A DNA stretch of 64,000 bases from Sphagnum magellanicum (lineage: Eukaryota > Streptophyta > Sphagnopsida > Sphagnales > Sphagnaceae). Shown in pieces: positions 1 to 64,000 of this stretch. The stretch spans positions 6,014,001-6,078,000 of the forward strand of contig CM038914.1 of NCBI GenBank assembly GCA_021904315.1, in the 5' to 3' direction. The position numbers and the translations under genes are program-made. Numbering within the stretch: position 1 is the stretch's first letter; every line of letters starts with the position of its first letter. The notes beneath the pieces were generated by a model. The model was not told the origin of the DNA. It made no database searches and saw nothing but the letters and a program-made list of their open reading frames with translations.

Positions 1-3000
1 TTGTGACCTCGTCAATCAATGGACTGCCAGAATGTGAGGATGTTGTATTAAGCTGCCATGTCATTGAACTCTAGTTGTAGGCAAAGTTGTGATATAACTG
101 AACTTGGTGGCATGAATCTGTTTAAGGCTATTGTGTACAAGCATTTGGCAGTTTATGAGAGTTTAATGTCTTCAAAGGAAGGGGCAGGGACAGTCCATTT
201 TTTGAAGGGAGCACTCTGGCTATGGTTGAACCAGCCCTGCCCTCTCTTTATGCTCATTCCTTTCCTGTTTCCTATTTGAAGATTACTTTCGGTATTAGCC
301 CCAGTCTGAAACTCTATTGCTTTTCTGCTGAGTTACAAGGCTGAAGAAGCACAAAAGGTAAACACATCTCAGCAGATCTATTTGGGGTCTAATTCATCTA
401 TGTGAATCCCATATTGCTGTGTCATCATTTCCTGCAGTTTTGGTTACTGTTTTTGGCATCCATCTTAATTTGGAGACTACAGATCTAGATTATACATTCC
501 TACTGGTACAGACTAGTGGGAAATCTGTACGCAGTCAAGTTGTGTCAGATGCCTGAAGATGGCAGGCATCTGACAGATATGCTACAACAATATAGTGGCC
601 AGAGCATTTGAGAGTTAAAAGTGACAGGATCAATGAGTAAAAGAAGTAGTGGACTTTAGTCAGCTAAATTTTACAACTCTGATATTTGAATTCGTGCCAA
701 AAGCTTGGATTGTGTTTTTGATGACTGGTCAGAAGTTGTAACAGGCTAGGTGAAAAATCAATGTTATTCAGGGGAACCTTCCCAAGTGCAATTTCCCACT
801 CCAGGCTCTGCAACGATGGTTCCCATAATTTCTCTCTGGTGGGGTTGTTTAGTTGGCAGGGAACCTTGACCATTGGTTTTAATCAATCTTAGCCATAGAG
901 CGAATGGAACTCCTTGGCCATTCCATGGGTGTCAAGGCAGTATGCCTTGGACCTTGGGCTGACCCTCGGTTCCCAGAGCATAATGCCCTGACAGCAGGGC
1001 CTTCCCTTATATAGAAATTTCTGTCAAGCATGAAAATCAGGGGGAGAGTTGGACCTTCACAAAAAATAAGGTTTGGTAGTGTTGAGGTTCTTTAGTTTAA
1101 ATGTGCTTCAACTTTTGAAACCAATTAGGAGTGCAGTTGGGCTGAAACAACACTGTTCTGTGCACCACTATTGTTATAAAACATGTTCACAAAATACTAT
1201 TGCAGCTACTGATTGCAAAATGCAAATTTTAAGTGATGGTGCAGAGTCCTGACATCAGATTATCAGGACAATGACATTGTACAACAGGTTTTCAAACAAT
1301 TTGAGTTCATGTGTATGTTCATTTGGTGCATTAAAATAATTGAATTCCTTGTTGGATATGGGTTCAAAATATCAATGAACCAATAGATGCACATTCATCT
1401 TGTCAAAGATTACTTTATGTGGACACCATACATGTTACTGGCAATTATGGAGAATGGCATGATGGTGGCAATTGGATCAAGGATGTCAAGTGGATTGGTT
1501 CAACAAAAACAGTGTTCCAAAGCTTGTCAAATCAACTTGTGCATCAAGATATTCTAAAACTTAGTTGCAAAAAAAATTGATTTATGAGAACTAGTGACAA
1601 AAAATGGCCATTGATGCAGAATTGAATATTGTTTGAAAACGTATATTATTGTGTCCTAGCTCCTTGGATGCATACATTCTGAAAACATTGATCACAAAAC
1701 ACTTGACATATAATTGGCAAAAGTTAATGATATCTAAGGTGGTAATCCTTGATATGGCACAAGAGCAAGAGGGGCATGTAATAATCTGAACTCTTGCTTC
1801 TGAAAATTTTGTGCGTTGACAGCTTTCCCAATGACACAACCATGTTGGAGATGATCCCATCTATTGTTCATCCATTAAGTTCAACCTACAATGGTAAAAG
1901 TCACCATTTTGAATTGTGTGGAATTGCAACTCAGAAAATTGCAACTGGTTTCATGGATAGGGATTAGTTTTCAATGATGTCCAAAAGTCTTGAAGTGGTG
2001 GACGTTGGAATTTTATGGATCCATAAAATAGATATGCATGGAGCCTACAATTTCCTCAACCATAGGTCTCAACTGACCGCATGAAAATTTGAAGATCATG
2101 ATAGTCCACCTTTGTCATCTTGGACATTGTAAGCTTTTACCCCATTCCAAGAATTGTTCCATGATATGTCCACGACCCCCTTAAAGAGTGTACAAGAACA
2201 TTGGAATTCACTTCAATAATGTTTTTCTCTTTTTGTGTTGAGGTATTTGATTAAAGTTTCATAGTATCATCACAAAAGTGTCTTAGAGATTATGACAAGA
2301 GTGCAAGTTTCAATAAGTCCTAACAAAAAGGGTTGTGAAGAACACTTGGAGATCATCTTAGGGGGAAACAATTGGTGATACTATGATAAGTGCATCAAAT
2401 CATATTCTTCATTGGGAGCCTGAGTACAAGGACAACCCAACATGGACACCATTTCATATGGAAGTGACCTTCAAGACTAGGCTGTTTTCAAGCATTTGGT
2501 GCCATTTCACGTTCATAACATAGGAGGAATTTGAGTTGGCCCTATTAATCCTTGGAACCCAATTAAGTTGTTGGTCAGATGTCCAACCTTGTCAAATTGT
2601 CCAGTGCAAGACAGAACAAGGAAAGCATGCATGTCAAGTCTGTGGATTATGCAAGTTTCTCCAAGTCACCAAAGAAACAAATGCTTCTTCAAACCATCAA
2701 ATTAGGATGTCTGAGCACATAATTCTCCTTTTTCCATACTGACTTCACATCACTGTAAGTGTCAAAAAGCTGCTATCCTTGTGTCAACTCAGGGATCCCT
2801 TGAGTATCAGTTCTACTGGTATGGATCTGAGGCATTGTAGTTTGGAACTTGGAAAAATGCAGCACATCAGCAGACATTTCCAGCCAACTAATCCAGAGTG
2901 AATCCTGGCAAAAGTTGCACCTAAAGGAAAAGATTGGTTGATCTAGTTGCCTTGGCTCTAAATCAAAGGGATAACCACTTTAAATCATAGGAGATGTATG

Positions 3001-3600
3001 TACACCCATTACTTCAACAGGTAGCATTCACTCAACAACATACTTATTCTTCAATTTAGAGAAACCTATGTACGAAATTGTGGAGAAATCTCCACAGCAA
3101 CAATCTGAAGATTGTCGACAATGTGTGCAGTCATAAGCTTATAAGAGTTACTCCCAAAATGTCAGACCGTCAACTTCAGCATGAATAGCAGTGACAAGCT
3201 AGCATGACTACCCACTGACTTCATCAGCTCCCAACAGTGGGTGTACATCATACAAAATCTGTGTCCTGAGTTTCTGTCACATTTCCACAACAAGAAATAG
3301 AAAGATTCAGTCACAATGTTGGCCAGGAATTGAGACATAGCTAATAAAAAAAGTCAATAGCATCCTCATTCAACAAGAAGTTTCTGAGGGTAAGCTTCAC
3401 TTCATTATAGCTTGTCCCTGTAAAAGCAAGCATTGAAGCTAAAAGCAATAGAGGCCTACATAGAGAGTAATCGTTGTAGCAATAAACCAGAAGTATAATT
3501 CAATCTACACCCTTGCAGGGACAAGCAAGATTACAATTGCAAGAGACAAGCTGGTATTAATTTGAACTTAAAGTAAAGAAGGCAAATGTAAAACTCAATG
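1..3600. other. Intergenic, no gene recognised
   Basis: I see no gene I can name here. Short open stretches occur, for example around 58-279 and 2536-2742 on the plus strand, but none shows a domain, splice context or codon pattern that I recognise. Base composition is more balanced than in the AT-rich stretches further right, so a remnant of an old gene or element cannot be excluded. Confidence 0.4.
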
Positions 3601-3634
3601 TACAAACTGCCAATGCCACATTCTGAGGCTGTAG

Positions 3635-3640
3635 TTTATT
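3635..3640 (-). promoter_or_regulatory. Candidate poly(A) signal of the CUE gene
   Basis: On the minus strand this reads AATAAA, about 80 bases downstream of the CUE-gene stop codon. The position fits a plant near-upstream element, but plant poly(A) signals are loose, so this is only a candidate. Confidence 0.4.
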
Positions 3641-3718
3641 ATCAATAAAGATAGATGCTTATCAAAACCATGAATATGAAGAGGAAAGGAATGATTTGAT
3701 ACATAGAGAGGGCAAACC

Positions 3719-4612
3719 CTAGAAGATGTCAGGGTGGAATCGGCCAGGCATGGAACTTCCTTCCTGAGCTTTTTGGAGATGCAGAGTTAGAGAATAATTA
3801 GTCAATTCGAGTGTCCGGACTTGCTCCTGATACTGAGACAAAAGTTTTTTCACTTGTTGAAGCTCTCGTGTTCGCCCCTCATGCTCCATTTGCCTCTCAT
3901 GCTGTATTGCAACAGCTCTTTTCAAAATGTAGTTGTCACGGACAAACCCCTGAAGCTGCTCTTTCAATGCATTGTTTTCCTTCAGCTGCACTTTGACAAT
4001 GGCTGCAGACCGGGATGCTACTGTCTTCTCGAAAGCTTTAAGGGTGTGGGTTGCCCTGGATCTGGCATCATTCAAATCTGCGGCGTTCATCATCTCTCTC
4101 ACCAGAAGTTCCACCCATTCCTCACCCTCCAATTGTTGCAGCGATGCTGCCGCTGCATCCACTTCCTCCCCATGAGAACTAGTCGAGGGGGATGGAGACT
4201 CCATACCTCCAAGACTGGAACAACGGGCAACAGCACCAGAAACAACATCCTGGCTAGAAGAACCAGCTAGTCCTGAAGAAGACAATCGCAGACTAGTCAA
4301 GCTCTTGATTGCATGATCCAGGTTGTTACCGCAAGACTCCAGCACTTTCTCTACAAGCTTTTCTTCCATCTCAGGGAAGAGGGCATAGAGCTGCAGCAGA
4401 ACCGAGCCCTCAGAGTGATGCCCGGAGGACCCGGCCTCCAGGCAGGCTTCAAAAGGAGTGCCACTTATGGTGCTAGGCAGGGGGGAAGCTGCTGCACTAG
4501 GAAAACGGATGGCAGAATTGGTGGCCTGAGCAAAGCGCAGACGCTTGGCTACAGGCGGGGAACTGTGCAAATCCTCAAACACAGACCGCTTTCCACAAAC
4601 TGCGGCAGACAT
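3719..4612 (-). CDS. CUE-domain (ubiquitin-binding) plant protein
   Basis: Encodes 297 residues from the ATG at 4612; the open frame extends a few codons upstream only through non-ATG codons. The N-terminus (Met-Ser-Ala-Ala-Val-Cys-Gly-Lys-Arg-Ser, then a Pro-Pro-Val-Ala-Lys-Arg-Leu-Arg basic patch) resembles a conserved family of land-plant CUE proteins. Residues about 71-106 form the CUE-like helical segment, with LYALFPEM (the Phe-Pro pair) and a later Leu-Asp-His-Ala-Ile. CUE domains bind ubiquitin, so a role in ubiquitin signalling is inferred; no enzyme activity is expected. A Ser/Gly-rich linker follows, then from about residue 175 a long charged helix with heptad-like Leu/Ile spacing, probably a dimerising coiled coil. 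The coding part is a single exon and GC-richer than its surroundings, and it looks intact. The exact cellular role is unknown to me. Confidence 0.88.
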   Translation of the reverse strand: MSAAVCGKRSVFEDLHSSPPVAKRLRFAQATNSAIRFPSAAASPLPSTISGTPFEACLEAGSSGHHSEGSVLLQLYALFPEMEEKLVEKVLESCGNNLDHAIKSLTSLRLSSSGLAGSSSQDVVSGAVARCSSLGGMESPSPSTSSHGEEVDAAAASLQQLEGEEWVELLVREMMNAADLNDARSRATHTLKAFEKTVASRSAAIVKVQLKENNALKEQLQGFVRDNYILKRAVAIQHERQMEHEGRTRELQQVKKLLSQYQEQVRTLELTNYSLTLHLQKAQEGSSMPGRFHPDIF

Positions 4613-4694
4613 TGCATCCAACAATTCCCCGTTCTCTCTGCCTTTGTCTATCTGTGAACCCTTGCCCTCTCCCTCTTCTCTTCCTCCTCCTCAC

Positions 4695-5120
4695 CTGAAA
4701 CCCTTCCAAGAGCTAAGCTTCTCCTCCGCATTCCACCCAAAACCACAGCATGTAAACCGCACATCTGACCACATTTCTAACCTTCCCAAAAACCCCCAGC
4801 AGACCAGAAACAAAATTCAACTCCGCAACAATCAGATCCTCAACCCTAAAAACCAGAACCCTCCCAAAAACGCCAAACTCGGGCGAACAAGAGAGGGTAC
4901 ATACAAGAGAGAGAATTTTACACATTCCACCCAAAACCACAACATATAAAGCGCACATCTGACTACATTTCTAACCTTCCCAAAACCCCCCGGCAGACCA
5001 GCAACCAAATTCAACTCCACAACAATCAGATCCTCAACCCTAAAAACCAGAAACCTCACAGAAACGCCAAACTCGGCCGAACAAGAGAGGGTTACATACA
5101 AGAGACGGTATTTTACGCAC
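4695..5120 (-). other. Candidate 5'UTR intron of the CUE gene
   Basis: On the minus strand a good donor (AAAG followed by GTGCGT at 5120) and a plausible acceptor (TTTCAG ending at 4695) flank this stretch, which lies just upstream of the CUE coding start and has no coding character. It almost exactly contains the 194-bp tandem duplication. This is inferred from splice-site appearance only; a transcript could instead run straight through. Confidence 0.35.
4729..5117. repeat. 194-bp tandem duplication upstream of the CUE gene
   Basis: Two head-to-tail copies (4729-4922 and 4923-5117) match along their whole length with scattered substitutions and small indels. Each begins CATTCCACCCAAAACCACA. 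The level of divergence suggests the duplication is not very recent. Minus-strand open frames across it are products of the repeat, not a gene. Confidence 0.85.
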
Positions 5121-5667
5121 CTTTCAAAACTCTGAGAATCTGGAGCCGTTTGAAGCTCAAGCCAGTCGACGACAAGAGCAGCGCCTTGGGAAGATTTTCC
5201 AGACGAACTTCTTCACAAAGTGTTGGTTCATGAGAGTTCCTAGGATGGTCTAGAAAGAGTGGGGGGATGGGGAGACGATAGAAGAGCAGCTGTACAGAGG
5301 AAGGAAGAGCAAAGTGGGCATGGAAGAAGCGTTAAGATTTTATTGTGTGTGTGGGAACAAAAAGCCAAGGACATTTTGCCCTCGTGCGCCTCTAGGGTTT
5401 GAACGCCGTGTGCATTGCATGCCCGTCCATGATCCCCAGCCACGCTCTACCCTAAACACTCTCGTGAAAAGGGAGGGGAGGCTTATTCTGGTACTCTTGC
5501 TATCTCACGGAGGGGCAGAATGGCCTATTCTGCCAATTTGTGACCTCAACCGATTCTGCCGGCCTTTTCCGCAGGAGTGCTCATTTTGGGCCAGAGTGAA
5601 CCAGCAGCACCCACCCCAGCTACCATGAACTAAGGGAAGCTAGGTGGTCAGGAAACAGTCTTGTAAC

Positions 5668-5836
5668 TAGGTAGGTAGGTAAGTACGGTTGTTAGTAGGT
5701 AGGTAGGTAGGTAAGACCAGTGTTGGCCGATTCTTTGAAATTCTGAGGGACTGCGCCTGTTACGGTTCTTTGGCCAAAAAAAAAATCAGAATAAAAGAAT
5801 CCCTGTCACCTATTTTCCTACCTACCTACCTACCTA
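5668..5836. repeat. (TAGG)n and (CCTA)n tracts in inverted orientation
   Basis: A TAGG-rich tract at about 5668-5714 is followed, after roughly 100 bases, by a CCTA tract at about 5817-5836. The two are complementary and could pair. The same tetranucleotide recurs at many other places in the window. Confidence 0.8.
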
Positions 5837-6234
5837 TGTATAGGACTTACTTGATGATTGTGTTACCAAGGTGAAACTAAGGTGATACTAACTCAGTTGA
5901 GGTTCATCCATCAACTGAGTCATCCAGTGGATGGTGCGCCAGTGGGTGGGGTGCTGCTGGGTCATTCTGGCCCTGGATTTGTATTGTGGAGTGTAGGGAT
6001 CACAGGCCCATCATTCATTGTCCCTGTTTCACTGTGCTGCCCGTGTGAAAATTTGAGCTTGCCCGCCTGGCAATGGCTGTATCCAGCACATTCCGTAACA
6101 TAAAAGCATCACTCTCCTCCACTCCCGCAGAATTGGCAGCAAAATCAGTTGAGGGTATGAACGGGCAGCAACACTGGGACAATGGCCCATACATACCCAG
6201 CAGACTCCATTGCTCAAATGGTTTTCTTCATCCA

Positions 6235-6330
6235 TTTACATAATGATCATGCGGATTTACACAGTGTCATGTAGATTTTACATAAAGATCATATGGATTT
6301 ACACAATGCCCATGTGAATTTTGCAAAGTG
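6235..6330. repeat. Short degenerate tandem repeat, period about 42 bp
   Basis: The segment starting TTTACATAATGATCATG repeats 42 bases later as TTTACATAAAGATCATA, with a partial third copy. No coding or element context is visible. Confidence 0.55.
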
Positions 6331-6939
6331 GTTTTGTAGATTTACCCGTAGTCTAGGGTCGGTTTCCACATTGACAAAACGAATAATTATTTATTTTCGA
6401 TAATTGAATTTGCTTTTAAATTTTGAAATTATATAATATTTTCCATCATCTACTCAAATATTGTGTGTTATGATTAGTGAAATTATTGAGAGTGTAGCCT
6501 ATGATAATTATGATGATTTCCAACAAAATTTTCATATTTTCACAAAATTTCATTTCACCACTTTGAGGATTATTTAATGACGAAACTGACCTTAGGTTAA
6601 GGTATAGGTCTTGAGCCCCCACAAGATCCTCCCCACCATTGTGAAGGGGGGCTAAAATGTGGCAGAAAAGGCCACATGGAAAACATTTGTTATAAAGGAC
6701 ATTTTTTTGGGGGGGGGAAATCAACATGGTGTTTTTTTTCCAATTTTTTTTAATCTTTCAAAAGTGGTGAATTTTTTTTCCGGAAAAAACATGGTTTTTC
6801 TAACCTTTTTCTTTTTAAGAAAAATCCACAAAAAAATGAAATTTTGTTGCCAAGAAAATCATTGAGAACTACCTCTAAAAAACCATTTTATTGTTCACAT
6901 TGGCTTTGGATCCAACATGTCTAGAACATTGCGTGATTG

Positions 6940-7745
6940 TGTTTGTGGAAGGGAGCTTGTGAGATTAAGAGTGATTTTCAGTGTTGCGGAACTTCTCTCC
7001 CTTTCAAAGATAGAACCGGTGGGCAAGAGTAGGGTGTATAGACACCTAACTGACGGTTCTCAAATATCAAATAACGGGTTCTAGACACTTGACCAGAGGC
7101 TCGTCAAAAATCAAAGAGCTGGATTTGACCCTTAACCAGGGTTCTAAAGGAAAGAGAAACGGGTAAAAAAACATACCCTAGATTGCAGGTTCTTTGCTGG
7201 TTCTTTCATAAAAATTGCCAGTTCTCTGAAAATTTTTAAATACCTGAAACCAGAGGTTCTTTCAATTCTTTTTTAAAAATTAAAATCCAGAGACTTTTGA
7301 GTTTGAATTTTTTTCAAAGAAAACCCCAAATGAAGGTTCTTTCATTTCTCAAATTTTAGGAGACTAGAACTGGAGGTTATTAGCAAAATGAAAGAACCAC
7401 ACAACATTGGTTATTTCCATTGTTGTGTGGGTATTAGAGCCAGCTACAGCTACTCACATGTTATCAACCCAGGTATATATGCTCACCCAGCAGGTTGTGA
7501 AAAAATATTTTTAAAAACCAGTTTTTATTTAGAACCTGGGTTCTCAACTTTTTTGAAAATTTCAAAAACCCACCTTTCTAACCACCAATTCTTTCATGAA
7601 AACTGCTGGTTCTTTGATGTTTCTGAAATACCCATAACTCACAAATCTCTAATTCTGATTTTTTCTCACAAAACAGGAACCAGTGGTTCTTTGATTCTGA
7701 AAATTTTAAAGAACCAGAACCACCAGTTATTTAAAGAAATCGAAT
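6940..7745. repeat. Region dense in GGTTCTTT / AAAGAACC
   Basis: At least ten copies of GGTTCT(TT) or its complement AAAGAACC lie in about 800 bases of AT-rich DNA. Near the middle is a perfect hairpin with 10-base arms (CCACACAACA at 7397-7406 and TGTTGTGTGG at 7421-7430). It may be a degraded foldback element; no open frame of note. Confidence 0.5.
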
Positions 7746-7749
7746 GAAT

Positions 7750-10700
7750 AACCGCACACAACACTTGTTACTTTCCTGTTTCACAACTTGTTGGGTAAGA
7801 TGAAGTTTGAAACTTGGAACTCTTGGAGGCTAAATGCTTGAACTTAGTCAATCATTGAGTGTGATGTATAATATATATGTGGTAGACTGTAGGGGTGTGC
7901 TCACTTGATATTGGTGTGCAATGTGCACTATGCACTTGAGCCCTGAATATCCTATGAGCTTAAGGTGCATAAGCCAATTTTTGTGTGTGATGCATAAAAG
8001 GGTGCAGAAAATAAGATGCAACTTAGAAGTGCCCAATCTTTCCTCAAATCTAGACCTCGTGATAATTTAATTAACCATGTTGATATATTGAAGTTATCCT
8101 AGAAGTCACCCTCTGTTTCACCCCCTATCTCCTCTGCTTTCTCCCCCTATCCCCTCTTTCAGTGGTATCCGCAAAGTATGGTATAAAATGCTGAAGCTCA
8201 GCATTTAATGCATCAGGTTCGAGAGTAATTATGGTAGTTGTACAGGTAAGAGCCATGAAAATATATGTAGCAGCAGTGCAGGCACTCAGGAAAAAGGAAA
8301 CACAGGATGAAACTCAGTTTACCACCAAAATTGGTGGAAAAACTAGTTTGGGTCTCAGTTATTTCCTTTTGTAAAATTTGCATTCCCAGTTAAGTGTTTG
8401 ATGTCCTCTTATGCAGAAACTGGCCGTTCTTGCCCCTAATCGCTTGACTTTAAAGATAACTCTATTGGGTAAAAGGTTTTCATTTTAAAATATTTCCCTC
8501 ATGATGAGACTATGACAAATGATGATGGGATGAAACCCTAAGGAGGACACTGCCACCAGCAGAAATCTGAAGACAACATATTATTGGGTGGCTAATGGTG
8601 AGGTGATGGCAGTATACTTTCTATTATGGCTATTTTTTTTACATTGTTGTTCATTTACAAGTAATGGAAACTATGGGCTTTTACTTTCAACAGTGTCTGC
8701 TCTGTTGTAGTGTTTTTGTTGGGTGCATTTATGGTGGTGTGGAGTGGTTTACGCAGAGGCCTTGATGGATGAAAGACAAGGAGTTGAAGAAGAAGAAGAC
8801 AAGGAAGGAGTTGCATGTTGGGTAGCAAGGGTGGTTCGACAAATTGTCAAAAAGGGAGGTGATAAGTGTTCTTTGGTTTTGGGAGGACAGTATGTGTGTA
8901 GGATGCAGATTACTGTATTCGAGGGGATTCTATGTTGAAGCAATGTAGATTCCACTGTGCTAGTTGTTTCAACAAATTAGAATTGGTAGAAGTATCTGTT
9001 TTCAAGGTTGATGACCAAGGGCATGATGAAAAACTTATGGATCTCAATGAGCGGCCGTTCTAGTTATTCTTATTGTCAGTTTTGAGTTGTGTGTTGTTTG
9101 GGGTGAATGTGATGATTGTTTTTCATGAGAAAATACCCTTTAAGTTGGGAGCTCTGAAGGAAATTTGGGATTTGTCAAGGTTCAGAATCTGTGAATTAGG
9201 CATTTCAAAGATTGGGATTCCATTTATCAAACTCATGAATAGTCCTATGTGTCAAGTTGAAGTGTGGGGTGTTCTAATTATAAATGTCAAGGTTGGTGTT
9301 GTTGTACTAATGGCCAATTGTTGAGTCTTTGGACTTGATAAAGTTTTAAAAGTGGAATTGCCAGGGGAATTATGGGGTACAATTAGTTTTTCTTATATGT
9401 GTGGTTTTATGGGGATGGAAGTTCTGAATACAGGGTTCAATGGTCTCTTATGAACAAGAAAGATGGAACATGGTTAGTTGAGCTCTAGAGAGAAAGAAAG
9501 ATTGGAGAGATCTAACCCCTAGAGACCTTTAGTCACTTGATGCGTGGTGCTAAATGTAGGAATTTATGTAGATTTTCATTGGTGGTATTTAAGGTTTAAG
9601 GAAAGGACTACCATAGACAAGTGAATCTATGTAACTATCTTATGATGAATTGACCTAGTAGGCACATTGTGTATGCCTTTGTTTTTCATTACAAGATTGT
9701 CTTGTCATGCACAATAGATGAAAAGTAACAGACACAATGTGCATGAAAGTATTATATTTTGTACAATAGCAAAAATTTGTTCATTTGAGTCCCAACTCTT
9801 TGATTTTTATCCACATGTTTATGTCAACTATGTTTGTTTTCCTATATTTGATGTGGATTGTTCATGAAATGATTTGTTGCATAGTCTCAATTTGAAGGCC
9901 CACGAATTGGGTTGATTTATTAGTTTGGGTCAAATTCAATTCATTTGGGGTAGATTAACATGTTATTGTGTGTTTGTGTTAGGGTGGACTGTGGGTGCAA
10001 TTGCTTTCATTGCAAAGTGGATGCAAATGCTTTCATTGCATGATGGCTACAAAGTCCATATGAACTAATTTCAAACACCCCCCAAAAATCACTTTATGTT
10101 TGAATTTGTTCATTGGATATATTGGCATGCATTATGCATTACTTGCATTCTTCAAAGTTCCATTCTAAATCCTGATGTTTCAAAAATTGAACTCCCTTTT
10201 CAGCATTTCGGTTGGTCATGGGTATTGTACGCATGCAACCAAGGCCAAATTGTCATGCCACATCATTACACAATTGATAATTTTTTCAAAAACGTATTAT
10301 GGAACAACAACAATTAATTACACTTTAGTACACGCCTTGGTCAAACCCATTCCCACACAATAATAGCATTCACCTTACCGAGCTTGTTGACTATAACCCA
10401 CATGTAACTTGCACAATGTCCAATTAGCTTACCTTTCACCCCCAATAACAAATATTGGATTTTTCTAAAAAAAGGTATTCAATTAATTAAATCATGTAGG
10501 AAACTGCACATAATAGTAGTATGTATATATACTAATGAGAATTTCCAAAAAAAATTTGTTGCCTTCAGATACTTTTTTATGTAAATGGCAAGGCCATAGT
10601 GTAAACACTACACACCCTTTGTTTTTATTGTTGTAATTGTTTCAATCACTAGCTATTGACAATTGGAAGTTCTTTTGCAATTTGCACACTAAACAACAAC

Positions 10701-11760
10701 AACCCCTTGTATTGTAGAAAACCGTGCAAGTTTTCACATTGTGTAATAACAATTTTGTACACATAATGTGAATGGGAGTTGTGTGTGTAGAATGCGATCC
10801 ATTCCTTAGTCTTTGTTTGGCTTAGTAAGGGATTAGAGCTCATCTTTTCAACTAGGAGGCAACATTTCAATTAGCCTCCACTAAACATTATGTTCATTTT
10901 CCTTAAATTGAAAGGTCTCTTTAATTTTTGGCCGATTCTTGAACTCTAAGGTATGGGAATTCCAAAGCTCCCTTATTGTTTTAAGGCCATTCCTATGAAG
11001 TTGCTCTAATATCTATTTATAGATATCCAAAATTCTTGGCCTTTGAATTGAATAAACCACTAAACCTTCACATTGCAAATTTCTTCAGCCATAGTCAATA
11101 GTTTTTTTTAGGATTTGGGGAATATCAAAAGGGTGACTTTTATTAGTTCAGTTTTGGTGTTTTTATGGCGATATTACAAATAAATATGAAGCCTCTCCCT
11201 AATTAGAACTTAAATAAGTTGAAATTAAATTACATGAAACAAAAAAAACTCATGGAAAGTTGGCAAACACTCTATTTTTTAAGCAACAAAAGTTGGCTAC
11301 ATCTACAAAATGAAAGTATAAGTCTACAACCTCTCTACTATATTGTAGGCATGGCAATTAAACTTTTAGGTTATTGAAAAAGTAATGACAAATGTGTACA
11401 ATAAATCATTATTTATCAATGGAAAGTAATGTGACAAAATTCAAGTTGTCACACCTATGATTTTATTATAGGCATTTGTTAGTCCCTTTTTTATGGTGCA
11501 TCTAGCTATATATTGTTATTAAAACAAAGACAAGTTATAGTGGGAGGGTTAGGGTAAATTGTTTTGAACTAGTATAAAAACATGATTTTTCAAGTTATCC
11601 AAGTTGATTATTTTTTTTTTTAACATGTAAAATGTCCATTTTGACTAGAGGTTCACTATATGAATGGATATTACAATTAATGATTGTTCAATTTGATTAA
11701 AGATGACCCATTCGACTATTTTGTCGAATGGGACATCTAGTTAGATTGAACAAACAAAAA
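7750..11760. other. AT-rich intergenic DNA, nothing recognised
   Basis: I see no gene or classifiable element. A short plus-strand open frame at 8723-8938, continued in broken form to about 9320, has a Glu/Lys-rich stretch but matches nothing I know. The rest is homopolymer-rich sequence with many in-frame stops. Confidence 0.4.
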
Positions 11761-11764
11761 TAAC

Positions 11765-12180
11765 ATCTAACCTACCTACCCACCTACAATACCTAAGTAC
11801 TAAGTAGGTAAGTAAGTAGGTACCTACTATGGTACCTAGGTAGGTAAGTAGGTAGCTACCTACTATGGTACCTTGGTAGATAATAAGTATCTAGGTACCA
11901 TAATAGGCTAGTAGGTAAATAGATACCTAGATACCTATCCACCTACCCTACCTAAATACCACGTAGGTAAGTAAGTAGGTATTATGGTAGTTATTTACCT
12001 ACTTACCCACCCTATTTACCTACTATGGTATTTAAATACCTACTTATTACATGTACCTAATTATTATGGTACCTATCACTTGCTTACTTATTTACTATGG
12101 TACTTAATTCACCATAGTAATTAGCTACCTAGGTCATTTTAAATTATCTACTATGGTGGGTGGGTGGATAAGCTAGGTTT
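11765..12180. repeat. Palindromic TAGG/CCTA minisatellite
   Basis: About 415 bases made almost entirely of TAGGTA/TACCTA words in both orientations, with repeated blocks such as CTACTATGGTACC and GGTACCTAGGTAGG. Because the basic word and its complement alternate, single strands could fold into many alternative hairpins. No open frame. Confidence 0.8.
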
Positions 12181-12189
12181 AGGTTAAAT

Positions 12190-13430
12190 TGGTAAATAGT
12201 TAGATGGTCAACACACCTCCAACCTATTATGTCACCTATTTAATTATTTCTTAATTACCATCTTATTTATTTACATAAGTCTATTATCTACAATGTAAGA
12301 TGTCAAATTAAAAAATTGATAAAAGTTAACAATTTAATTATGAAGTTATAATCCATTAGTAAGGACTTGGTTTATCATCATGGAGGTGAGAGGTTCAATT
12401 TTTAATAATTGCAGGTTGATGCATAGTGGGTGGACCAATTTGGATGTCATGTAAGTTAATTTTGCAAAGTGATTGTCATTACAATGCCCATTTCTTTATA
12501 TAGATATTGAAATTTACTTAAAAGGACCTGGGTTTGAGAATCTAAACTTGAATATATATGTGATGCACAAAATTATTTTGTAAAATTTTAAAACTTGTAA
12601 AAGCCATGGACTTTCAAAATCGGAACTTATGGACTATACCTTTGGGTTTCATTTTTTTATGGACTTTGACATGGTCCATTGATTGATGTTGTATGTGTTA
12701 CGGATTTGAAATTAATTAGTTATCATATGAAGGAAGCTAAGGGGGGGGGGAATTTCATGATAATAATGGTAGGGTTATACTTATGAACTTTTGAGTAGGT
12801 TAAAAAATAGGGTTTTCCAAAAAGTCCATATTTTATTGAAGGAAGATGTGTTTTAGGCCATATTTGTAAACTTGTTAAAGGAAGAGAAACTTTATGGGTG
12901 CCAATAATGGCATGGAAAAAAACCATCCCACTTTACTTATAATCTTAAATGAAGAAAGGAAAAACGACCCAATTTTGGGCTTTTTAAAAGGTAATCATGT
13001 GTGGCAACTTGGTCCACCCAACCATGCATTGACCCTTGCCACCTATGTTCATGTTTAGGGGGCTAGGCTAGGTAGGTTAGGTTGGGTAGCTAGGTTAAGC
13101 TATTGCCTAACTACCTAACTTTCTTGACCTACCTATCACTATAATTTTAACTTTGAAAATAAATTTATAAACAAATTATTTTAATTTGACTAGTCAAATC
13201 ATCCATTGCCCCACTAGTCAAAATGGTTAATAAAAACAACCAATAAACATGTTAAAATTGACTTGTTCAGAATGATGGAGTTTTTTTTTATGAATGTCTA
13301 AATGGGGTGTTTTTTTATTATCCAAGTTTTTTTCACTACTAATTAATGTGAAAGAGGTATCATTAATGTTTTACATTAAAATTTGTTTTTTTTGGTTTCA
13401 GGTAATAGAATGCCCTTGACATTTCCATTT
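12190..13430. other. AT-rich intergenic DNA with a weak tRNA-like B box
   Basis: No gene is recognised. At about 12340-12420 an element with a GAGGTTCAAT box, preceded by a loosely A-box-like stretch, resembles other tRNA-like remnants in the window (46330-46400 minus and 63806-63875 plus), but support is weak. Confidence 0.3.
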
Positions 13431-13439
13431 CCAATAGCT

Positions 13440-14066
13440 CATTTAACCATGATATTAAACACTTCTCCCATTATGAGGAAAAGGTAAGGAGGGAGTAGGC
13501 ATCCCTACCTCATTCCTCTTTTGATTAGGGATGATGGAATCATGGAGCCATTTAAGCAAGTAGTTAATTATTTTTGCATTCAAAAAAAGGAATACGACCA
13601 TATCTATAAATTTTGTGGCCATCCCAAGCTTTTTCATAACAAGACCCAAATATTTCCTAAGCAACCTTATCATAGGCTTTTGCAAAATCAAGTTTAACGA
13701 AAATTATGTATTACTTAAAATATTTGACCCAATCTTATTTTTCATTTGTTAAGATTACATATTCAAGTATAAACCTCAAAGGAAGAAAGGTGGTTTGATT
13801 ACAATTAATCATGTCATAACAAATTGGTTGTAATTGAAGTTGGAACACCTTTGTATAAATTTTGTAAGTTGTATTCAAGAAGGAAATAGGCTTCCAATTT
13901 CTTAGTTGCTTGTTATCTCTAGCTTTGAATGTCAAAGTTATTAGGCCTTTCATAACACTTTTAGGAAATCTTCAAGTAGTAATAAAACTTTGGACCATTT
14001 TGAAGAAATCATCGTCAATAATATGCCAAAATCTAACATAAAATTCAATAATAATCTTGTTAGGGC
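13440..14066 (-). pseudogene. LINE (L1-like) reverse transcriptase fragment
   Basis: On the minus strand the frames read as a non-LTR retrotransposon reverse transcriptase. A segment with Ile-Glu-Phe-Tyr and Phe-Trp-His-Ile-Ile comes first, then Leu-Arg-Asn-Trp-Lys-Pro-Ile-Ser (the conserved WRPIS-type block), then Lys-Leu-Asp-Phe-Ala-Lys-Ala-Tyr-Asp-Lys in another frame (the catalytic-Asp block). Several frameshifts and stops make it dead. Its 5' continuation lies across the gypsy insertion at 31966-32264 and 33176-34420, in the correct order for one interrupted LINE. Confidence 0.75.
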
Positions 14067-14632
14067 AAGAGTGTCTCACATGTTAGGTGTGTTAGTTTAA
14101 ATGTTCAGTTATGTCCTAATTAATTAGGAATAAAATGGGTTAGTTAAGCTAATTAGATAATCTTGAACTAGTTCATGTGTGAATGGGGTTCAAAATATTT
14201 GTCATGGGATATAATCTCATTTTGTGTGACCTTAAATCACTTTTGGTGATTTGAAATTCCAGACCATAGTTTCTACTTTACAATTTTCTTTGTTGTACAA
14301 ATGTTTTAGTTTTCTATGTTTTAGGCTTGGATTCTTGCATTGTTGCAAGTGAGTCAATTTTTTGAATCACCAAAAATCTAGTTAGTTGGTTTTGTGATAC
14401 AACTCGACTAAAGTTGTTTTAGCATTGATTTTTTTTAGTTTTCTATTATGTGTGTGTTACGTATGGGAGTTTGGGTTAGTAGCAAGTGGTGTGTCGTTTG
14501 TTTTAGTTTCTATATTACAGGTTGGTTTTACAAGAGTTTTGTTCAAGTTGCAAATACCATTCGTTCATGGATCTTGGTTTACTTCTTGAGCTAAGGAAAC
14601 TCACTTAACAATTTTGATGTTTTTGTACCTAT

Positions 14633-15555
14633 TATCGCGTTCCCAAGTTCCTCGTAGACCCACTTGAGGGTCCAAGTATGCGGCAATGCGGAAGAAGTTG
14701 GAACTTGGAGCACGATCCCGACTTCCAGCACTAGAGGGGGTGAGAGGGGCGTGCTAGAAGTCCCGGGAAAGACTAGGAAGAATTGACAAGCTTACTCACT
14801 CACACGGGCCTGCATGAAACCACACGAAGTGGTTAGAACTCATTCTGGATCCCTTTGGTGTTGGGACAAACCACGGGCAACACGGACACACAAGACTCAC
14901 CACGGCCCGGACCTTGGGGGAAGCCACCACCTTCCCCCTTATAGTATACTATGTGACTCGCCGCGAGGGTGGCATCCAAATAGCCATTTTGTCCTGGGAC
15001 TCCCGGGACTCCCGCGTGGGAGTCCCGAAATCGCGCATTTTCGGGACTCCCACGATTTTGAAGCTTCATAACTTTCGGAGCAGACCTCCGATCGACTCGC
15101 CGTCTAAAGAAAAGTTGTAGGTCTCGTCGAGACCTTTCCAACGGTATGTCGCACGTTTTCTACAGCCAAGTATTTCGGGTCGATTCCTGACTTTTAATGG
15201 TTGGGAGTCAAATCTGGCGGAATCCCGGGAGTTCGACTCCCGGGCCTTCTTTTGGGCATAACTTGTGTTTCAGATGTCTAAATGAGCAATGCGAGCCCAT
15301 TTTGGACATCTACACTTCAAGACCTTTTCATTGATATAAAGAGCGCAACCAGCCATGGAGTTTTGACCCCTCAAAACGCTCTCTGAAGTTTCGGGAGTCC
15401 TTTTGGGACTTTAACTCACTTGGGAGTGTGAGGGTTCACTCCCTCACACTCTTTGCACTCCCGGGAGCATGTGATATGACTCCCGGGTCTACTTATAGGC
15501 CTGCAACCTTGCAACCCCCTTGCCTTGGTCGCGAGCCAAGGCTAGGGTTGCGACA
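14633..15555 (+). mobile_element. Solo LTR A
   Basis: A 923-bp solo LTR flanked by a perfect 5-bp target duplication (CCTAT at 14628-14632 and 15556-15560). It aligns end to end with the LTRs at 18431-19270, 32265-33175 and, inverted, 51326-52275. The 3' end is GCGACA; the 5' end is TATCGCG where sister copies have TGRCGC-like starts. It keeps many CpG sites and many GGGAGT/ACTCCC words that form short palindromes. No internal retroelement sequence adjoins it, so it is an LTR-LTR recombination remnant. Confidence 0.88.
14937..14951 (+). promoter_or_regulatory. Candidate TATA-type core promoter in solo LTR A
   Basis: The sequence CCTTATAGTATAC follows a conserved block and is preserved in similar form in all four solo LTRs, which suggests function in the ancestral LTR, probably the U3 TATA region. 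This is inferred from conservation and position. Confidence 0.3.
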
Positions 15556-15647
15556 CCTATTTTCGTGTACAACTCCTTTGGGAATTGAACCCAAACATGG
15601 TCTAATCCCTAGACTTAAGAGGTTGCATGAAAAGACCAAAAATGTTT

Positions 15648-15682
15648 CCAAAAAAAAAAAAAACACACACACACACACACAC
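15648..15682. repeat. Poly(A) followed by (CA)n microsatellite
   Basis: A run of about 14 A residues is followed by roughly 11 CA units in the leader of gypsy copy 1. It is a simple sequence repeat. Confidence 0.9.
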
Positions 15683-16039
15683 GAGGAGTGCCCTTGGTTT
15701 GGGCACAAGAGGACCCCTTTGTGTTCTCTTGCTTTTATTTTTTTATCTCTCCTCTCTCTCACTGCCACTACCACCACCCAAAAATGTCGAGTGCTTCAAG
15801 CTCCCGAACTTTGGTTGTTTGTTGGCAAAGTATGGAAGGAAAGCAAGGAAGGTTCACCCCCCTTCATGTGGTCCTTATTGTTTGAAGGAAAAAACAACAA
15901 CAATAGGGAGGGGTGGGTCCCAATTGTCGCCCTCCTTGTGGTCTCCTTCGGAAAGTGTTCGCGCGCCACGCAAAGAGTGCGGAGCTCCCCTCCCCAATTG
16001 TGTTTTCGGCAGCTTGCGGTGAGGTGCTATAACTATAAT

Positions 16040-16130
16040 AGAACAAGAAAGGAAAAAGAAAAAGAAGGAAAGGAGAAAGAGGCGAGGAAGAAGGAGGAAG
16101 AATAAGAATAATAATTTTAAAAAAAAAGTA
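16040..16130 (+). repeat. Purine-rich tract in the gypsy leader
   Basis: About 90 bases of almost pure A and G upstream of gag in copy 1. Copy 2 has a similar GA/AAG-rich tract at about 47385-47460 in the equivalent position, so it belongs to the element. The true plus-strand primer site is normally near the 3' LTR, so this is probably not the functional polypurine tract. Confidence 0.55.
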
Positions 16131-18430
16131 GAACGGGTGGTAGTGGAGAGAACTTAGCTCCAATTGCCATCATTAGGAGTTCAAGCTCTCTTATGAACCT
16201 TTAAGGTTTGAGCGAAGGTTCGCGTGCCTCAAGGGAGGGTCGGAATAAGAAGGTCAAGGGGGTCCAATCTGGACCTCTCCTTTTATTTTTCATTTTTTTC
16301 CAATTTCCCCAACTTGGGTTGTAGGTTTAACATTAATATGAACTTGCCAACATTTTTATTTTATTTATTTGTTTGTTCATCCATTTGAAATATTTCATCC
16401 AAATTTTGGATGAAAAAAATCATCCATCTAACTAGGGGTAGTTAATGGGTGAACAAGGGTTAATGATCATGTGGGTAGGCTAACAAGCAAACAACCCACC
16501 TATGAACATACACTAGACAGTTTGACCTTTAAAATCGGATAGAAAATTCATTTTTATTTTCATTTTGGAATTTTCATTTTGAATTTATTTAGAAATTCAT
16601 ATGTTTTGCATATGGAGTCAAATTAACAAAGTGTTTACATTATTAAGTTCTTGGAGAAGAGGATTATATGCATGAAAAGCTCCAAAAGTGCAGAAGTTTT
16701 GGAGACAAAAAGTTTTGGAGGCTAGAGGTTGATTTGGCAATTGTGGAATTATTTGCAATTCAATTTTGGGAATTCAATTCTCACCCATATGAAGGTGGAA
16801 TCAAAAGTTTTTTGTGACAATTAATTCCTAGTGAGGAGCATTTGTAGCCTAGGAGTTTTCAATTCAATTAGAGATAGGCACTTTTGGAAGCTTATTTTAA
16901 GACATTGGGCGATATGTGACCAACATTTTCATACCAAATATTTGGTGGTTCAGCATTATGCTAGTGAGTCATATTTTTTGCAACTTATAGGTGGTGGAAT
17001 GTTACACCATCAACAAATGCGAAGGATTTGAATTCATGTTATGATTGTTAGGTGGGAATCACAAAAGTGGAGGTTTATGTTGCATGAGTTGTGCATTTCC
17101 ATTCGTGTTTGTTAGGTTGTGCTTGTTGCCTATTAACATGTTAGTTGGGTTGTCATACGCTTTTAGGGGGTAAGGGGATTACCAAGGTGTGTGCCATTCA
17201 GCTACAACATGGGGGTGAACACATGTTTTCAAGTTGATTTTTTGGTAGTTTGTGCTTACTATTAAGTGTGAAATTTCAAATGAAAGGTTATGTGCCTTCA
17301 CATGTGTGCCATTATTGCTACAATGAGGTTGGGGGTTGTGATTGGTGTGGTTAATGGTCGAGCATGGGACAAAGTTCCCACCCAATCCTAATCATTGAAC
17401 ATGTCCTATTTGATTCATGGTTTCTTCAAACATGTTGATTAGGTTTTAGTCAAGGTTTAGGGTGTATTGGAAATCACAGTTGCAAACAAATTTATATTTG
17501 ATCACCAAGTTGTCCCATTGCTTCTTGTTGTGGTGAGATTGGGTTGATGACTAGTAAACCACCTTTTTGTGTTCACATTGTGCCTTAGTTTGTTGGCCCT
17601 ATGATTTTTTTTATGGGTGCAGGTGCCCTAACCATATAGGTGCAATAAACTTGGGTTCAATTATGAAGTTTATGTTTTGGGGGTCTGGTTAAGCCACAAC
17701 AAGTTCAACATCCTTGTAGATTTAGTTTGAGCCATCGCAAATGTATCATCCTTTTGTGATTGGATTTTTGGGGGGATACCCAAGTTAGGGTTAGTGTTCA
17801 TCATGGAGGTGACATAAGATTTAAAGGACAAGGACACTGTTACTAGTGGTTTCACCAGGCAAGGGGTGCGGTTCAGACCACCCACACCACTTTCATCATC
17901 ATCTAAGGGAGATTCTTCAGATTTGAAAATAATTTTTTCTCCAAGGGTTGTCACCCCACCACTGTTGTGGGATATGGAGGAGATGCATGGAGCCACCAAA
18001 AGGTTTTGTCGATATTCAAGGATGGTTAGCACCATTGAGTTGGATGATTTCATCTAGAAGTTTGACAATTGGTGTGATATGCAACAAAAATGCATAATCC
18101 TTAGCTATTCACACCCTTCATGGCATGGAAGGGTTTGTTTCAACATTTGGAGGGGCCACCTATGGATGATTATCATCAATTCAAACATGCCCATGAGATT
18201 TAGATTGAGGAGTGGTGATTATATTAGTCTCCCAATTATGTTTTTATCATTACGAAAATTGTGGCCCCAGGTGGTGTAACGACAATTCCTAACATTAGTT
18301 TGGCAAAATGGAAACAGTAGTGCCATTGGTAGTGGAGGCATTGGAAGTGGTGGAATTATCGGGAGTGGTGGTGTAAGGGCATCCATGAGGTCCATTACCT
18401 ATATTTAACCTAGTTGTGGAATTCTTCCAT

Positions 18431-19270
18431 TGGCGCACCCCCAAGTTCCTTAATGGACTCAAACTTGAGTCCAAATTGAAAACAACGGAAAAGTAAGGAG
18501 TCGGGGCACGCTCCCTAGCTCGCAACATTTTGAGGGGTAGAGGGGTGTGCTGGAGTTCCGGGATGGGAGTAGGAAGACTGACAAGCATCAACTATTCACA
18601 CGGACCTGCACAAAACTAACACAAGGTGATTAGTGCATAATTGGAGCACTTTTGGTGCTAGGATGAGCCACGGGCAAACTCGGATTCACAAGACTCACCA
18701 CGACTCGGACTTGGGGGAAGCCACCACCTTCCCCCTTATAGTATACTCTGTGCCTCTCCATGAGGCCCACATCCAAATGGTTTTTTGTCCCAGGATTCCC
18801 AAGTGGGAGTCCCGAAATTGCCAAAATTAAGACTCTTGCGACTTTGGGGCCCCATAACTTTATGTGCAGACCTTCGATTGAGATGAGGTTTGAAACAAAG
18901 TTATAGCCCTCGTTAAGACCTTTCCAACAATATGTTGCATGCCACCTTCATGCAAGGAAATCGGGTTGATTCCTGACTTTTAATGGTCGGGAATCAAACT
19001 GCCAATTTGACTCCCGACCCTTCTTTTGGCCATAACTTATGTTTTAGATGTCCAAATGGGTCATGCGAGCCCATTTTAGACATTTAGGTTTCAATAACTT
19101 TTCAATGGTATGAATAACTTCTCAATCCATTAGGTTTTGACCCTTACAATCACTCTCTGAACATTCAGGAGTCCACTTGGACTCCAACACTCAACATGGG
19201 AGTTCACTTGGGAGTGTGAAGGTTCTTTCCTTCACACTCTGGTCACGAGCCCAAGGCTAGGGTTGCAACA
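18431..19270 (+). mobile_element. Solo LTR B
   Basis: An 840-bp solo LTR of the same family as LTR A, starting TGGCGCACCC and ending GCAACA, flanked by a perfect 5-bp duplication TCCAT (18426-18430 and 19271-19275). It sits inside gag of gypsy copy 1. Most CpG positions kept in LTR A are TG or CA here, so it is probably older than A. Confidence 0.9.
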
Positions 19271-19388
19271 TCCATGAAATCTAATGGATTTACCAAGGGG
19301 TTAGAACTAAGAAACTCCAGAGTTTGCAAAATTTCTAACATAAGCCCCATGAAAGTTTGTGAAAAGCCTTTGCACGGATGCATAGATT

Positions 19389-22300
19389 CACTAGAAGAAA
19401 AACATGTATTTTCGACTGCTCTTTGTGACTAAATTTTAGTCGCAAGAGACATTTTGCAACTAAAATCCTTTTAGTCGCCTAAGACAAGTCGCATGTGAAA
19501 ACTAGTCGCAAATGACAAAGAGTATAAAGTCAACAAATACATTTCATCCTTTGACTCCATTGTATACGTATTATCACATGCGACTAATATGCGACTATTT
19601 TGGTCACAATTCAAGGCAAATCATGTGCTGCCACGTGTTTTAATATATGATTATTTATATTATTATTATTATTATTTTGAAATAATCTAAGACGTTCAAT
19701 TCAAAGACTTGGATGATCTTATATTATGGCACGTGGACCAATGTAAATATGCCACGTGGCATTAAAAAAAATTAATAAAAATATTAATATTAGGTTGGTA
19801 GGTACATAAATAGGTGCCTACAATCCTTCCCTACCTACCTACCTACCTACCTAGGTAAAATAGTAAATAAGTAGGTTCTACCTTCCTAGGCTAAATACCT
19901 ACTCATATAAGTAGGTACTTAAGTAGGTAGGTACATAGGCTAACCTAGATGGGTAGGTCAAACTAGGTGTCTACCTAGCTAGATAGATAAGTAGGTTGGG
20001 GAGGTATGTACTTTAGAATTGTGCATTATTTGTTTTTTTGTTTTGGGTTGAGCCTTTTGATTAGCTCATCCCATGTGCACAAACTTCTTAATGTGAAATT
20101 GCATAGGCACACCCCTTTGTTTATATAGTGTTCAAAATAGGAATGGAGAACAAACAATATGGGATAAGTTTTGAAGTTGCAACTTCCTTACAAACTAAGT
20201 TGTAATTCCAAAACTTTCTTCATCCCTTATTTTCTAGGGTTTTTAGATTTTTAAACAATTCAAGTACTAGATAATTAAATAATCATTTAATTCATAATGA
20301 TGAAATTTACATATATTTAAATTATAAACTATACACTACAAATATTCATTATTCATTATCAATTACTTAAATAAGTAATACCTTCTTCATATTTGACAAA
20401 CTAACTATCTAGTTATTCACAAGTTATTAATACATAACTCATAAATAATAAAATATTTAAAAATATTTAATTACTTTTTAGAATCTGATTGAGCTATATA
20501 TAATATAATTAATATGAAATTAATTTAATGGTTATGATTTAAAATTAAATATTTTAAATATTTATTTTAAAATTATATATAATGAATTAAAAATTGTTAT
20601 TAGAAAGTAAATTCTTACACAAAATTTTGAAGAATTATTATTCAACTAATTACATTATTTATTGTATAATAACATTTATTTTTGTAAAAATTATTAGAGG
20701 TCAAATAATTTTTTTCTCTTGGTAATCATTAACTATAAATACAATAACTTGTTAAACATAACATTAATTTTCATAATTACTATAAAATTACTATAAAATA
20801 TTTATCATAGATTATTAATCAGAAACTTTTTAAAGATAATATTATTGTATAATAATTCGTGAAATTAAAATCAGTAAAATAATTATTCTAACTACACTAT
20901 AATTTTTTCCAAATTTTTAATTCAGGTTTGAAGTTATAAATTAAAGAGTGTGAATAATTATGTTCAATTAGAAAATAATTATGCACATACTAATTAATTT
21001 TTATATGAAGTAAATTACAATGATTTTAAAGTAATGTCACATTAATTTAATTAATTAATTTCTTCTAACATAATAATATAAATTATATAATATACAAATC
21101 TATGTCATAAAAATAATTATTTACTGTCACTTAGATTTAATAAACATAATCATTTATAATTATTTATAAAAGTGATTTATTATGGATAGCACTAGTAGAA
21201 AAAACCCTTGAAATTCAATCAATAATTTTTTGAATTAAAATATAAATTTAAGATTCCAAAATAGTAATTCAGAATTCAAATATTAGTTTTTAGAAGTTTT
21301 TAGAAGTTAAATAAGAAATTTCAGAATTGAAATGTTAATTTTCAGATTCAAATAATAATATTCAAAATTAAAATTTGCATTTGAAGACTTAATTAGTAAT
21401 TTTCTAAATTGAAATATTAATTCTAAGAATCCAAAATAATAATTTGGAATTCCAATTTCAACTTTCAAGTCAAATAATTTCTTAAAATTTAAATTTTAAA
21501 CTTCAAAATTCAAATATCAAATTTCAAGTTGAAATAAAAATATTTAAAATCAAGTTGCCAATTTTTAGAGTCAATAAAGTTTTTAAAATTGAAATAATAA
21601 TTTAGAATTCAAATATCAGTTTTTAGATCAAATAAGTTTTTTGAATTTAAATAGCAATTTTCAGAATTGAAATGTTAATTTTCATATTCAAATAACAATA
21701 TTCAAAATTGAACTGTCCATTTTTAGAGTCAATTACTAATTTTCAGACTTGAAGTATTAATTTTGAAAATCTAAAATAATAATTTGGATCTAAATTTCAG
21801 GTTCGAATTAAATGATTATTTAAAATATAAAATTCATATTCACATAAAAATATTCAAAATTAAATGGAATATTCAAATTAATCGATTTTTATGATCAATT
21901 ATAATTTTCTGAATTGAAATACTAATTTTTGGATTCGAAAATATTAATTTAGAATTCAAAATCAATTTTTAGATCAAATCAGTCTTTTTGAATTGAAAAT
22001 ATCATATTCAATCAAAATTTTCAAATTCAAATAATGTTTTAAACAATTGAAATAACAATTTTCAGATTCAAATACCAAGTTTCAAATTTTAATAAAATTT
22101 TTAAAAAGTTAAAATAACATTTTTTTCATAATTGAAATATCAATATTCATATTTGAATAAAAAAATTCAAAGTTCAAATATTAATTTTGCGATTCATTAT
22201 ATGAACAATATACATATGTATGCATATATATATAATTTTAGTACATACATTAAAATATACCCGTATGTCATTGTAGAATACCTTTAGGATGCAATTAATT

Positions 22301-22536
22301 TGGTGACTATTATGACTAATGGGACATATCAACCTATTAATGGATGAGAATAAATGTAAAATTGATGTAACCAATAGGATGAAATTTTTAATAGTTGCAT
22401 CATAGTTGTAAAAATGACCAAAATAGTTGAAAGTTGGTCTTGTAGTTGCAAATATTCTCAAATCTAGTCGCAAACGACTATAAGTCGCATGTAGTCGTAA
22501 ATTGACTAGTTACATTTTGGCTGATTTCTACTAGTG
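19389..22536. mobile_element. CACTA-type non-autonomous DNA transposon 1
   Basis: A 3148-bp element. Its ends are CACTAGAAGAAA and, complemented, CACTAGTAGAAA, with a perfect 3-bp duplication ATT (19386-19388 and 22537-22539). CACTA/EnSpm elements have CACTA termini, 3-bp duplications and subterminal repeats; here the subterminal word is TTTAGTCGCA/GTCGCA and complements, clustered in the first 200 and last 100 bases. The interior is very AT-rich with no transposase. It includes a TAGG tract near 19795-20000 and a degenerate tandem array at 21200-22190. An internal CACTAGTAGAAAAAA at 21190 could be the end of another element. It interrupts gag of gypsy copy 1. Confidence 0.88.
21200..22190. 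repeat. Degenerate short tandem array inside CACTA element 1
   Basis: About 1 kb of repeating AT-rich words such as AATTCAAATATCAATTTT, CAGATTCAAATAA and GAATTGAAATATTAAT, spaced roughly 20-35 bases apart and strongly diverged. No open frame. It begins next to an internal CACTA-like terminus at 21190. Confidence 0.65.
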
Positions 22537-23639
22537 ATTGATCATGGTGACACAAGGTGTCACAAAAGCCGAAGTAGTCCGGTTTTGGTACAGGGTCGTA
22601 GACAAGGAGCTTAAGCGTCGAATGCGGGATGCCATTTTGTTACAACCTACCCAACCGACTTTAGCTAGTGTGTTTTAATTATCGAAAAGGATTAAGATGA
22701 ACATGGTGGAGGAACAAGTGGTCACCCTTGGGTTCAATAAGGAAAACCCAAGGAATTATTTAACACCATCATGCCAACAATCATGAAGTCAGCCCATTAA
22801 AGTTGCACCACCCAAGGCCAAGAAGGCTAAACCAGATTCAAATGATGGTTCCACATCCTATTCAATAGAACAAGGTGGAAAGGACAAATGTTGGAGGTGT
22901 GGTGGGCTTCACAAGAAAAATGACTATCCCAATCCACCACAAGCCACAATTTCCAACCCTAATCCTAGCCAGCCATGTTCCCATTGTCATGCATATGGGC
23001 ATGATGTTGATCATTGTTTCACATGATTTCACCCAAAATTACGGTAAGGCCAATCATAGAACACTAATGCTAGTAAAGGCCAAGGTTTTGGGAAGGGTTA
23101 AAAGGGGAAAGGTGTGACCAACAAAGGGCTAGCCACCAAGCCAGCTCAAGGCCAACCCAACACCATGGAGGTTAGGTTTGCTCGATTGGAGGCTTTAGTC
23201 ACAAGCATGGCGACCTAAGTGAAATATACTACATCTGGGCCAGGGAAGGTTAAGGATAGGGAAGATGACCAATCATATGGGTTGGATGCAGATCAAGGAT
23301 TCTTTTGTGGAACTGGTTTTTCGAGATTAATGGCACCAAATGAAATGATGCCACATATGTCAAAAGATCATGAGTCATGGGCAATAGATGATGGAAACCA
23401 TGTTATGGTTCCAAATTTTAATGAGATGATTTCCATAATTACACGTGAAAAAAACTAGTATGTGGGTGCTAGAACCACGAGGTGCTGATGAAAGATTAAA
23501 TCCTCAGCATGGTGAGGCTCAACGTCAAGTGTAGCTCCCATAATCATTTGTGTTAACAAACATTATTCCCAATCCCATTAGGGCATCAATTTTGGGTGGA
23601 ATGTTAAGGAAAGTGCCAGTTCTATTTTTAGGTCCAAGG

Positions 23640-24480
23640 CGCCCATAGGTTTGATGAAGATGGTCAAAGCAGTGTGTCAAGCACCATTGTTCCCTATTGA
23701 GACATTGGCCCTTTCAGGTATTCAACTAGTAGTAATGTTTCGTTTGGCAGCCACATTATGTGAAAATGGTGGAACACTTGAGGTGATGGTTAGGTTGGAG
23801 GACACTTTTGTGCTTCCTATAATTCCCCATCCAATTTTTGAGGCCAACGGCAGGAAGGTGTCCAAGGTTCAACTTGAATCTTGGCATATGGTTATGCCCA
23901 AACTTCATGACTTTCCAAAACAGCCAGCCATTGATTGAGCCAATGTTATCCCTAGGGTTGTGGTTGTGCACAATGAAGGAGTGGTTCAATTAAGGGGGGC
24001 ATTAGCACGTTGGTACCAACCTTTTAAAGTGTTGTTAGATTATGGTACTTGACCATTGATGTTGGGCAAAGTTGTTGTTGATGGTCTTGGATTAACGAAT
24101 GTTGATCTTGACCCATGCCCATATCACATTTTGACATCCATGGGTGGGTTAGAAAAAACACGAAGGTTAACCAAGCAAGAAATTGTGATCCAGGTTAATC
24201 CCAACAAGCTAGTAGACTACACTATTATGTGAGTTGGAGTAATGGTCACACATGTTATGTCCAATGTTGTGTTGGTTAGAGGTGTGGTGTTATACCCCCT
24301 AGGGGTTACCATTGATTTTTGGGAGGAAATTGCATACCACCATCCAAGCTGGCAAACAGGAGCTAGCCATAAGGCTTTATTGACAATGAGATTCATGCAA
24401 GGGCAATTAGGAAAATCTAAAAAATCAACTATGTTGGCTAGATTTTCAAGCCTTCCACATGGATTTGAGTTGTTGGAGGG
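23640..24480 (+). pseudogene. Gypsy copy 1 gag-pol linker and aspartic protease
   Basis: Broken plus-strand frames bridge gag and the methyltransferase. At about 24027-24065 the translation reads Val-Leu-Leu-Asp-Tyr-Gly-Thr, a stop, then Pro-Leu-Met-Leu-Gly: the retroviral-type protease core with the usual Asp-Ser-Gly changed to Asp-Tyr-Gly. The following segment to 24480 aligns with copy 2 around 52440-52640. The protease would have cut the polyprotein; this copy cannot. Confidence 0.6.
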
Positions 24481-25281
24481 TAATGTCCATGACTAGGATG
24501 CAACTCCAAATGTTGAATTGGTGGTGTTAAGGCCATAGGGGATGTTAATCATTCCAATTTCTCCATTGGATCCTAGGCCCCCATGGAGCACATTGACTAA
24601 ACTCTAGGCATCAACCAATCATTATATTCATTAATCTTGATGCACTCTGCCATCACCAAGCCCATAATCACTTGTGAACCTTAGTAATGGGTCTCCAGGT
24701 TTAAGCCCATTAGATATTAGGGTTATTCAGTGGGATATTCCCAAGGATGGGATATGCCTATTTGAGCTAGTTGGAGGCATTAGTTCTGGATTAGCTGTAA
24801 TTCTACAATCAGGCATCCTAGTCCGAAGATACCATTATGTGGAGAAAGATCCACAAGCCAGACAAGCCTCCATGTGGCATGTTATGATGTTGCAACAAAG
24901 GTATCCCCATTTGTTACCAACATCGGCCATACATGGTTATCAATATTCATTACCAAACAACATCACCTTGTTGGGGGTGTTAGGTTTGGTAAGGATTGGG
25001 CTAATTGATTTGGTCATTTCTAGATGGCCATGCCAAGGTCTTTCACAAGTAGGTATGGGCCAAGGACTTTCCGATCCTAGGTCAAGTTTATTTTAGGAAT
25101 TGATTTGTGTTGTGCAACATTTACATTAATCACATATGCACCCATGTGCATATTTGTTGGAGTATGCCCCACCATTGGGGGATTCTAGGCCAATTGTTTT
25201 GGCTAGATGGTAATAGATTAAGGCTTGGATCGACAAGTCAATGTAGGTGGATGTTACTTTAGTTGGTTCACGAACTCATCA

Positions 25282-27821
25282 CACTATTAGAAATTTTGGG
25301 TTTTGCAATTATCGTTTGCAACTAAAATTCAATTGCATGCAACACATGCAACTGCAAATTTGTGTAGTTGCATAAGACAAGTTGCACATGAAATTCAGTT
25401 GCATGCGACATTATGTATGCAACATGTATATACAGTGCTAATATACATGTTCATCCATACATATTAATCCAAATGTAGTTGCACCTTGTTGTAACTCTCC
25501 TTGCAACTACAATGTAACTAATAAAAATATGACACGTGTTTAAAAATTGGACAACTAACTTGTGGACACGTGTCATTATTTTATTTTTTTGTGTTTTCAA
25601 AATTAAAAATTCATTGGATTAATTTCAATCATTAAAGTTTCTACCATTGAGATGATGACACGTTGCACACCATGGAACGTTCATTAACCATTTGACATGT
25701 GTCATTTTTAAACACACATTATATGATGACACGTGGCAATTAAGGCCTACCTTTTTTTAATTTTAAAATATTAATTAATTAAATTTAAATTGTCCAATTT
25801 TTGGCCAATAAAATGTTGACACATGTGCCTAGGTAGGTAGGTAATTATTAACCTTATTACATAAGTAGGTTTATTTAAATATGTAAGTAGGTTGAACATA
25901 GTTAGGTTTAGGCTATATAGGTAAAATTAAAATGATCCAATTTTGTTTTTAAGATTAACCATTTCATAAAGGTCAAACTTTATTTATTTACTCATTCCCA
26001 ATGGCATTTGGTGTTTGGTTACAACAAAGCTATTGCTCCTAGTTATATATTGAGCCAAATAGAATTGGAAGCCAAAGGATATGGGATAAAAAATTCCATT
26101 GCAAACTTCATGAACCAATTTAGTTGCACATTAGATCCAACTAATGTATTAGAGTATAGTAGCTAGGGGAGGGTTTTTCTGCTTTTGGTGTCCAAAAAAA
26201 ACTTGAAGCCCTCCTCTTGGCGCATCTAATACATTAAAAATTGTGAAAAAAGATTAAAAATGAAAAAGTTATGGCCCCCCAAAGTAAAGGGGGTAAAAAA
26301 CTCAGAATAAAAACCATTTAGCACTACAAAGGCCGATTCTTAAACACCCAGAAAGTCCCTTTTATGTTGTTTTTTTGCTATTAAAGTTCTAACATAATTT
26401 GTAGAACTTCAGATGGCGCTCCTATAACATTTTAAATCGTTTAAAATGAATAAGAAATAAGAAAGTTATGAGGTTTGAAAGTAGGAGGAGTCCAAAGAAA
26501 AAAAAAAAAAAAAACGTTATAACTTGGAAAACTTATTCTTCATGTTAATTTTTCATTATTCCTTCTTTTTTTGCACTTCAAAGATGATTGTAGAATATTT
26601 TTAATAATAATGATTACTCAATGAAAATATGATTTTAACATTATTATATAGTTCAAACTAGTAATTAACTTAAGATGTTTGTGTACTTGGAGGTTAATTT
26701 GTGTAGCCTATTTACATTAATATTTTAACATAAATAATATAATTTAAATATATAATACCTATTGATATTATATATATATGATTATCATTATAATTGTAAT
26801 AAAAATTAATTGATAATTATGAATATTTATAATAAATTTGAATATTATCATATTAATTGATTCTAAATAATGTTTTTGTTTAATCAAATTTACATTTTTT
26901 GAAAAAGATTCCGAATAAAATAAATTAAAAATATATATTTAAACCATGGTTTAGTTTAGTGTAATTTAATTTAGTATATTTTAATTTAGACATAATTAAT
27001 TTAGCCATTGTTAGATTTAATTTAATTTAGTTTAGCCATAAATATTTTAGCCTAACTTAATTTAACCATAATTAGTTTGGCTTAATTTAATTTAGCTATA
27101 TTTATTTCATGTTAATTTAATTTAGCTTAATTTATTTTAGCCATAAATAATTTAGTCTAACTTAATTTAACCATAATTAGTTTGGCTTAACTTAATTTAG
27201 CCATAATTAGTTTGGCCTAACTTAATTTAGCCATAATTATTTTGGCCTAATTTAATTTAGCGATATGTATTTTAACCATAAATAATGTAGTTTAATTTAC
27301 TTTAACCATAAATAATTTATCCATAATTATTTGGCCTAACTTAATTTAGCCATAGTTAATTTAACATAATTTATTTTAGCCATAATTAATTTAGCCTAAT
27401 AAATTTAGTCATGGTTAGTTTTAACCTAATTTAATTTAATCATGGTTAGTTTAACTTTTTAGTTTATTTAGCCTAGGTTTGTTTAGCCATGGTTATTTTA
27501 ACTTAGGTTAGTTTAGGTTAGCATATGTTAGCATGTGGTTAACCTTAATACTAAAGGCACATAATATTATTATACATAGCCTATGTAGATATATTAAGTA
27601 TAATAATTTAAATATGTATAAGTTTAGGCCATCATTTTTATGACACATGTCAATGTTGTACACATTTAGTTGCACATTAGTTGCACACACAACCGTATGG
27701 TTGAAAATTTATACAATACCAAATTTATAGTTGTAAACATGACTGAGATAGTTGCAAATGACAACCAGTTGCATGCTAGTTGCATAGTGACTGGTTGCAA
27801 ACGACAAGATTTTTAGTAGTG
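25282..27821. mobile_element. CACTA-type non-autonomous DNA transposon 2
   Basis: A 2540-bp element with termini CACTATTAGAAATTTTG and, complemented, CACTACTAAAAATCTTG, flanked by a perfect 3-bp duplication TCA (25279-25281 and 27822-27824). The subterminal word is TTGCAAC/GTTGCA, which matches the GTCGCA word of element 1 with C changed to T; blocks such as AAGACAAGTYGCA align directly between the two. No transposase seen. It holds an internal degenerate array (26960-27500), and sits precisely inside methyltransferase motif VIII of gypsy copy 1. Confidence 0.88.
26960..27500. repeat. Tandem array of TTAATTTAGCCATAATTAG units
   Basis: About 540 bases of a degenerate unit of roughly 30-35 bp containing TAATTTAGCCATAATTAGT and TTGGCCTAACTTAA. 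It lies in the centre of CACTA element 2 and has no coding potential. Confidence 0.75.
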
Positions 27822-28679
27822 TCAATTTCGATGGATGTGGACTAACCTAGCATTACTAGAGGTGATCCAACAAGCATATGAATTCATTCCTAGACCACCC
27901 ACATGCTTGGTGGATGACATATTGAATCTAGGATGCCATTCATGTGCATTTCATGATGATGACTAACCACCTTTGGTTGTAGTCAATAGGGTTGGCCTTC
28001 CACAAACAACCTTACTAACATTTTTGAGTTTTCCACAATCCCATGCATTTAGGAATGGGGGCCTAGGGATGATTTGGGACTCCCATTCATTTAATATGGA
28101 AGAACCCAATACAAATGAGAGGGAATGGGCCATGGGTTTTCGCACCAACACCACAATTGTGCAAGGCATTTCCAAAGGAGCTTGTAGGCAAATTTTGGGG
28201 CAAGTTATGGATTTCAACTACCTCACATGGATTTTCAATTTGGTCTTGGCAAAACAATTATGTTTTGGCCAATCACACCCACCCACTCCACCCATTCTTT
28301 CACTTGTTGCACCTTTTGTCGAGTCAAGTATGGCAGTGTAAGGGGGGGGGGTGATGTTATAATAGGACAAGTACAACCTTGGCAATTATGGGATTAGGGA
28401 TGCCAAGGGACATTTATGGGTGTGGAACAGGAAATTCGTGATGTGGGGGTGCCAAGACATGATGACACCTCTTCACATTTTGCATAACAATCATAGGTCA
28501 TGCCTTCAACTTTAAGTGCTAAGGATGTTCCATCATCCCAACCCAAGGTACATGTGACTGTAGAAACATGGGACCTAGGAATTAACTTAATAATTACAGG
28601 TGGTGATTTGCATGAAACACAATAGATAATACGAGATTTCATTAGATGTTTTGCCTTCAGTATAAAAGAATTGGGTCAA

Positions 28680-29360
28680 TTGAAGGGATAAGAGGTCCGA
28701 ATCATATTGGAGGATGATATTTTGATTTTCAAGTGACCTTACAAGCTTAGTGAGGTGGAAAGAACTTTGGTTTAGGTTCGAATAGCAGAGTTGATGTTAA
28801 TTTGGTGAATTATTTAGGGGTGAATATGCTTTAGCAACAATGATGCTAGCCAAGAAGGACATTTTTAGTAATTGGATTGAACACCGCATGTGTGGGGATT
28901 ATTGTCCAATGAATAAACGAACCCGTTTAAACAAATATGCCATGCCCCTATCGAAGGAAATCTTTGATGCCCTTGGACATGCCAAGGTTTTCAATACCTT
29001 GGACTTAAGGTCTGGTTACCATTAATTACCATTGAGGGAGGGTGATAAGGTCAAAATAACATTTTGGGGAATTGACCCCCATGGGAAGGATTGTTTATAC
29101 CGATGGAAAGTTTTGCCATTTGGTTTGAAAAATGCCCTTGTAGAATTTCAAAAGGTCATGGATTGAATGTTAGCGATCTTGGTTTTTCCAAATGCTACAT
29201 TGATGACATCATTGTTTTTAGCCTGACCCCAAGAAATCATATGCACCATTTGCAAGAGGTGTTTAGAAGACCTAAGGAACATAACCTTAAGTTTCATCCA
29301 GGCAAGCGCTGATGTTTTCATACTCATGTAAAGTACTTGGGTCACATGATTTATCTAAGT
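28680..29360 (+). pseudogene. Reverse transcriptase of gypsy copy 1
   Basis: Ty3/gypsy reverse transcriptase. The fingers region reads MCGDYCPMNK, followed by Leu-Asp-Leu-Arg-Ser-Gly-Tyr-His, then Leu-Pro-Phe-Gly-Leu-Lys-Asn-Ala, and a catalytic Tyr-Ile-Asp-Asp box at 29196-29207 that is intact. Stops break the frame, including a TGA at an Arg-type (CGN) position just before the catalytic box where copy 2 has TGG. It would synthesise the cDNA of the element. Confidence 0.9.
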
Positions 29361-29559
29361 GGATTGGGGGTTTAGAAGGCCAAGGTTGAGGCTATTTCAC
29401 AAGTTCCCTAACCAATAGATGCTAGTTATTTACAAGGTTTTTTGGGCTAATGTAATTACTACTAGAGGTTTATGAAAAGTTTCAGTAGCATAGCCAAACC
29501 TTTCACTCAACTAATGCAGATTGATTAGGAATTCATTTGGGATGAGCCACAAGAACAAG

Positions 29560-30120
29560 CTTTTTAGGAGTTGAAAGTCAGGGTTTCATCAACCCCCATT
29601 TTGAGGTGACCCATCTGAGGACAACCATTCCAATTACACGCAGATTGGAGTACTTTAGGGTGAGGAGCTATGTTTACCCAACTTGATGATGATGGACAAT
29701 AGTTTGTGGTGGCATATGCTAGTCAGTCCAACAACAAAATAAAGGCCAAGTACAATTCATATAAGGGGGAGTGCCTTGTAGTTGTTTGGGTTATTTCATC
29801 ATTCTGATGCTATTTTTATGGTAGTCCATTCACTTTGATTATCGATCATCAGCCTCTAAAATTACTTATGGAATCAGAATGATTCATAGGAAAGTTGGCC
29901 AAGTGGGCAATTATCTTACAAGAATATCATTTTGATATAATTCATAAGCTTGGTAAGGTTAATCAAGATGTCAATGGGTTGAGTTGGAACCCAAGTTCCA
30001 ACGAAGAGGATACCATTGGGGTTCATTGGCATGGTGATGTGGATTTAGAAGCAATACCAAGATGGCATGCCTTTGCATACCTTTGTACCTTATTGGGGTG
30101 TTATGGGGATGTACCTTAGA
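29560..30120 (+). pseudogene. RNase H region of gypsy copy 1
   Basis: Follows reverse transcriptase directly. Recognisable blocks are Leu-His-Ala-Asp-Trp-Ser, Asp-Asp-Asp-Gly-Gln, a Val-Ala-Tyr-Ala-Ser block, and a later Thr-Leu-Ile-Ile-Asp-His-Gln-Pro-Leu near 29840, all typical of gypsy RNase H. The open segment at 29895-30119 continues with the usual Ala-Lys-Trp-Ala-Ile-Ile-Leu-Gln-Glu block. Internal stops make it dead. Confidence 0.8.
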
Positions 30121-30229
30121 CTAATATGGATGATGGAGATCCCCATGATGTGGACATTGAGTAAGAGGGCAATGGTGCCTTAGATATTTATGATGATGCA
30201 CTTGTCATAACATATTTGTAAGCAGGAAA

Positions 30230-31110
30230 AGTTCCAATTGGATTAACACCCAAGGAAAGGGACCATGTTGTGCATAGAACCAAGCGGTTCAAATGGGAAG
30301 GTAATTCCTTCCTACAAATATGGGCAAATGGATAAGTGAAGGTTGCACTTCGCCTAGAGCAACATGAAAACCTTGTGAGGCATGTTCATGAAAAGTTGGG
30401 CCATTTTGGGGTCCAATAGACATACAATTTGCTCCAAACACAGTATTAGTGGTGAGGGATGCAATTGCAAGTTCAACAATTTATTTCTAGGTGTATGGTG
30501 TGTGACCAAATTTGGGCATTTTTCAACGCACCTACACGTCACCTATAACCCTTACCAATTATGGGGCTTGGGTATAGATGGAGTTTGGATTTTGTCAGCC
30601 CATTGAGTTTGACACCTCAACATAATCAATATGTTTGGTTATCATTGAGCATTTCTCCAAGTGGTTGGAGTTGGTTCCATTGTTGGATTGTAGTCGTGAA
30701 GGAGCAGCATATGCATTTTTGGACAAGGTACTTAGCAGGTTTGGGGCTCGAACCAAAATTCTCACTAACCAAATAATAGAATTTCATGGGGAATTTCAAA
30801 AGTTATGTGAGAAAGCATTGATTAATCATCGCATGACTTCACGAGACCATCCTAAAGAAAACGGGTTAGTTGAGTGGATGGTGCAGATTGTGAGGTGGGG
30901 TTACGAAAGTATGGTCTTCAAAGATTTCTGTATTCAAGATTGGGACTTACAACTACCATGGCTAGCTATGGGGTATAGGTTTAGTCGACAAGCTTCTCTT
31001 TCATATTTTTCACCATACTTCTTATTGTTTGATTATGAGCCCGAGTTACCAGTTTCAATTCGACGAAATGCGATGGCAATAATCAACATGGATGATCCTA
31101 ATGTGTGGAT
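30230..31110 (+). pseudogene. Integrase of gypsy copy 1
   Basis: The HHCC zinc-binding region is visible as Arg-His-Val-His-Glu-Lys-Leu-Gly-His-Phe (about 30376-30405) and Cys-Met-Val-Cys-Asp (about 30490). The core starts with GYRWSLDFVSP, catalytic Asp near 30588-30590. The second acidic block reads Thr-Asn-Gln instead of Thr-Asp-Gln, and the last is in Lys-Glu-Asn-Gly-Leu-Val-Glu. The loss of the second Asp plus frameshifts inactivate it. Confidence 0.82.
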
Positions 31111-31483
31111 TTAGGCATGTGAGTAGTGAGCCACCTTGTTTTGATGTGTTATGCCCATGGCTATGGAAAATTTGGCAATTGCCCAACACTAGGATACATT
31201 GCGTTATGCCACTATACATGGAGGTGGTTATCAACCTTAGATTCAGAGGTTTGAATGAGGATATTATGTTTACTTACAACAAATAGCATTGATCATTTTG
31301 GATGTGATTGTAGGATGTGTTATTTTACATGTGCAAAAGGTTTTACCTTTTGGAGTGTTGTTGTTGAAAGGCCGAGATGGTCAAACATGGAAGGACCATG
31401 TGCACAATTGTGCACCACGCCATCTTCCCAATGTGGATGGCCAAATGGACCCATCCTTAATCGTGGTTTTAGTTAGCCTACAA

Positions 31484-31627
31484 TGTATGTTGTATGGACA
31501 AGCTTTAGGAGCCGTCATTACATTGATTTGTGATAAATGTTTTTGAGGTTGGCATATGGGATGTCTCATGCCACCAATGGAAGAAGTGCCAATTGGCAAA
31601 CGGTTTTGCCCTCGATGCACCCAATAG
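31484..31627 (+). pseudogene. PHD-type zinc finger at the end of gypsy copy 1 pol
   Basis: In a single frame ending at TAG 31625-31627 the ligand pattern is C (31484), Y replacing C (31493), then x11, C-x2-C (31529, 31538), x4, H (31553), x2, C (31562), x14, C-x2-C (31607, 31616). This is the PHD-finger Cys4-His-Cys3 spacing. The Trp before the His and the Val-Pro-x-Gly block before the last Cys pair are also typical. Seven of eight ligands remain; TGT to TAT explains the lost one. A TGA lies between the second Cys pair and the His. PHD fingers read histone H3 tails, so a targeting role is inferred. The region lies after integrase, where chromoviruses carry a chromodomain; it is missing from copy 2. 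Confidence 0.8.
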
Positions 31628-31965
31628 ACCTAGGTTCCTAAGGTCACATAGTAGGATTAATATAAAATTTTCTTCCATGGTAATTCACATTTGGTTGGGG
31701 ATTTGAAGGATTATAGCTAGGTGACTAATGATGGGGCTCACATTTGCACTTAACCGAATGGTCCTTTTGCCTTGGAACCAAAGTGTTCATCCATGGTGGA
31801 TTTCCAATAAATAATTTTATGATGTTATTTGGTTTAGGGGGACCTCAGCTCCAGATATGAGGGTAGTTTGGATGTGGTGTACCATTCAAGATATTTTTAT
31901 GTTATGTGTTGTGAATGTGGTGATAACAATGGTTATAGGTGCCAACATAGGAACGCACAACATAC

Positions 31966-32264
31966 CTTTAGTTAAAGTAAGGGTTGTTTTATGGAGGTCA
32001 TTTCTTGATAAAGGAACAACCAACTTGGAATTCATATCTTGATTGAAATTCACCAACAAAGATTTTAATGTTTCTTCCTTTAATTGTTCCATTGTTGTTG
32101 ATTTCAAACCCTTGTCATATAGGTTCTTTTAGAAGGTGTAATAGGTGTTTTCTAAGATTGTTTCCACAATATTACCATCATGTTTCCATATAACTATTAA
32201 GGTTGCCCTTCAACTTCATTAAAGCTCCCCCACGAACTTTGAAAAATTGCATGGATGCTCTAAT
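31966..32264 (-). pseudogene. LINE linker fragment between gypsy copy 1 and solo LTR C
   Basis: On the minus strand (best frame 32107-31970) the translation reads as the segment before the reverse transcriptase in L1-like ORF2: Leu-Tyr-Asp-Lys-Gly-type residues, then Thr-Met-Glu-Gln-Leu-Lys-Glu-Glu, Val-Pro-Leu-Ser-Arg-Asn-Asp-Leu, and Leu-Thr-Lys-Gly just before the gypsy edge. Reverse-transcriptase sequence resumes at 14066. Stops are present. Confidence 0.65.
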
Positions 32265-33175
32265 TGACACATCCCCAAACTCCTTGATGGATTCAACTGC
32301 GAATCTAAAGGGTGAAAAACAACGAAAGGATAAGGAGTTGGGGCACATTCCTTGGTTTGCAACACTTTGGGGTAAAGGGGTGTGCTAGAGCTCTGAAATG
32401 GGGATTAGGAATAGGGACAAGCAAGACAATTACTCACACGGACTTGCACAAACCAAATAACAAGTTGGTCAATGCATAGTTGGAGCATTTTTGGTGCACA
32501 GCGAGCCACGGGCAAACATGGACTCACAAGATTCACCACAACTCGGACTTGAGGGAAGCCACCACCTTCCCCCTTATAGTATTCTCAGTGCCTGGCCATG
32601 GGGCCTGCACCCAAATGTCATTTTGTCCCGAGACTCCCAACTTGGGAATCCCAAAATTTTCAAAATTGGGTGACTTTGGAGGCCCATAACTTCTTGTGCA
32701 GACCTCTAATTGAGATGAAGTTTAAAGAAAAGTTTTAGACCTTGTTAATAGCTTTCCAATGGTATGTGACACGCCACCTGAACACAAGTAAATTAGGGTG
32801 ATTCTTGACTTTTAATGGTCGGGAGTCAAATTGGCAATTTAACTCCCTACCCTTCATTTGGCCATAATTTATGTTTTAAGTACCCAAATGGGTCATGCAA
32901 GCCCATTTAGACATCTGCATTTCAAGAGCTTTCCAATAATGTAAGGAACTTTTCAATCCAATGAGTTTTGGCCTCTGTAATTGCTTTTTGAAGATTCAGG
33001 AGTCCATTGGGACTCCAACTCCCAAAGTGGGAGCTCATTTGAGAGTGTGGGGGTTCATTCCTTCACACTCTCCTACACTCCAAGGAGCATGAAATGTGAT
33101 TCCCGGGCTTCATTCTTGGCCCGCACCTTTGCAAACCTTTACCTTGGTTGCGAGCCCAAGGTTAAGGTTGTGACA
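32265..33175 (+). mobile_element. Solo LTR C
   Basis: A 911-bp solo LTR of the A/B/D family, starting TGACACATCCCC and ending GTTGTGACA, flanked by CTAAT (32260-32264) and TTAAT (33176-33180), a 5-bp duplication with one mismatch. It interrupts the LINE. It has lost nearly all CpG sites, so with the imperfect duplication it looks older than A and B. Confidence 0.85.
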
Positions 33176-34420
33176 TTAATTGCCTTTTTTTCCATCCTCA
33201 TAAATTTGGCCCTTATTTTCTTTCCCTCCACCTTAACATCCTCTAACATTTTGATTCACTCCCTTAAATCCCCTATATATTGTTTATCATAAATGCATGT
33301 CATATACTATATTTTGTAGCTTTAACTGGACCTTTTTTAGTTTACATTTAACCATTTTTTTGGGATCTTCAACATTCAATTGCCTTTTCCTTATAAAAAT
33401 ATTTATAAAACCTTGTCACTTTACACATATTTGCAAGAAAAGAATCACCTTTATTCTTTTATTACTAAATGGTTTTTACTTGGTCAAAATACCATGTTTT
33501 AACCTTTTAGTAAGTTCTATTCCTTAAGGCAACCAAGTGGTTGGTTAAATAGACATTATCACCTTGTACGATGTACTCATAAGGTTTTATTATGCCCTCC
33601 ACCCTTTAAGTAGTAGCCAAATAAAATTTGTTTATTTTACCAAACAATGATATGGTTCATTCCACAAATTGCCCCATGAAAACTTTAGTGATACATTGGA
33701 CCTCCTTGGTTTTTCTATTTATAAAGCAATTTTAAAGGTCCTTAAAGTCAAAATTTCACTCCCACTTATGATATTCTTACATTCAATATGCTTGTTTGTT
33801 GGGTTTTCCACCATATTAAAATTATTCCCCATGATCCATCTATAGTCCCTAGGTAGACTATCATTTAAATAGTCCCACAACTTGCACCTCTTTGTAACTT
33901 CATTAAAGGTGTAACTGTTAAGAATTCCAACCTTCCCCCCTAGTAGCCCATCCAACATTAGCCCTTGAATTTTATTGTTAAGAACCAACCCTATTGCAAC
34001 ACAAAATTTACTCATTTGCAAGCTAATAGGATGCATGTACCTTTGTGTCCTACACCATGATCATGACAAAAGTTTTTGTAACTTATAGATGCTTTAAATA
34101 CATCTAATTCTTGGAATCTGTCGATATATGTTTATTTAAGCTAAATGTTTTTACACCTTTGACCTTGTGTTTTTATAATAATACCACATCCATTCCAAGT
34201 CTTAAGAAGCTTTGGATGTACAATTTTAATTTATGAACCTTTTTTTAAAGCTTAAGTTTTGAACATTATAAATCACAATTTGTAATGTCATGAAGTAACA
34301 TTTAAAGATTAAATAGCTTGTTTGGAGGCCTTCCATTATTGAAAAACTTGAAACTTCTTTTGCTAGATTTTCTTGTTTAAAAATACTCAAAATGACAAGC
34401 ATAAAAATGACCACCTTGTT
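33176..34420 (-). pseudogene. LINE endonuclease region
   Basis: Minus-strand fragments of an L1-like ORF2 N-terminus. Near 34230-34290 the reading contains Ile-Val-Ile-Tyr-Asn-Val-Gln-Asn-Leu, the start of an APE-type endonuclease. An open segment at 34036-33719 ends the domain with Arg-Trp-Ile-Met-Gly-Asn-Asn-Phe-Asn-Met, where the catalytic Gly-Asp-Phe-Asn has Asp changed to Asn. Less clear linker sequence continues to 33176, where solo LTR C begins. It is the 5' part of the LINE whose reverse transcriptase lies at 13440-14066. Confidence 0.7.
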
Positions 34421-34639
34421 AATTTTGACCCATTGTTGTGATTTGGGTGGTTTTTCTAACTATCATAATAGAATAATATTTGATTGGTTATTTAATTGGT
34501 AAAGAATGAACCTTTTAATTGATTAAAATTTTACATAAAATTAAATAAATTTTTATTGATTATTATTAAGAAATATATTTTAAGGTAGGTAAATAATAAA
34601 TAGGTTTAAGTAGGTCCTAAAAAGGTAGGTAGGTAGGTG

Positions 34640-37600
34640 CACTATGAAAAAATATAGGGTTTTACAACTAGGTTTGCAATTGGGTTTTCTAGTTGCAACA
34701 GACATTTGCAACTCATGGTATTTATATGGCCTTGAGTGTTAACAAACAAGTCGTAACAATTGTAGTGGACACCTTATGTTGTATACAATAATGTATATAT
34801 GGTGTAACTCACTTGCAATTATATGCAACTTCTTTGCAATTAATTTTCATGTTAGATTTTCATGCACATTCCAATGTGGTGAACGAAATGCTAACATGGA
34901 TTTTCATCCATTTTTCAACGGATGATGTATGTTAATACCTTTTGCAACTTATTTACAACTATTTTACAACTAGTTTGATGAATATAATCTTTAATTATTT
35001 CATTAATCCATTTGATGTGAATGGATTCTATTATAATCATTTGCAATTTATTTACAACTATTTTACAATTAACTTGATGAATATATTCCTTCATATTTCA
35101 TTCGTCCATTTGACAAATGGATTTTAAATATCCTTATCTTTTGTAACTTATTTCCAACTATTTATAACTAGTTTAATCAATATATATTTTAATTATTTCA
35201 TTCATCCATTTGAGCAATGAATTTAGTTCTTATCTTTTGCAATTAACTTACAATTAAATATGAAATGAAAATAAAGGATTTAGTGACTAATTTGCAACTA
35301 GGTGTTTAAGTTTGGGTGTTAAAGCAATTGTATGGTAGTTGATTTTAATAGTACTAAATAATTAAAGTACAACTTACAATGCAATTATACAAACTTCACA
35401 TAACCATTATCATGTTGTCTTAATTATATTAGATAATGTTGAATTGCATGGCACATCACTATTTATAAACATGAAATGGATTTGAAACTTTAAATAGATT
35501 TACATTCCATGTTGAAGAATACATTACAAAAAAAATTAGAAAATGTTTCTATCAAAAGATAATTTAACTATGAATCTAAACATAATGCCTAAACTATTTT
35601 TATAACAAACATATTTTTCTATATAAAAAAAGGTCAAATCATAAAAATGATGACCCACAACAATCAAATATTGTCATCTAAAACACTATGTTTCATAAAT
35701 GATTTTATTTTATTTTGTTGAAATGGAACTTAAGCCATGTAATTTTTTCAATCCACCTTATTTGCTTGAAATTTGCCATGTTGTGATATTTAGTTCCACA
35801 TGTGAAATGAAATTAATAGCATATCATAACATAACACTGTAATGTAAAAATATTTAAATAATCCCTTCAACTTGAATAAAACTAGTTTATAATTACACTA
35901 ACACTAAAGTGCAACTTATTTATCATTAAAGTGCAACGTATGTAGAACATTGATACAAACTAAACTATAATTTGTACACTTGCAAATATAATCAAATATT
36001 GTGTTTACAATTAGGTAAACTAAATTACAATTTTAGGTATTTTTGAAAGAGTCTTACCTTGTATACATAATTTTGATGTTGATGGATTGAAACATAATGA
36101 AAATTTGGCCCTATAACATAAAAACAATAAAATTCATCACAAATGTTCAAACACAAAATAAGACATATGTAACATGATTATCATTGAAAAATCACCTTTC
36201 ATAAATCTCTCATCACTATTAGTTAAACTAAACTTATACAATTAACTTCTAAATATTTAATGAAATATATTTTCACATCATATTTTCTTAATATATGCAA
36301 ATAAACAAAAGACCAAGAATCACAAACCTTTAACATCCAAGAGTAAAAGTAAGAACCTTCAACATTTAAAAGTAAGAGTAAGAATTTTTAACATCCAAAA
36401 ACAAAAGTAAAAACCTTCAATATCTAAGAGTAAGAGCAAAAACTTTCAACATCTAAAACAAAAAATAAGAACTTTGAACATTCAAGAATAAGAATAATAA
36501 CTTTTAACATCAAAAAATAAAAATAAAAACCTTCAACATCCAAAAGAAACAACAAAAACCTTCAACCTTTTTAAAAGCAAAAACCTTCAACCTCTTTAAG
36601 AACAAAAACAAGAACCTTCAACCTTCAAGAACAAAAACAAAAGCTTTCAACCTCTCTAAAAGCAAGAACAAGAACCTTCAACTTCCAAGAGCAATAACAA
36701 AAACCTTCAACCTCTTTAAGAGTAAGAACAAAAACCTTCAACCTCTACGAGTAAAAATAAAAACCTTCAACCTCCAAGAATAAAAAGAAAAGCCTTCAAC
36801 CTCTTTAAGAGTAAAAATAGGAACCTTCAACCTCCAAGATAAAAAAAAAAAAGTTTTAAACTTTTGAAAAAGCAAGAACAAGAACCTTCAACCTCCAAAA
36901 TAAAAAACAAAAGCCATCAATCTCCAAGTTATTTAAATAAATAATAAAATTTATAACAACCTTTTGGTTTTAGTTTTAAAGTAAACAAACAAAAATAATC
37001 TTAGTTATAACACATGATATGAAAATTGCATCACCAAAAGACTAGGAAATACACAAAATGTTTGAATATGAAAAGATTTATAAAAAAATCATTTTGAATT
37101 TTTTGACAATAAGCCTAAGCACATGAAGGTCATTAATGCATTAAGGTAGATCTACTAATATACTGCCATGTGTCACTTGCTTAAAGGTTTCTCGCCCAAA
37201 TTATAAATCTTTAAATTTCAAATTAAGTTGAAATACAATTGCATATTAGTTGCAAATAAGTTGAAATGTCATATATATTGTGTGATGGAAATGTATACAC
37301 GTAGCATGATCATATGTGTTACTCAAGGTCGTACATTATTGCAAAGTAGTCATTGATTAGTAATTAAATTTATCTTAGTTGTGATGTAATTGTTATATGC
37401 GATTAAAATGCAACTTGTTAACAGAGTCAAACATGGTTGATTATAACCATATATACAATGTGTACATTATATTGTATAAATATATATCTTCCAACTAATT
37501 TGCAACTATAATACAAGTTTTTGATTTTTTTACATGACATTTTATTTATTAATTTATTGTAATTCCATGGGACAGTTGCAATGCAGTTATATATTAATTG

Positions 37601-37657
37601 TTTTGGAACTCTAGTTTTAAGGTAGTCTAATTGTCACAAACACAATTTTTCATAGTG
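34640..37657. mobile_element. CACTA-type non-autonomous DNA transposon 3
   Basis: A 3018-bp element with termini CACTATGAAAAA at both ends (complemented at the right), flanked by a perfect 3-bp duplication GTG (34637-34639 and 37658-37660). Subterminal TTGCAACT/AGTTGCAA words repeat many times at 34660-35350 and again at 37200-37630. The interior is AT-rich with no transposase and holds a tandem array at 36325-36925. It lies beside the LINE, just after a TAGG tract. Confidence 0.87.
36325..36925. repeat. Tandem array of AACCTTCAACCTCCAAGA units
   Basis: About 600 bases of a unit of roughly 30 bp, core AACCTTCAAC(A/C)TC, followed by AAGAGTAAAAACAAG-like spacers, with around 18-20 copies of moderate divergence. 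It lies within CACTA element 3. Confidence 0.85.
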
Positions 37658-37909
37658 GTGGTAAGCTTAATTTAGCTTAATTTATTTAACTTAACCTAGC
37701 TACCTTAATTTAGCCTACTTATTTTAGTCCCTTAAACATGCACATATGTTACAAGAATAAGAAGTTGAACCTTTCACCTTCACAATGATAAATCAAGTTT
37801 TTACTAACATATTACACCTCCAAAAGGTCACAATTTTTGTCAATATTTTAATTTCACATGTTTATTTCATATCATTCTTTATGTAAGAAAATAAGAAAGT
37901 TAAGTAATT

Positions 37910-38275
37910 AATAAGTAGATTGGAGGTAGGTTGATAAGGTAGGTTGTAAAATGATAGGTAGATAGAGGAGGTAAGTATGTAGGAAATAAAAGGTAAGTAG
38001 GTAGGTAGATAGGTAAGTAGACTTAAGCTATCTACTTAGCCTAGGTAATAGATAGGTAAGAATAGACTACCTACTTAGCTTATATAATAACTAGGTAGGT
38101 AAGTAGGTATTCCTAGGTTATTTACTTAACCTGTGTAATAGCTAGGTAGGTAGATAGGCCTTGGCTACTTACTTATTTAAGTCTACCAACCTAGCATAAG
38201 TAGTAGGTAAGTAGGCCTATTTATATAAGTAGGTAGGTAAATTTAAACTACCTACTTAGCCTAGATAATAATTAG
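37910..38275. repeat. TAGG-rich minisatellite
   Basis: Dense TAGGTAGG/CCTACTTA words in both orientations, with blocks such as CTACTTAGCCTAGRTAATA repeated about every 60 bases. Related to the tracts at 11.8, 19.8 and 58.9 kb. Confidence 0.7.
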
Positions 38276-38279
38276 TTAG

Positions 38280-39200
38280 CTTGGTTTAAAAATAACATAA
38301 AACATTCAATTTGACTTTAAAATCATTGATCATTTTGACCAAGCATATCATTTTGTTTTGTCCAACTTGACTAAATGTCCATTTTCATATTTCATTTTGT
38401 TTACAACTTTCTTTCTACATTGTTTGTTTTTCACACTTCAAATTTGATAAAAACAAGAACTCTATCTCGTGACACTTCCTTGGTGACTTAATCATATGTG
38501 ATGATAATGAAAAAGTCAATACCCTTGGACCTTTGTTTCACAAGTGACCCACTAGTTCACACAAGGTACCAACATTGGTTCTCATTGGCCCAATGAACCC
38601 ATAACCTTTCTCTTCTTGGATGAAAAATGTCATAGTCACTCTTTTTGTGGATGAAATGAAGGAACCTTGATTTTCATTATGGTCAGTATGCTTGGTAATT
38701 GGCTTGAAGCCCACAATTACGAGAAATAGTGTGCCATGTCTTGACTAAGTATTTTCAACAATTGGCCATCTCTTGTCAGTTACGTATTGTATTAAGGTCT
38801 GGGGTGATAGATTGTGTAATTTTCGTGATCACATTATATGACATAATCTTTTGATGTTGATCATACGTTCGTAATAATGACTAAAAAAATTATTTGTTAA
38901 ATATAAACTTTCTTCTAAATGGTTGAATCTGCCATCACAAACCTTTAAATGTCACAGAATGGCCTCACCATGGAAGTGCTTGTTATGATGGGTGCATTGC
39001 TTAGCTTGCTGGTGAATGGGGTTCTTGACACCTTACCCAACATAATGGGCGGGGTCTTGACAATTCTGTAGCACATAATGACCTTGCTAGGATTTTGCAG
39101 TGTAATAGGAGGGTGCCCTAAATCCATAAAGCACTGCTCCAAATTTTGCAGTGTATTTGGACGGTTTAAAAAATGGTTTGTGCTTTACATTGGGCAGCGC
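38280..39200. other. Intergenic, upstream of the DUF1818 gene
   Basis: No gene recognised. Near 39090-39155 the phrase ATTTTGCAGTGTA occurs twice about 55 bases apart in a GC-richer stretch. The remainder is ordinary AT-rich sequence. Confidence 0.35.
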
Positions 39201-39212
39201 CCACAGAGCGAG

Positions 39213-39275
39213 GGCACTACTGAAATAAAGAACCCCTTGGCTCCGCCTTGAGAGGGTCCTTATTTCAGTAACGCC
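39213..39275. repeat. Inverted repeat (hairpin) upstream of the DUF1818 gene
   Basis: Arms of about 22-23 bases (39213-39235 and 39254-39275) with core ACTGAAATAA/TTATTTCAGT are near-perfect complements around an 18-base loop. The surrounding GC-rich DNA repeats GGGCGTTAC-like words. Possibly a foldback element, possibly a regulatory structure about 200 bases before the coding start. Confidence 0.7.
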
Positions 39276-39477
39276 CAGCTCATGGGGCGTTACCCTACAC
39301 ATAATCCTCAGGTTACTAACGACCACCCTTGGCCAATGCATCTTTGTGCCAAAAGGCCCTTGTGGGGGCTCCACTGATACGCAAAGTACTTGCTGCAAGG
39401 CCCTTCCCACTGCCCAGTAGGATTAGGGACACGACTGCATCGAGCTTCACGCCCGGTAAGGGCTCTTCCGTGAGGGG

Positions 39478-42281
39478 ATGCCTCGTGATTTACGCCGGAT
39501 AAGGGCCTACTGTCAGGGCCTTACTATTCGTATTGCTCTCTTTTCTGCTGCTGCTGCCAACAACAGCGTTCAAAACAACTCTGCACTTTGCACCTCTTCT
39601 TCAGGAGTCGTCATGCGTGCAGCTGCTGCTTGTGACGGGCTCTCAATCCCGCGTCTGCTTCTTCCCGCATCTCGCGGGTCGGTGTCCGGAAACCATGTAG
39701 CCGCCTGCTGCTGCTGCCCGTCGTCGTCGTCGTCGTCGTCCTCCTCCTCCTCCTCCTTATGGCTGTCAGCTCATTCGAGACGTAGGGTTGATGCAGTAGT
39801 GGTTGGAGGGAGAAATGGTGGGGGAGTTGCGAAGGGGAGGCAGTTTCTCAGCAGCGGCTCAAGTTCGGCAGGCGACAGACGGAAGTGCTGCTCCAGGACG
39901 AATTTATGGAGTAAGCCTGGAGAGGGGATTCCTGTCGGGGAGTTTGGACAGAGAATAGTGGTGCCGGAGTATGATGAGGATGAAGATGTTGATGGAGAGG
40001 GCGAAATCAAGCTGGAGTGCGACGAGAGTGGTTGCGTCATTGTCATGGAGAAGTTCAAAACGCTCGCGGAGGAAGCCGGGGGAGACGGGTACTTGCGCTG
40101 CGACCTCACTGGTTAGTGACTGAGAAGACAGAGACAGAGACGGAGAGTTATAGAGTGCGTGTTTGTAATGCGTGCCTCATGGATTCCTCAGTTATAGCAT
40201 TTGTCACATAGCCAGAGAGAGTGCAACCACATCTCCATGGGTTTCGGATTTTAGGGTTTAGGGTTTAGGGTATGCAGAGCATCATCAAGCTGATGGCTTT
40301 TTGGATTGGCTTCTGGTGATATTGCAAGTAGTTGAAATTGTCACATTGCAATGCTGACATGCAATGGTGGTGAAATTGTGAGGTACACTGTCACATATTT
40401 GGTGCAGAGTCAGGCAATGGAAATGAAATGCTGCTGAACAGAAGTAGCTGGTTTTTGGGTAGGTTGCTACTTTGCAGATGAGCCAGCCCCTGTCAAAAGC
40501 TTTGAAGTGATTGAGGGCGAGGGATGGCGATTAGGCTATGAAACAGCTCCAGAATCAGAAGAAAGTTTTTGTGCAATTGTGAGGATAAAGCCTTCCTTCT
40601 TCCCCCTGGTCCCTGCTGTTCATTTCCTGGGCAATGCATTTTGTTGCAAGATTACTTCTACCTTAGATCAAGGCTGTTTGTGGTTTTTCCAAAGATCACC
40701 TCAGCACTTTGTTTCCCTGTTGCTGCCAGTCAAGTTTTCATTGCATGAGGTCCTGAGGGGTGACCTCCATGTGTATGTCAGTTGATCATTGTACATTTTT
40801 ACATCATAGAGTAGAGGATGAGACCACATGATGTTTTACAGCTTAAATGCTTGTCACTGGTGCCTGGGCTGGATTAGATTGGAGCAGGTGGATGGAGTGT
40901 TGCTTTGACAGCTTCAGAGTTCAATGACTTTTGTAATCTTATACAGGTGTGACATTGTGCATGGCAAGCATATATACTATGACTACAATTTGCATTGTTC
41001 GAAATTGAGAATTGTTGTCAAAATTTATCACACTGTATACACCTATTGTGAGTATATTTTCACAAGATCCAGTGAGTTTTTCTGTCCTGATATGAAAATG
41101 TTATTGAAGCTTGTGAACCTTCTGCAACTTTGTGTTCCTCTATTGTTGCAACATGACCATACACTTGACAAATGATTGCCAAATTGTTGCAGACATTAAG
41201 AAAGGGCATCTCAACAATGGATGAAGATGGGGTCATTGGCAAGGATGAAGTGGTGATGCAGGTGTGTATGGACTACCATCTTTTCAATTTGCTACTTCCT
41301 GCTACACTGTTAGTTTTTTGAGAACTTGTTATTTCTTGGACATGTACATCAAAGCCATAGCTGATTTGAAAGGCTGGTGCCCTTCCTCTCAGGTCCTTGA
41401 GAGGAGAGGCTGTAATCTTCAATTCAGGAAGGTATTTCTCCTTTTAGACAACTGAAGGCTTTGTTTGTGGGGTGTTTCTAGGTAGAAAGAGGAAGTGTAT
41501 GGATGGAGTGCAGTATTCCCAAGAAACAAGTGGCTATTTTCCAGAATCTTTGGAAGGTTTGTAGACATTTATTTGAATTTTCTCAGACCCTACTTTGCTC
41601 AAGTTATTCTAGACAAATGATAAGGCATGAACTCTTGATGCATTCATGAGAAGTGGAGTAAGATATAGATGTTGCTTGTTTTGTTTCTGTATGGTAACTT
41701 TCTTGTGTTTTGGCAGCGTGGTAGCAGAGCACTCATTGACAGCCAGCAGAAAACTGCATTTGAGCTTCGATTCATCTTGTCTGGTGCTTCAGGCAGGCGG
41801 CAGGTATATTTTTGAGCTTACATCTGGGCATTCATTTATACTGTTTAAGCCCTGTTGAGGTCTAGTCCCTTATGGTGCAGTAAACAATCAAGTGCCAGAA
41901 AGCCATCCCAAGTTTTTCATGCAAAGCATTACCCTTGCCCTAGTAGTTCAGAGACATGACCAGGGCCAGAGAAAGTTGGCCATGTCCATGAAATTGATCA
42001 CACCAGTGTGCAAGGTAGCTGTTAAATTGCACTTGATAGTCTTTAATTGTCAGAATGGATAGAGTTTGTATTGGCTAATGCTGAAAAGGGTGGCCAAAGG
42101 TTTGATTTGTATAGTTTTAATATCTGAAATCTTGCCATGAATATGGTCTGATTTTCTGCTGGTTGTTCAGGCTGAAGGCTTCTGGCCTCCTGAGGCAGTC
42201 ATGGATATGCTGAAGAAGGTGGATGCTGCAACATTGGAATTACAGTATAAGGCTCAGAAAGCTGCAGCAGCAAGTGCATGA
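39478..42281 (+). CDS. Predicted plastid protein with a DUF1818 domain, seven exons
   Basis: I rebuilt seven exons, all GT-AG: 39478-40111, 40478-40578, 40878-40946, 41193-41261, 41482-41556, 41717-41803, 42171-42281. They join in frame into 381 residues. The first ATG after an in-frame stop is at 39478; the in-frame ATG at 39613 (336 residues) is an equally plausible start. The N-terminus is rich in Ala, Ser and Arg, with a poly-Ser run of TCG/TCC codons (about 39720-39757), like a chloroplast transit peptide. An acidic stretch follows, then the domain: EGEGWRLGYE, a Gly-Gly-Trp-Ser-Val-Ala-Leu-Thr block, SEFNDFCNLI, a Trp-Met-Glu block, ELRFIL and AEGFWPPEAV. These match from memory the cyanobacterial DUF1818 family. 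Function is unknown; plastid stroma is inferred. Nothing looks broken. Confidence 0.78.
40250..40270 (+). promoter_or_regulatory. Three TTTAGGG units (telobox) in intron 1
   Basis: Three perfect plant telomere-type heptamers lie in the first intron of the DUF1818 gene. Teloboxes near plant transcription starts are known binding sites for Myb-type TRB proteins. Whether this one acts is unknown. Confidence 0.7.
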
Positions 42282-43240
42282 TAACTGTATGCTCCTGTGA
42301 TGATGTGCACATAGATTGCAACTCTAATTTGCTCTATCATCTTGTTGCATTATTTTGCTTATGCAATGTGCCAAGCTTCAACCATCTATGCCCATCCTCC
42401 TGCTATACACCAGTGTGTAAAGCTGTCGTTCATCTTGAGGAAATTGTCCATTGTGGCAGAAACCTGGGACCCCTTTGTTTTCTTAAACTTGTGACTTGTA
42501 GGAAGGTGCTGATCTTGAGTACTTGAATTTCACAAACTAGTCAGACAATCCATTCAATGTGCCGAATGTCTTCTGCAGAATCCTAAGCATTGAGTTTTGA
42601 GTGGTGCAAATTGGGCTGTGTTTGATTCTGACCAGCACTGACAACCATGTCATAACTGCAGGTTGCATGCCAGGAACACTTGTGGGAATGTCTTGGATGA
42701 ACTGATGGGTTGTTGTGATGTTAGAAAGACATCTTCTGATGTACATGGTCACTGCAGGTTGCAATGCCACACATGTAGCCACTGTTGAAGAGTGCCACAG
42801 TTTGAAGCGCTCACATGAAATCATGAGGTAAATTGCACAGGTATTGTTGTCTACTGCACTTGGCACTATTCCCTTCACTGTGGATGCTAGAGCCAAATTT
42901 ATGTCAAGGATCAAAAGCACAGTCATGCTGCTACTTGCTCTGTCTGATCTTTGAGAAAACATAGAATGATATTGTGTAGAACTGTCAGTTTGAGCCATCA
43001 TGTGCACAACTAAGGAGCATTGGAATGACATTTCTCCAACTTTCATGTTAGCTGCTAACTATGCCAAATTATGATTCCAATGTTTTTGTAGTGAAAAATA
43101 AGGTTTGGTTTTGAAGATCTTAAAGCTCATTGTAAGCAGAGAAAAAGGGAAACCTTTTGCCTGACAGATGGGATTAACAAAGTAATTTGAATGCATTATA
43201 TTCTTGAATTGGGCCAAAGTCGTTTAAATATTTTCAACCC
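42282..43240. other. 3' flank of the DUF1818 gene
   Basis: Probable 3'UTR followed by intergenic DNA. I see no clear AATAAA. The 169-codon minus-strand open frame at 42537-43046 shows no recognisable domain and probably arises by chance in this balanced-composition DNA. Confidence 0.4.
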
Positions 43241-44030
43241 AAGTGAAGGGCCCAAAATCCTTTTATAATGCCCTCTCTTTCCTTGTTCATTCTCTTTTAT
43301 TCTCTTTCATACTCAATTCAACTCATCTCCTCTCCTTTCCTCTCCCTTCTCACCTTCTACACCCTAGCCTTAAAACATGGAAGGGAGAAGACAATAAAGT
43401 CCTATGGCCTTTGTCTTTTTCATGGCCATCAAACATGCAAAGAACAAGCGTTTTGGCATTGAAGCAACATGTCATAAGAGTGATGTGTTGCATTGGTGCT
43501 GATGGTTTTTTTCATGATGGAAAGAGGAATCCCAAAAGACGAAACAGTGTGGAGCTATGAGAGACCAAGTGCACTAAGGAGTGACATTTTGTGCTAGTTT
43601 CTTGAAAAGGTTTTTAAATTACTTTCAATCAACTTTGGCTCTTACAATTTAATAAATGACCTGTATACTAATATAAACTAGATGTGCAAGTACACTTTAA
43701 AGATTGTTCAAAGGGATATTACTTTATTGACTTGTGATGAAATCTATGGGGTAGCTGTTGATACAATGTCAATTTTTGTCAAAGAATGTTGCACAACAAT
43801 TAAAACCATTTTGAAACTCCTACTGCTTGAAAAGCCAAATAGTGACAACAAAGGTGATTGTAGCAAACTTTGAAACTTTGAATGAAATACCTTACATATT
43901 TGGAGCTATGGACAACAACCACATATTGATCATTAACTTTAGTGGATTCTAAATTTCTTAGTATTGTTAAAAAGGATACTCTATATGTTCTTGTTTATTT
44001 CCATTGTGTTAATTCTATTTTTATCATTGG
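43240..44030 (+). pseudogene. Degraded PIF/Harbinger-like transposase fragment
   Basis: Broken plus-strand frames. The most telling block, at about 43860-43930, reads Phe-Glu-Thr-Leu-Asn-Glu-Ile-Pro-Tyr-Ile-Phe-Gly-Ala-Met-Asp-Asn-Asn-His-Ile, which fits the first catalytic-Asp region of HARBI1-type DDE transposases (Gly-Ala-Ile-Asp-x-x-His). The segment at 43682-43850 may be the preceding helical part. Frames shift several times, and no terminal inverted repeats were found. The assignment rests mainly on one motif. Confidence 0.45.
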
Positions 44031-44039
44031 TTTTGTTTG

Positions 44040-46780
44040 CATGGTCTATAGATTGTGATCAACCTTGATTAATTCATCTTTTTTTAAAAGTTGGAAAATA
44101 TGGTCCAAAGTTGTTTTGTTGCAATCCTTCATATGAGGTGAAAGAAAAGAATGAAGAAGCATGAAAGTTGATCGCAAAAATAGTTGAAAGCCCATCTTCA
44201 ACTTTGTGGGATTTAAACATAGAGTTTTAAACAAAATCCCATAAACTTCAATGAGGGCATTGATTTCTTTTACAAATAGGGGACATTGTTTAGACCATTT
44301 TTCCAATGTTCAATCAACTTCCAAGATGAACAATGAACACACTCACATGGAATGGAAATGTGTGTGAGTTAAAGTGAAACTCCCATGACCCTCGAGCCAA
44401 GTTTTCATGTCCTAAGGTGCTTCGAATCTTGGGATCAAGTTCCAAACAATGTTCAACCAATTACTCATGTTTGTAAATTTAACTTGGCGAGCTTGTCTTA
44501 GTCCCATCCTAAAACTCTTACGTGACTTTCTTATCCCAATATGTGGAGGTAGGAGGACATACAAATTTCCAAAAACACCATGAAAATTGGAATATTATTC
44601 AAAATCTTCACAAATAAAATATTTCCTTGATTTTTTTGACTTTAAATGTTATCAACTCTTGGAGCGTTACGTCCCAAAATTTCAAAAACATTTTATAAAC
44701 ACACTATGAGATAAAATTCCATATTCAAATTTAGAAGGACTAGCATGATCTTTACTAAAATCCATTTAAAATTGACCATTCATTATTATTATTTTTCATT
44801 GTTGAAAGATTTTATGTGTTAGCTTCACATAAATGAATATCTTTTTGATATCCAACAAAAGTTTTAAATTATATGCAACAGTGATTAAAAACTATCATTT
44901 GGATAATCCATGTCATCTTGTGTAATTTGCAACTACCCTATGCATCAATAGCTCAAACAAATAAATATTTATGTGAGTGGGTAGGTAAGTAATACATTGA
45001 GTAGGTGGATATGTTATCCAAGTATTTTCAGCCCAAAGAAAAAAAAAGATGTTTGCATAAAGATAAAATAAATTTTAGGCATTCATTGTAAATTTATTTT
45101 AAAAATTAATTTTGAGCAATTTGACTTTAACATCAAATCACTTGTGGATTATTCCAAATGGTTTGGTAATCATATTATTGGAAAATAATAAAACAATAGT
45201 AAAATCACATTCACATGTGCCATGAACCACTAGGTCACAATCTTATCTATGAATAATGAATTGTAAAAGGTCTTAGCCCGTGGTAATCAAAATGAAAAAA
45301 ACTTATAATGTATCCACGACAATAGATATTTTCATGAATTTTTTTCCCTTATGTTGGCTCATTCAATTAAATTAATCATGGGAAATTTTCATTTTATTTA
45401 TAATGTTTATGATATTAAATTTCAATCACTAACATTGACAAGTTCAATTCAGGTATGGTTGTTTTATACATATAATATGGCCAATTCCATGGTAAATGGC
45501 AAGTCCCCAAGCACCTACCCCCACTCCCAAGGGGGTCATAGTGATAAGTTTCTAGGGTTTTAATGGCAACACTATTTTGGTAGGTGACCTTTTTTGTGTG
45601 TAAAATATTCATTTTTCATTGAACAATGGAAGTTGTACATGAGAAAAAAATAGCATTAATCTTATTGAACATGGATAAAAAAAGCTAGAACAGACAATTC
45701 ATTTTTTAAGCAACTACATGAGGAACTAACATGTGCTAAAAAATTCATTCAATATACCCCCATTTTGATGGGAAAGAATATATGTATTAATAGTAGATCC
45801 TAAGGCCCATCATTGGTTATAATGTTTTCAAAGTGTTTTTGGGTATTTTAGATTGATTTCAAACTTTTAAAGTATATATATCAATACATTGAAAATAACA
45901 TTATGTAAAAACAATTCCATTTTGGAGTACACAAAACTAAGCACTAGTTACAACTACTTGTGTATTTGTTAGTGTGATTACACCTTATGACTATTGTTCC
46001 AACTAAAATTTACAATTGCATATGCTTACTTAGCATGGTCATTTGAAATTAATTTTATGATTAAAATGAGAGGATGCATAAGGTTTTTTGACCATTAAAA
46101 TGTTGGTGACAAGTTCCAAGTTGGACAAATGGCACTATGAAACCTACTTAAATTAAGCCACTTAGCTTAGTTAGCTAATTAGGGTCGTAAGGCTAGGTGG
46201 CATACTTTACCTAGCCTAGGTCATTTAGGTTAAAAACATGGCTTAGAAACCTATGTGGTTTATGTTAGACACCTTGGTTTGCTATAGTAGACACTTAAAC
46301 TACTTAGCTTAGACTAGGGTAAATAGGGTATTATAGTAAGGATTTGATCCCCTCACTTCCACATTGAAGGGCAAAATGCTTATCATTGCAACAATTTTTT
46401 TCATACAACATGAAATGGACTCACATATGAATGAACATTTTTAATAACCTATTGAAATGACCTATTCAATTTACCCTTGGCTATGTAGGCTCCCTAAGGG
46501 CTTACATAGGGGTTAAGTTAACTAATTAGGGTGTACCTAGGGGCAAACGTAACAGTTGACTATGTTACTTGGGTTATTTAAGCATTATCTATGGTTGTTT
46601 AGGTTACCTAAGGCCTACTTAAAGCCCACCTAGGGGCTACTTCAAGTGTGTAGGGCCTATTTAAGGATTGTTTAAGGTACTTAGGACATCTAAAGGTTAT
46701 TTAAAGCTACCTAGGTCTACCTAGGGGTTGTTCGGCTACCTAGGGGTTATGTTAGAAGTTATATTGTAGTTACAGACTTT
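44040..46780. other. AT-rich intergenic DNA
   Basis: No gene recognised. A minus-strand open frame at 44046-44306 has no domain I know. From about 46130 the sequence becomes rich in CCTAGG, TTAGGTTA and CTACTTAAAG words, a degenerate array that resumes beyond gypsy copy 2 at 59560-59830. Confidence 0.4.
46325..46400 (-). other. tRNA-like remnant (SINE-type internal promoter)
   Basis: On the minus strand an A-box-like TGCAATGATAAGCAT is followed about 25 bases later by a B box GGGATCAAATCC, the spacing of a tRNA-derived RNA polymerase III promoter. It does not fold as a full tRNA by eye, so it is more likely a SINE head or tRNA relic. Confidence 0.35.
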
Positions 46781-47384
46781 TATCCTAGTTACTATAGGTA
46801 ATTTGGGGAAAGTAAGTTTCGAACTGATTTTAGTGTGAACATGACTCAGCTTTTTGGTGTTTAGGATAAGTGGGATGGTGTGTGATCAGAATCCAATTTT
46901 TTAGATTTTGAAACACATCGTAGCTTATTGTGTTTTGCTATGTTTTTATGTTCTTGTTATGCAAGGAGTTTGTTGAAGTTTTTGTTGGTACTTGGATTCC
47001 TGCGTTTTACAAATGAGTAAAACTTTGAAATCCAGAAAACCTGCAGTTGATTTAGTTCAATAATGCTAGAGCTAGATTGCACTGTGTTCCTAGTTATTTT
47101 GTTTGCTATTGTATAAGATTGTACTGTTTGTTCTTTTGAGTTTTGCTCGAGCATTGGGTGACATGGTATTTTGTGTTTTGTTTGTACCTGTTGTAAGTTT
47201 AGTGTGAGTGCACAGTGTTACCTTTCTTCTTTTGTTTTGTTTAATTGTTCATTTGTAGGAACAACAATGGTGGTGGCAACCTGAGCCACCACTGCCATCC
47301 CCAAGAACTACAACAAGAGCCGTAGTGCAGAAGCAGGAGCTACAGTGTAGAAGGAAGAGTTGCAGTGCAAAAGGAGGAGTTGCA

Positions 47385-47460
47385 GTCCAGGGAAGAAGAA
47401 GTAGGAAGAAGGAAAAGAAGAAGGAGAAGGAAGAAAAAAAGAAAAAGGAAGGGGGGGAGC
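47385..47460 (+). repeat. Purine-rich GA/AAG tract in the copy 2 leader
   Basis: About 75 bases of GAAGAAGRAAA-type sequence before gag, equivalent to the tract at 16040-16130 in copy 1. Confidence 0.6.
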
Positions 47461-49390
47461 CTAGTAGCATGTGCGGCTGTAGTGTGCAAGTAGCGCGTGA
47501 TGGCACAACACAGTAGCATGTTCACGCGTGCTATGCTCACACGTGCATGCAAATTGCCGAGCTCCTGTGACCATCACCGCATGGCTTCGGTTCGGTTGAG
47601 GCATGGGCTAGGCCTACTGGTTCGGTGGGGCGTCGACGGCCCACTAAGCTTGGGTGAGGCCCAGGCAGATAAGGCCAAGGCGGTCCAATCCGAATTCGCC
47701 CTCGGCCATTTTTGCTGTTTATTTTTGTATTGAAGTTTTGAACCTAAGGTTTGAGGGGCTACTTGGCAGCTAGGGGTAGGTTTGGGTAGGGGGGGCATGT
47801 TCGGGTTTAATATGAACCTGTTATTCATTTTTGTTTTTCGAACCTAATAATCAGGTTTAGCACCAACCCAAACTTAACACATGTCAAAAAAATTATTTAA
47901 AAATAAAAATAAAATCTTATTTTTATTTATTTATTTTATTTTTAAAAAATTAATTCATTTTTTTAGTTTTCATCCAAGTGGACGGATTTCATCCATAATT
48001 TGGATGTAACAATTTTCATCCAAGGTTTTCATTTTAAAAAAAAATAGTTAAATTTTTTTTTTGCATCCAACATTTGGATGAAAAGTTTTCATCCATTTGT
48101 GATTTTCAATGGGCCATATCTTCCACATATGGGTTCAGATTTCAATGATTTTCATGTCATCATATTCATCTTGGCAAGCTCTACACAATAGCAGGCCTAC
48201 AACCACTTTTGGAGATTGTGGTTTTGGGAGTCTAAAGATTAATTGTTTTTTATTTTTGAGATTTATTTCACATAAAATCCCAAAAATTGATATTTGTTGC
48301 ATATGATGCCTATTTCAGGTGTTGTTTTCACCATTGGTTTTACGGTGAAGGAGGTTATCATTATAAAAGGCTTGAATTAGGTTGGCAGAGGGCAATTTCT
48401 TAACCCTTTTTTTGGTGGTGTGGCGTGAGGGGCGCAAGGAGGCATGAGGTGCGGAGGAGGGCACAAAACATAAGAGCAATAGATGGGTGAGTTACTTGTA
48501 AGTACTCCTAATACCGATAGGTGGTGGAATGCCGCACCATCAAGCCACGTCATCAACTTTTGAATTTCTACATAACTATTGTCGTAAGTCTCTCAGTGGA
48601 GTTTACAAGGGTGGAGGTGTGTTTATTTTAAAAGGTTCTTCCCCTTTGTGTTGTGGGTTTTTGCATTTTTTTCTTGTGCTTGTGTTTGGGATTGTCAATT
48701 TTTTATCAAGGGTTTATCAGGGGTTAAAGAAATTTGTCAAGTTGTGTGCCTTTGGGTTACATCATAGGGCCAACACAAGTTCATGTGATGATTTTTTGTG
48801 AATTTGCATATTGTTCAATAAAAAACTTTGGGTAGAAGGTTACGAGCCTTCCCACGTGTGTTAGTTGTAGCACATAGTGAGCCCAAAGGTTATATATGGT
48901 GTGGTTAATGGCTAGGTATGGGACAAGGCTACGACCCAGCTTTAATTATTGAATAGGTCCTGCTTGACCTTTGATTTTCCTAGACATAGATATTAGGGTT
49001 TAGTGGTGAGTAGGTTGTACTTGGTGCTTGTCTTTTTTGTTGGGTGAGATCAGGTTGATGACTAATAGACTCCTTGTGGTAGTGAAATCGAGGTAATGAC
49101 TGGTGAAATTGCATTTGTTGTTTCTACGGTTGTGAAGGCTCCAAATTCGTACTTGGCCTTGATTAATGTTTTTGTGGATGCAAGTGCTTTAACCATACAG
49201 GTGTAGCAACCTTGGATACCATTTGGTTTGGGGGATTTTAGGGTTAGAGAAAGTTGCAATAGGTCAGCATCCATGTAAGATTAATTGAACAAATATAGGT
49301 GTAACAATCCTGGTCACAATGGAGTTATAGGATTCAAGGTTACAGGTTTAGGGTTTTTAGGGAGACCCATATTAGGGTTAGGATTTCATC

Positions 49391-50760
49391 ATGGACATGT
49401 GTTAGGATTTGGATTCCAAAGGTAGGCTTGCTGAAGGGTTTATTAGGTGGGGGGTGTGGTTCCAAGCACCCACCCCACCTACATTATCACTTGAGATTTT
49501 GAGGTAGAATTACCACCAATAGTGTCTGTACCACTTATGTGGGACATGGGAGACATGTATGGTACCTTTAAAAGGCCCCGATGATTTTCAAAGGTGGTTG
49601 GTAGCATCGAACTAAATGATTTCATTCAGGAGTTTTATACTTAGTGTGATATGCAATAGTTACGGAATTCACAACAATTTACACCTTTCTTAACATGGAA
49701 GGGTTTATTTTAGCATCTAAAAGGACTGCCCATGGATGACTATCATGAATTTTGTGATGCCCATGAGGTTGACATTGAAGAATGGCATTGGTATTGGTCA
49801 TCAAATTACTTTTCCATCACCAAAGGTTAGTTGGTTGCATTGACACCTACTCCATCGACCATTATCACAAGGGTTAGTGTGGGTCCTTCTACGCTTAGGG
49901 GCGGTGGCAACAGTCTAATTGTCAATGCATGAGTTCTTCCCACATTTAACCTTGTCATCGAGTTTTTTGAAGAGCTTTGCACCAATTACCAAGGTGTGAA
50001 GACTAAGAAACTATGTACATTTTAGGAATTTCAGTGCCAACCCCATGAGAGTTAGCAAGAGGCATACATGCATATGTGGAGGTTGATCAATGTGATTAAA
50101 GGGGTCACAAAGGCCCAAGTTATTTAATTTTGGTATGGGATCCTAGAAAAGGATATGAAGCAATGAATGTGAGATGTAGTTCTCACCTAGCCTACCTAGC
50201 TCATATTGGCATTGGTTTTCTAAGTATCTAAGTGCATTGAGATCAACATGGTGGAGGAGGAGGTTGTTACCTTAGGGTTTAGTAGGGAAACCTTCAAACC
50301 TTTTTGTACCTTGTCAATATAGTAGTCATGTGGTCATACATCAAAGATTGTACCACGAAAAGGCAAGGGACCCAAACAAGAACCTGGTGGGGGTTCCTCA
50401 TTTTACATTATTAAACAGGGGTGAGAGGATAAGTGTTGGAGGTGTGGTGGTGCATTGGAAGAAGGATTGTTTTAATCCTCCCTAAACGACCACCTTGAAC
50501 CTTAATCCCAGCCAACCTTGTTCCCATTGCAAAGCATATGGCCATGATGTAGACTATTGCTTCACATTTCATCTAAAACTATGACAAGGTCAATCCTAGA
50601 TGGGAAATGTAAGGGAGTCTTTGGTTTTGGCAAAAGTTAGAAGGTGAAAGGTGCAATCAATAAAGGGTTGGCCACCAAGTTAGCTCCAAACCAACCCAAT
50701 GCCATGGAGGCATGGTTTGCACATTTGGAGGTGTTAGTGATGAATATGGCATCCAACATG
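49391..50760 (+). pseudogene. gag of gypsy copy 2
   Basis: Starts at ATG 49391, aligned with the copy 1 start at 17803, and like it has a stop as codon 5. The central retrotrans_gag-like segment (about 49970-50250) contains Tyr-Gln-Gly-Val-Lys-Thr-Lys-Lys, Pro-His-Glu-Ser and Gly-Val-Thr-Lys-Ala-Gln-Val, matching copy 1 across its two insertion sites and so confirming those junctions. The CCHC region at about 50430-50580 begins Asp-Lys-Cys-Trp-Arg-Cys-Gly-Gly and then shifts frame. Many stops. Confidence 0.78.
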
Positions 50761-51325
50761 GCGTCATAGGTGAAACCCACAACACTTGCAATAAATGATT
50801 TTTTAGCTAAAGGTTTTGACCCTAGATTTTTTTGTGGGCCTGGATTCTAAAGGCTATTAGGTTCAGATGAGATCAAATTTGGTATTCCCAATGATCATGT
50901 TTCAGGGGTAGCTAGTGACAAAACCTTGGTTAGGGATTCGACAACTACACCAATTACTAGGGCAAGTGCTGAAATGTAATAACCATGAGGTGTTGACGAG
51001 AGATTGAATCTTCAACATGGGGAGACCAAGTGCTAGGTTTGTTTGCCACAATTCTTTGTGTTGATTGACATAGTTTGCACCTTGATGGACGCATCAACCT
51101 TAGTAAGGGATCGATTATGGCTAGGTTGGTGTGTTAGACACTATTGTTTTCTGTTACGACTTTGGCCATGTTTGATTTTTGATTGGTTACAGTATTTTAG
51201 ATGGTAGCCACATTATGTGATGGCATGGATACACCAAAGATGGTGGCTAAATTTGTTGAGGATTCCCAAGAGCTTTTATTTAGCCAACCACTGATAAATT
51301 AGATACTTATTAGCGACATACCTAT

Positions 51326-52275
51326 TATCGTGACCTTAGCCTTGGGTTCGCGACTAAGGCAAGGGCTTGCAAAGGTGCGGGCCAAGAGTGAAGCCTAGGA
51401 ATCACATTTCATGCTTCCGGGAGTGTAGTAGAGTGTGAGGGAATGAACCCACACACTCCTAAGTGGGCTCCCACTTTGGGAATTAGAGTCCTAATGGATT
51501 TCCAAATTTTTAGAAAACGACTTCAAGGGTCAAAACTCATTAGATTGAGAATTTCCTCATACCATTCAAAAGCTTCTAAGACATAAATGTCTAAAATGGC
51601 CTCCCATGACCCATTTGGGTACTTAAAACACAAGTTTTGGCCAAGAAAAGGGTCGGGAGTCAAAAAACCAATTTGACTCCTGACCACTAAAAGTTAAGAG
51701 TCGCCCTTATTTACTTATATGCAGGCAGGCCCTAAAGCATTAGGCAAAGCAGTAGGTGGTATCCCACATACTGTTGGAAAACTCTCAATAAGGGCTACAA
51801 CGATTCTTGAAACTTTAGCTCAATCGGAGGTCTTCACAAAAAGTTATGGGCCTCCAAAGTCGTAGGAGGCCCAATTTAAGGAATTTCAGGATTTTCAACT
51901 TGGGAGTCCTGGGACAAAATGACATTTGGGTGTAGGCCCTATGGTTAGGCACAAAAAATACTATAAGGGGGAAGATGTTGGCTTCCCCCAAGTCCAGCCC
52001 ATGGTGAGTCTTGTGAGTCTGTGTATGCTCGTGGTTTGTCTATGCACCAAAAGTGCTCCAATTACACACTAACTAGTTTGGTGTTTGGTTTGTGTAGGTC
52101 TATGTGAATAATTGACCCGCTTGTCATTCGTCCTAGTCCCCATTTCGGAGCTCTAGCACGCCCTTTTACCTACGAAATGTTGCGAGTTAGGGAGTGTGCC
52201 CCAACTCTTTCTCCTTTTGTTGTTTTCACCTTTGGACTTATAGTTGAATCTATCAAGGAGTTTGGGGGTGCGTCA
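51326..52275 (-). mobile_element. Solo LTR D, inverted
   Basis: A 950-bp solo LTR of the A/B/C family on the minus strand: it ends at 51326 and starts, TGACGCACCCCC, at 52275. Flanks are CCTAT (51321-51325) and CTTGC (52276-52280), so no target duplication is visible, unlike its three relatives. It lies between gag and methyltransferase of gypsy copy 2 and probably removed or rearranged the protease. Confidence 0.82.
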
Positions 52276-52439
52276 CTTGCCAACCACTTACTTGTTGACC
52301 TACATGTGGGTCTATTTGTCAATGGACTACTTGTTGGCTAACCACTTATTATGGTGCTACCACTTTAGCATGGCACAATAACCAAACTCTAAGAACTTCC
52401 AACACGTGCACCCATCAATTGAGTAGGGATTTTACCTGA

Positions 52440-53925
52440 TGTAGTGGTGGTGCAGAATCAGGAAGGTGTTTTTTTAGGTCATCTTGGTCAATAATAAGGA
52501 TGGTAGATAGGAGATAGTCATAAGGCTTTTTTGCTATTTATTTTCATTAGGGGGCATGTAGGAAATCCAATAATTCGATGATGTTAGTAGGATTTTTAGG
52601 GCTTCCCCATGGTATTGATTTGTTAGAGGGCAATGTCCATGCTATGGATAGCTCCCTGATTCATTAGCTAAAGATGCCATGTGCCCAGGTTGGGCCATTC
52701 ATTTAGGGCTCATCATGTGATCTCCCACCATTATGGGGAACATTGTCAGAGTTTTAGGTGTTAGCCAAACATTATATTCATCAAGCTTGGCACATTTTGC
52801 TGTCACCAAGCCCACATGTACTTATAGATCTAGGCCATGGATCGTTTGGTTTACAACCTTTGGATTCCGGTGGCATATTCTCGAAGATGGGATTTGCTTA
52901 GTAGAGCTTTTTGGAGGCATTAGTTCTAGCCTTGTAGTGGTCCTTCAATTTGGCATTAGGGTTTGCCGATACTATTATGTGGAGAAGGATCTTCAAGCCT
53001 GGTAAGCCTCCATGCACCGTATTATGATGTTACGACAACAACATCTTGAATTGTTGCTTACATCGACGATCTAGGGTTACTAACGCGCCTTACTGAGAAA
53101 AATCACATTGCTAGGGGCATAGGATTTGGATAGGATTGGACTAGTGGACTTGGTCATATTAGGATGGTCGTGTCAAGGTTTATCATAGGTTGGCATAGCT
53201 TAGGGAATTTTAGACCCCAAATCAAGGTTATTTTGGGAGTTAATTTGGGTGCTACAATATTTGCAAACCTCTTAGTTGCACTCATGTGCATATGTGTTGG
53301 AGAATGTCCCACCTTTGTGGGATTCTTGGCCAGTTGTATTGGTAGCATGGCAACAAATTAAGGCTTGGATTGGGGACTTAGTTCAAGTGGATGCTATAGT
53401 AGTCGGTTCACATGGCCACCACTTTTGGTGGCTATGGACTAACCTAGCTCCAGTAGATGTGCTTTAACGCGCATATTGGTTCATTTTGAGGTCATTCACA
53501 TGCCTGGTAAATGACATTTTGGATCTAGGACAACCTTTTTTTGCCGTTCAACATGATGATCGACCACCTTTGGCTATGTTCAATAGGGTTGGCCTACCTT
53601 GGGGCAACATTACCTACTCTTTTGAGTTTTCCATGTTCTCATGCATTTCGAGATGGTAGTCTAGGCATGATTTGGGACATGAACTCATCAAGGATGATAG
53701 AACCTAATGCTAATGAACGAGAGTGAGTTATGGGATTTCACATTGGCATCACAACAGTGCGAGGGATTTCTGAAGGTGCTTGTCAACGAATATTGGGACA
53801 TGTTATGGACCTTACTTGTTTCACATGGATCTTTAGCCTTTGTTGGGCTTAACAAGTTCAATTTGCATAATCTTTCCTACCCACCCACCCTGCCTTTACT
53901 TTTGTTGCACCTACATTTGGGTTAG
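52440..53925 (+). pseudogene. C5-cytosine DNA methyltransferase domain in gypsy copy 2
   Basis: The second copy of the domain, without a transposon inside. Motif I reads CLVELFGGISSS at 52895-52930, then Tyr-Tyr-Val-Glu-Lys-Asp. Motif IV is LGWSCQGLS with the catalytic Cys codon at 53171-53173; the preceding Pro is Ser (TCG, one C-to-T step from CCG). Motif VI is intact, YVLENVPPL, with Glu-Asn-Val at 53300-53308. Motif VIII is near 53404-53450 (Phe-Trp-Trp-Leu-Trp-Thr-Asn). Motifs IX/X lie at about 53713-53835 (Asn-Glu-Arg-Glu, Met-Gly-Phe, Ile-Leu-Gly-His-Val-Met-Asp). The I-X span is about 941 bp, nearly equal to copy 1 without its insertion, so the domain was in the ancestral element. Several stops and frameshifts. 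Confidence 0.85.
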
Positions 53926-54229
53926 CTATGTTGCTACGAGGGGACATCTTTGGCATTTATGGGATCATGGATTTATGGGTAATGGGAAGGAGGTTTTGAT
54001 GTGGGGGTGTTAAGGCATTTTGGTGTTACACCACCTTCTGCATAATAATCATAGGTTTTGCCTTCAACCTTAAGTGCTAGGGATGTTCCATCATCTCAGC
54101 CCAAGGTAGAAGAGATCGTAGAGTCATGGGAGGAAAAAATTGGTCCCATGGTTACATGAGATAAGGTATAAGAAGTATGACGACTATTGCAGGATCATGT
54201 TGGTTTTTTTGCCTTTAGTTTGAAGGAAT

Positions 54230-54990
54230 TGGGATGGTTGAGAGGATAGCAGATTCAAATTGTATTGGAGGATGATGATTTTATTTTTAGATGACCTTAT
54301 AGGTTGAATGAGATTGAGAGGGCCTTGGTTTAGGCTTGGACAACAAAATTGTTAGATGTAAGCTTGGTGGAACTATCAAGAGGTGATTATGCCTCAGCCA
54401 TAATGATGCCAACCAAAAAGGATATTTTTGGCAATTGGACAGAGTGGCGCATGTGTGGGGATTATCGCCCAGTCAACAAATGCACATGTTCGGACAAGTA
54501 TGCCATGCCCTTATCGGAAGAGATTTTTGATGCCTTTGGTTAAGCCAAGGTTTTTATTACCTTGGACTTGAAATTTGGCTACCATCAGTTGCCATTGAAA
54601 GAGGGTGATAAGGTCAAGAAAACATTTTGGGGAATCAATCCTCATGGGAAGGATTGTTTGTACTGATGGCGGTTTTTGCCATTTGGTTTGAAGAATGTCG
54701 TTGCAAAATTTCAGAGGGTGATGGATTGGGCATTGGTAGGACTTGGTTTTGTTAAATGCTACATCAATAATAATATCATCTTCAACCTAACATCAAAGGA
54801 TCATGGGCATCATATGTAGGAGGTATTAAGAAGATTTAAGGTTCATAACCTTAAGCTTCGTCCAGGCAAGTGTTGGTTTTTCCAAACATAGGTGGAATAT
54901 CTAGGTCACATGATTTATCCAGGTGGATTGGGGGTACAAAAGGCCAAGGTTGAGGCCATTTCATAGGTACCCTAGCCGATAGATGTCAAG
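54230..54990 (+). pseudogene. Reverse transcriptase of gypsy copy 2
   Basis: Aligns with 28680-29360. RMCGDYRPVNK, a Leu-Asp-Leu-Lys-Phe-Gly-Tyr-His-Gln block and Leu-Pro-Phe-Gly-Leu-Lys-Asn are visible. The catalytic box at 54760-54771 reads Tyr-Ile-Asn-Asn: both catalytic Asp codons are now AAT, so the enzyme is dead even apart from its stops. Both changes are G-to-A, that is C-to-T on the other strand. Confidence 0.88.
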
Positions 54991-55179
54991 CGGTTACGAG
55001 TGTTTTTAGGCTTGTGTAATTATTATCGGAGACTTGTTAAAGGATTTAACATCATTGTTAAACTTTTAATTAGGTTGATGCAAATTGACCAAAAGTATGT
55101 TTGGGTTGAGGAGCAGGAGAGAAGGGATTTCAGGAGTTGAAAGGCTCAACTTTCCTTAACCCCCATCTTGAGGCAACCC

Positions 55180-55600
55180 ATTCGAGGACGTCCTTTTCAA
55201 TTGCATACTAATTGGAGTATTTTAGGGTTGGGAACCATGTTTACCCAACTAGATGATGATGGTCAGGAGTTTGTGGTGGCGTATGCGAATCGGTCCAACA
55301 ATAAGATAGAAGTCAAATATTATTCATATGAAGGGGAGTGCATCACATTGTTGTTTGTGCAGTTTTTTTTTTAGGTGTTATTTGTATGGTAGTTCATTTA
55401 CATTGGTTACTGATCACCAGCCCTTGAAGTTTTTGATGGAATTAGATTGACTCACAAACAAGTTGGCTAGGTGGGTGATTGTCCTATAGGAGTATGATTT
55501 TGATATTGTTCACAAGGTTGGTAGGGTTAATTGGGATGCCAATGGGTTAAATCAGAACCCAAGTTCTAGTGAGGAGGATACCACAAGTGCCAAGTGACAT
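55180..55600 (+). pseudogene. RNase H region of gypsy copy 2
   Basis: The open frame at 55168-55374 carries Leu-His-Thr-Asn-Trp-Ser, Asp-Asp-Asp-Gly-Gln-Glu-Phe, and Tyr-Glu-Gly-Glu-Cys, the RNase H blocks of this element. Thr-Asp-His-Gln-Pro-Leu follows near 55410 in another frame. Confidence 0.8.
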
Positions 55601-55799
55601 GGAGAGGTGGATTTGGAGGTTGTGCTAGGATAACATGCTTTTGCATACCTGTGTATTTTGTTGGGGTGTTTTAAGGATGTATGCTAGGGCAACACGGGTG
55701 GTGGGAATTCCCAAAATGATGACAATGAGCTAGAAGGCGATAATACCCTGTACATCCATTTAAATTTACATGTTATGGCATATTTACAATCAAATGAAG

Positions 55800-56660
55800 T
55801 TCTAATGGGATTGACACCTAAGGAGTGGGATCAAGTTGTCCATAAGGTGAAATGGTTATAATGGGAAGGTAATTCTTTATTATGGGTGTGGACAGATGGG
55901 TGAGTGTGGGTAGTACCATGCCTAGAGCAACATGAGGGCCTTGTATGACATGCTCATGAAGAGTTGGGCCATTTTGGGGTTCGATGAACTTATAGTTTGC
56001 TCCAAGCACAATATTGGTCATGTGGGATGTAACTAAAAGTTCAACAGTTTGTTTCTCAATGTGTGGTGTGATCAAGTATGCGCATCATTCAACACACCAA
56101 CTATAGCCCTTACCAATTATGGGGCTAGGTTATAGATGGAGCTTGGATTTTGTTGGCCCATTGGGTTTGACATCTCAACATAACTGTTATGTTTTGGTTA
56201 TGATTGAGCACTTCTCCAAGTGGTTGGAGTTGGTGCCTTTACTAGATTGTAGTAGTGAAGGAGCTGCATTTGCATTTCTAACCAGAGTGTTTAATAGGTT
56301 TGGTGTTGTAGCCGAAGTTCTTGAAGGGATTTCCAAGATTTATGTGAAAAGGCATTGATAAATCATCAGATTATTTCATGAGATCATCTTGAGGCAAACA
56401 AGTTGGTTAAATGTATGGTGTAAACAATGAAGCAAGGATTATGAAAATATGGCCTTTAGAAAGGCCAGACTCGAGATTGGGACTTGTAGTTACCATGGTT
56501 AGCCATGGGATATAGGTTCAATCGATGAGCCTCATTGACATCTTTTTCATTGTATTTTTTGTTATTCGGTCGAGATCTTAAACTACCAGCTTCCATTCAA
56601 CGTGATGTTATGACTGTAATTAATTTTGATGATCTTGTAGTCTGGGTTTAAGCATGTGAG
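55800..56660 (+). pseudogene. Integrase of gypsy copy 2
   Basis: Zinc-binding His pair near 55950-55970 and Cys pair near 56060, then a core beginning GYRWSLDFVGP (56125-56160) in an open stretch to 56358. The second and third acidic blocks are blurred by frameshifts. Aligns with 30230-31110. Confidence 0.78.
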
Positions 56661-57434
56661 CAATGGGTTGCTTTATTCAAGTGGGTGATGCCCATGGCTA
56701 TGGAAAATCTAGCATTTGCTCAGCACTAGGATATTTTTCGGTATGCCATGATTGGTGGAGGAGGATATTGACCTCGGGTTTGTGGGTTCGAGCCAGAGGA
56801 TTATGTTTACTTGTAGTAGATAACACCCACCACATTGGATGGGACTGGAAGCTGTGTGATTTTGCATGTTTGGTAGGTCTTACCTTTCGACATATTGTTG
56901 TTGGAAGGACAATTTGGCCATTCACATTGGGAAGATGACATGGCTCATAGTTACACACATGGTCCTTTCATGTCTATTGTAAGAATTACATTCCAATATA
57001 CTAAAATATTTAATTATGTACTTACAATATATAATTGTTATTAAGTCAAAATTTTTAAAAATAATTTTACTAGAAATTTAAAATAATTATAACAAAATTA
57101 TTTTATTTATTATTTATTACTATTGATATAAAATGAATAAATAATATTACAACATAAATTTTCATATTAATTAAAATGATAGTTCCCAATCATACAAAGT
57201 AACTATTGTATTTACAATACTTATGTTCTAATAATAAAAATAAAATTTTCTATCCTAATTGAGAAGTTATGTCCTATAGTTAAGATTTTTTATTTCAGAA
57301 TTTTATAATAATGTTAAAATAATAAACATAGTTTTTTGTAATTATTTTATTTAAAAAAAAGATACACTAAAATAATTGTATGTATTATTCATTATTTAAA
57401 GTGAGTTTTTAATTTAAAAACATAATTATTTTAT

Positions 57435-57462
57435 AATAATAATAATAATAATAATAATTCTA
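57435..57462. repeat. (AAT)n microsatellite
   Basis: About nine uninterrupted AAT/TAA units inside the AT-rich body of CACTA element 4. Confidence 0.85.
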
Positions 57463-58854
57463 TAGTAACATAAAATCATTATAATTACTTAATTAATTGT
57501 AAATTAGAACTACAATACTTGAATAATTAATTTATAGTTAAACTTTATTACTATAATTTATAATTTATAATTTATAAATTTAGTTCTTATTTAAATTTCT
57601 AGAATAATCATAATTTAATTAAAATAATTAATGTTATGACCGTACCTACATGGATTTTAATATAATAAACTGAAATATTTATTTCTTGTAACTACTTGTT
57701 CATAACATATCACTTTATAAATAACTATAAATCATTATATTTATTAATTATAAGTTACACTAAATAGTTATTGTTACAACATAATTTTTTATATTATATA
57801 ATTTATATTTTTACAGTCAAATAAATCAATTATTGTAATTAATGTTACATTTCTTTAAAATCATTTTAATTATTTCAGATTAAGAATTAATTATAGTAAT
57901 TTCGTAATTATTCTCTAATTGAAATTAATTATTTACAATCTATAATTTATAATTTTAAATCTGAAATAAAAATTTGGAAAAATTATAATGTAATTAAAAT
58001 AATTATTGTAAAGATTATAATTGCAAGAATTATTTTACAGTAATTTTTTAATATAAAATAAATTTGTAATTACTTATCTATGGTAAATATATTATAATAA
58101 TATTACAGTAATGAAAAAACATTAATAAATGATTAGCAGATTATTGTATTCGTAATTATTAATTACCAATGGAAAAAAACATTTATTTGATCGATAACAA
58201 TTTTTTGAATAATAAATGTAATTATATAGTAGTTGCAGTAATTAGTTTAATGTTAATTTAAAAAAAGAATTTGTGTAGGAACTTATTTTCTAATAATAAT
58301 TATTAGTTCATTATTTTTAATTTGGAAATAAATATTTATAATTGTTTTTAAAGTTTAATAATTATATTATTTTTACATTAATTATATTATCTAGAATTTA
58401 CTAGATTTTTAAAAGTAAGGAAATATTTTAAAATGTTTAATTTAATTATTTATCTATGAGTAATGGATTGACAAGTTGTGCGTAACTAGATAGTAATTAG
58501 TTAAATATTAAAATTAGTTATTTAAATAGTTAGTAATGAATACTTAATATTTGTAATGTAAATTTTATATTTTATTGATATGTTAAATTTAATCGTTATT
58601 GATTAAATGATTATCTAATGATCTAGTGAGCCATGTATTTGAATTGTTTAGAACTCTAAAAATTAAAAAAAAAGGCTTAAGAAAAGTTTTGAAGTTGCAA
58701 CTTTAAAACTTATCCCACATTGTTTATTTTCCATTCCTAGTTTGAACACTATATAAACAAGGGGTGTGGTCATCCAATGTCACATTAAAAAATGTGTGCA
58801 CAAGTCATTCGAAAGGCTTAATCTAAAAGAAAAAAAAAATCATGCACAATTTTA

Positions 58855-59040
58855 AACTACCTACTTCTTCAACCTACTTATCTACCTATTGAAGTAGGTG
58901 CCTAGTTTGACCTACCCACCTAGGTTGACCTATGTACTTACTTATTTAAGTACCTACCTAAGTACCTACCTTTTTATTTAAATAAGTAGGTAGATATTTA
59001 GCCTAAGTTTATAAACACCTATTTATGTACCTACCAACTT
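58855..59040. repeat. TAGG/CCTA tract in CACTA element 4
   Basis: Complement of the tract at 19795-20000 in CACTA element 1, so it is part of the transposon family rather than an independent satellite. Confidence 0.7.
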
Positions 59041-59559
59041 AACATTAATATTTTGTATTAAATTCATTTAAAATGCAATGTGACATAATATGAATCATCT
59101 AAGCATGTGAATTGAACGTCCCAAATTATTTCAAAATAATAATAATAAGAATAATTTTAAATAATTAAATATTGAGACATGTGGCAACACATCATCTGCC
59201 TTCAATAGTGACCAAAATAATCGCATTTCAGTCGCATGTGACAATATGTATACAATGGAATCAAAGGATGAATTTGTATTTGTTAATTTTTTCGTTCATC
59301 CAATACCCTTGTCATTTGTGATTAATGTCATATGCAATTTGTTCAAGGCGAATAAGGGGATTTTAGTCACAAATGTCATTTGTGATTAAAATTTAATTGT
59401 TAAGACTAGTCGAAAATATGTGTTTTTCTTTTAATGATCAGCCTCAGATAAAAGGGTGATTTGGATGTGGTGTACTAGTTAAGGTATTTTTATGTTATGT
59501 GTTGTGAGTATGGTGACAACAATAGTTGTACGTTTACTTTGGAGTGCACGATAGTTACC

Positions 59560-62400
59560 AAGGGCATTTAGGGGCTACTTAAATTAATTAATTAATTAAT
59601 GTATCTATGAGTCTATTTAAAAGGTTGTGTAAATTACTTAAGGGCTTTTGAAAGGTTGTTTATATTAATTTGGGTACCGAGGGCCTACCTTGGATATCAA
59701 AGGCCTACTTAAACTATTTAAAATATTTAAGGGCATACTTAAAGGTTACTTAAACTATTTAAGGTACCTAAGGATTCCTTAGGTTACCTAGGGTATTTAA
59801 ATGTTGCTTAGTCCATAAACTAAAATGACATGCTGCATGCATTAACTTGGCATTATCATATGAACATTTGCAACTCGGTAAAAACACACTACATTGTAAC
59901 AAAAGGGGCAGTTGAAGTCCATTTAAAAAATCCAAATCCAATGTATTTTTCAATAAAAACATCTAAATGATGCTAAAATTCACATTTTTTTTTCCATGTC
60001 TAAATTCATGCCACCCTAATTTTAACCTTTTCAAAACACCTCTAAAAACATGGGCCTTGAAAAAATCAATTTAGGTGCTTATATGGACTTTATGCTTTTG
60101 AAATTTCCATTTTGAATTTTTTAATAAATGAAAGATCTTTTCTTACATTATTTTTTCATCTTAAGTGTTATGATACTTGAATGTGTGGTGGTAAAAAGTT
60201 ATAGGGATATTCTCCAACTCCATCAAAAGCAAAAAGTCCGTAACCATAATATTTTGGAGTATGACATTAGTTGTACCCTACATTGGAAAGTCCACCTTTG
60301 GCTGAACATTAATGTTTTTTGAGTAATTTTTTTAGATTTGGGACTATTACAATATAAGTTTCAATTTATCATCTCATTTTTGCTATATTTCTCAAATGCA
60401 TTTGAGTTATATGCAACTAGATTTGACTAACCCAAAAAAATTGAAATTGTAACATCCAAAAAAACACATTGTAGTTTGCTTTCACCCAACTTTGATATAT
60501 AATTGTAGTTCAAGTTGAATGAAATGCCACATGTTGCCCAATCATTTGTGAATCACATTACTAATTACAAAAATAAATAAATAAATTCTTATTGTTGGAC
60601 ATCACCAATTGTGAATGATGTGACAACAATTTTCATCTTCTTTTTTGTCCAAACTAGTAATAGTTGTAAATCATAGTCGCATTTACAACTTAAAACCATT
60701 TTGTAGTTTAATATGTGACTACAAGTTGTTTTTATTACATGCCATGGAAGGATAGTTGAAATATTAGTTGTAATAATGGTTGATTTGAACACAAGTCACA
60801 AACACATGGGTTGGTATGGATAGAATTCCTTGTAATAATTTTTTTCCAAATGTTCCAATAATGCATCAAGAATATAATTGTACAAGTTCATCCAAAACTT
60901 TCAATATTCATTTAAGTGGCCATTCATCACAATGAAAATTAAATAATGATTCCATCCTCAGGTGGCTCCTATTAACCAACATTGATGCATATGCCATCTT
61001 TCATAACTTTTATTATAAGCATATTACTACATCATTAAAAGTAAATATAATTTAATTTTAAGGTGTTGGAACGAGATTGAGAATGACAATTGTTAAAGAA
61101 TATATTAAAGACTTGGAATTTCATGACATTAGTTTGGAATGGAACTTTGATTGAAATAGATTTTAAAATATGAGGTCATCCAAACATCAATCAACATTTA
61201 TCCCATCAATGCTTTGCATATATGTAAGAAAACATCAAAAGCTTAAGGGCTTTGTGAATGTGGTTTGGTAAGGTTTGGTATGGCTTGGTATTCATAACAT
61301 TTGGTGTTGTCTTGATGACAATAACTAGTTTCATGACACCACCTATGAGTGAGTGTTCAAAAAGTTAAATCAAAGGGATGTGTTGTTGAGGGAAAACATA
61401 CAAAACAATCATGGAAGTTTTAAAGTTCAATAATTTTATAGTTATTTTGTCCATGCAAATGCTATTCCATTAATATATTTTAGAAAATGGTGATTCAACA
61501 GTCCACATGTGACCTGACTTGTAGGCTATTAAGGGCTAAGAAGGTGGCCAAAAGTTGTGACCACCATGGAAAAATGATGATAGGTTGATTAGGGCCCAAA
61601 AAATGGTAGGCCGTAGGTTGCATTAAATCCCAAGCAAAAACATCTTTTAATGTTTGAGGGAAAACACAATTTAGGGAAATTGTATATAAATTATCATAGT
61701 CACAATTTTTTTGGATTGTACATGAACTTAAAATGTAAAACTTCAATAGTAACATGTCAGTCTTTTAATTCTCCATGTTGTCACAAACTTCAATGGGAAT
61801 TATATTGAAAAATAAAAATTCTTTTTTAAAAAACAAACTCATGGGACCTTTCAAACGATGACATTCCATTTGTCATGCATATAATATAAAAGTGTGGATT
61901 TAGAAAATATGTTGTAGTAATGTGAAAAAAAAAATCATCAACAAATGAGGAATGAGTAAAATGCATTGAAACATTCCCAATACAAGAAATTATGATTTAA
62001 TTTAAAAAAATATGCCACATTGATTTTCATCATTTAAAAAATCTTTCATAATCCAAATATTCACATTGAAAATTTGAAGGTTTCCCATATATTTTAAAGG
62101 ATATCTATAGAGTGGCCTACCAATATTTTTGACCAAAAACATAGGGATAATTATAGGATTTATAGTGTAATAATAATTATAAAATCAACAATTTTACTTC
62201 ATGTGAACTTTTGAAATGTGAAAAGGGAGCCACATAACCATGTTTTTATTTGTTTGCCCCTAGTTCGAAGCCAAGATTCCATGTCTAAATGTCTTAGGAT
62301 ATGGAAGATCTTTTAATGTTTGCCTTAAGCCTAAGTTAAGTTAAGCTTCCAATTTTTAATGTTTCCATTTGGATGCCAATCTTGGAATGTTGTAAACATG
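59560..62400. other. AT-rich intergenic DNA
   Basis: No gene recognised. 59560-59830 continues the TACTTAAAGG/CCTAGG array seen at 46130-46780. Around 60400-60780 several GTTGCA/TTGCAAC-type words (for example AGTCGCATTTACAACTT) hint at a degraded end of another CACTA element, but no paired termini were found. Confidence 0.35.
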
Positions 62401-63380
62401 CCCTAGGTTTTTCAATCCTTTGTAGCACACCACATTGAATGTGTTAGTTGAGGTCAACCTAGGTTTAATGTTTATTAAGTTTAACCTTAGGTATAGTTGA
62501 GGTTAACTGAGGTTTAACATTGGTTAATTTTGATTTATTTAGGTTTAGCTTTGGTTAATGTAGGTTTAACTTGTATTTAACCTATGTTTAACCTTGGTTA
62601 AATTAAGATTAACCTTCATTTAGTCAAGGTTTACCTATGTTTGCCTTAAGTTTAATCAAAATTAACCTAAGTTTGCTTTAAATATAATTGACATTAACAT
62701 AGATTTAGTTTATGTTAGCCTTGGTTAAATTAAAATTAATCTATGTTTAGGTGAAGTTAGCTTAGGTTTTGCCCTAGGTGTAACTTATGTTTAGCCTTGG
62801 TTAGATAAATATTAACTTCAATTAAAATTAGTTTAGGTTTGCCCTAAGTTTGAATGAGTTTAACCTAGGTTTAACCGAGGTTAACTTAGGGTATCTTCGA
62901 TTTAGCCAATTAAGTTTAGTTTAATTTAGCCAAGGTTAACTTCAATTTAGTTTAAATTTAACCAAGATTAACTTAAGTATTAACCAAGTTTACCTTAAGG
63001 TCAACCTAAGTATAATTAAAGTTAATTTAAGTTTAGTTTTGGTTGTAGCCTAATTTAACTTTGGTTGACCTATGTTTAACTTGGTTAAATCTTGATTAAC
63101 CTAAGTTTAAGCTTTAAGTTATTATAGGTTTAATTTTGGTTTAGCTTAGGTTAGGCTACATTTAAAGTTGGTTTTTAATTAACCTAGGTTTGATTTTGGT
63201 TAATCTAAATTTAGCCTTGGTGAACTTAAGTTTAACCTTCCAATCACCTAGGTGAGCCTAAGTTAGGCCTATGTTAGTTTAATATAACCTATGCATGTTG
63301 AGGTTAACTTAGGTAGGCCTAGGATAAATTAGGTCAGAGTAAGTTTACTTAAAGTAAGTTAAGCTAACCCTAATTTAATT
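62400..63380. repeat. Degenerate AGGTTAACCTAGGTTTA array
   Basis: About 1 kb built from GTTTAACCT, AGGTTAACT and TTAGGTTTAGC-type words in both orientations, spaced about 15-25 bases apart. Strongly diverged, no open frame, partly palindromic. Confidence 0.7.
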
Positions 63381-63805
63381 AGAGTACACATCACAAATCT
63401 ACAAGCTGCATGGGTTCATTCCAAATTCATGTGAAATCTATTATTTCATAGATTCATATTGTTTAAACACAAATGTTGTGCATTATTTAAACACAAAAGT
63501 TGTGTGCATGACTTTCATGTGTAAACAACATGAAAAGACATACAACATCTATGTTTAAACAATACAAATAGACACATGACATTCATGTTTAAACAATGTG
63601 CATGACATCGATGTTCAAACAATACAAATAGATGAATCACATATGTGTTTATTCCATATGAACCTATGAAAAGTAAATTTTGCATGACTATTGTTGAACT
63701 TTTATGACCCATGAAGTTTGTGATGCATAGGTTTTTATATTTAGTTAAATTTTATTAAACTTTTCTTTGTAGTTTTGTGGTGGGTGGTTTTGTTGTCAAA
63801 AAAAA

Positions 63806-63875
63806 GTTATGGTGTAATGGTTAAAAACTTGAATTTTCAAAGTGTTGGTGAAGGGTTCAAGTCTTCACACTTGCA
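63806..63875 (+). other. tRNA-like remnant (SINE-type internal promoter)
   Basis: Reads TATGGTGTAATGGTTAAAA (A box), then about 30 bases later GGGTTCAAGTCTT (B box, consensus GGTTCRANYCC). The flanking arms do not pair convincingly, so it is more likely a tRNA-derived SINE head or relic than a working tRNA gene. Confidence 0.45.
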
Positions 63876-64000
63876 ACTTATGTAAATGACCTAGGTTAGC
63901 TAGGTTCCTTGCTTAATTAGGCTTGTCTGGGTTTGTTTTAGCCTAAACCATTTAAGCTAGGCCTATTAAGGTAAAATTTCTTAAGTTAGGCCACTTAGGT

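Follow-up and report, generated by a model that had tools for sequence, protein, structure and literature searches.

The window, meaning the whole stretch of 64,000 nucleotides from Sphagnum magellanicum analysed here, holds two dead copies of one Ty3/gypsy family. The domain order is gag, protease (PR), DNMT3-type C5-cytosine methyltransferase (MTase), reverse transcriptase (RT), RNase H and integrase. A sequence-only reading of this DNA had proposed a Ty3/gypsy element with a C5 MTase between protease and RT, and this is confirmed by the motifs, a PF00145 match, the second copy and related proteins. The parts of the first element are listed below; P0030 is a Marchantia protein and L017 a contig carrying a related retroelement.

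16987..17901, +, leader shared with element 2 (blastn, five blocks matching 48517-49489 at 67-89% identity)
17974..18275, +, gag N-terminus (56-65% identity to P0030 residues 1-100)
18431..19270, +, solo LTR within gag, target-site duplication (TSD) TCCAT at 18426-18430 / 19271-19275 (junction sequence; blastn to other LTR copies)
19291..19389, +, gag middle piece, YQGVRT... (tblastn, P0030 149-181, E 3e-5)
22538..23050, +, gag C-terminus with CCHC knuckles (tblastn, P0030; CWRCGG.../CSHCHAYGH... read directly)
23924..24316, +, aspartic protease, LLDYGT*PLMLGK (alignment to P0030 LLDSGAQPLMLGK)
24668..25281, +, N-half of the DNMT3-type MTase, motifs I-VIII (PF00145, E 4.7e-5; 27 related proteins)
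25282..27821, +, CACTA DNA transposon inside MTase motif VIII, TSD TCA at 25279-25281 / 27822-27824 (terminal inverted repeats and TSD seen in the sequence itself)
27825..28257, +, C-half of the MTase, end of motif VIII to X (tblastn, P0030 1057-1201, 46%, E 6e-35)
28807..29349, +, RT (PF00078, E 1.3e-9, first part; end from the alignment with L017 ORF2)
29502..30014, +, RNase H (PF17917, E 2.5e-25; PF17919, E 9e-25)
30174..30512, +, integrase zinc-binding region, H2C2 (PF17921, E 2.3e-13)
30590..31111, +, integrase core (PF00665, E 2.1e-4, below the cut-off; L017 ORF2)
31484..31624, +, PHD finger C-terminal to the integrase (PF00628, E 2.5e-5, 24.6 against 24 bits; aligned with the L017 PHD)

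The one-strand order read earlier, from gag (18.0-23.0 kb, broken) through PR (23.9-24.3 kb), MTase, RT and RNase H to integrase, is found by Pfam and tblastn in agreement, and the succession PR, RT, RNase H, integrase is that of Ty3/gypsy elements. By itself, the protease has no Pfam match, and Pfam returned nothing significant for the gag C-terminus. The region 30590-31624, PHD finger included, is 51% identical to L017 ORF2. The second copy lies at 48.5-59.5 kb, and its MTase is free of the CACTA interruption.

48517..49489, +, leader (blastn to element 1)
49546..50451, +, gag (tblastn, P0030, E 2e-59; a weak match, E 0.05, continues to 50581)
51333..52275, -, reverse LTR copy inserted in element 2 (76.5% to the 32.3 kb LTR)
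52871..53990, +, MTase, frame change near 53600 (tblastn, P0030 874-1116 and 1120-1245, E 2e-76)
54091..56969, +, RT, RNase H and integrase (tblastn, L017 ORF2, E 1e-131 and 1e-124)

The gag start at 17974-18275, this second copy and the PHD finger at 31484-31624 go beyond the sequence-only reading. No PHD match to L017 ORF2 was obtained in element 2 by tblastn, and no target duplication flanks the LTR copy at 51333..52275.

When the flanks were compared at high sensitivity, no LTR pair belonging to either element came up. Three LTR-like repeats (14.6, 18.4 and 32.3 kb) have, as judged by eye, the flanking pairs CCTAT/CCTAT, TCCAT/TCCAT and CTAAT/TTAAT, and because of these short duplications each is read as a solo LTR. 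The repeats at 18.4 and 32.3 kb, 78% identical, were considered as the LTR pair of element 1 and rejected, since gag begins 5' of the first and both have flanking duplications. Rfam gave no matches at gathering scores. Among three flanking ORFs, Pfam recognized a CUE domain only.

The methyltransferase and its class

The element 1 MTase is encoded at 24668-28257, between protease and RT. Its N-half, in frame 1, carries motif I (LFELVGGIS) and motif IV (WPCQGLS). The canonical motif order claimed earlier holds for motifs I, IV and IX/X, whereas motif VI is degenerate (LEYAPPLGD in place of ENV) and motif VIII is split by the CACTA element. The ends of that transposon read CACTATTAGAAATTTTGGGTTTTGCAA and, reverse-complemented, CACTACTAAAAATCTTGTCGTTTGCAA, with TCA flanking both. 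With X placed at the stops, the N-half scores narrowly above the PF00145 cut-off (E 4.7e-5, 23.4 bits against 22); its open part alone falls below it (17.3 bits). A Pfam search with the C-half gave no matches, and this half is 46% identical to P0030 over 145 residues (E 6e-35). Neither half alone finds anything significant in the PDB (best E 0.17 and 0.33), and the class of the enzyme is therefore set by its relatives.

The search for these relatives scored the best 8000 candidates by shared words, at lengths of 0.55-1.75 times the query, and may have passed over short enzymes and remote DNMT3s. It recovered 71 related proteins from Marchantia, Calypogeia, Sphagnum, Closterium and metagenomes. 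A separate comparison yielded 27 related proteins, from 89 candidates, at 57-99% identity. The liverwort, moss and algal members show a real, apparently old and little-noticed family. Its alignment keeps the canonical order, with PC in motif IV, EN in VI, AHRxR in VIII and ExER...LG in IX/X.

In profile and fold searches, DNMT3A and DNMT3B are the nearest among the matches listed, ahead of DNMT1, DNMT2, DRM and bacterial enzymes. The MTase match that had been sought is thus present (PF00145, E 4.7e-5; DNMT3A, E 1.4e-26). DRM belongs to the same superfamily and ranks second among the enzyme classes of the profile search (DRM2, 3e-12), but its motif order is permuted, whereas the family MTases and the window run from I to X in order; the earlier statement that the enzyme is not DRM-like agrees with both results. 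DRM and CMT are absent among the 50 matches listed by the fold search, which excludes neither. Searched against NCBIfam, each of the 12 aligned domains hits the broad dcm model, without reaching the one cut-off displayed, and one of them also hits another model at chance level.

Between elements 1 and 2, the MTase differs at 88/64/140 first, second and third codon positions (325 codons, p 1.7e-7) and the RT at 21/17/41 (121 codons, p 5e-4), in frames set by hand; these hand-set blocks, taken without a separate control, are the whole basis of the result. A third-position excess between two dead copies points to probable past constraint. In automatic block sums, the same test gives no clear excess (MT p 0.33, RT 0.58, RH 0.46, INT/PHD 0.055, gag/PR 0.016); these sums include wrong reading frames, as similar DNA aligns whatever the frame. 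Depletion of CG in the elements (0.19-0.38) does not exceed that of two further window stretches (0.12, 0.13), and the CACTA insertion (0.35) is as depleted in CHG as the elements are; neither signal argues for self-methylation.

Domain orders, PHD finger and known elements

MTase and RT share one chain in 30 of the 71 relatives, with the MTase first in 13 and the RT first in 17. These two alternative positions separate cleanly in an RT tree built from 22 of the 30 two-domain relatives (eight with a short RT were left out) and one window piece. Proteins without an RT were labelled by their neighbour, type A where PR precedes the MTase and type B where the MTase precedes the integrase; P0088 stayed unlabelled. 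The MTase tree does not recover type A as a single clade. Its DNMT3B outgroup joins through a branch of 3.5, and a warning of long branches was raised; where the family is rooted is therefore uncertain.

The contig L017 carries a gag-PR-MTase frame at 3-3491, its 5' end cut by the contig, which closes at TAG CAATCA. RT, RNase H, H2C2, integrase core (rve) and PHD follow in frame at 3492-6635. The sequence UAG_CAR_YYA is a published readthrough motif (in the accessible text of PMC3542737). This leaky-context stop was seen in the one contig; several relatives have an MTase-RT fusion without a stop, and in some of these gene models predicted introns could hide one. The TAA at 28339, after the element 1 MTase, was considered as a conserved leaky stop and rejected, as element 2, matched by eye, has no stop there.

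A PHD finger follows the integrase both in element 1 and in relatives. In the 122-residue piece following the element 1 integrase core, Pfam found PF00628 only and no chromodomain. Of the 21 relatives with an identified integrase, 18 have a PHD finger; the remaining three stop no more than a few residues from the integrase match. The best PDB matches of the PHD finger are CHD4, Lid, KDM5A, ATXR5 and KDM5B. We take these nearest solved relatives to be mostly readers of histone H3 unmethylated at lysine 4. Judged from its domains, element 1 would pair an epigenetic writer, the MTase, with a reader, the PHD finger.

The paper named in the sequence-only reading exists: de Mendoza et al. (2018, PMC5890265) describe, in the text accessible, KnitGypsy-Dnmt3 of Klebsormidium nitens, a gypsy element with Dnmt3 in its Pol ORF. 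By description, both have a Dnmt3-type, non-permuted MTase in a gypsy Pol ORF or polyprotein, but the accessible text of PMC5890265 has no PHD finger, and the repeats of the algal element are described there as DIRS-like. SymbioDIRS-Dnmt3 of Symbiodinium (same text) likewise has a Dnmt3 within a retroelement Pol in two coexisting domain orders, but it is a DIRS element with a tyrosine recombinase and without gag-PR-integrase-PHD. Chromoviruses are gypsy elements with a histone reader at the integrase C-terminus, which is a chromodomain, whereas the present family has a PHD finger and, in addition, an MTase. A 2019 survey of 8453 plant gypsy elements gives, in its accessible text, eight domain types, neither PHD nor methyltransferase among them (PMC6317226).

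Another 2019 paper states, in the part accessible, that no transposon-encoded methylases occur in land plants (PMC6338049). The Marchantia and Sphagnum elements contradict this statement for land plants; its tracheophyte half stands. As far as the literature could be searched, the claim that such an element would be a novelty for land plants largely holds, but unannotated liverwort and moss proteins of the family were already in GenBank. The PHD finger after the integrase, the split of two MTase positions in the RT tree and the third-position excess are new relative to the sequence-only reading.

Proposed role of the methyltransferase

The best explanation of the whole, which we hold to be rather probable, is a DNMT3-bearing gypsy family with a Gag-side MTase, self-methylation of its cDNA and PHD-guided integration, in which we infer the activity, the substrate and the PHD ligand. 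The MTase would be made together with the Gag-protease precursor. In L017 it stands directly 5' of a UAG in the readthrough context CARYYA, and an MTase upstream of such a leaky stop would be produced, and enter the particles, in larger amounts than RT and integrase. In the particle or the pre-integration complex, it may methylate the freshly made double-stranded cDNA at cytosines, most likely those of CG sites; each copy would then integrate with the mark of silent chromatin already in place. The PHD ligand, at a guess, would be H3 with unmethylated lysine 4, biasing integration away from active promoters. Such pre-marking and steering would lower the cost to the host and hide the element among heterochromatic repeats. 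According to the accessible text of PMC5890265, SymbioDIRS-Dnmt3 enzymes produced de novo CG methylation in yeast; the Klebsormidium gypsy enzyme produced no methylation in yeast, a result judged inconclusive there.

The MTase could instead act in trans on the host, perturbing or diluting its methylation, for example by misplaced CG methylation at silencing genes. DNMT3-type enzymes do work in trans on chromatin DNA, and de Mendoza and colleagues raise host-methylome effects for Symbiodinium, but the K. nitens methylome resembles those of land plants (both in the accessible text of PMC5890265) and a Gag-side enzyme, as suggested by L017, would be mostly in particles; we consider this unlikely. 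It is still less likely that the domain serves the particle as a structural or nucleic-acid-binding component whose catalysis is dispensable. Some relatives do lack motif residues (P0073 has Cys changed to Tyr, P0032 has no Cys), and 21 of 55 domains differ from the Marchantia residue at at least one of eight motif positions. Yet in these 55 complete domains (16 of the 71 relatives were dropped, their MTase being incomplete relative to P0030), the catalytic Cys is kept in 53, the ENV Glu in 55 and the first Arg of motif VIII in 54, at identities to P0030 as low as 31% among 12 aligned domains. An RNA substrate (genomic RNA or the tRNA primer) has a precedent in the DNMT2-class C5 methyltransferases, which by their PDB names act on tRNA; we give it a very small probability.

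Acquisition from a bacterium or virus, not from a eukaryotic DNMT3, is improbable: DNMT3 surpasses HhaI by 16 orders of magnitude in the profile search, genome contigs gave one close locus, the L017 retroelement, and four weak Streptomyces loci, and the 16 IMG/VR loci found with family motifs are 26-42% identical over parts. Viral contigs scanned with the window pieces gave no relatives. The broken domain of element 1 and the stop between its MTase and RT might suggest a host MTase gene or fragment landed by chance beside an unrelated retroelement, an idea that the sequence-only reading had named as its possible undoing. It is refuted by the copies, to the point of negligible probability: element 2, the MTase-before-RT (13/71) and RT-before-MTase (17/71) relatives and L017 tie the domain to the element. 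The MTase is no chance neighbour of the retroelement.

Beyond cDNA self-methylation in one family, a wider picture is possible but doubtful. A land-plant and algal gypsy lineage may have kept a DNMT3 writer and a PHD reader since early green-plant evolution, its particles loaded with MTase through a leaky stop and its copies born methylated and steered to unmarked chromatin; it would be the only DNMT3 source of Marchantia. The published Marchantia inventory, to our knowledge, lists MET, CMT and DRM and no DNMT3.

The family extends the known cargo by a histone reader and is a second case, beside SymbioDIRS, of the same cargo in two domain orders. DNMT counts in bryophyte genomes can include enzymes of such elements. 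Since transposons are targets of DNA methylation, it is a lasting paradox that one of their families has kept a de novo MTase in liverworts, moss and algae alike. The question can be put to the test in Marchantia polymorpha, which has copies with an intact MTase domain, transformation, methylomes and mutants.

Organization of the element and of its second copy

The coding order of the decayed Ty3/gypsy copy at about 17–32 kb (element 1) was determined by three-frame translation of window positions 22–32 kb. The plus strand encodes, in order, gag zinc knuckles, an aspartic protease (PR), the N-half of a DNMT3-type C5-cytosine methyltransferase (MTase) in the same frame as the protease, a 2.5-kb insertion, the MTase C-half, reverse transcriptase (RT), RNase H and integrase. 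Element 1 is a dead copy, because its coding frames contain stops and frame changes. A Pfam scan with X in place of stops gave the following plus-strand matches, including the MTase profile expected from the sequence-only reading.

Pfam matches in element 1
DNA_methylase, plus strand, E 4.7e-5
RVT_1, plus strand, E 1.3e-9
RT_RNaseH, plus strand, E 2.5e-25
Integrase_H2C2, plus strand, E 2.3e-13
PHD, immediately 3' of the integrase, plus strand, E 2.5e-5

The integrase core alone matches weakly (2.1e-4, under the cut-off). The gag and protease pieces give no significant Pfam match and are assigned by alignment to Marchantia proteins; neither MTase half, searched singly against PDB chains, gives a significant match. 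The insertion (25282–27821) interrupts MTase motif VIII between GSRTH and RW-WTNL, and its inverted ends and TCA duplication bear out the CACTA transposon recognized earlier. This transposon contains a 15/30-bp tandem array (TTTAATTTAGCATAA, 26950–27438). The gag region includes an AT-rich stretch (20160–22220), in which degenerate 20/41-bp repeats begin at 21.2 kb.

A second element (element 2, 48.5–59.5 kb) was revealed by tblastn with two Marchantia polymorpha proteins, P0030 and P0032.

Features of element 2
from 49546, gag
52871–53990, MTase, without the CACTA insertion
from 54223, RT

No PHD was seen in element 2, and the own LTRs of the two elements were not found within the window. The window holds one LTR family in four copies, 66–78% identical, three of which are bounded by perfect or near-perfect 5-bp duplications and look like solo LTRs.

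Copies of the LTR family
14633–15555, plus strand
18431–19270, plus strand
32265–33175, plus strand
51333–52275, minus strand

Elsewhere in the window, a long ORF of host-gene appearance (3722–4690, minus strand) encodes a CUE domain (PF02845, E 6.5e-6), with a 194-bp unit in tandem upstream (4729–5116). This CUE-domain ORF, of seed-plant type, points to a land plant with a large genome as the source of the window, as do the CHG depletion and the liverwort affinity of the nearest named relatives. A GC-rich ORF of 218 codons with serine runs and no Pfam match (39460–40113, plus strand) shows hardly any CG or CHG depletion (0.87, 1.21) and probably represents exon 1 of a host gene. A 29-bp tandem array (AAACCTTCAACATCCAAGAGTAAAAACAA) of about 18–21 copies lies at 36324–36928.

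A methyltransferase family in retroelements

The MTase is no chance neighbour of the retroelement. The alternative of an independent gene inserted by chance, raised with the sequence-only reading, is answered by the second window copy and by relatives that join MTase and RT in one protein. With the open N-half as query against 5.8 billion proteins, candidates being restricted to similar length, 27 of 89 matched at E < 1e-3 (57–99% identical). Seven were scanned against PF00145: two pass the cut-off (P0009, 3e-12; P0015, 1.9e-8), two match weakly and three are without match. In the relative P0023, the upstream linker is joined to the MTase start. The read-through gag-PR-MTase query matched six of 773 candidates. 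Each of the six is a hypothetical protein from Marchantia polymorpha, 1034–1333 residues long, and five of them pass the PF00145 cut-off. The gene model P0032 (Mp_6g11220) is a fusion of gag, PR, MTase and RT, in that order. Its MTase has no catalytic Cys (PCQ missing), which suggests loss of catalysis in individual family copies.

The P0030 MTase, with 8000 candidates scored, retrieved 73 proteins with an E value of 1 or less: 71 family members (P0028–P0098, query counted) and two fish DNMT3B (9e-4 and 3e-3). Named land-plant hosts among the 71 are the liverworts Marchantia polymorpha and Calypogeia fissa and the moss Sphagnum fallax; named algal hosts are Closterium (Zygnematophyceae) and, with partial matches, the chlorophyte Monoraphidium. 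For Marchantia, Sphagnum and Closterium the proteins come from gene models, whose predicted introns could conceal stops. Both MTase and RT occur in 30 of the 71 (MTase first in 13, RT first in 17); four have the MTase before an integrase without RT, and 37 have neither RT nor integrase.

The MTase occupies one of two places, the PR/RT gap (type A: window, Marchantia, Sphagnum, Closterium) or the RNase H/integrase gap (type B). The order RT-RNase H-MTase-integrase-PHD was confirmed by Pfam coordinates in four long proteins. A PHD was found in 18 of 21 relatives with an integrase; in the remaining three, the protein ends only a few residues past the integrase match. The MTase tree (58 rows) shows type B as a single clade (100/99) and type A not as one clade (2 changes); the window N-half groups with Marchantia, Calypogeia and two further relatives (11 rows, 100/99). 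In the RT tree (23 rows), the types lie on opposite sides of one branch (100/98). Long branches were flagged in the tree analysis. Together with the presence of PHD in both types, the trees fit either a single capture with one subsequent move or the capture of two related enzymes, and the rooting favours neither.

A gypsy element with Dnmt3 is reported from the charophyte K. nitens (PMC5890265; the words gymnosperm, PHD and moss are absent from its full text), and DNMT3 is mentioned for retrotransposons of streptophytes and dinoflagellates, worded LTR Copia and DIRS (PMC12344493). Transposon-encoded methylases are stated to be absent from land plants (PMC6338049), 8453 surveyed plant gypsy elements have eight domain types with neither MTase nor PHD (PMC6317226), the five Marchantia methyltransferases fall into the classes MET, CMT and DRM, DNMT3 not among them (PMC5784723), liverwort gypsy bursts are treated without mention of a methyltransferase (PMC9985172), and host DNMT3 genes are described in non-flowering plants, gymnosperms included (PMC6453930). 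Among the titles and abstracts searched, mostly of open-access journal papers, none describes this family in a liverwort, a moss or a vascular plant, or a PHD finger in it.

Signs of past constraint, and proposed expression and function

One relative, on contig L017, has a gypsy coding region that is nearly complete and includes both MTase and PHD. The contig is filed under a Synechococcales (cyanobacterial) MAG and is likely eukaryotic contamination. Its open gag-PR-MTase frame (3–3491, 5' end cut by the contig) terminates in TAG CAATCA, and the same frame continues with RT-RNase H-H2C2-rve-PHD (3492–6635). UAG_CAR_YYA is a readthrough motif of plant-virus type (PMC3542737), and CARYYA is discussed in a fungal retroelement (PMC3441728). 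If readthrough is used, Gag, protease and MTase would be made together, and RT-integrase would be a minority product only. Many type A proteins stop shortly after the MTase, as a leaky stop predicts, at the protein level.

Across 325 MTase codons, the two window copies differ at 88, 64 and 140 sites of codon positions 1, 2 and 3, a third-position excess with p 1.7e-7; across 121 RT codons the counts are 21, 17 and 41 (p 5e-4). This is a two-copy test of dead elements in hand-set frames and does not amount to a Ka/Ks estimate. When all alignable blocks were summed automatically, no clear excess appeared (MTase p 0.33), because such sums also include wrong reading frames of the same DNA. The hand-set comparison gives signs that the two lineages diverged under coding constraint before death, with the MTase about as constrained as the RT.

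Two other window stretches (0.12 and 0.13) are at least as strongly depleted of CG as the window elements (0.19–0.38), and the CACTA element (0.35) matches the window elements in CHG depletion (0.29–0.45); the depletion is therefore uninformative on self-methylation. Some retroelement Dnmt3s methylate CG in yeast (PMC5890265).

The analysis establishes for this family its architecture, the DNMT3 class of its enzyme, a conserved active site and signs of past constraint. The nearest PDB fingers to its PHD are those of CHD4, Lid, KDM5A, ATXR5 and KDM5B, which are mostly readers of unmethylated H3K4, and the PHD finger is thus a putative reader of this mark. The MTase may have the element cDNA as its substrate, and its DNMT3 relatives suggest that it would target CG.
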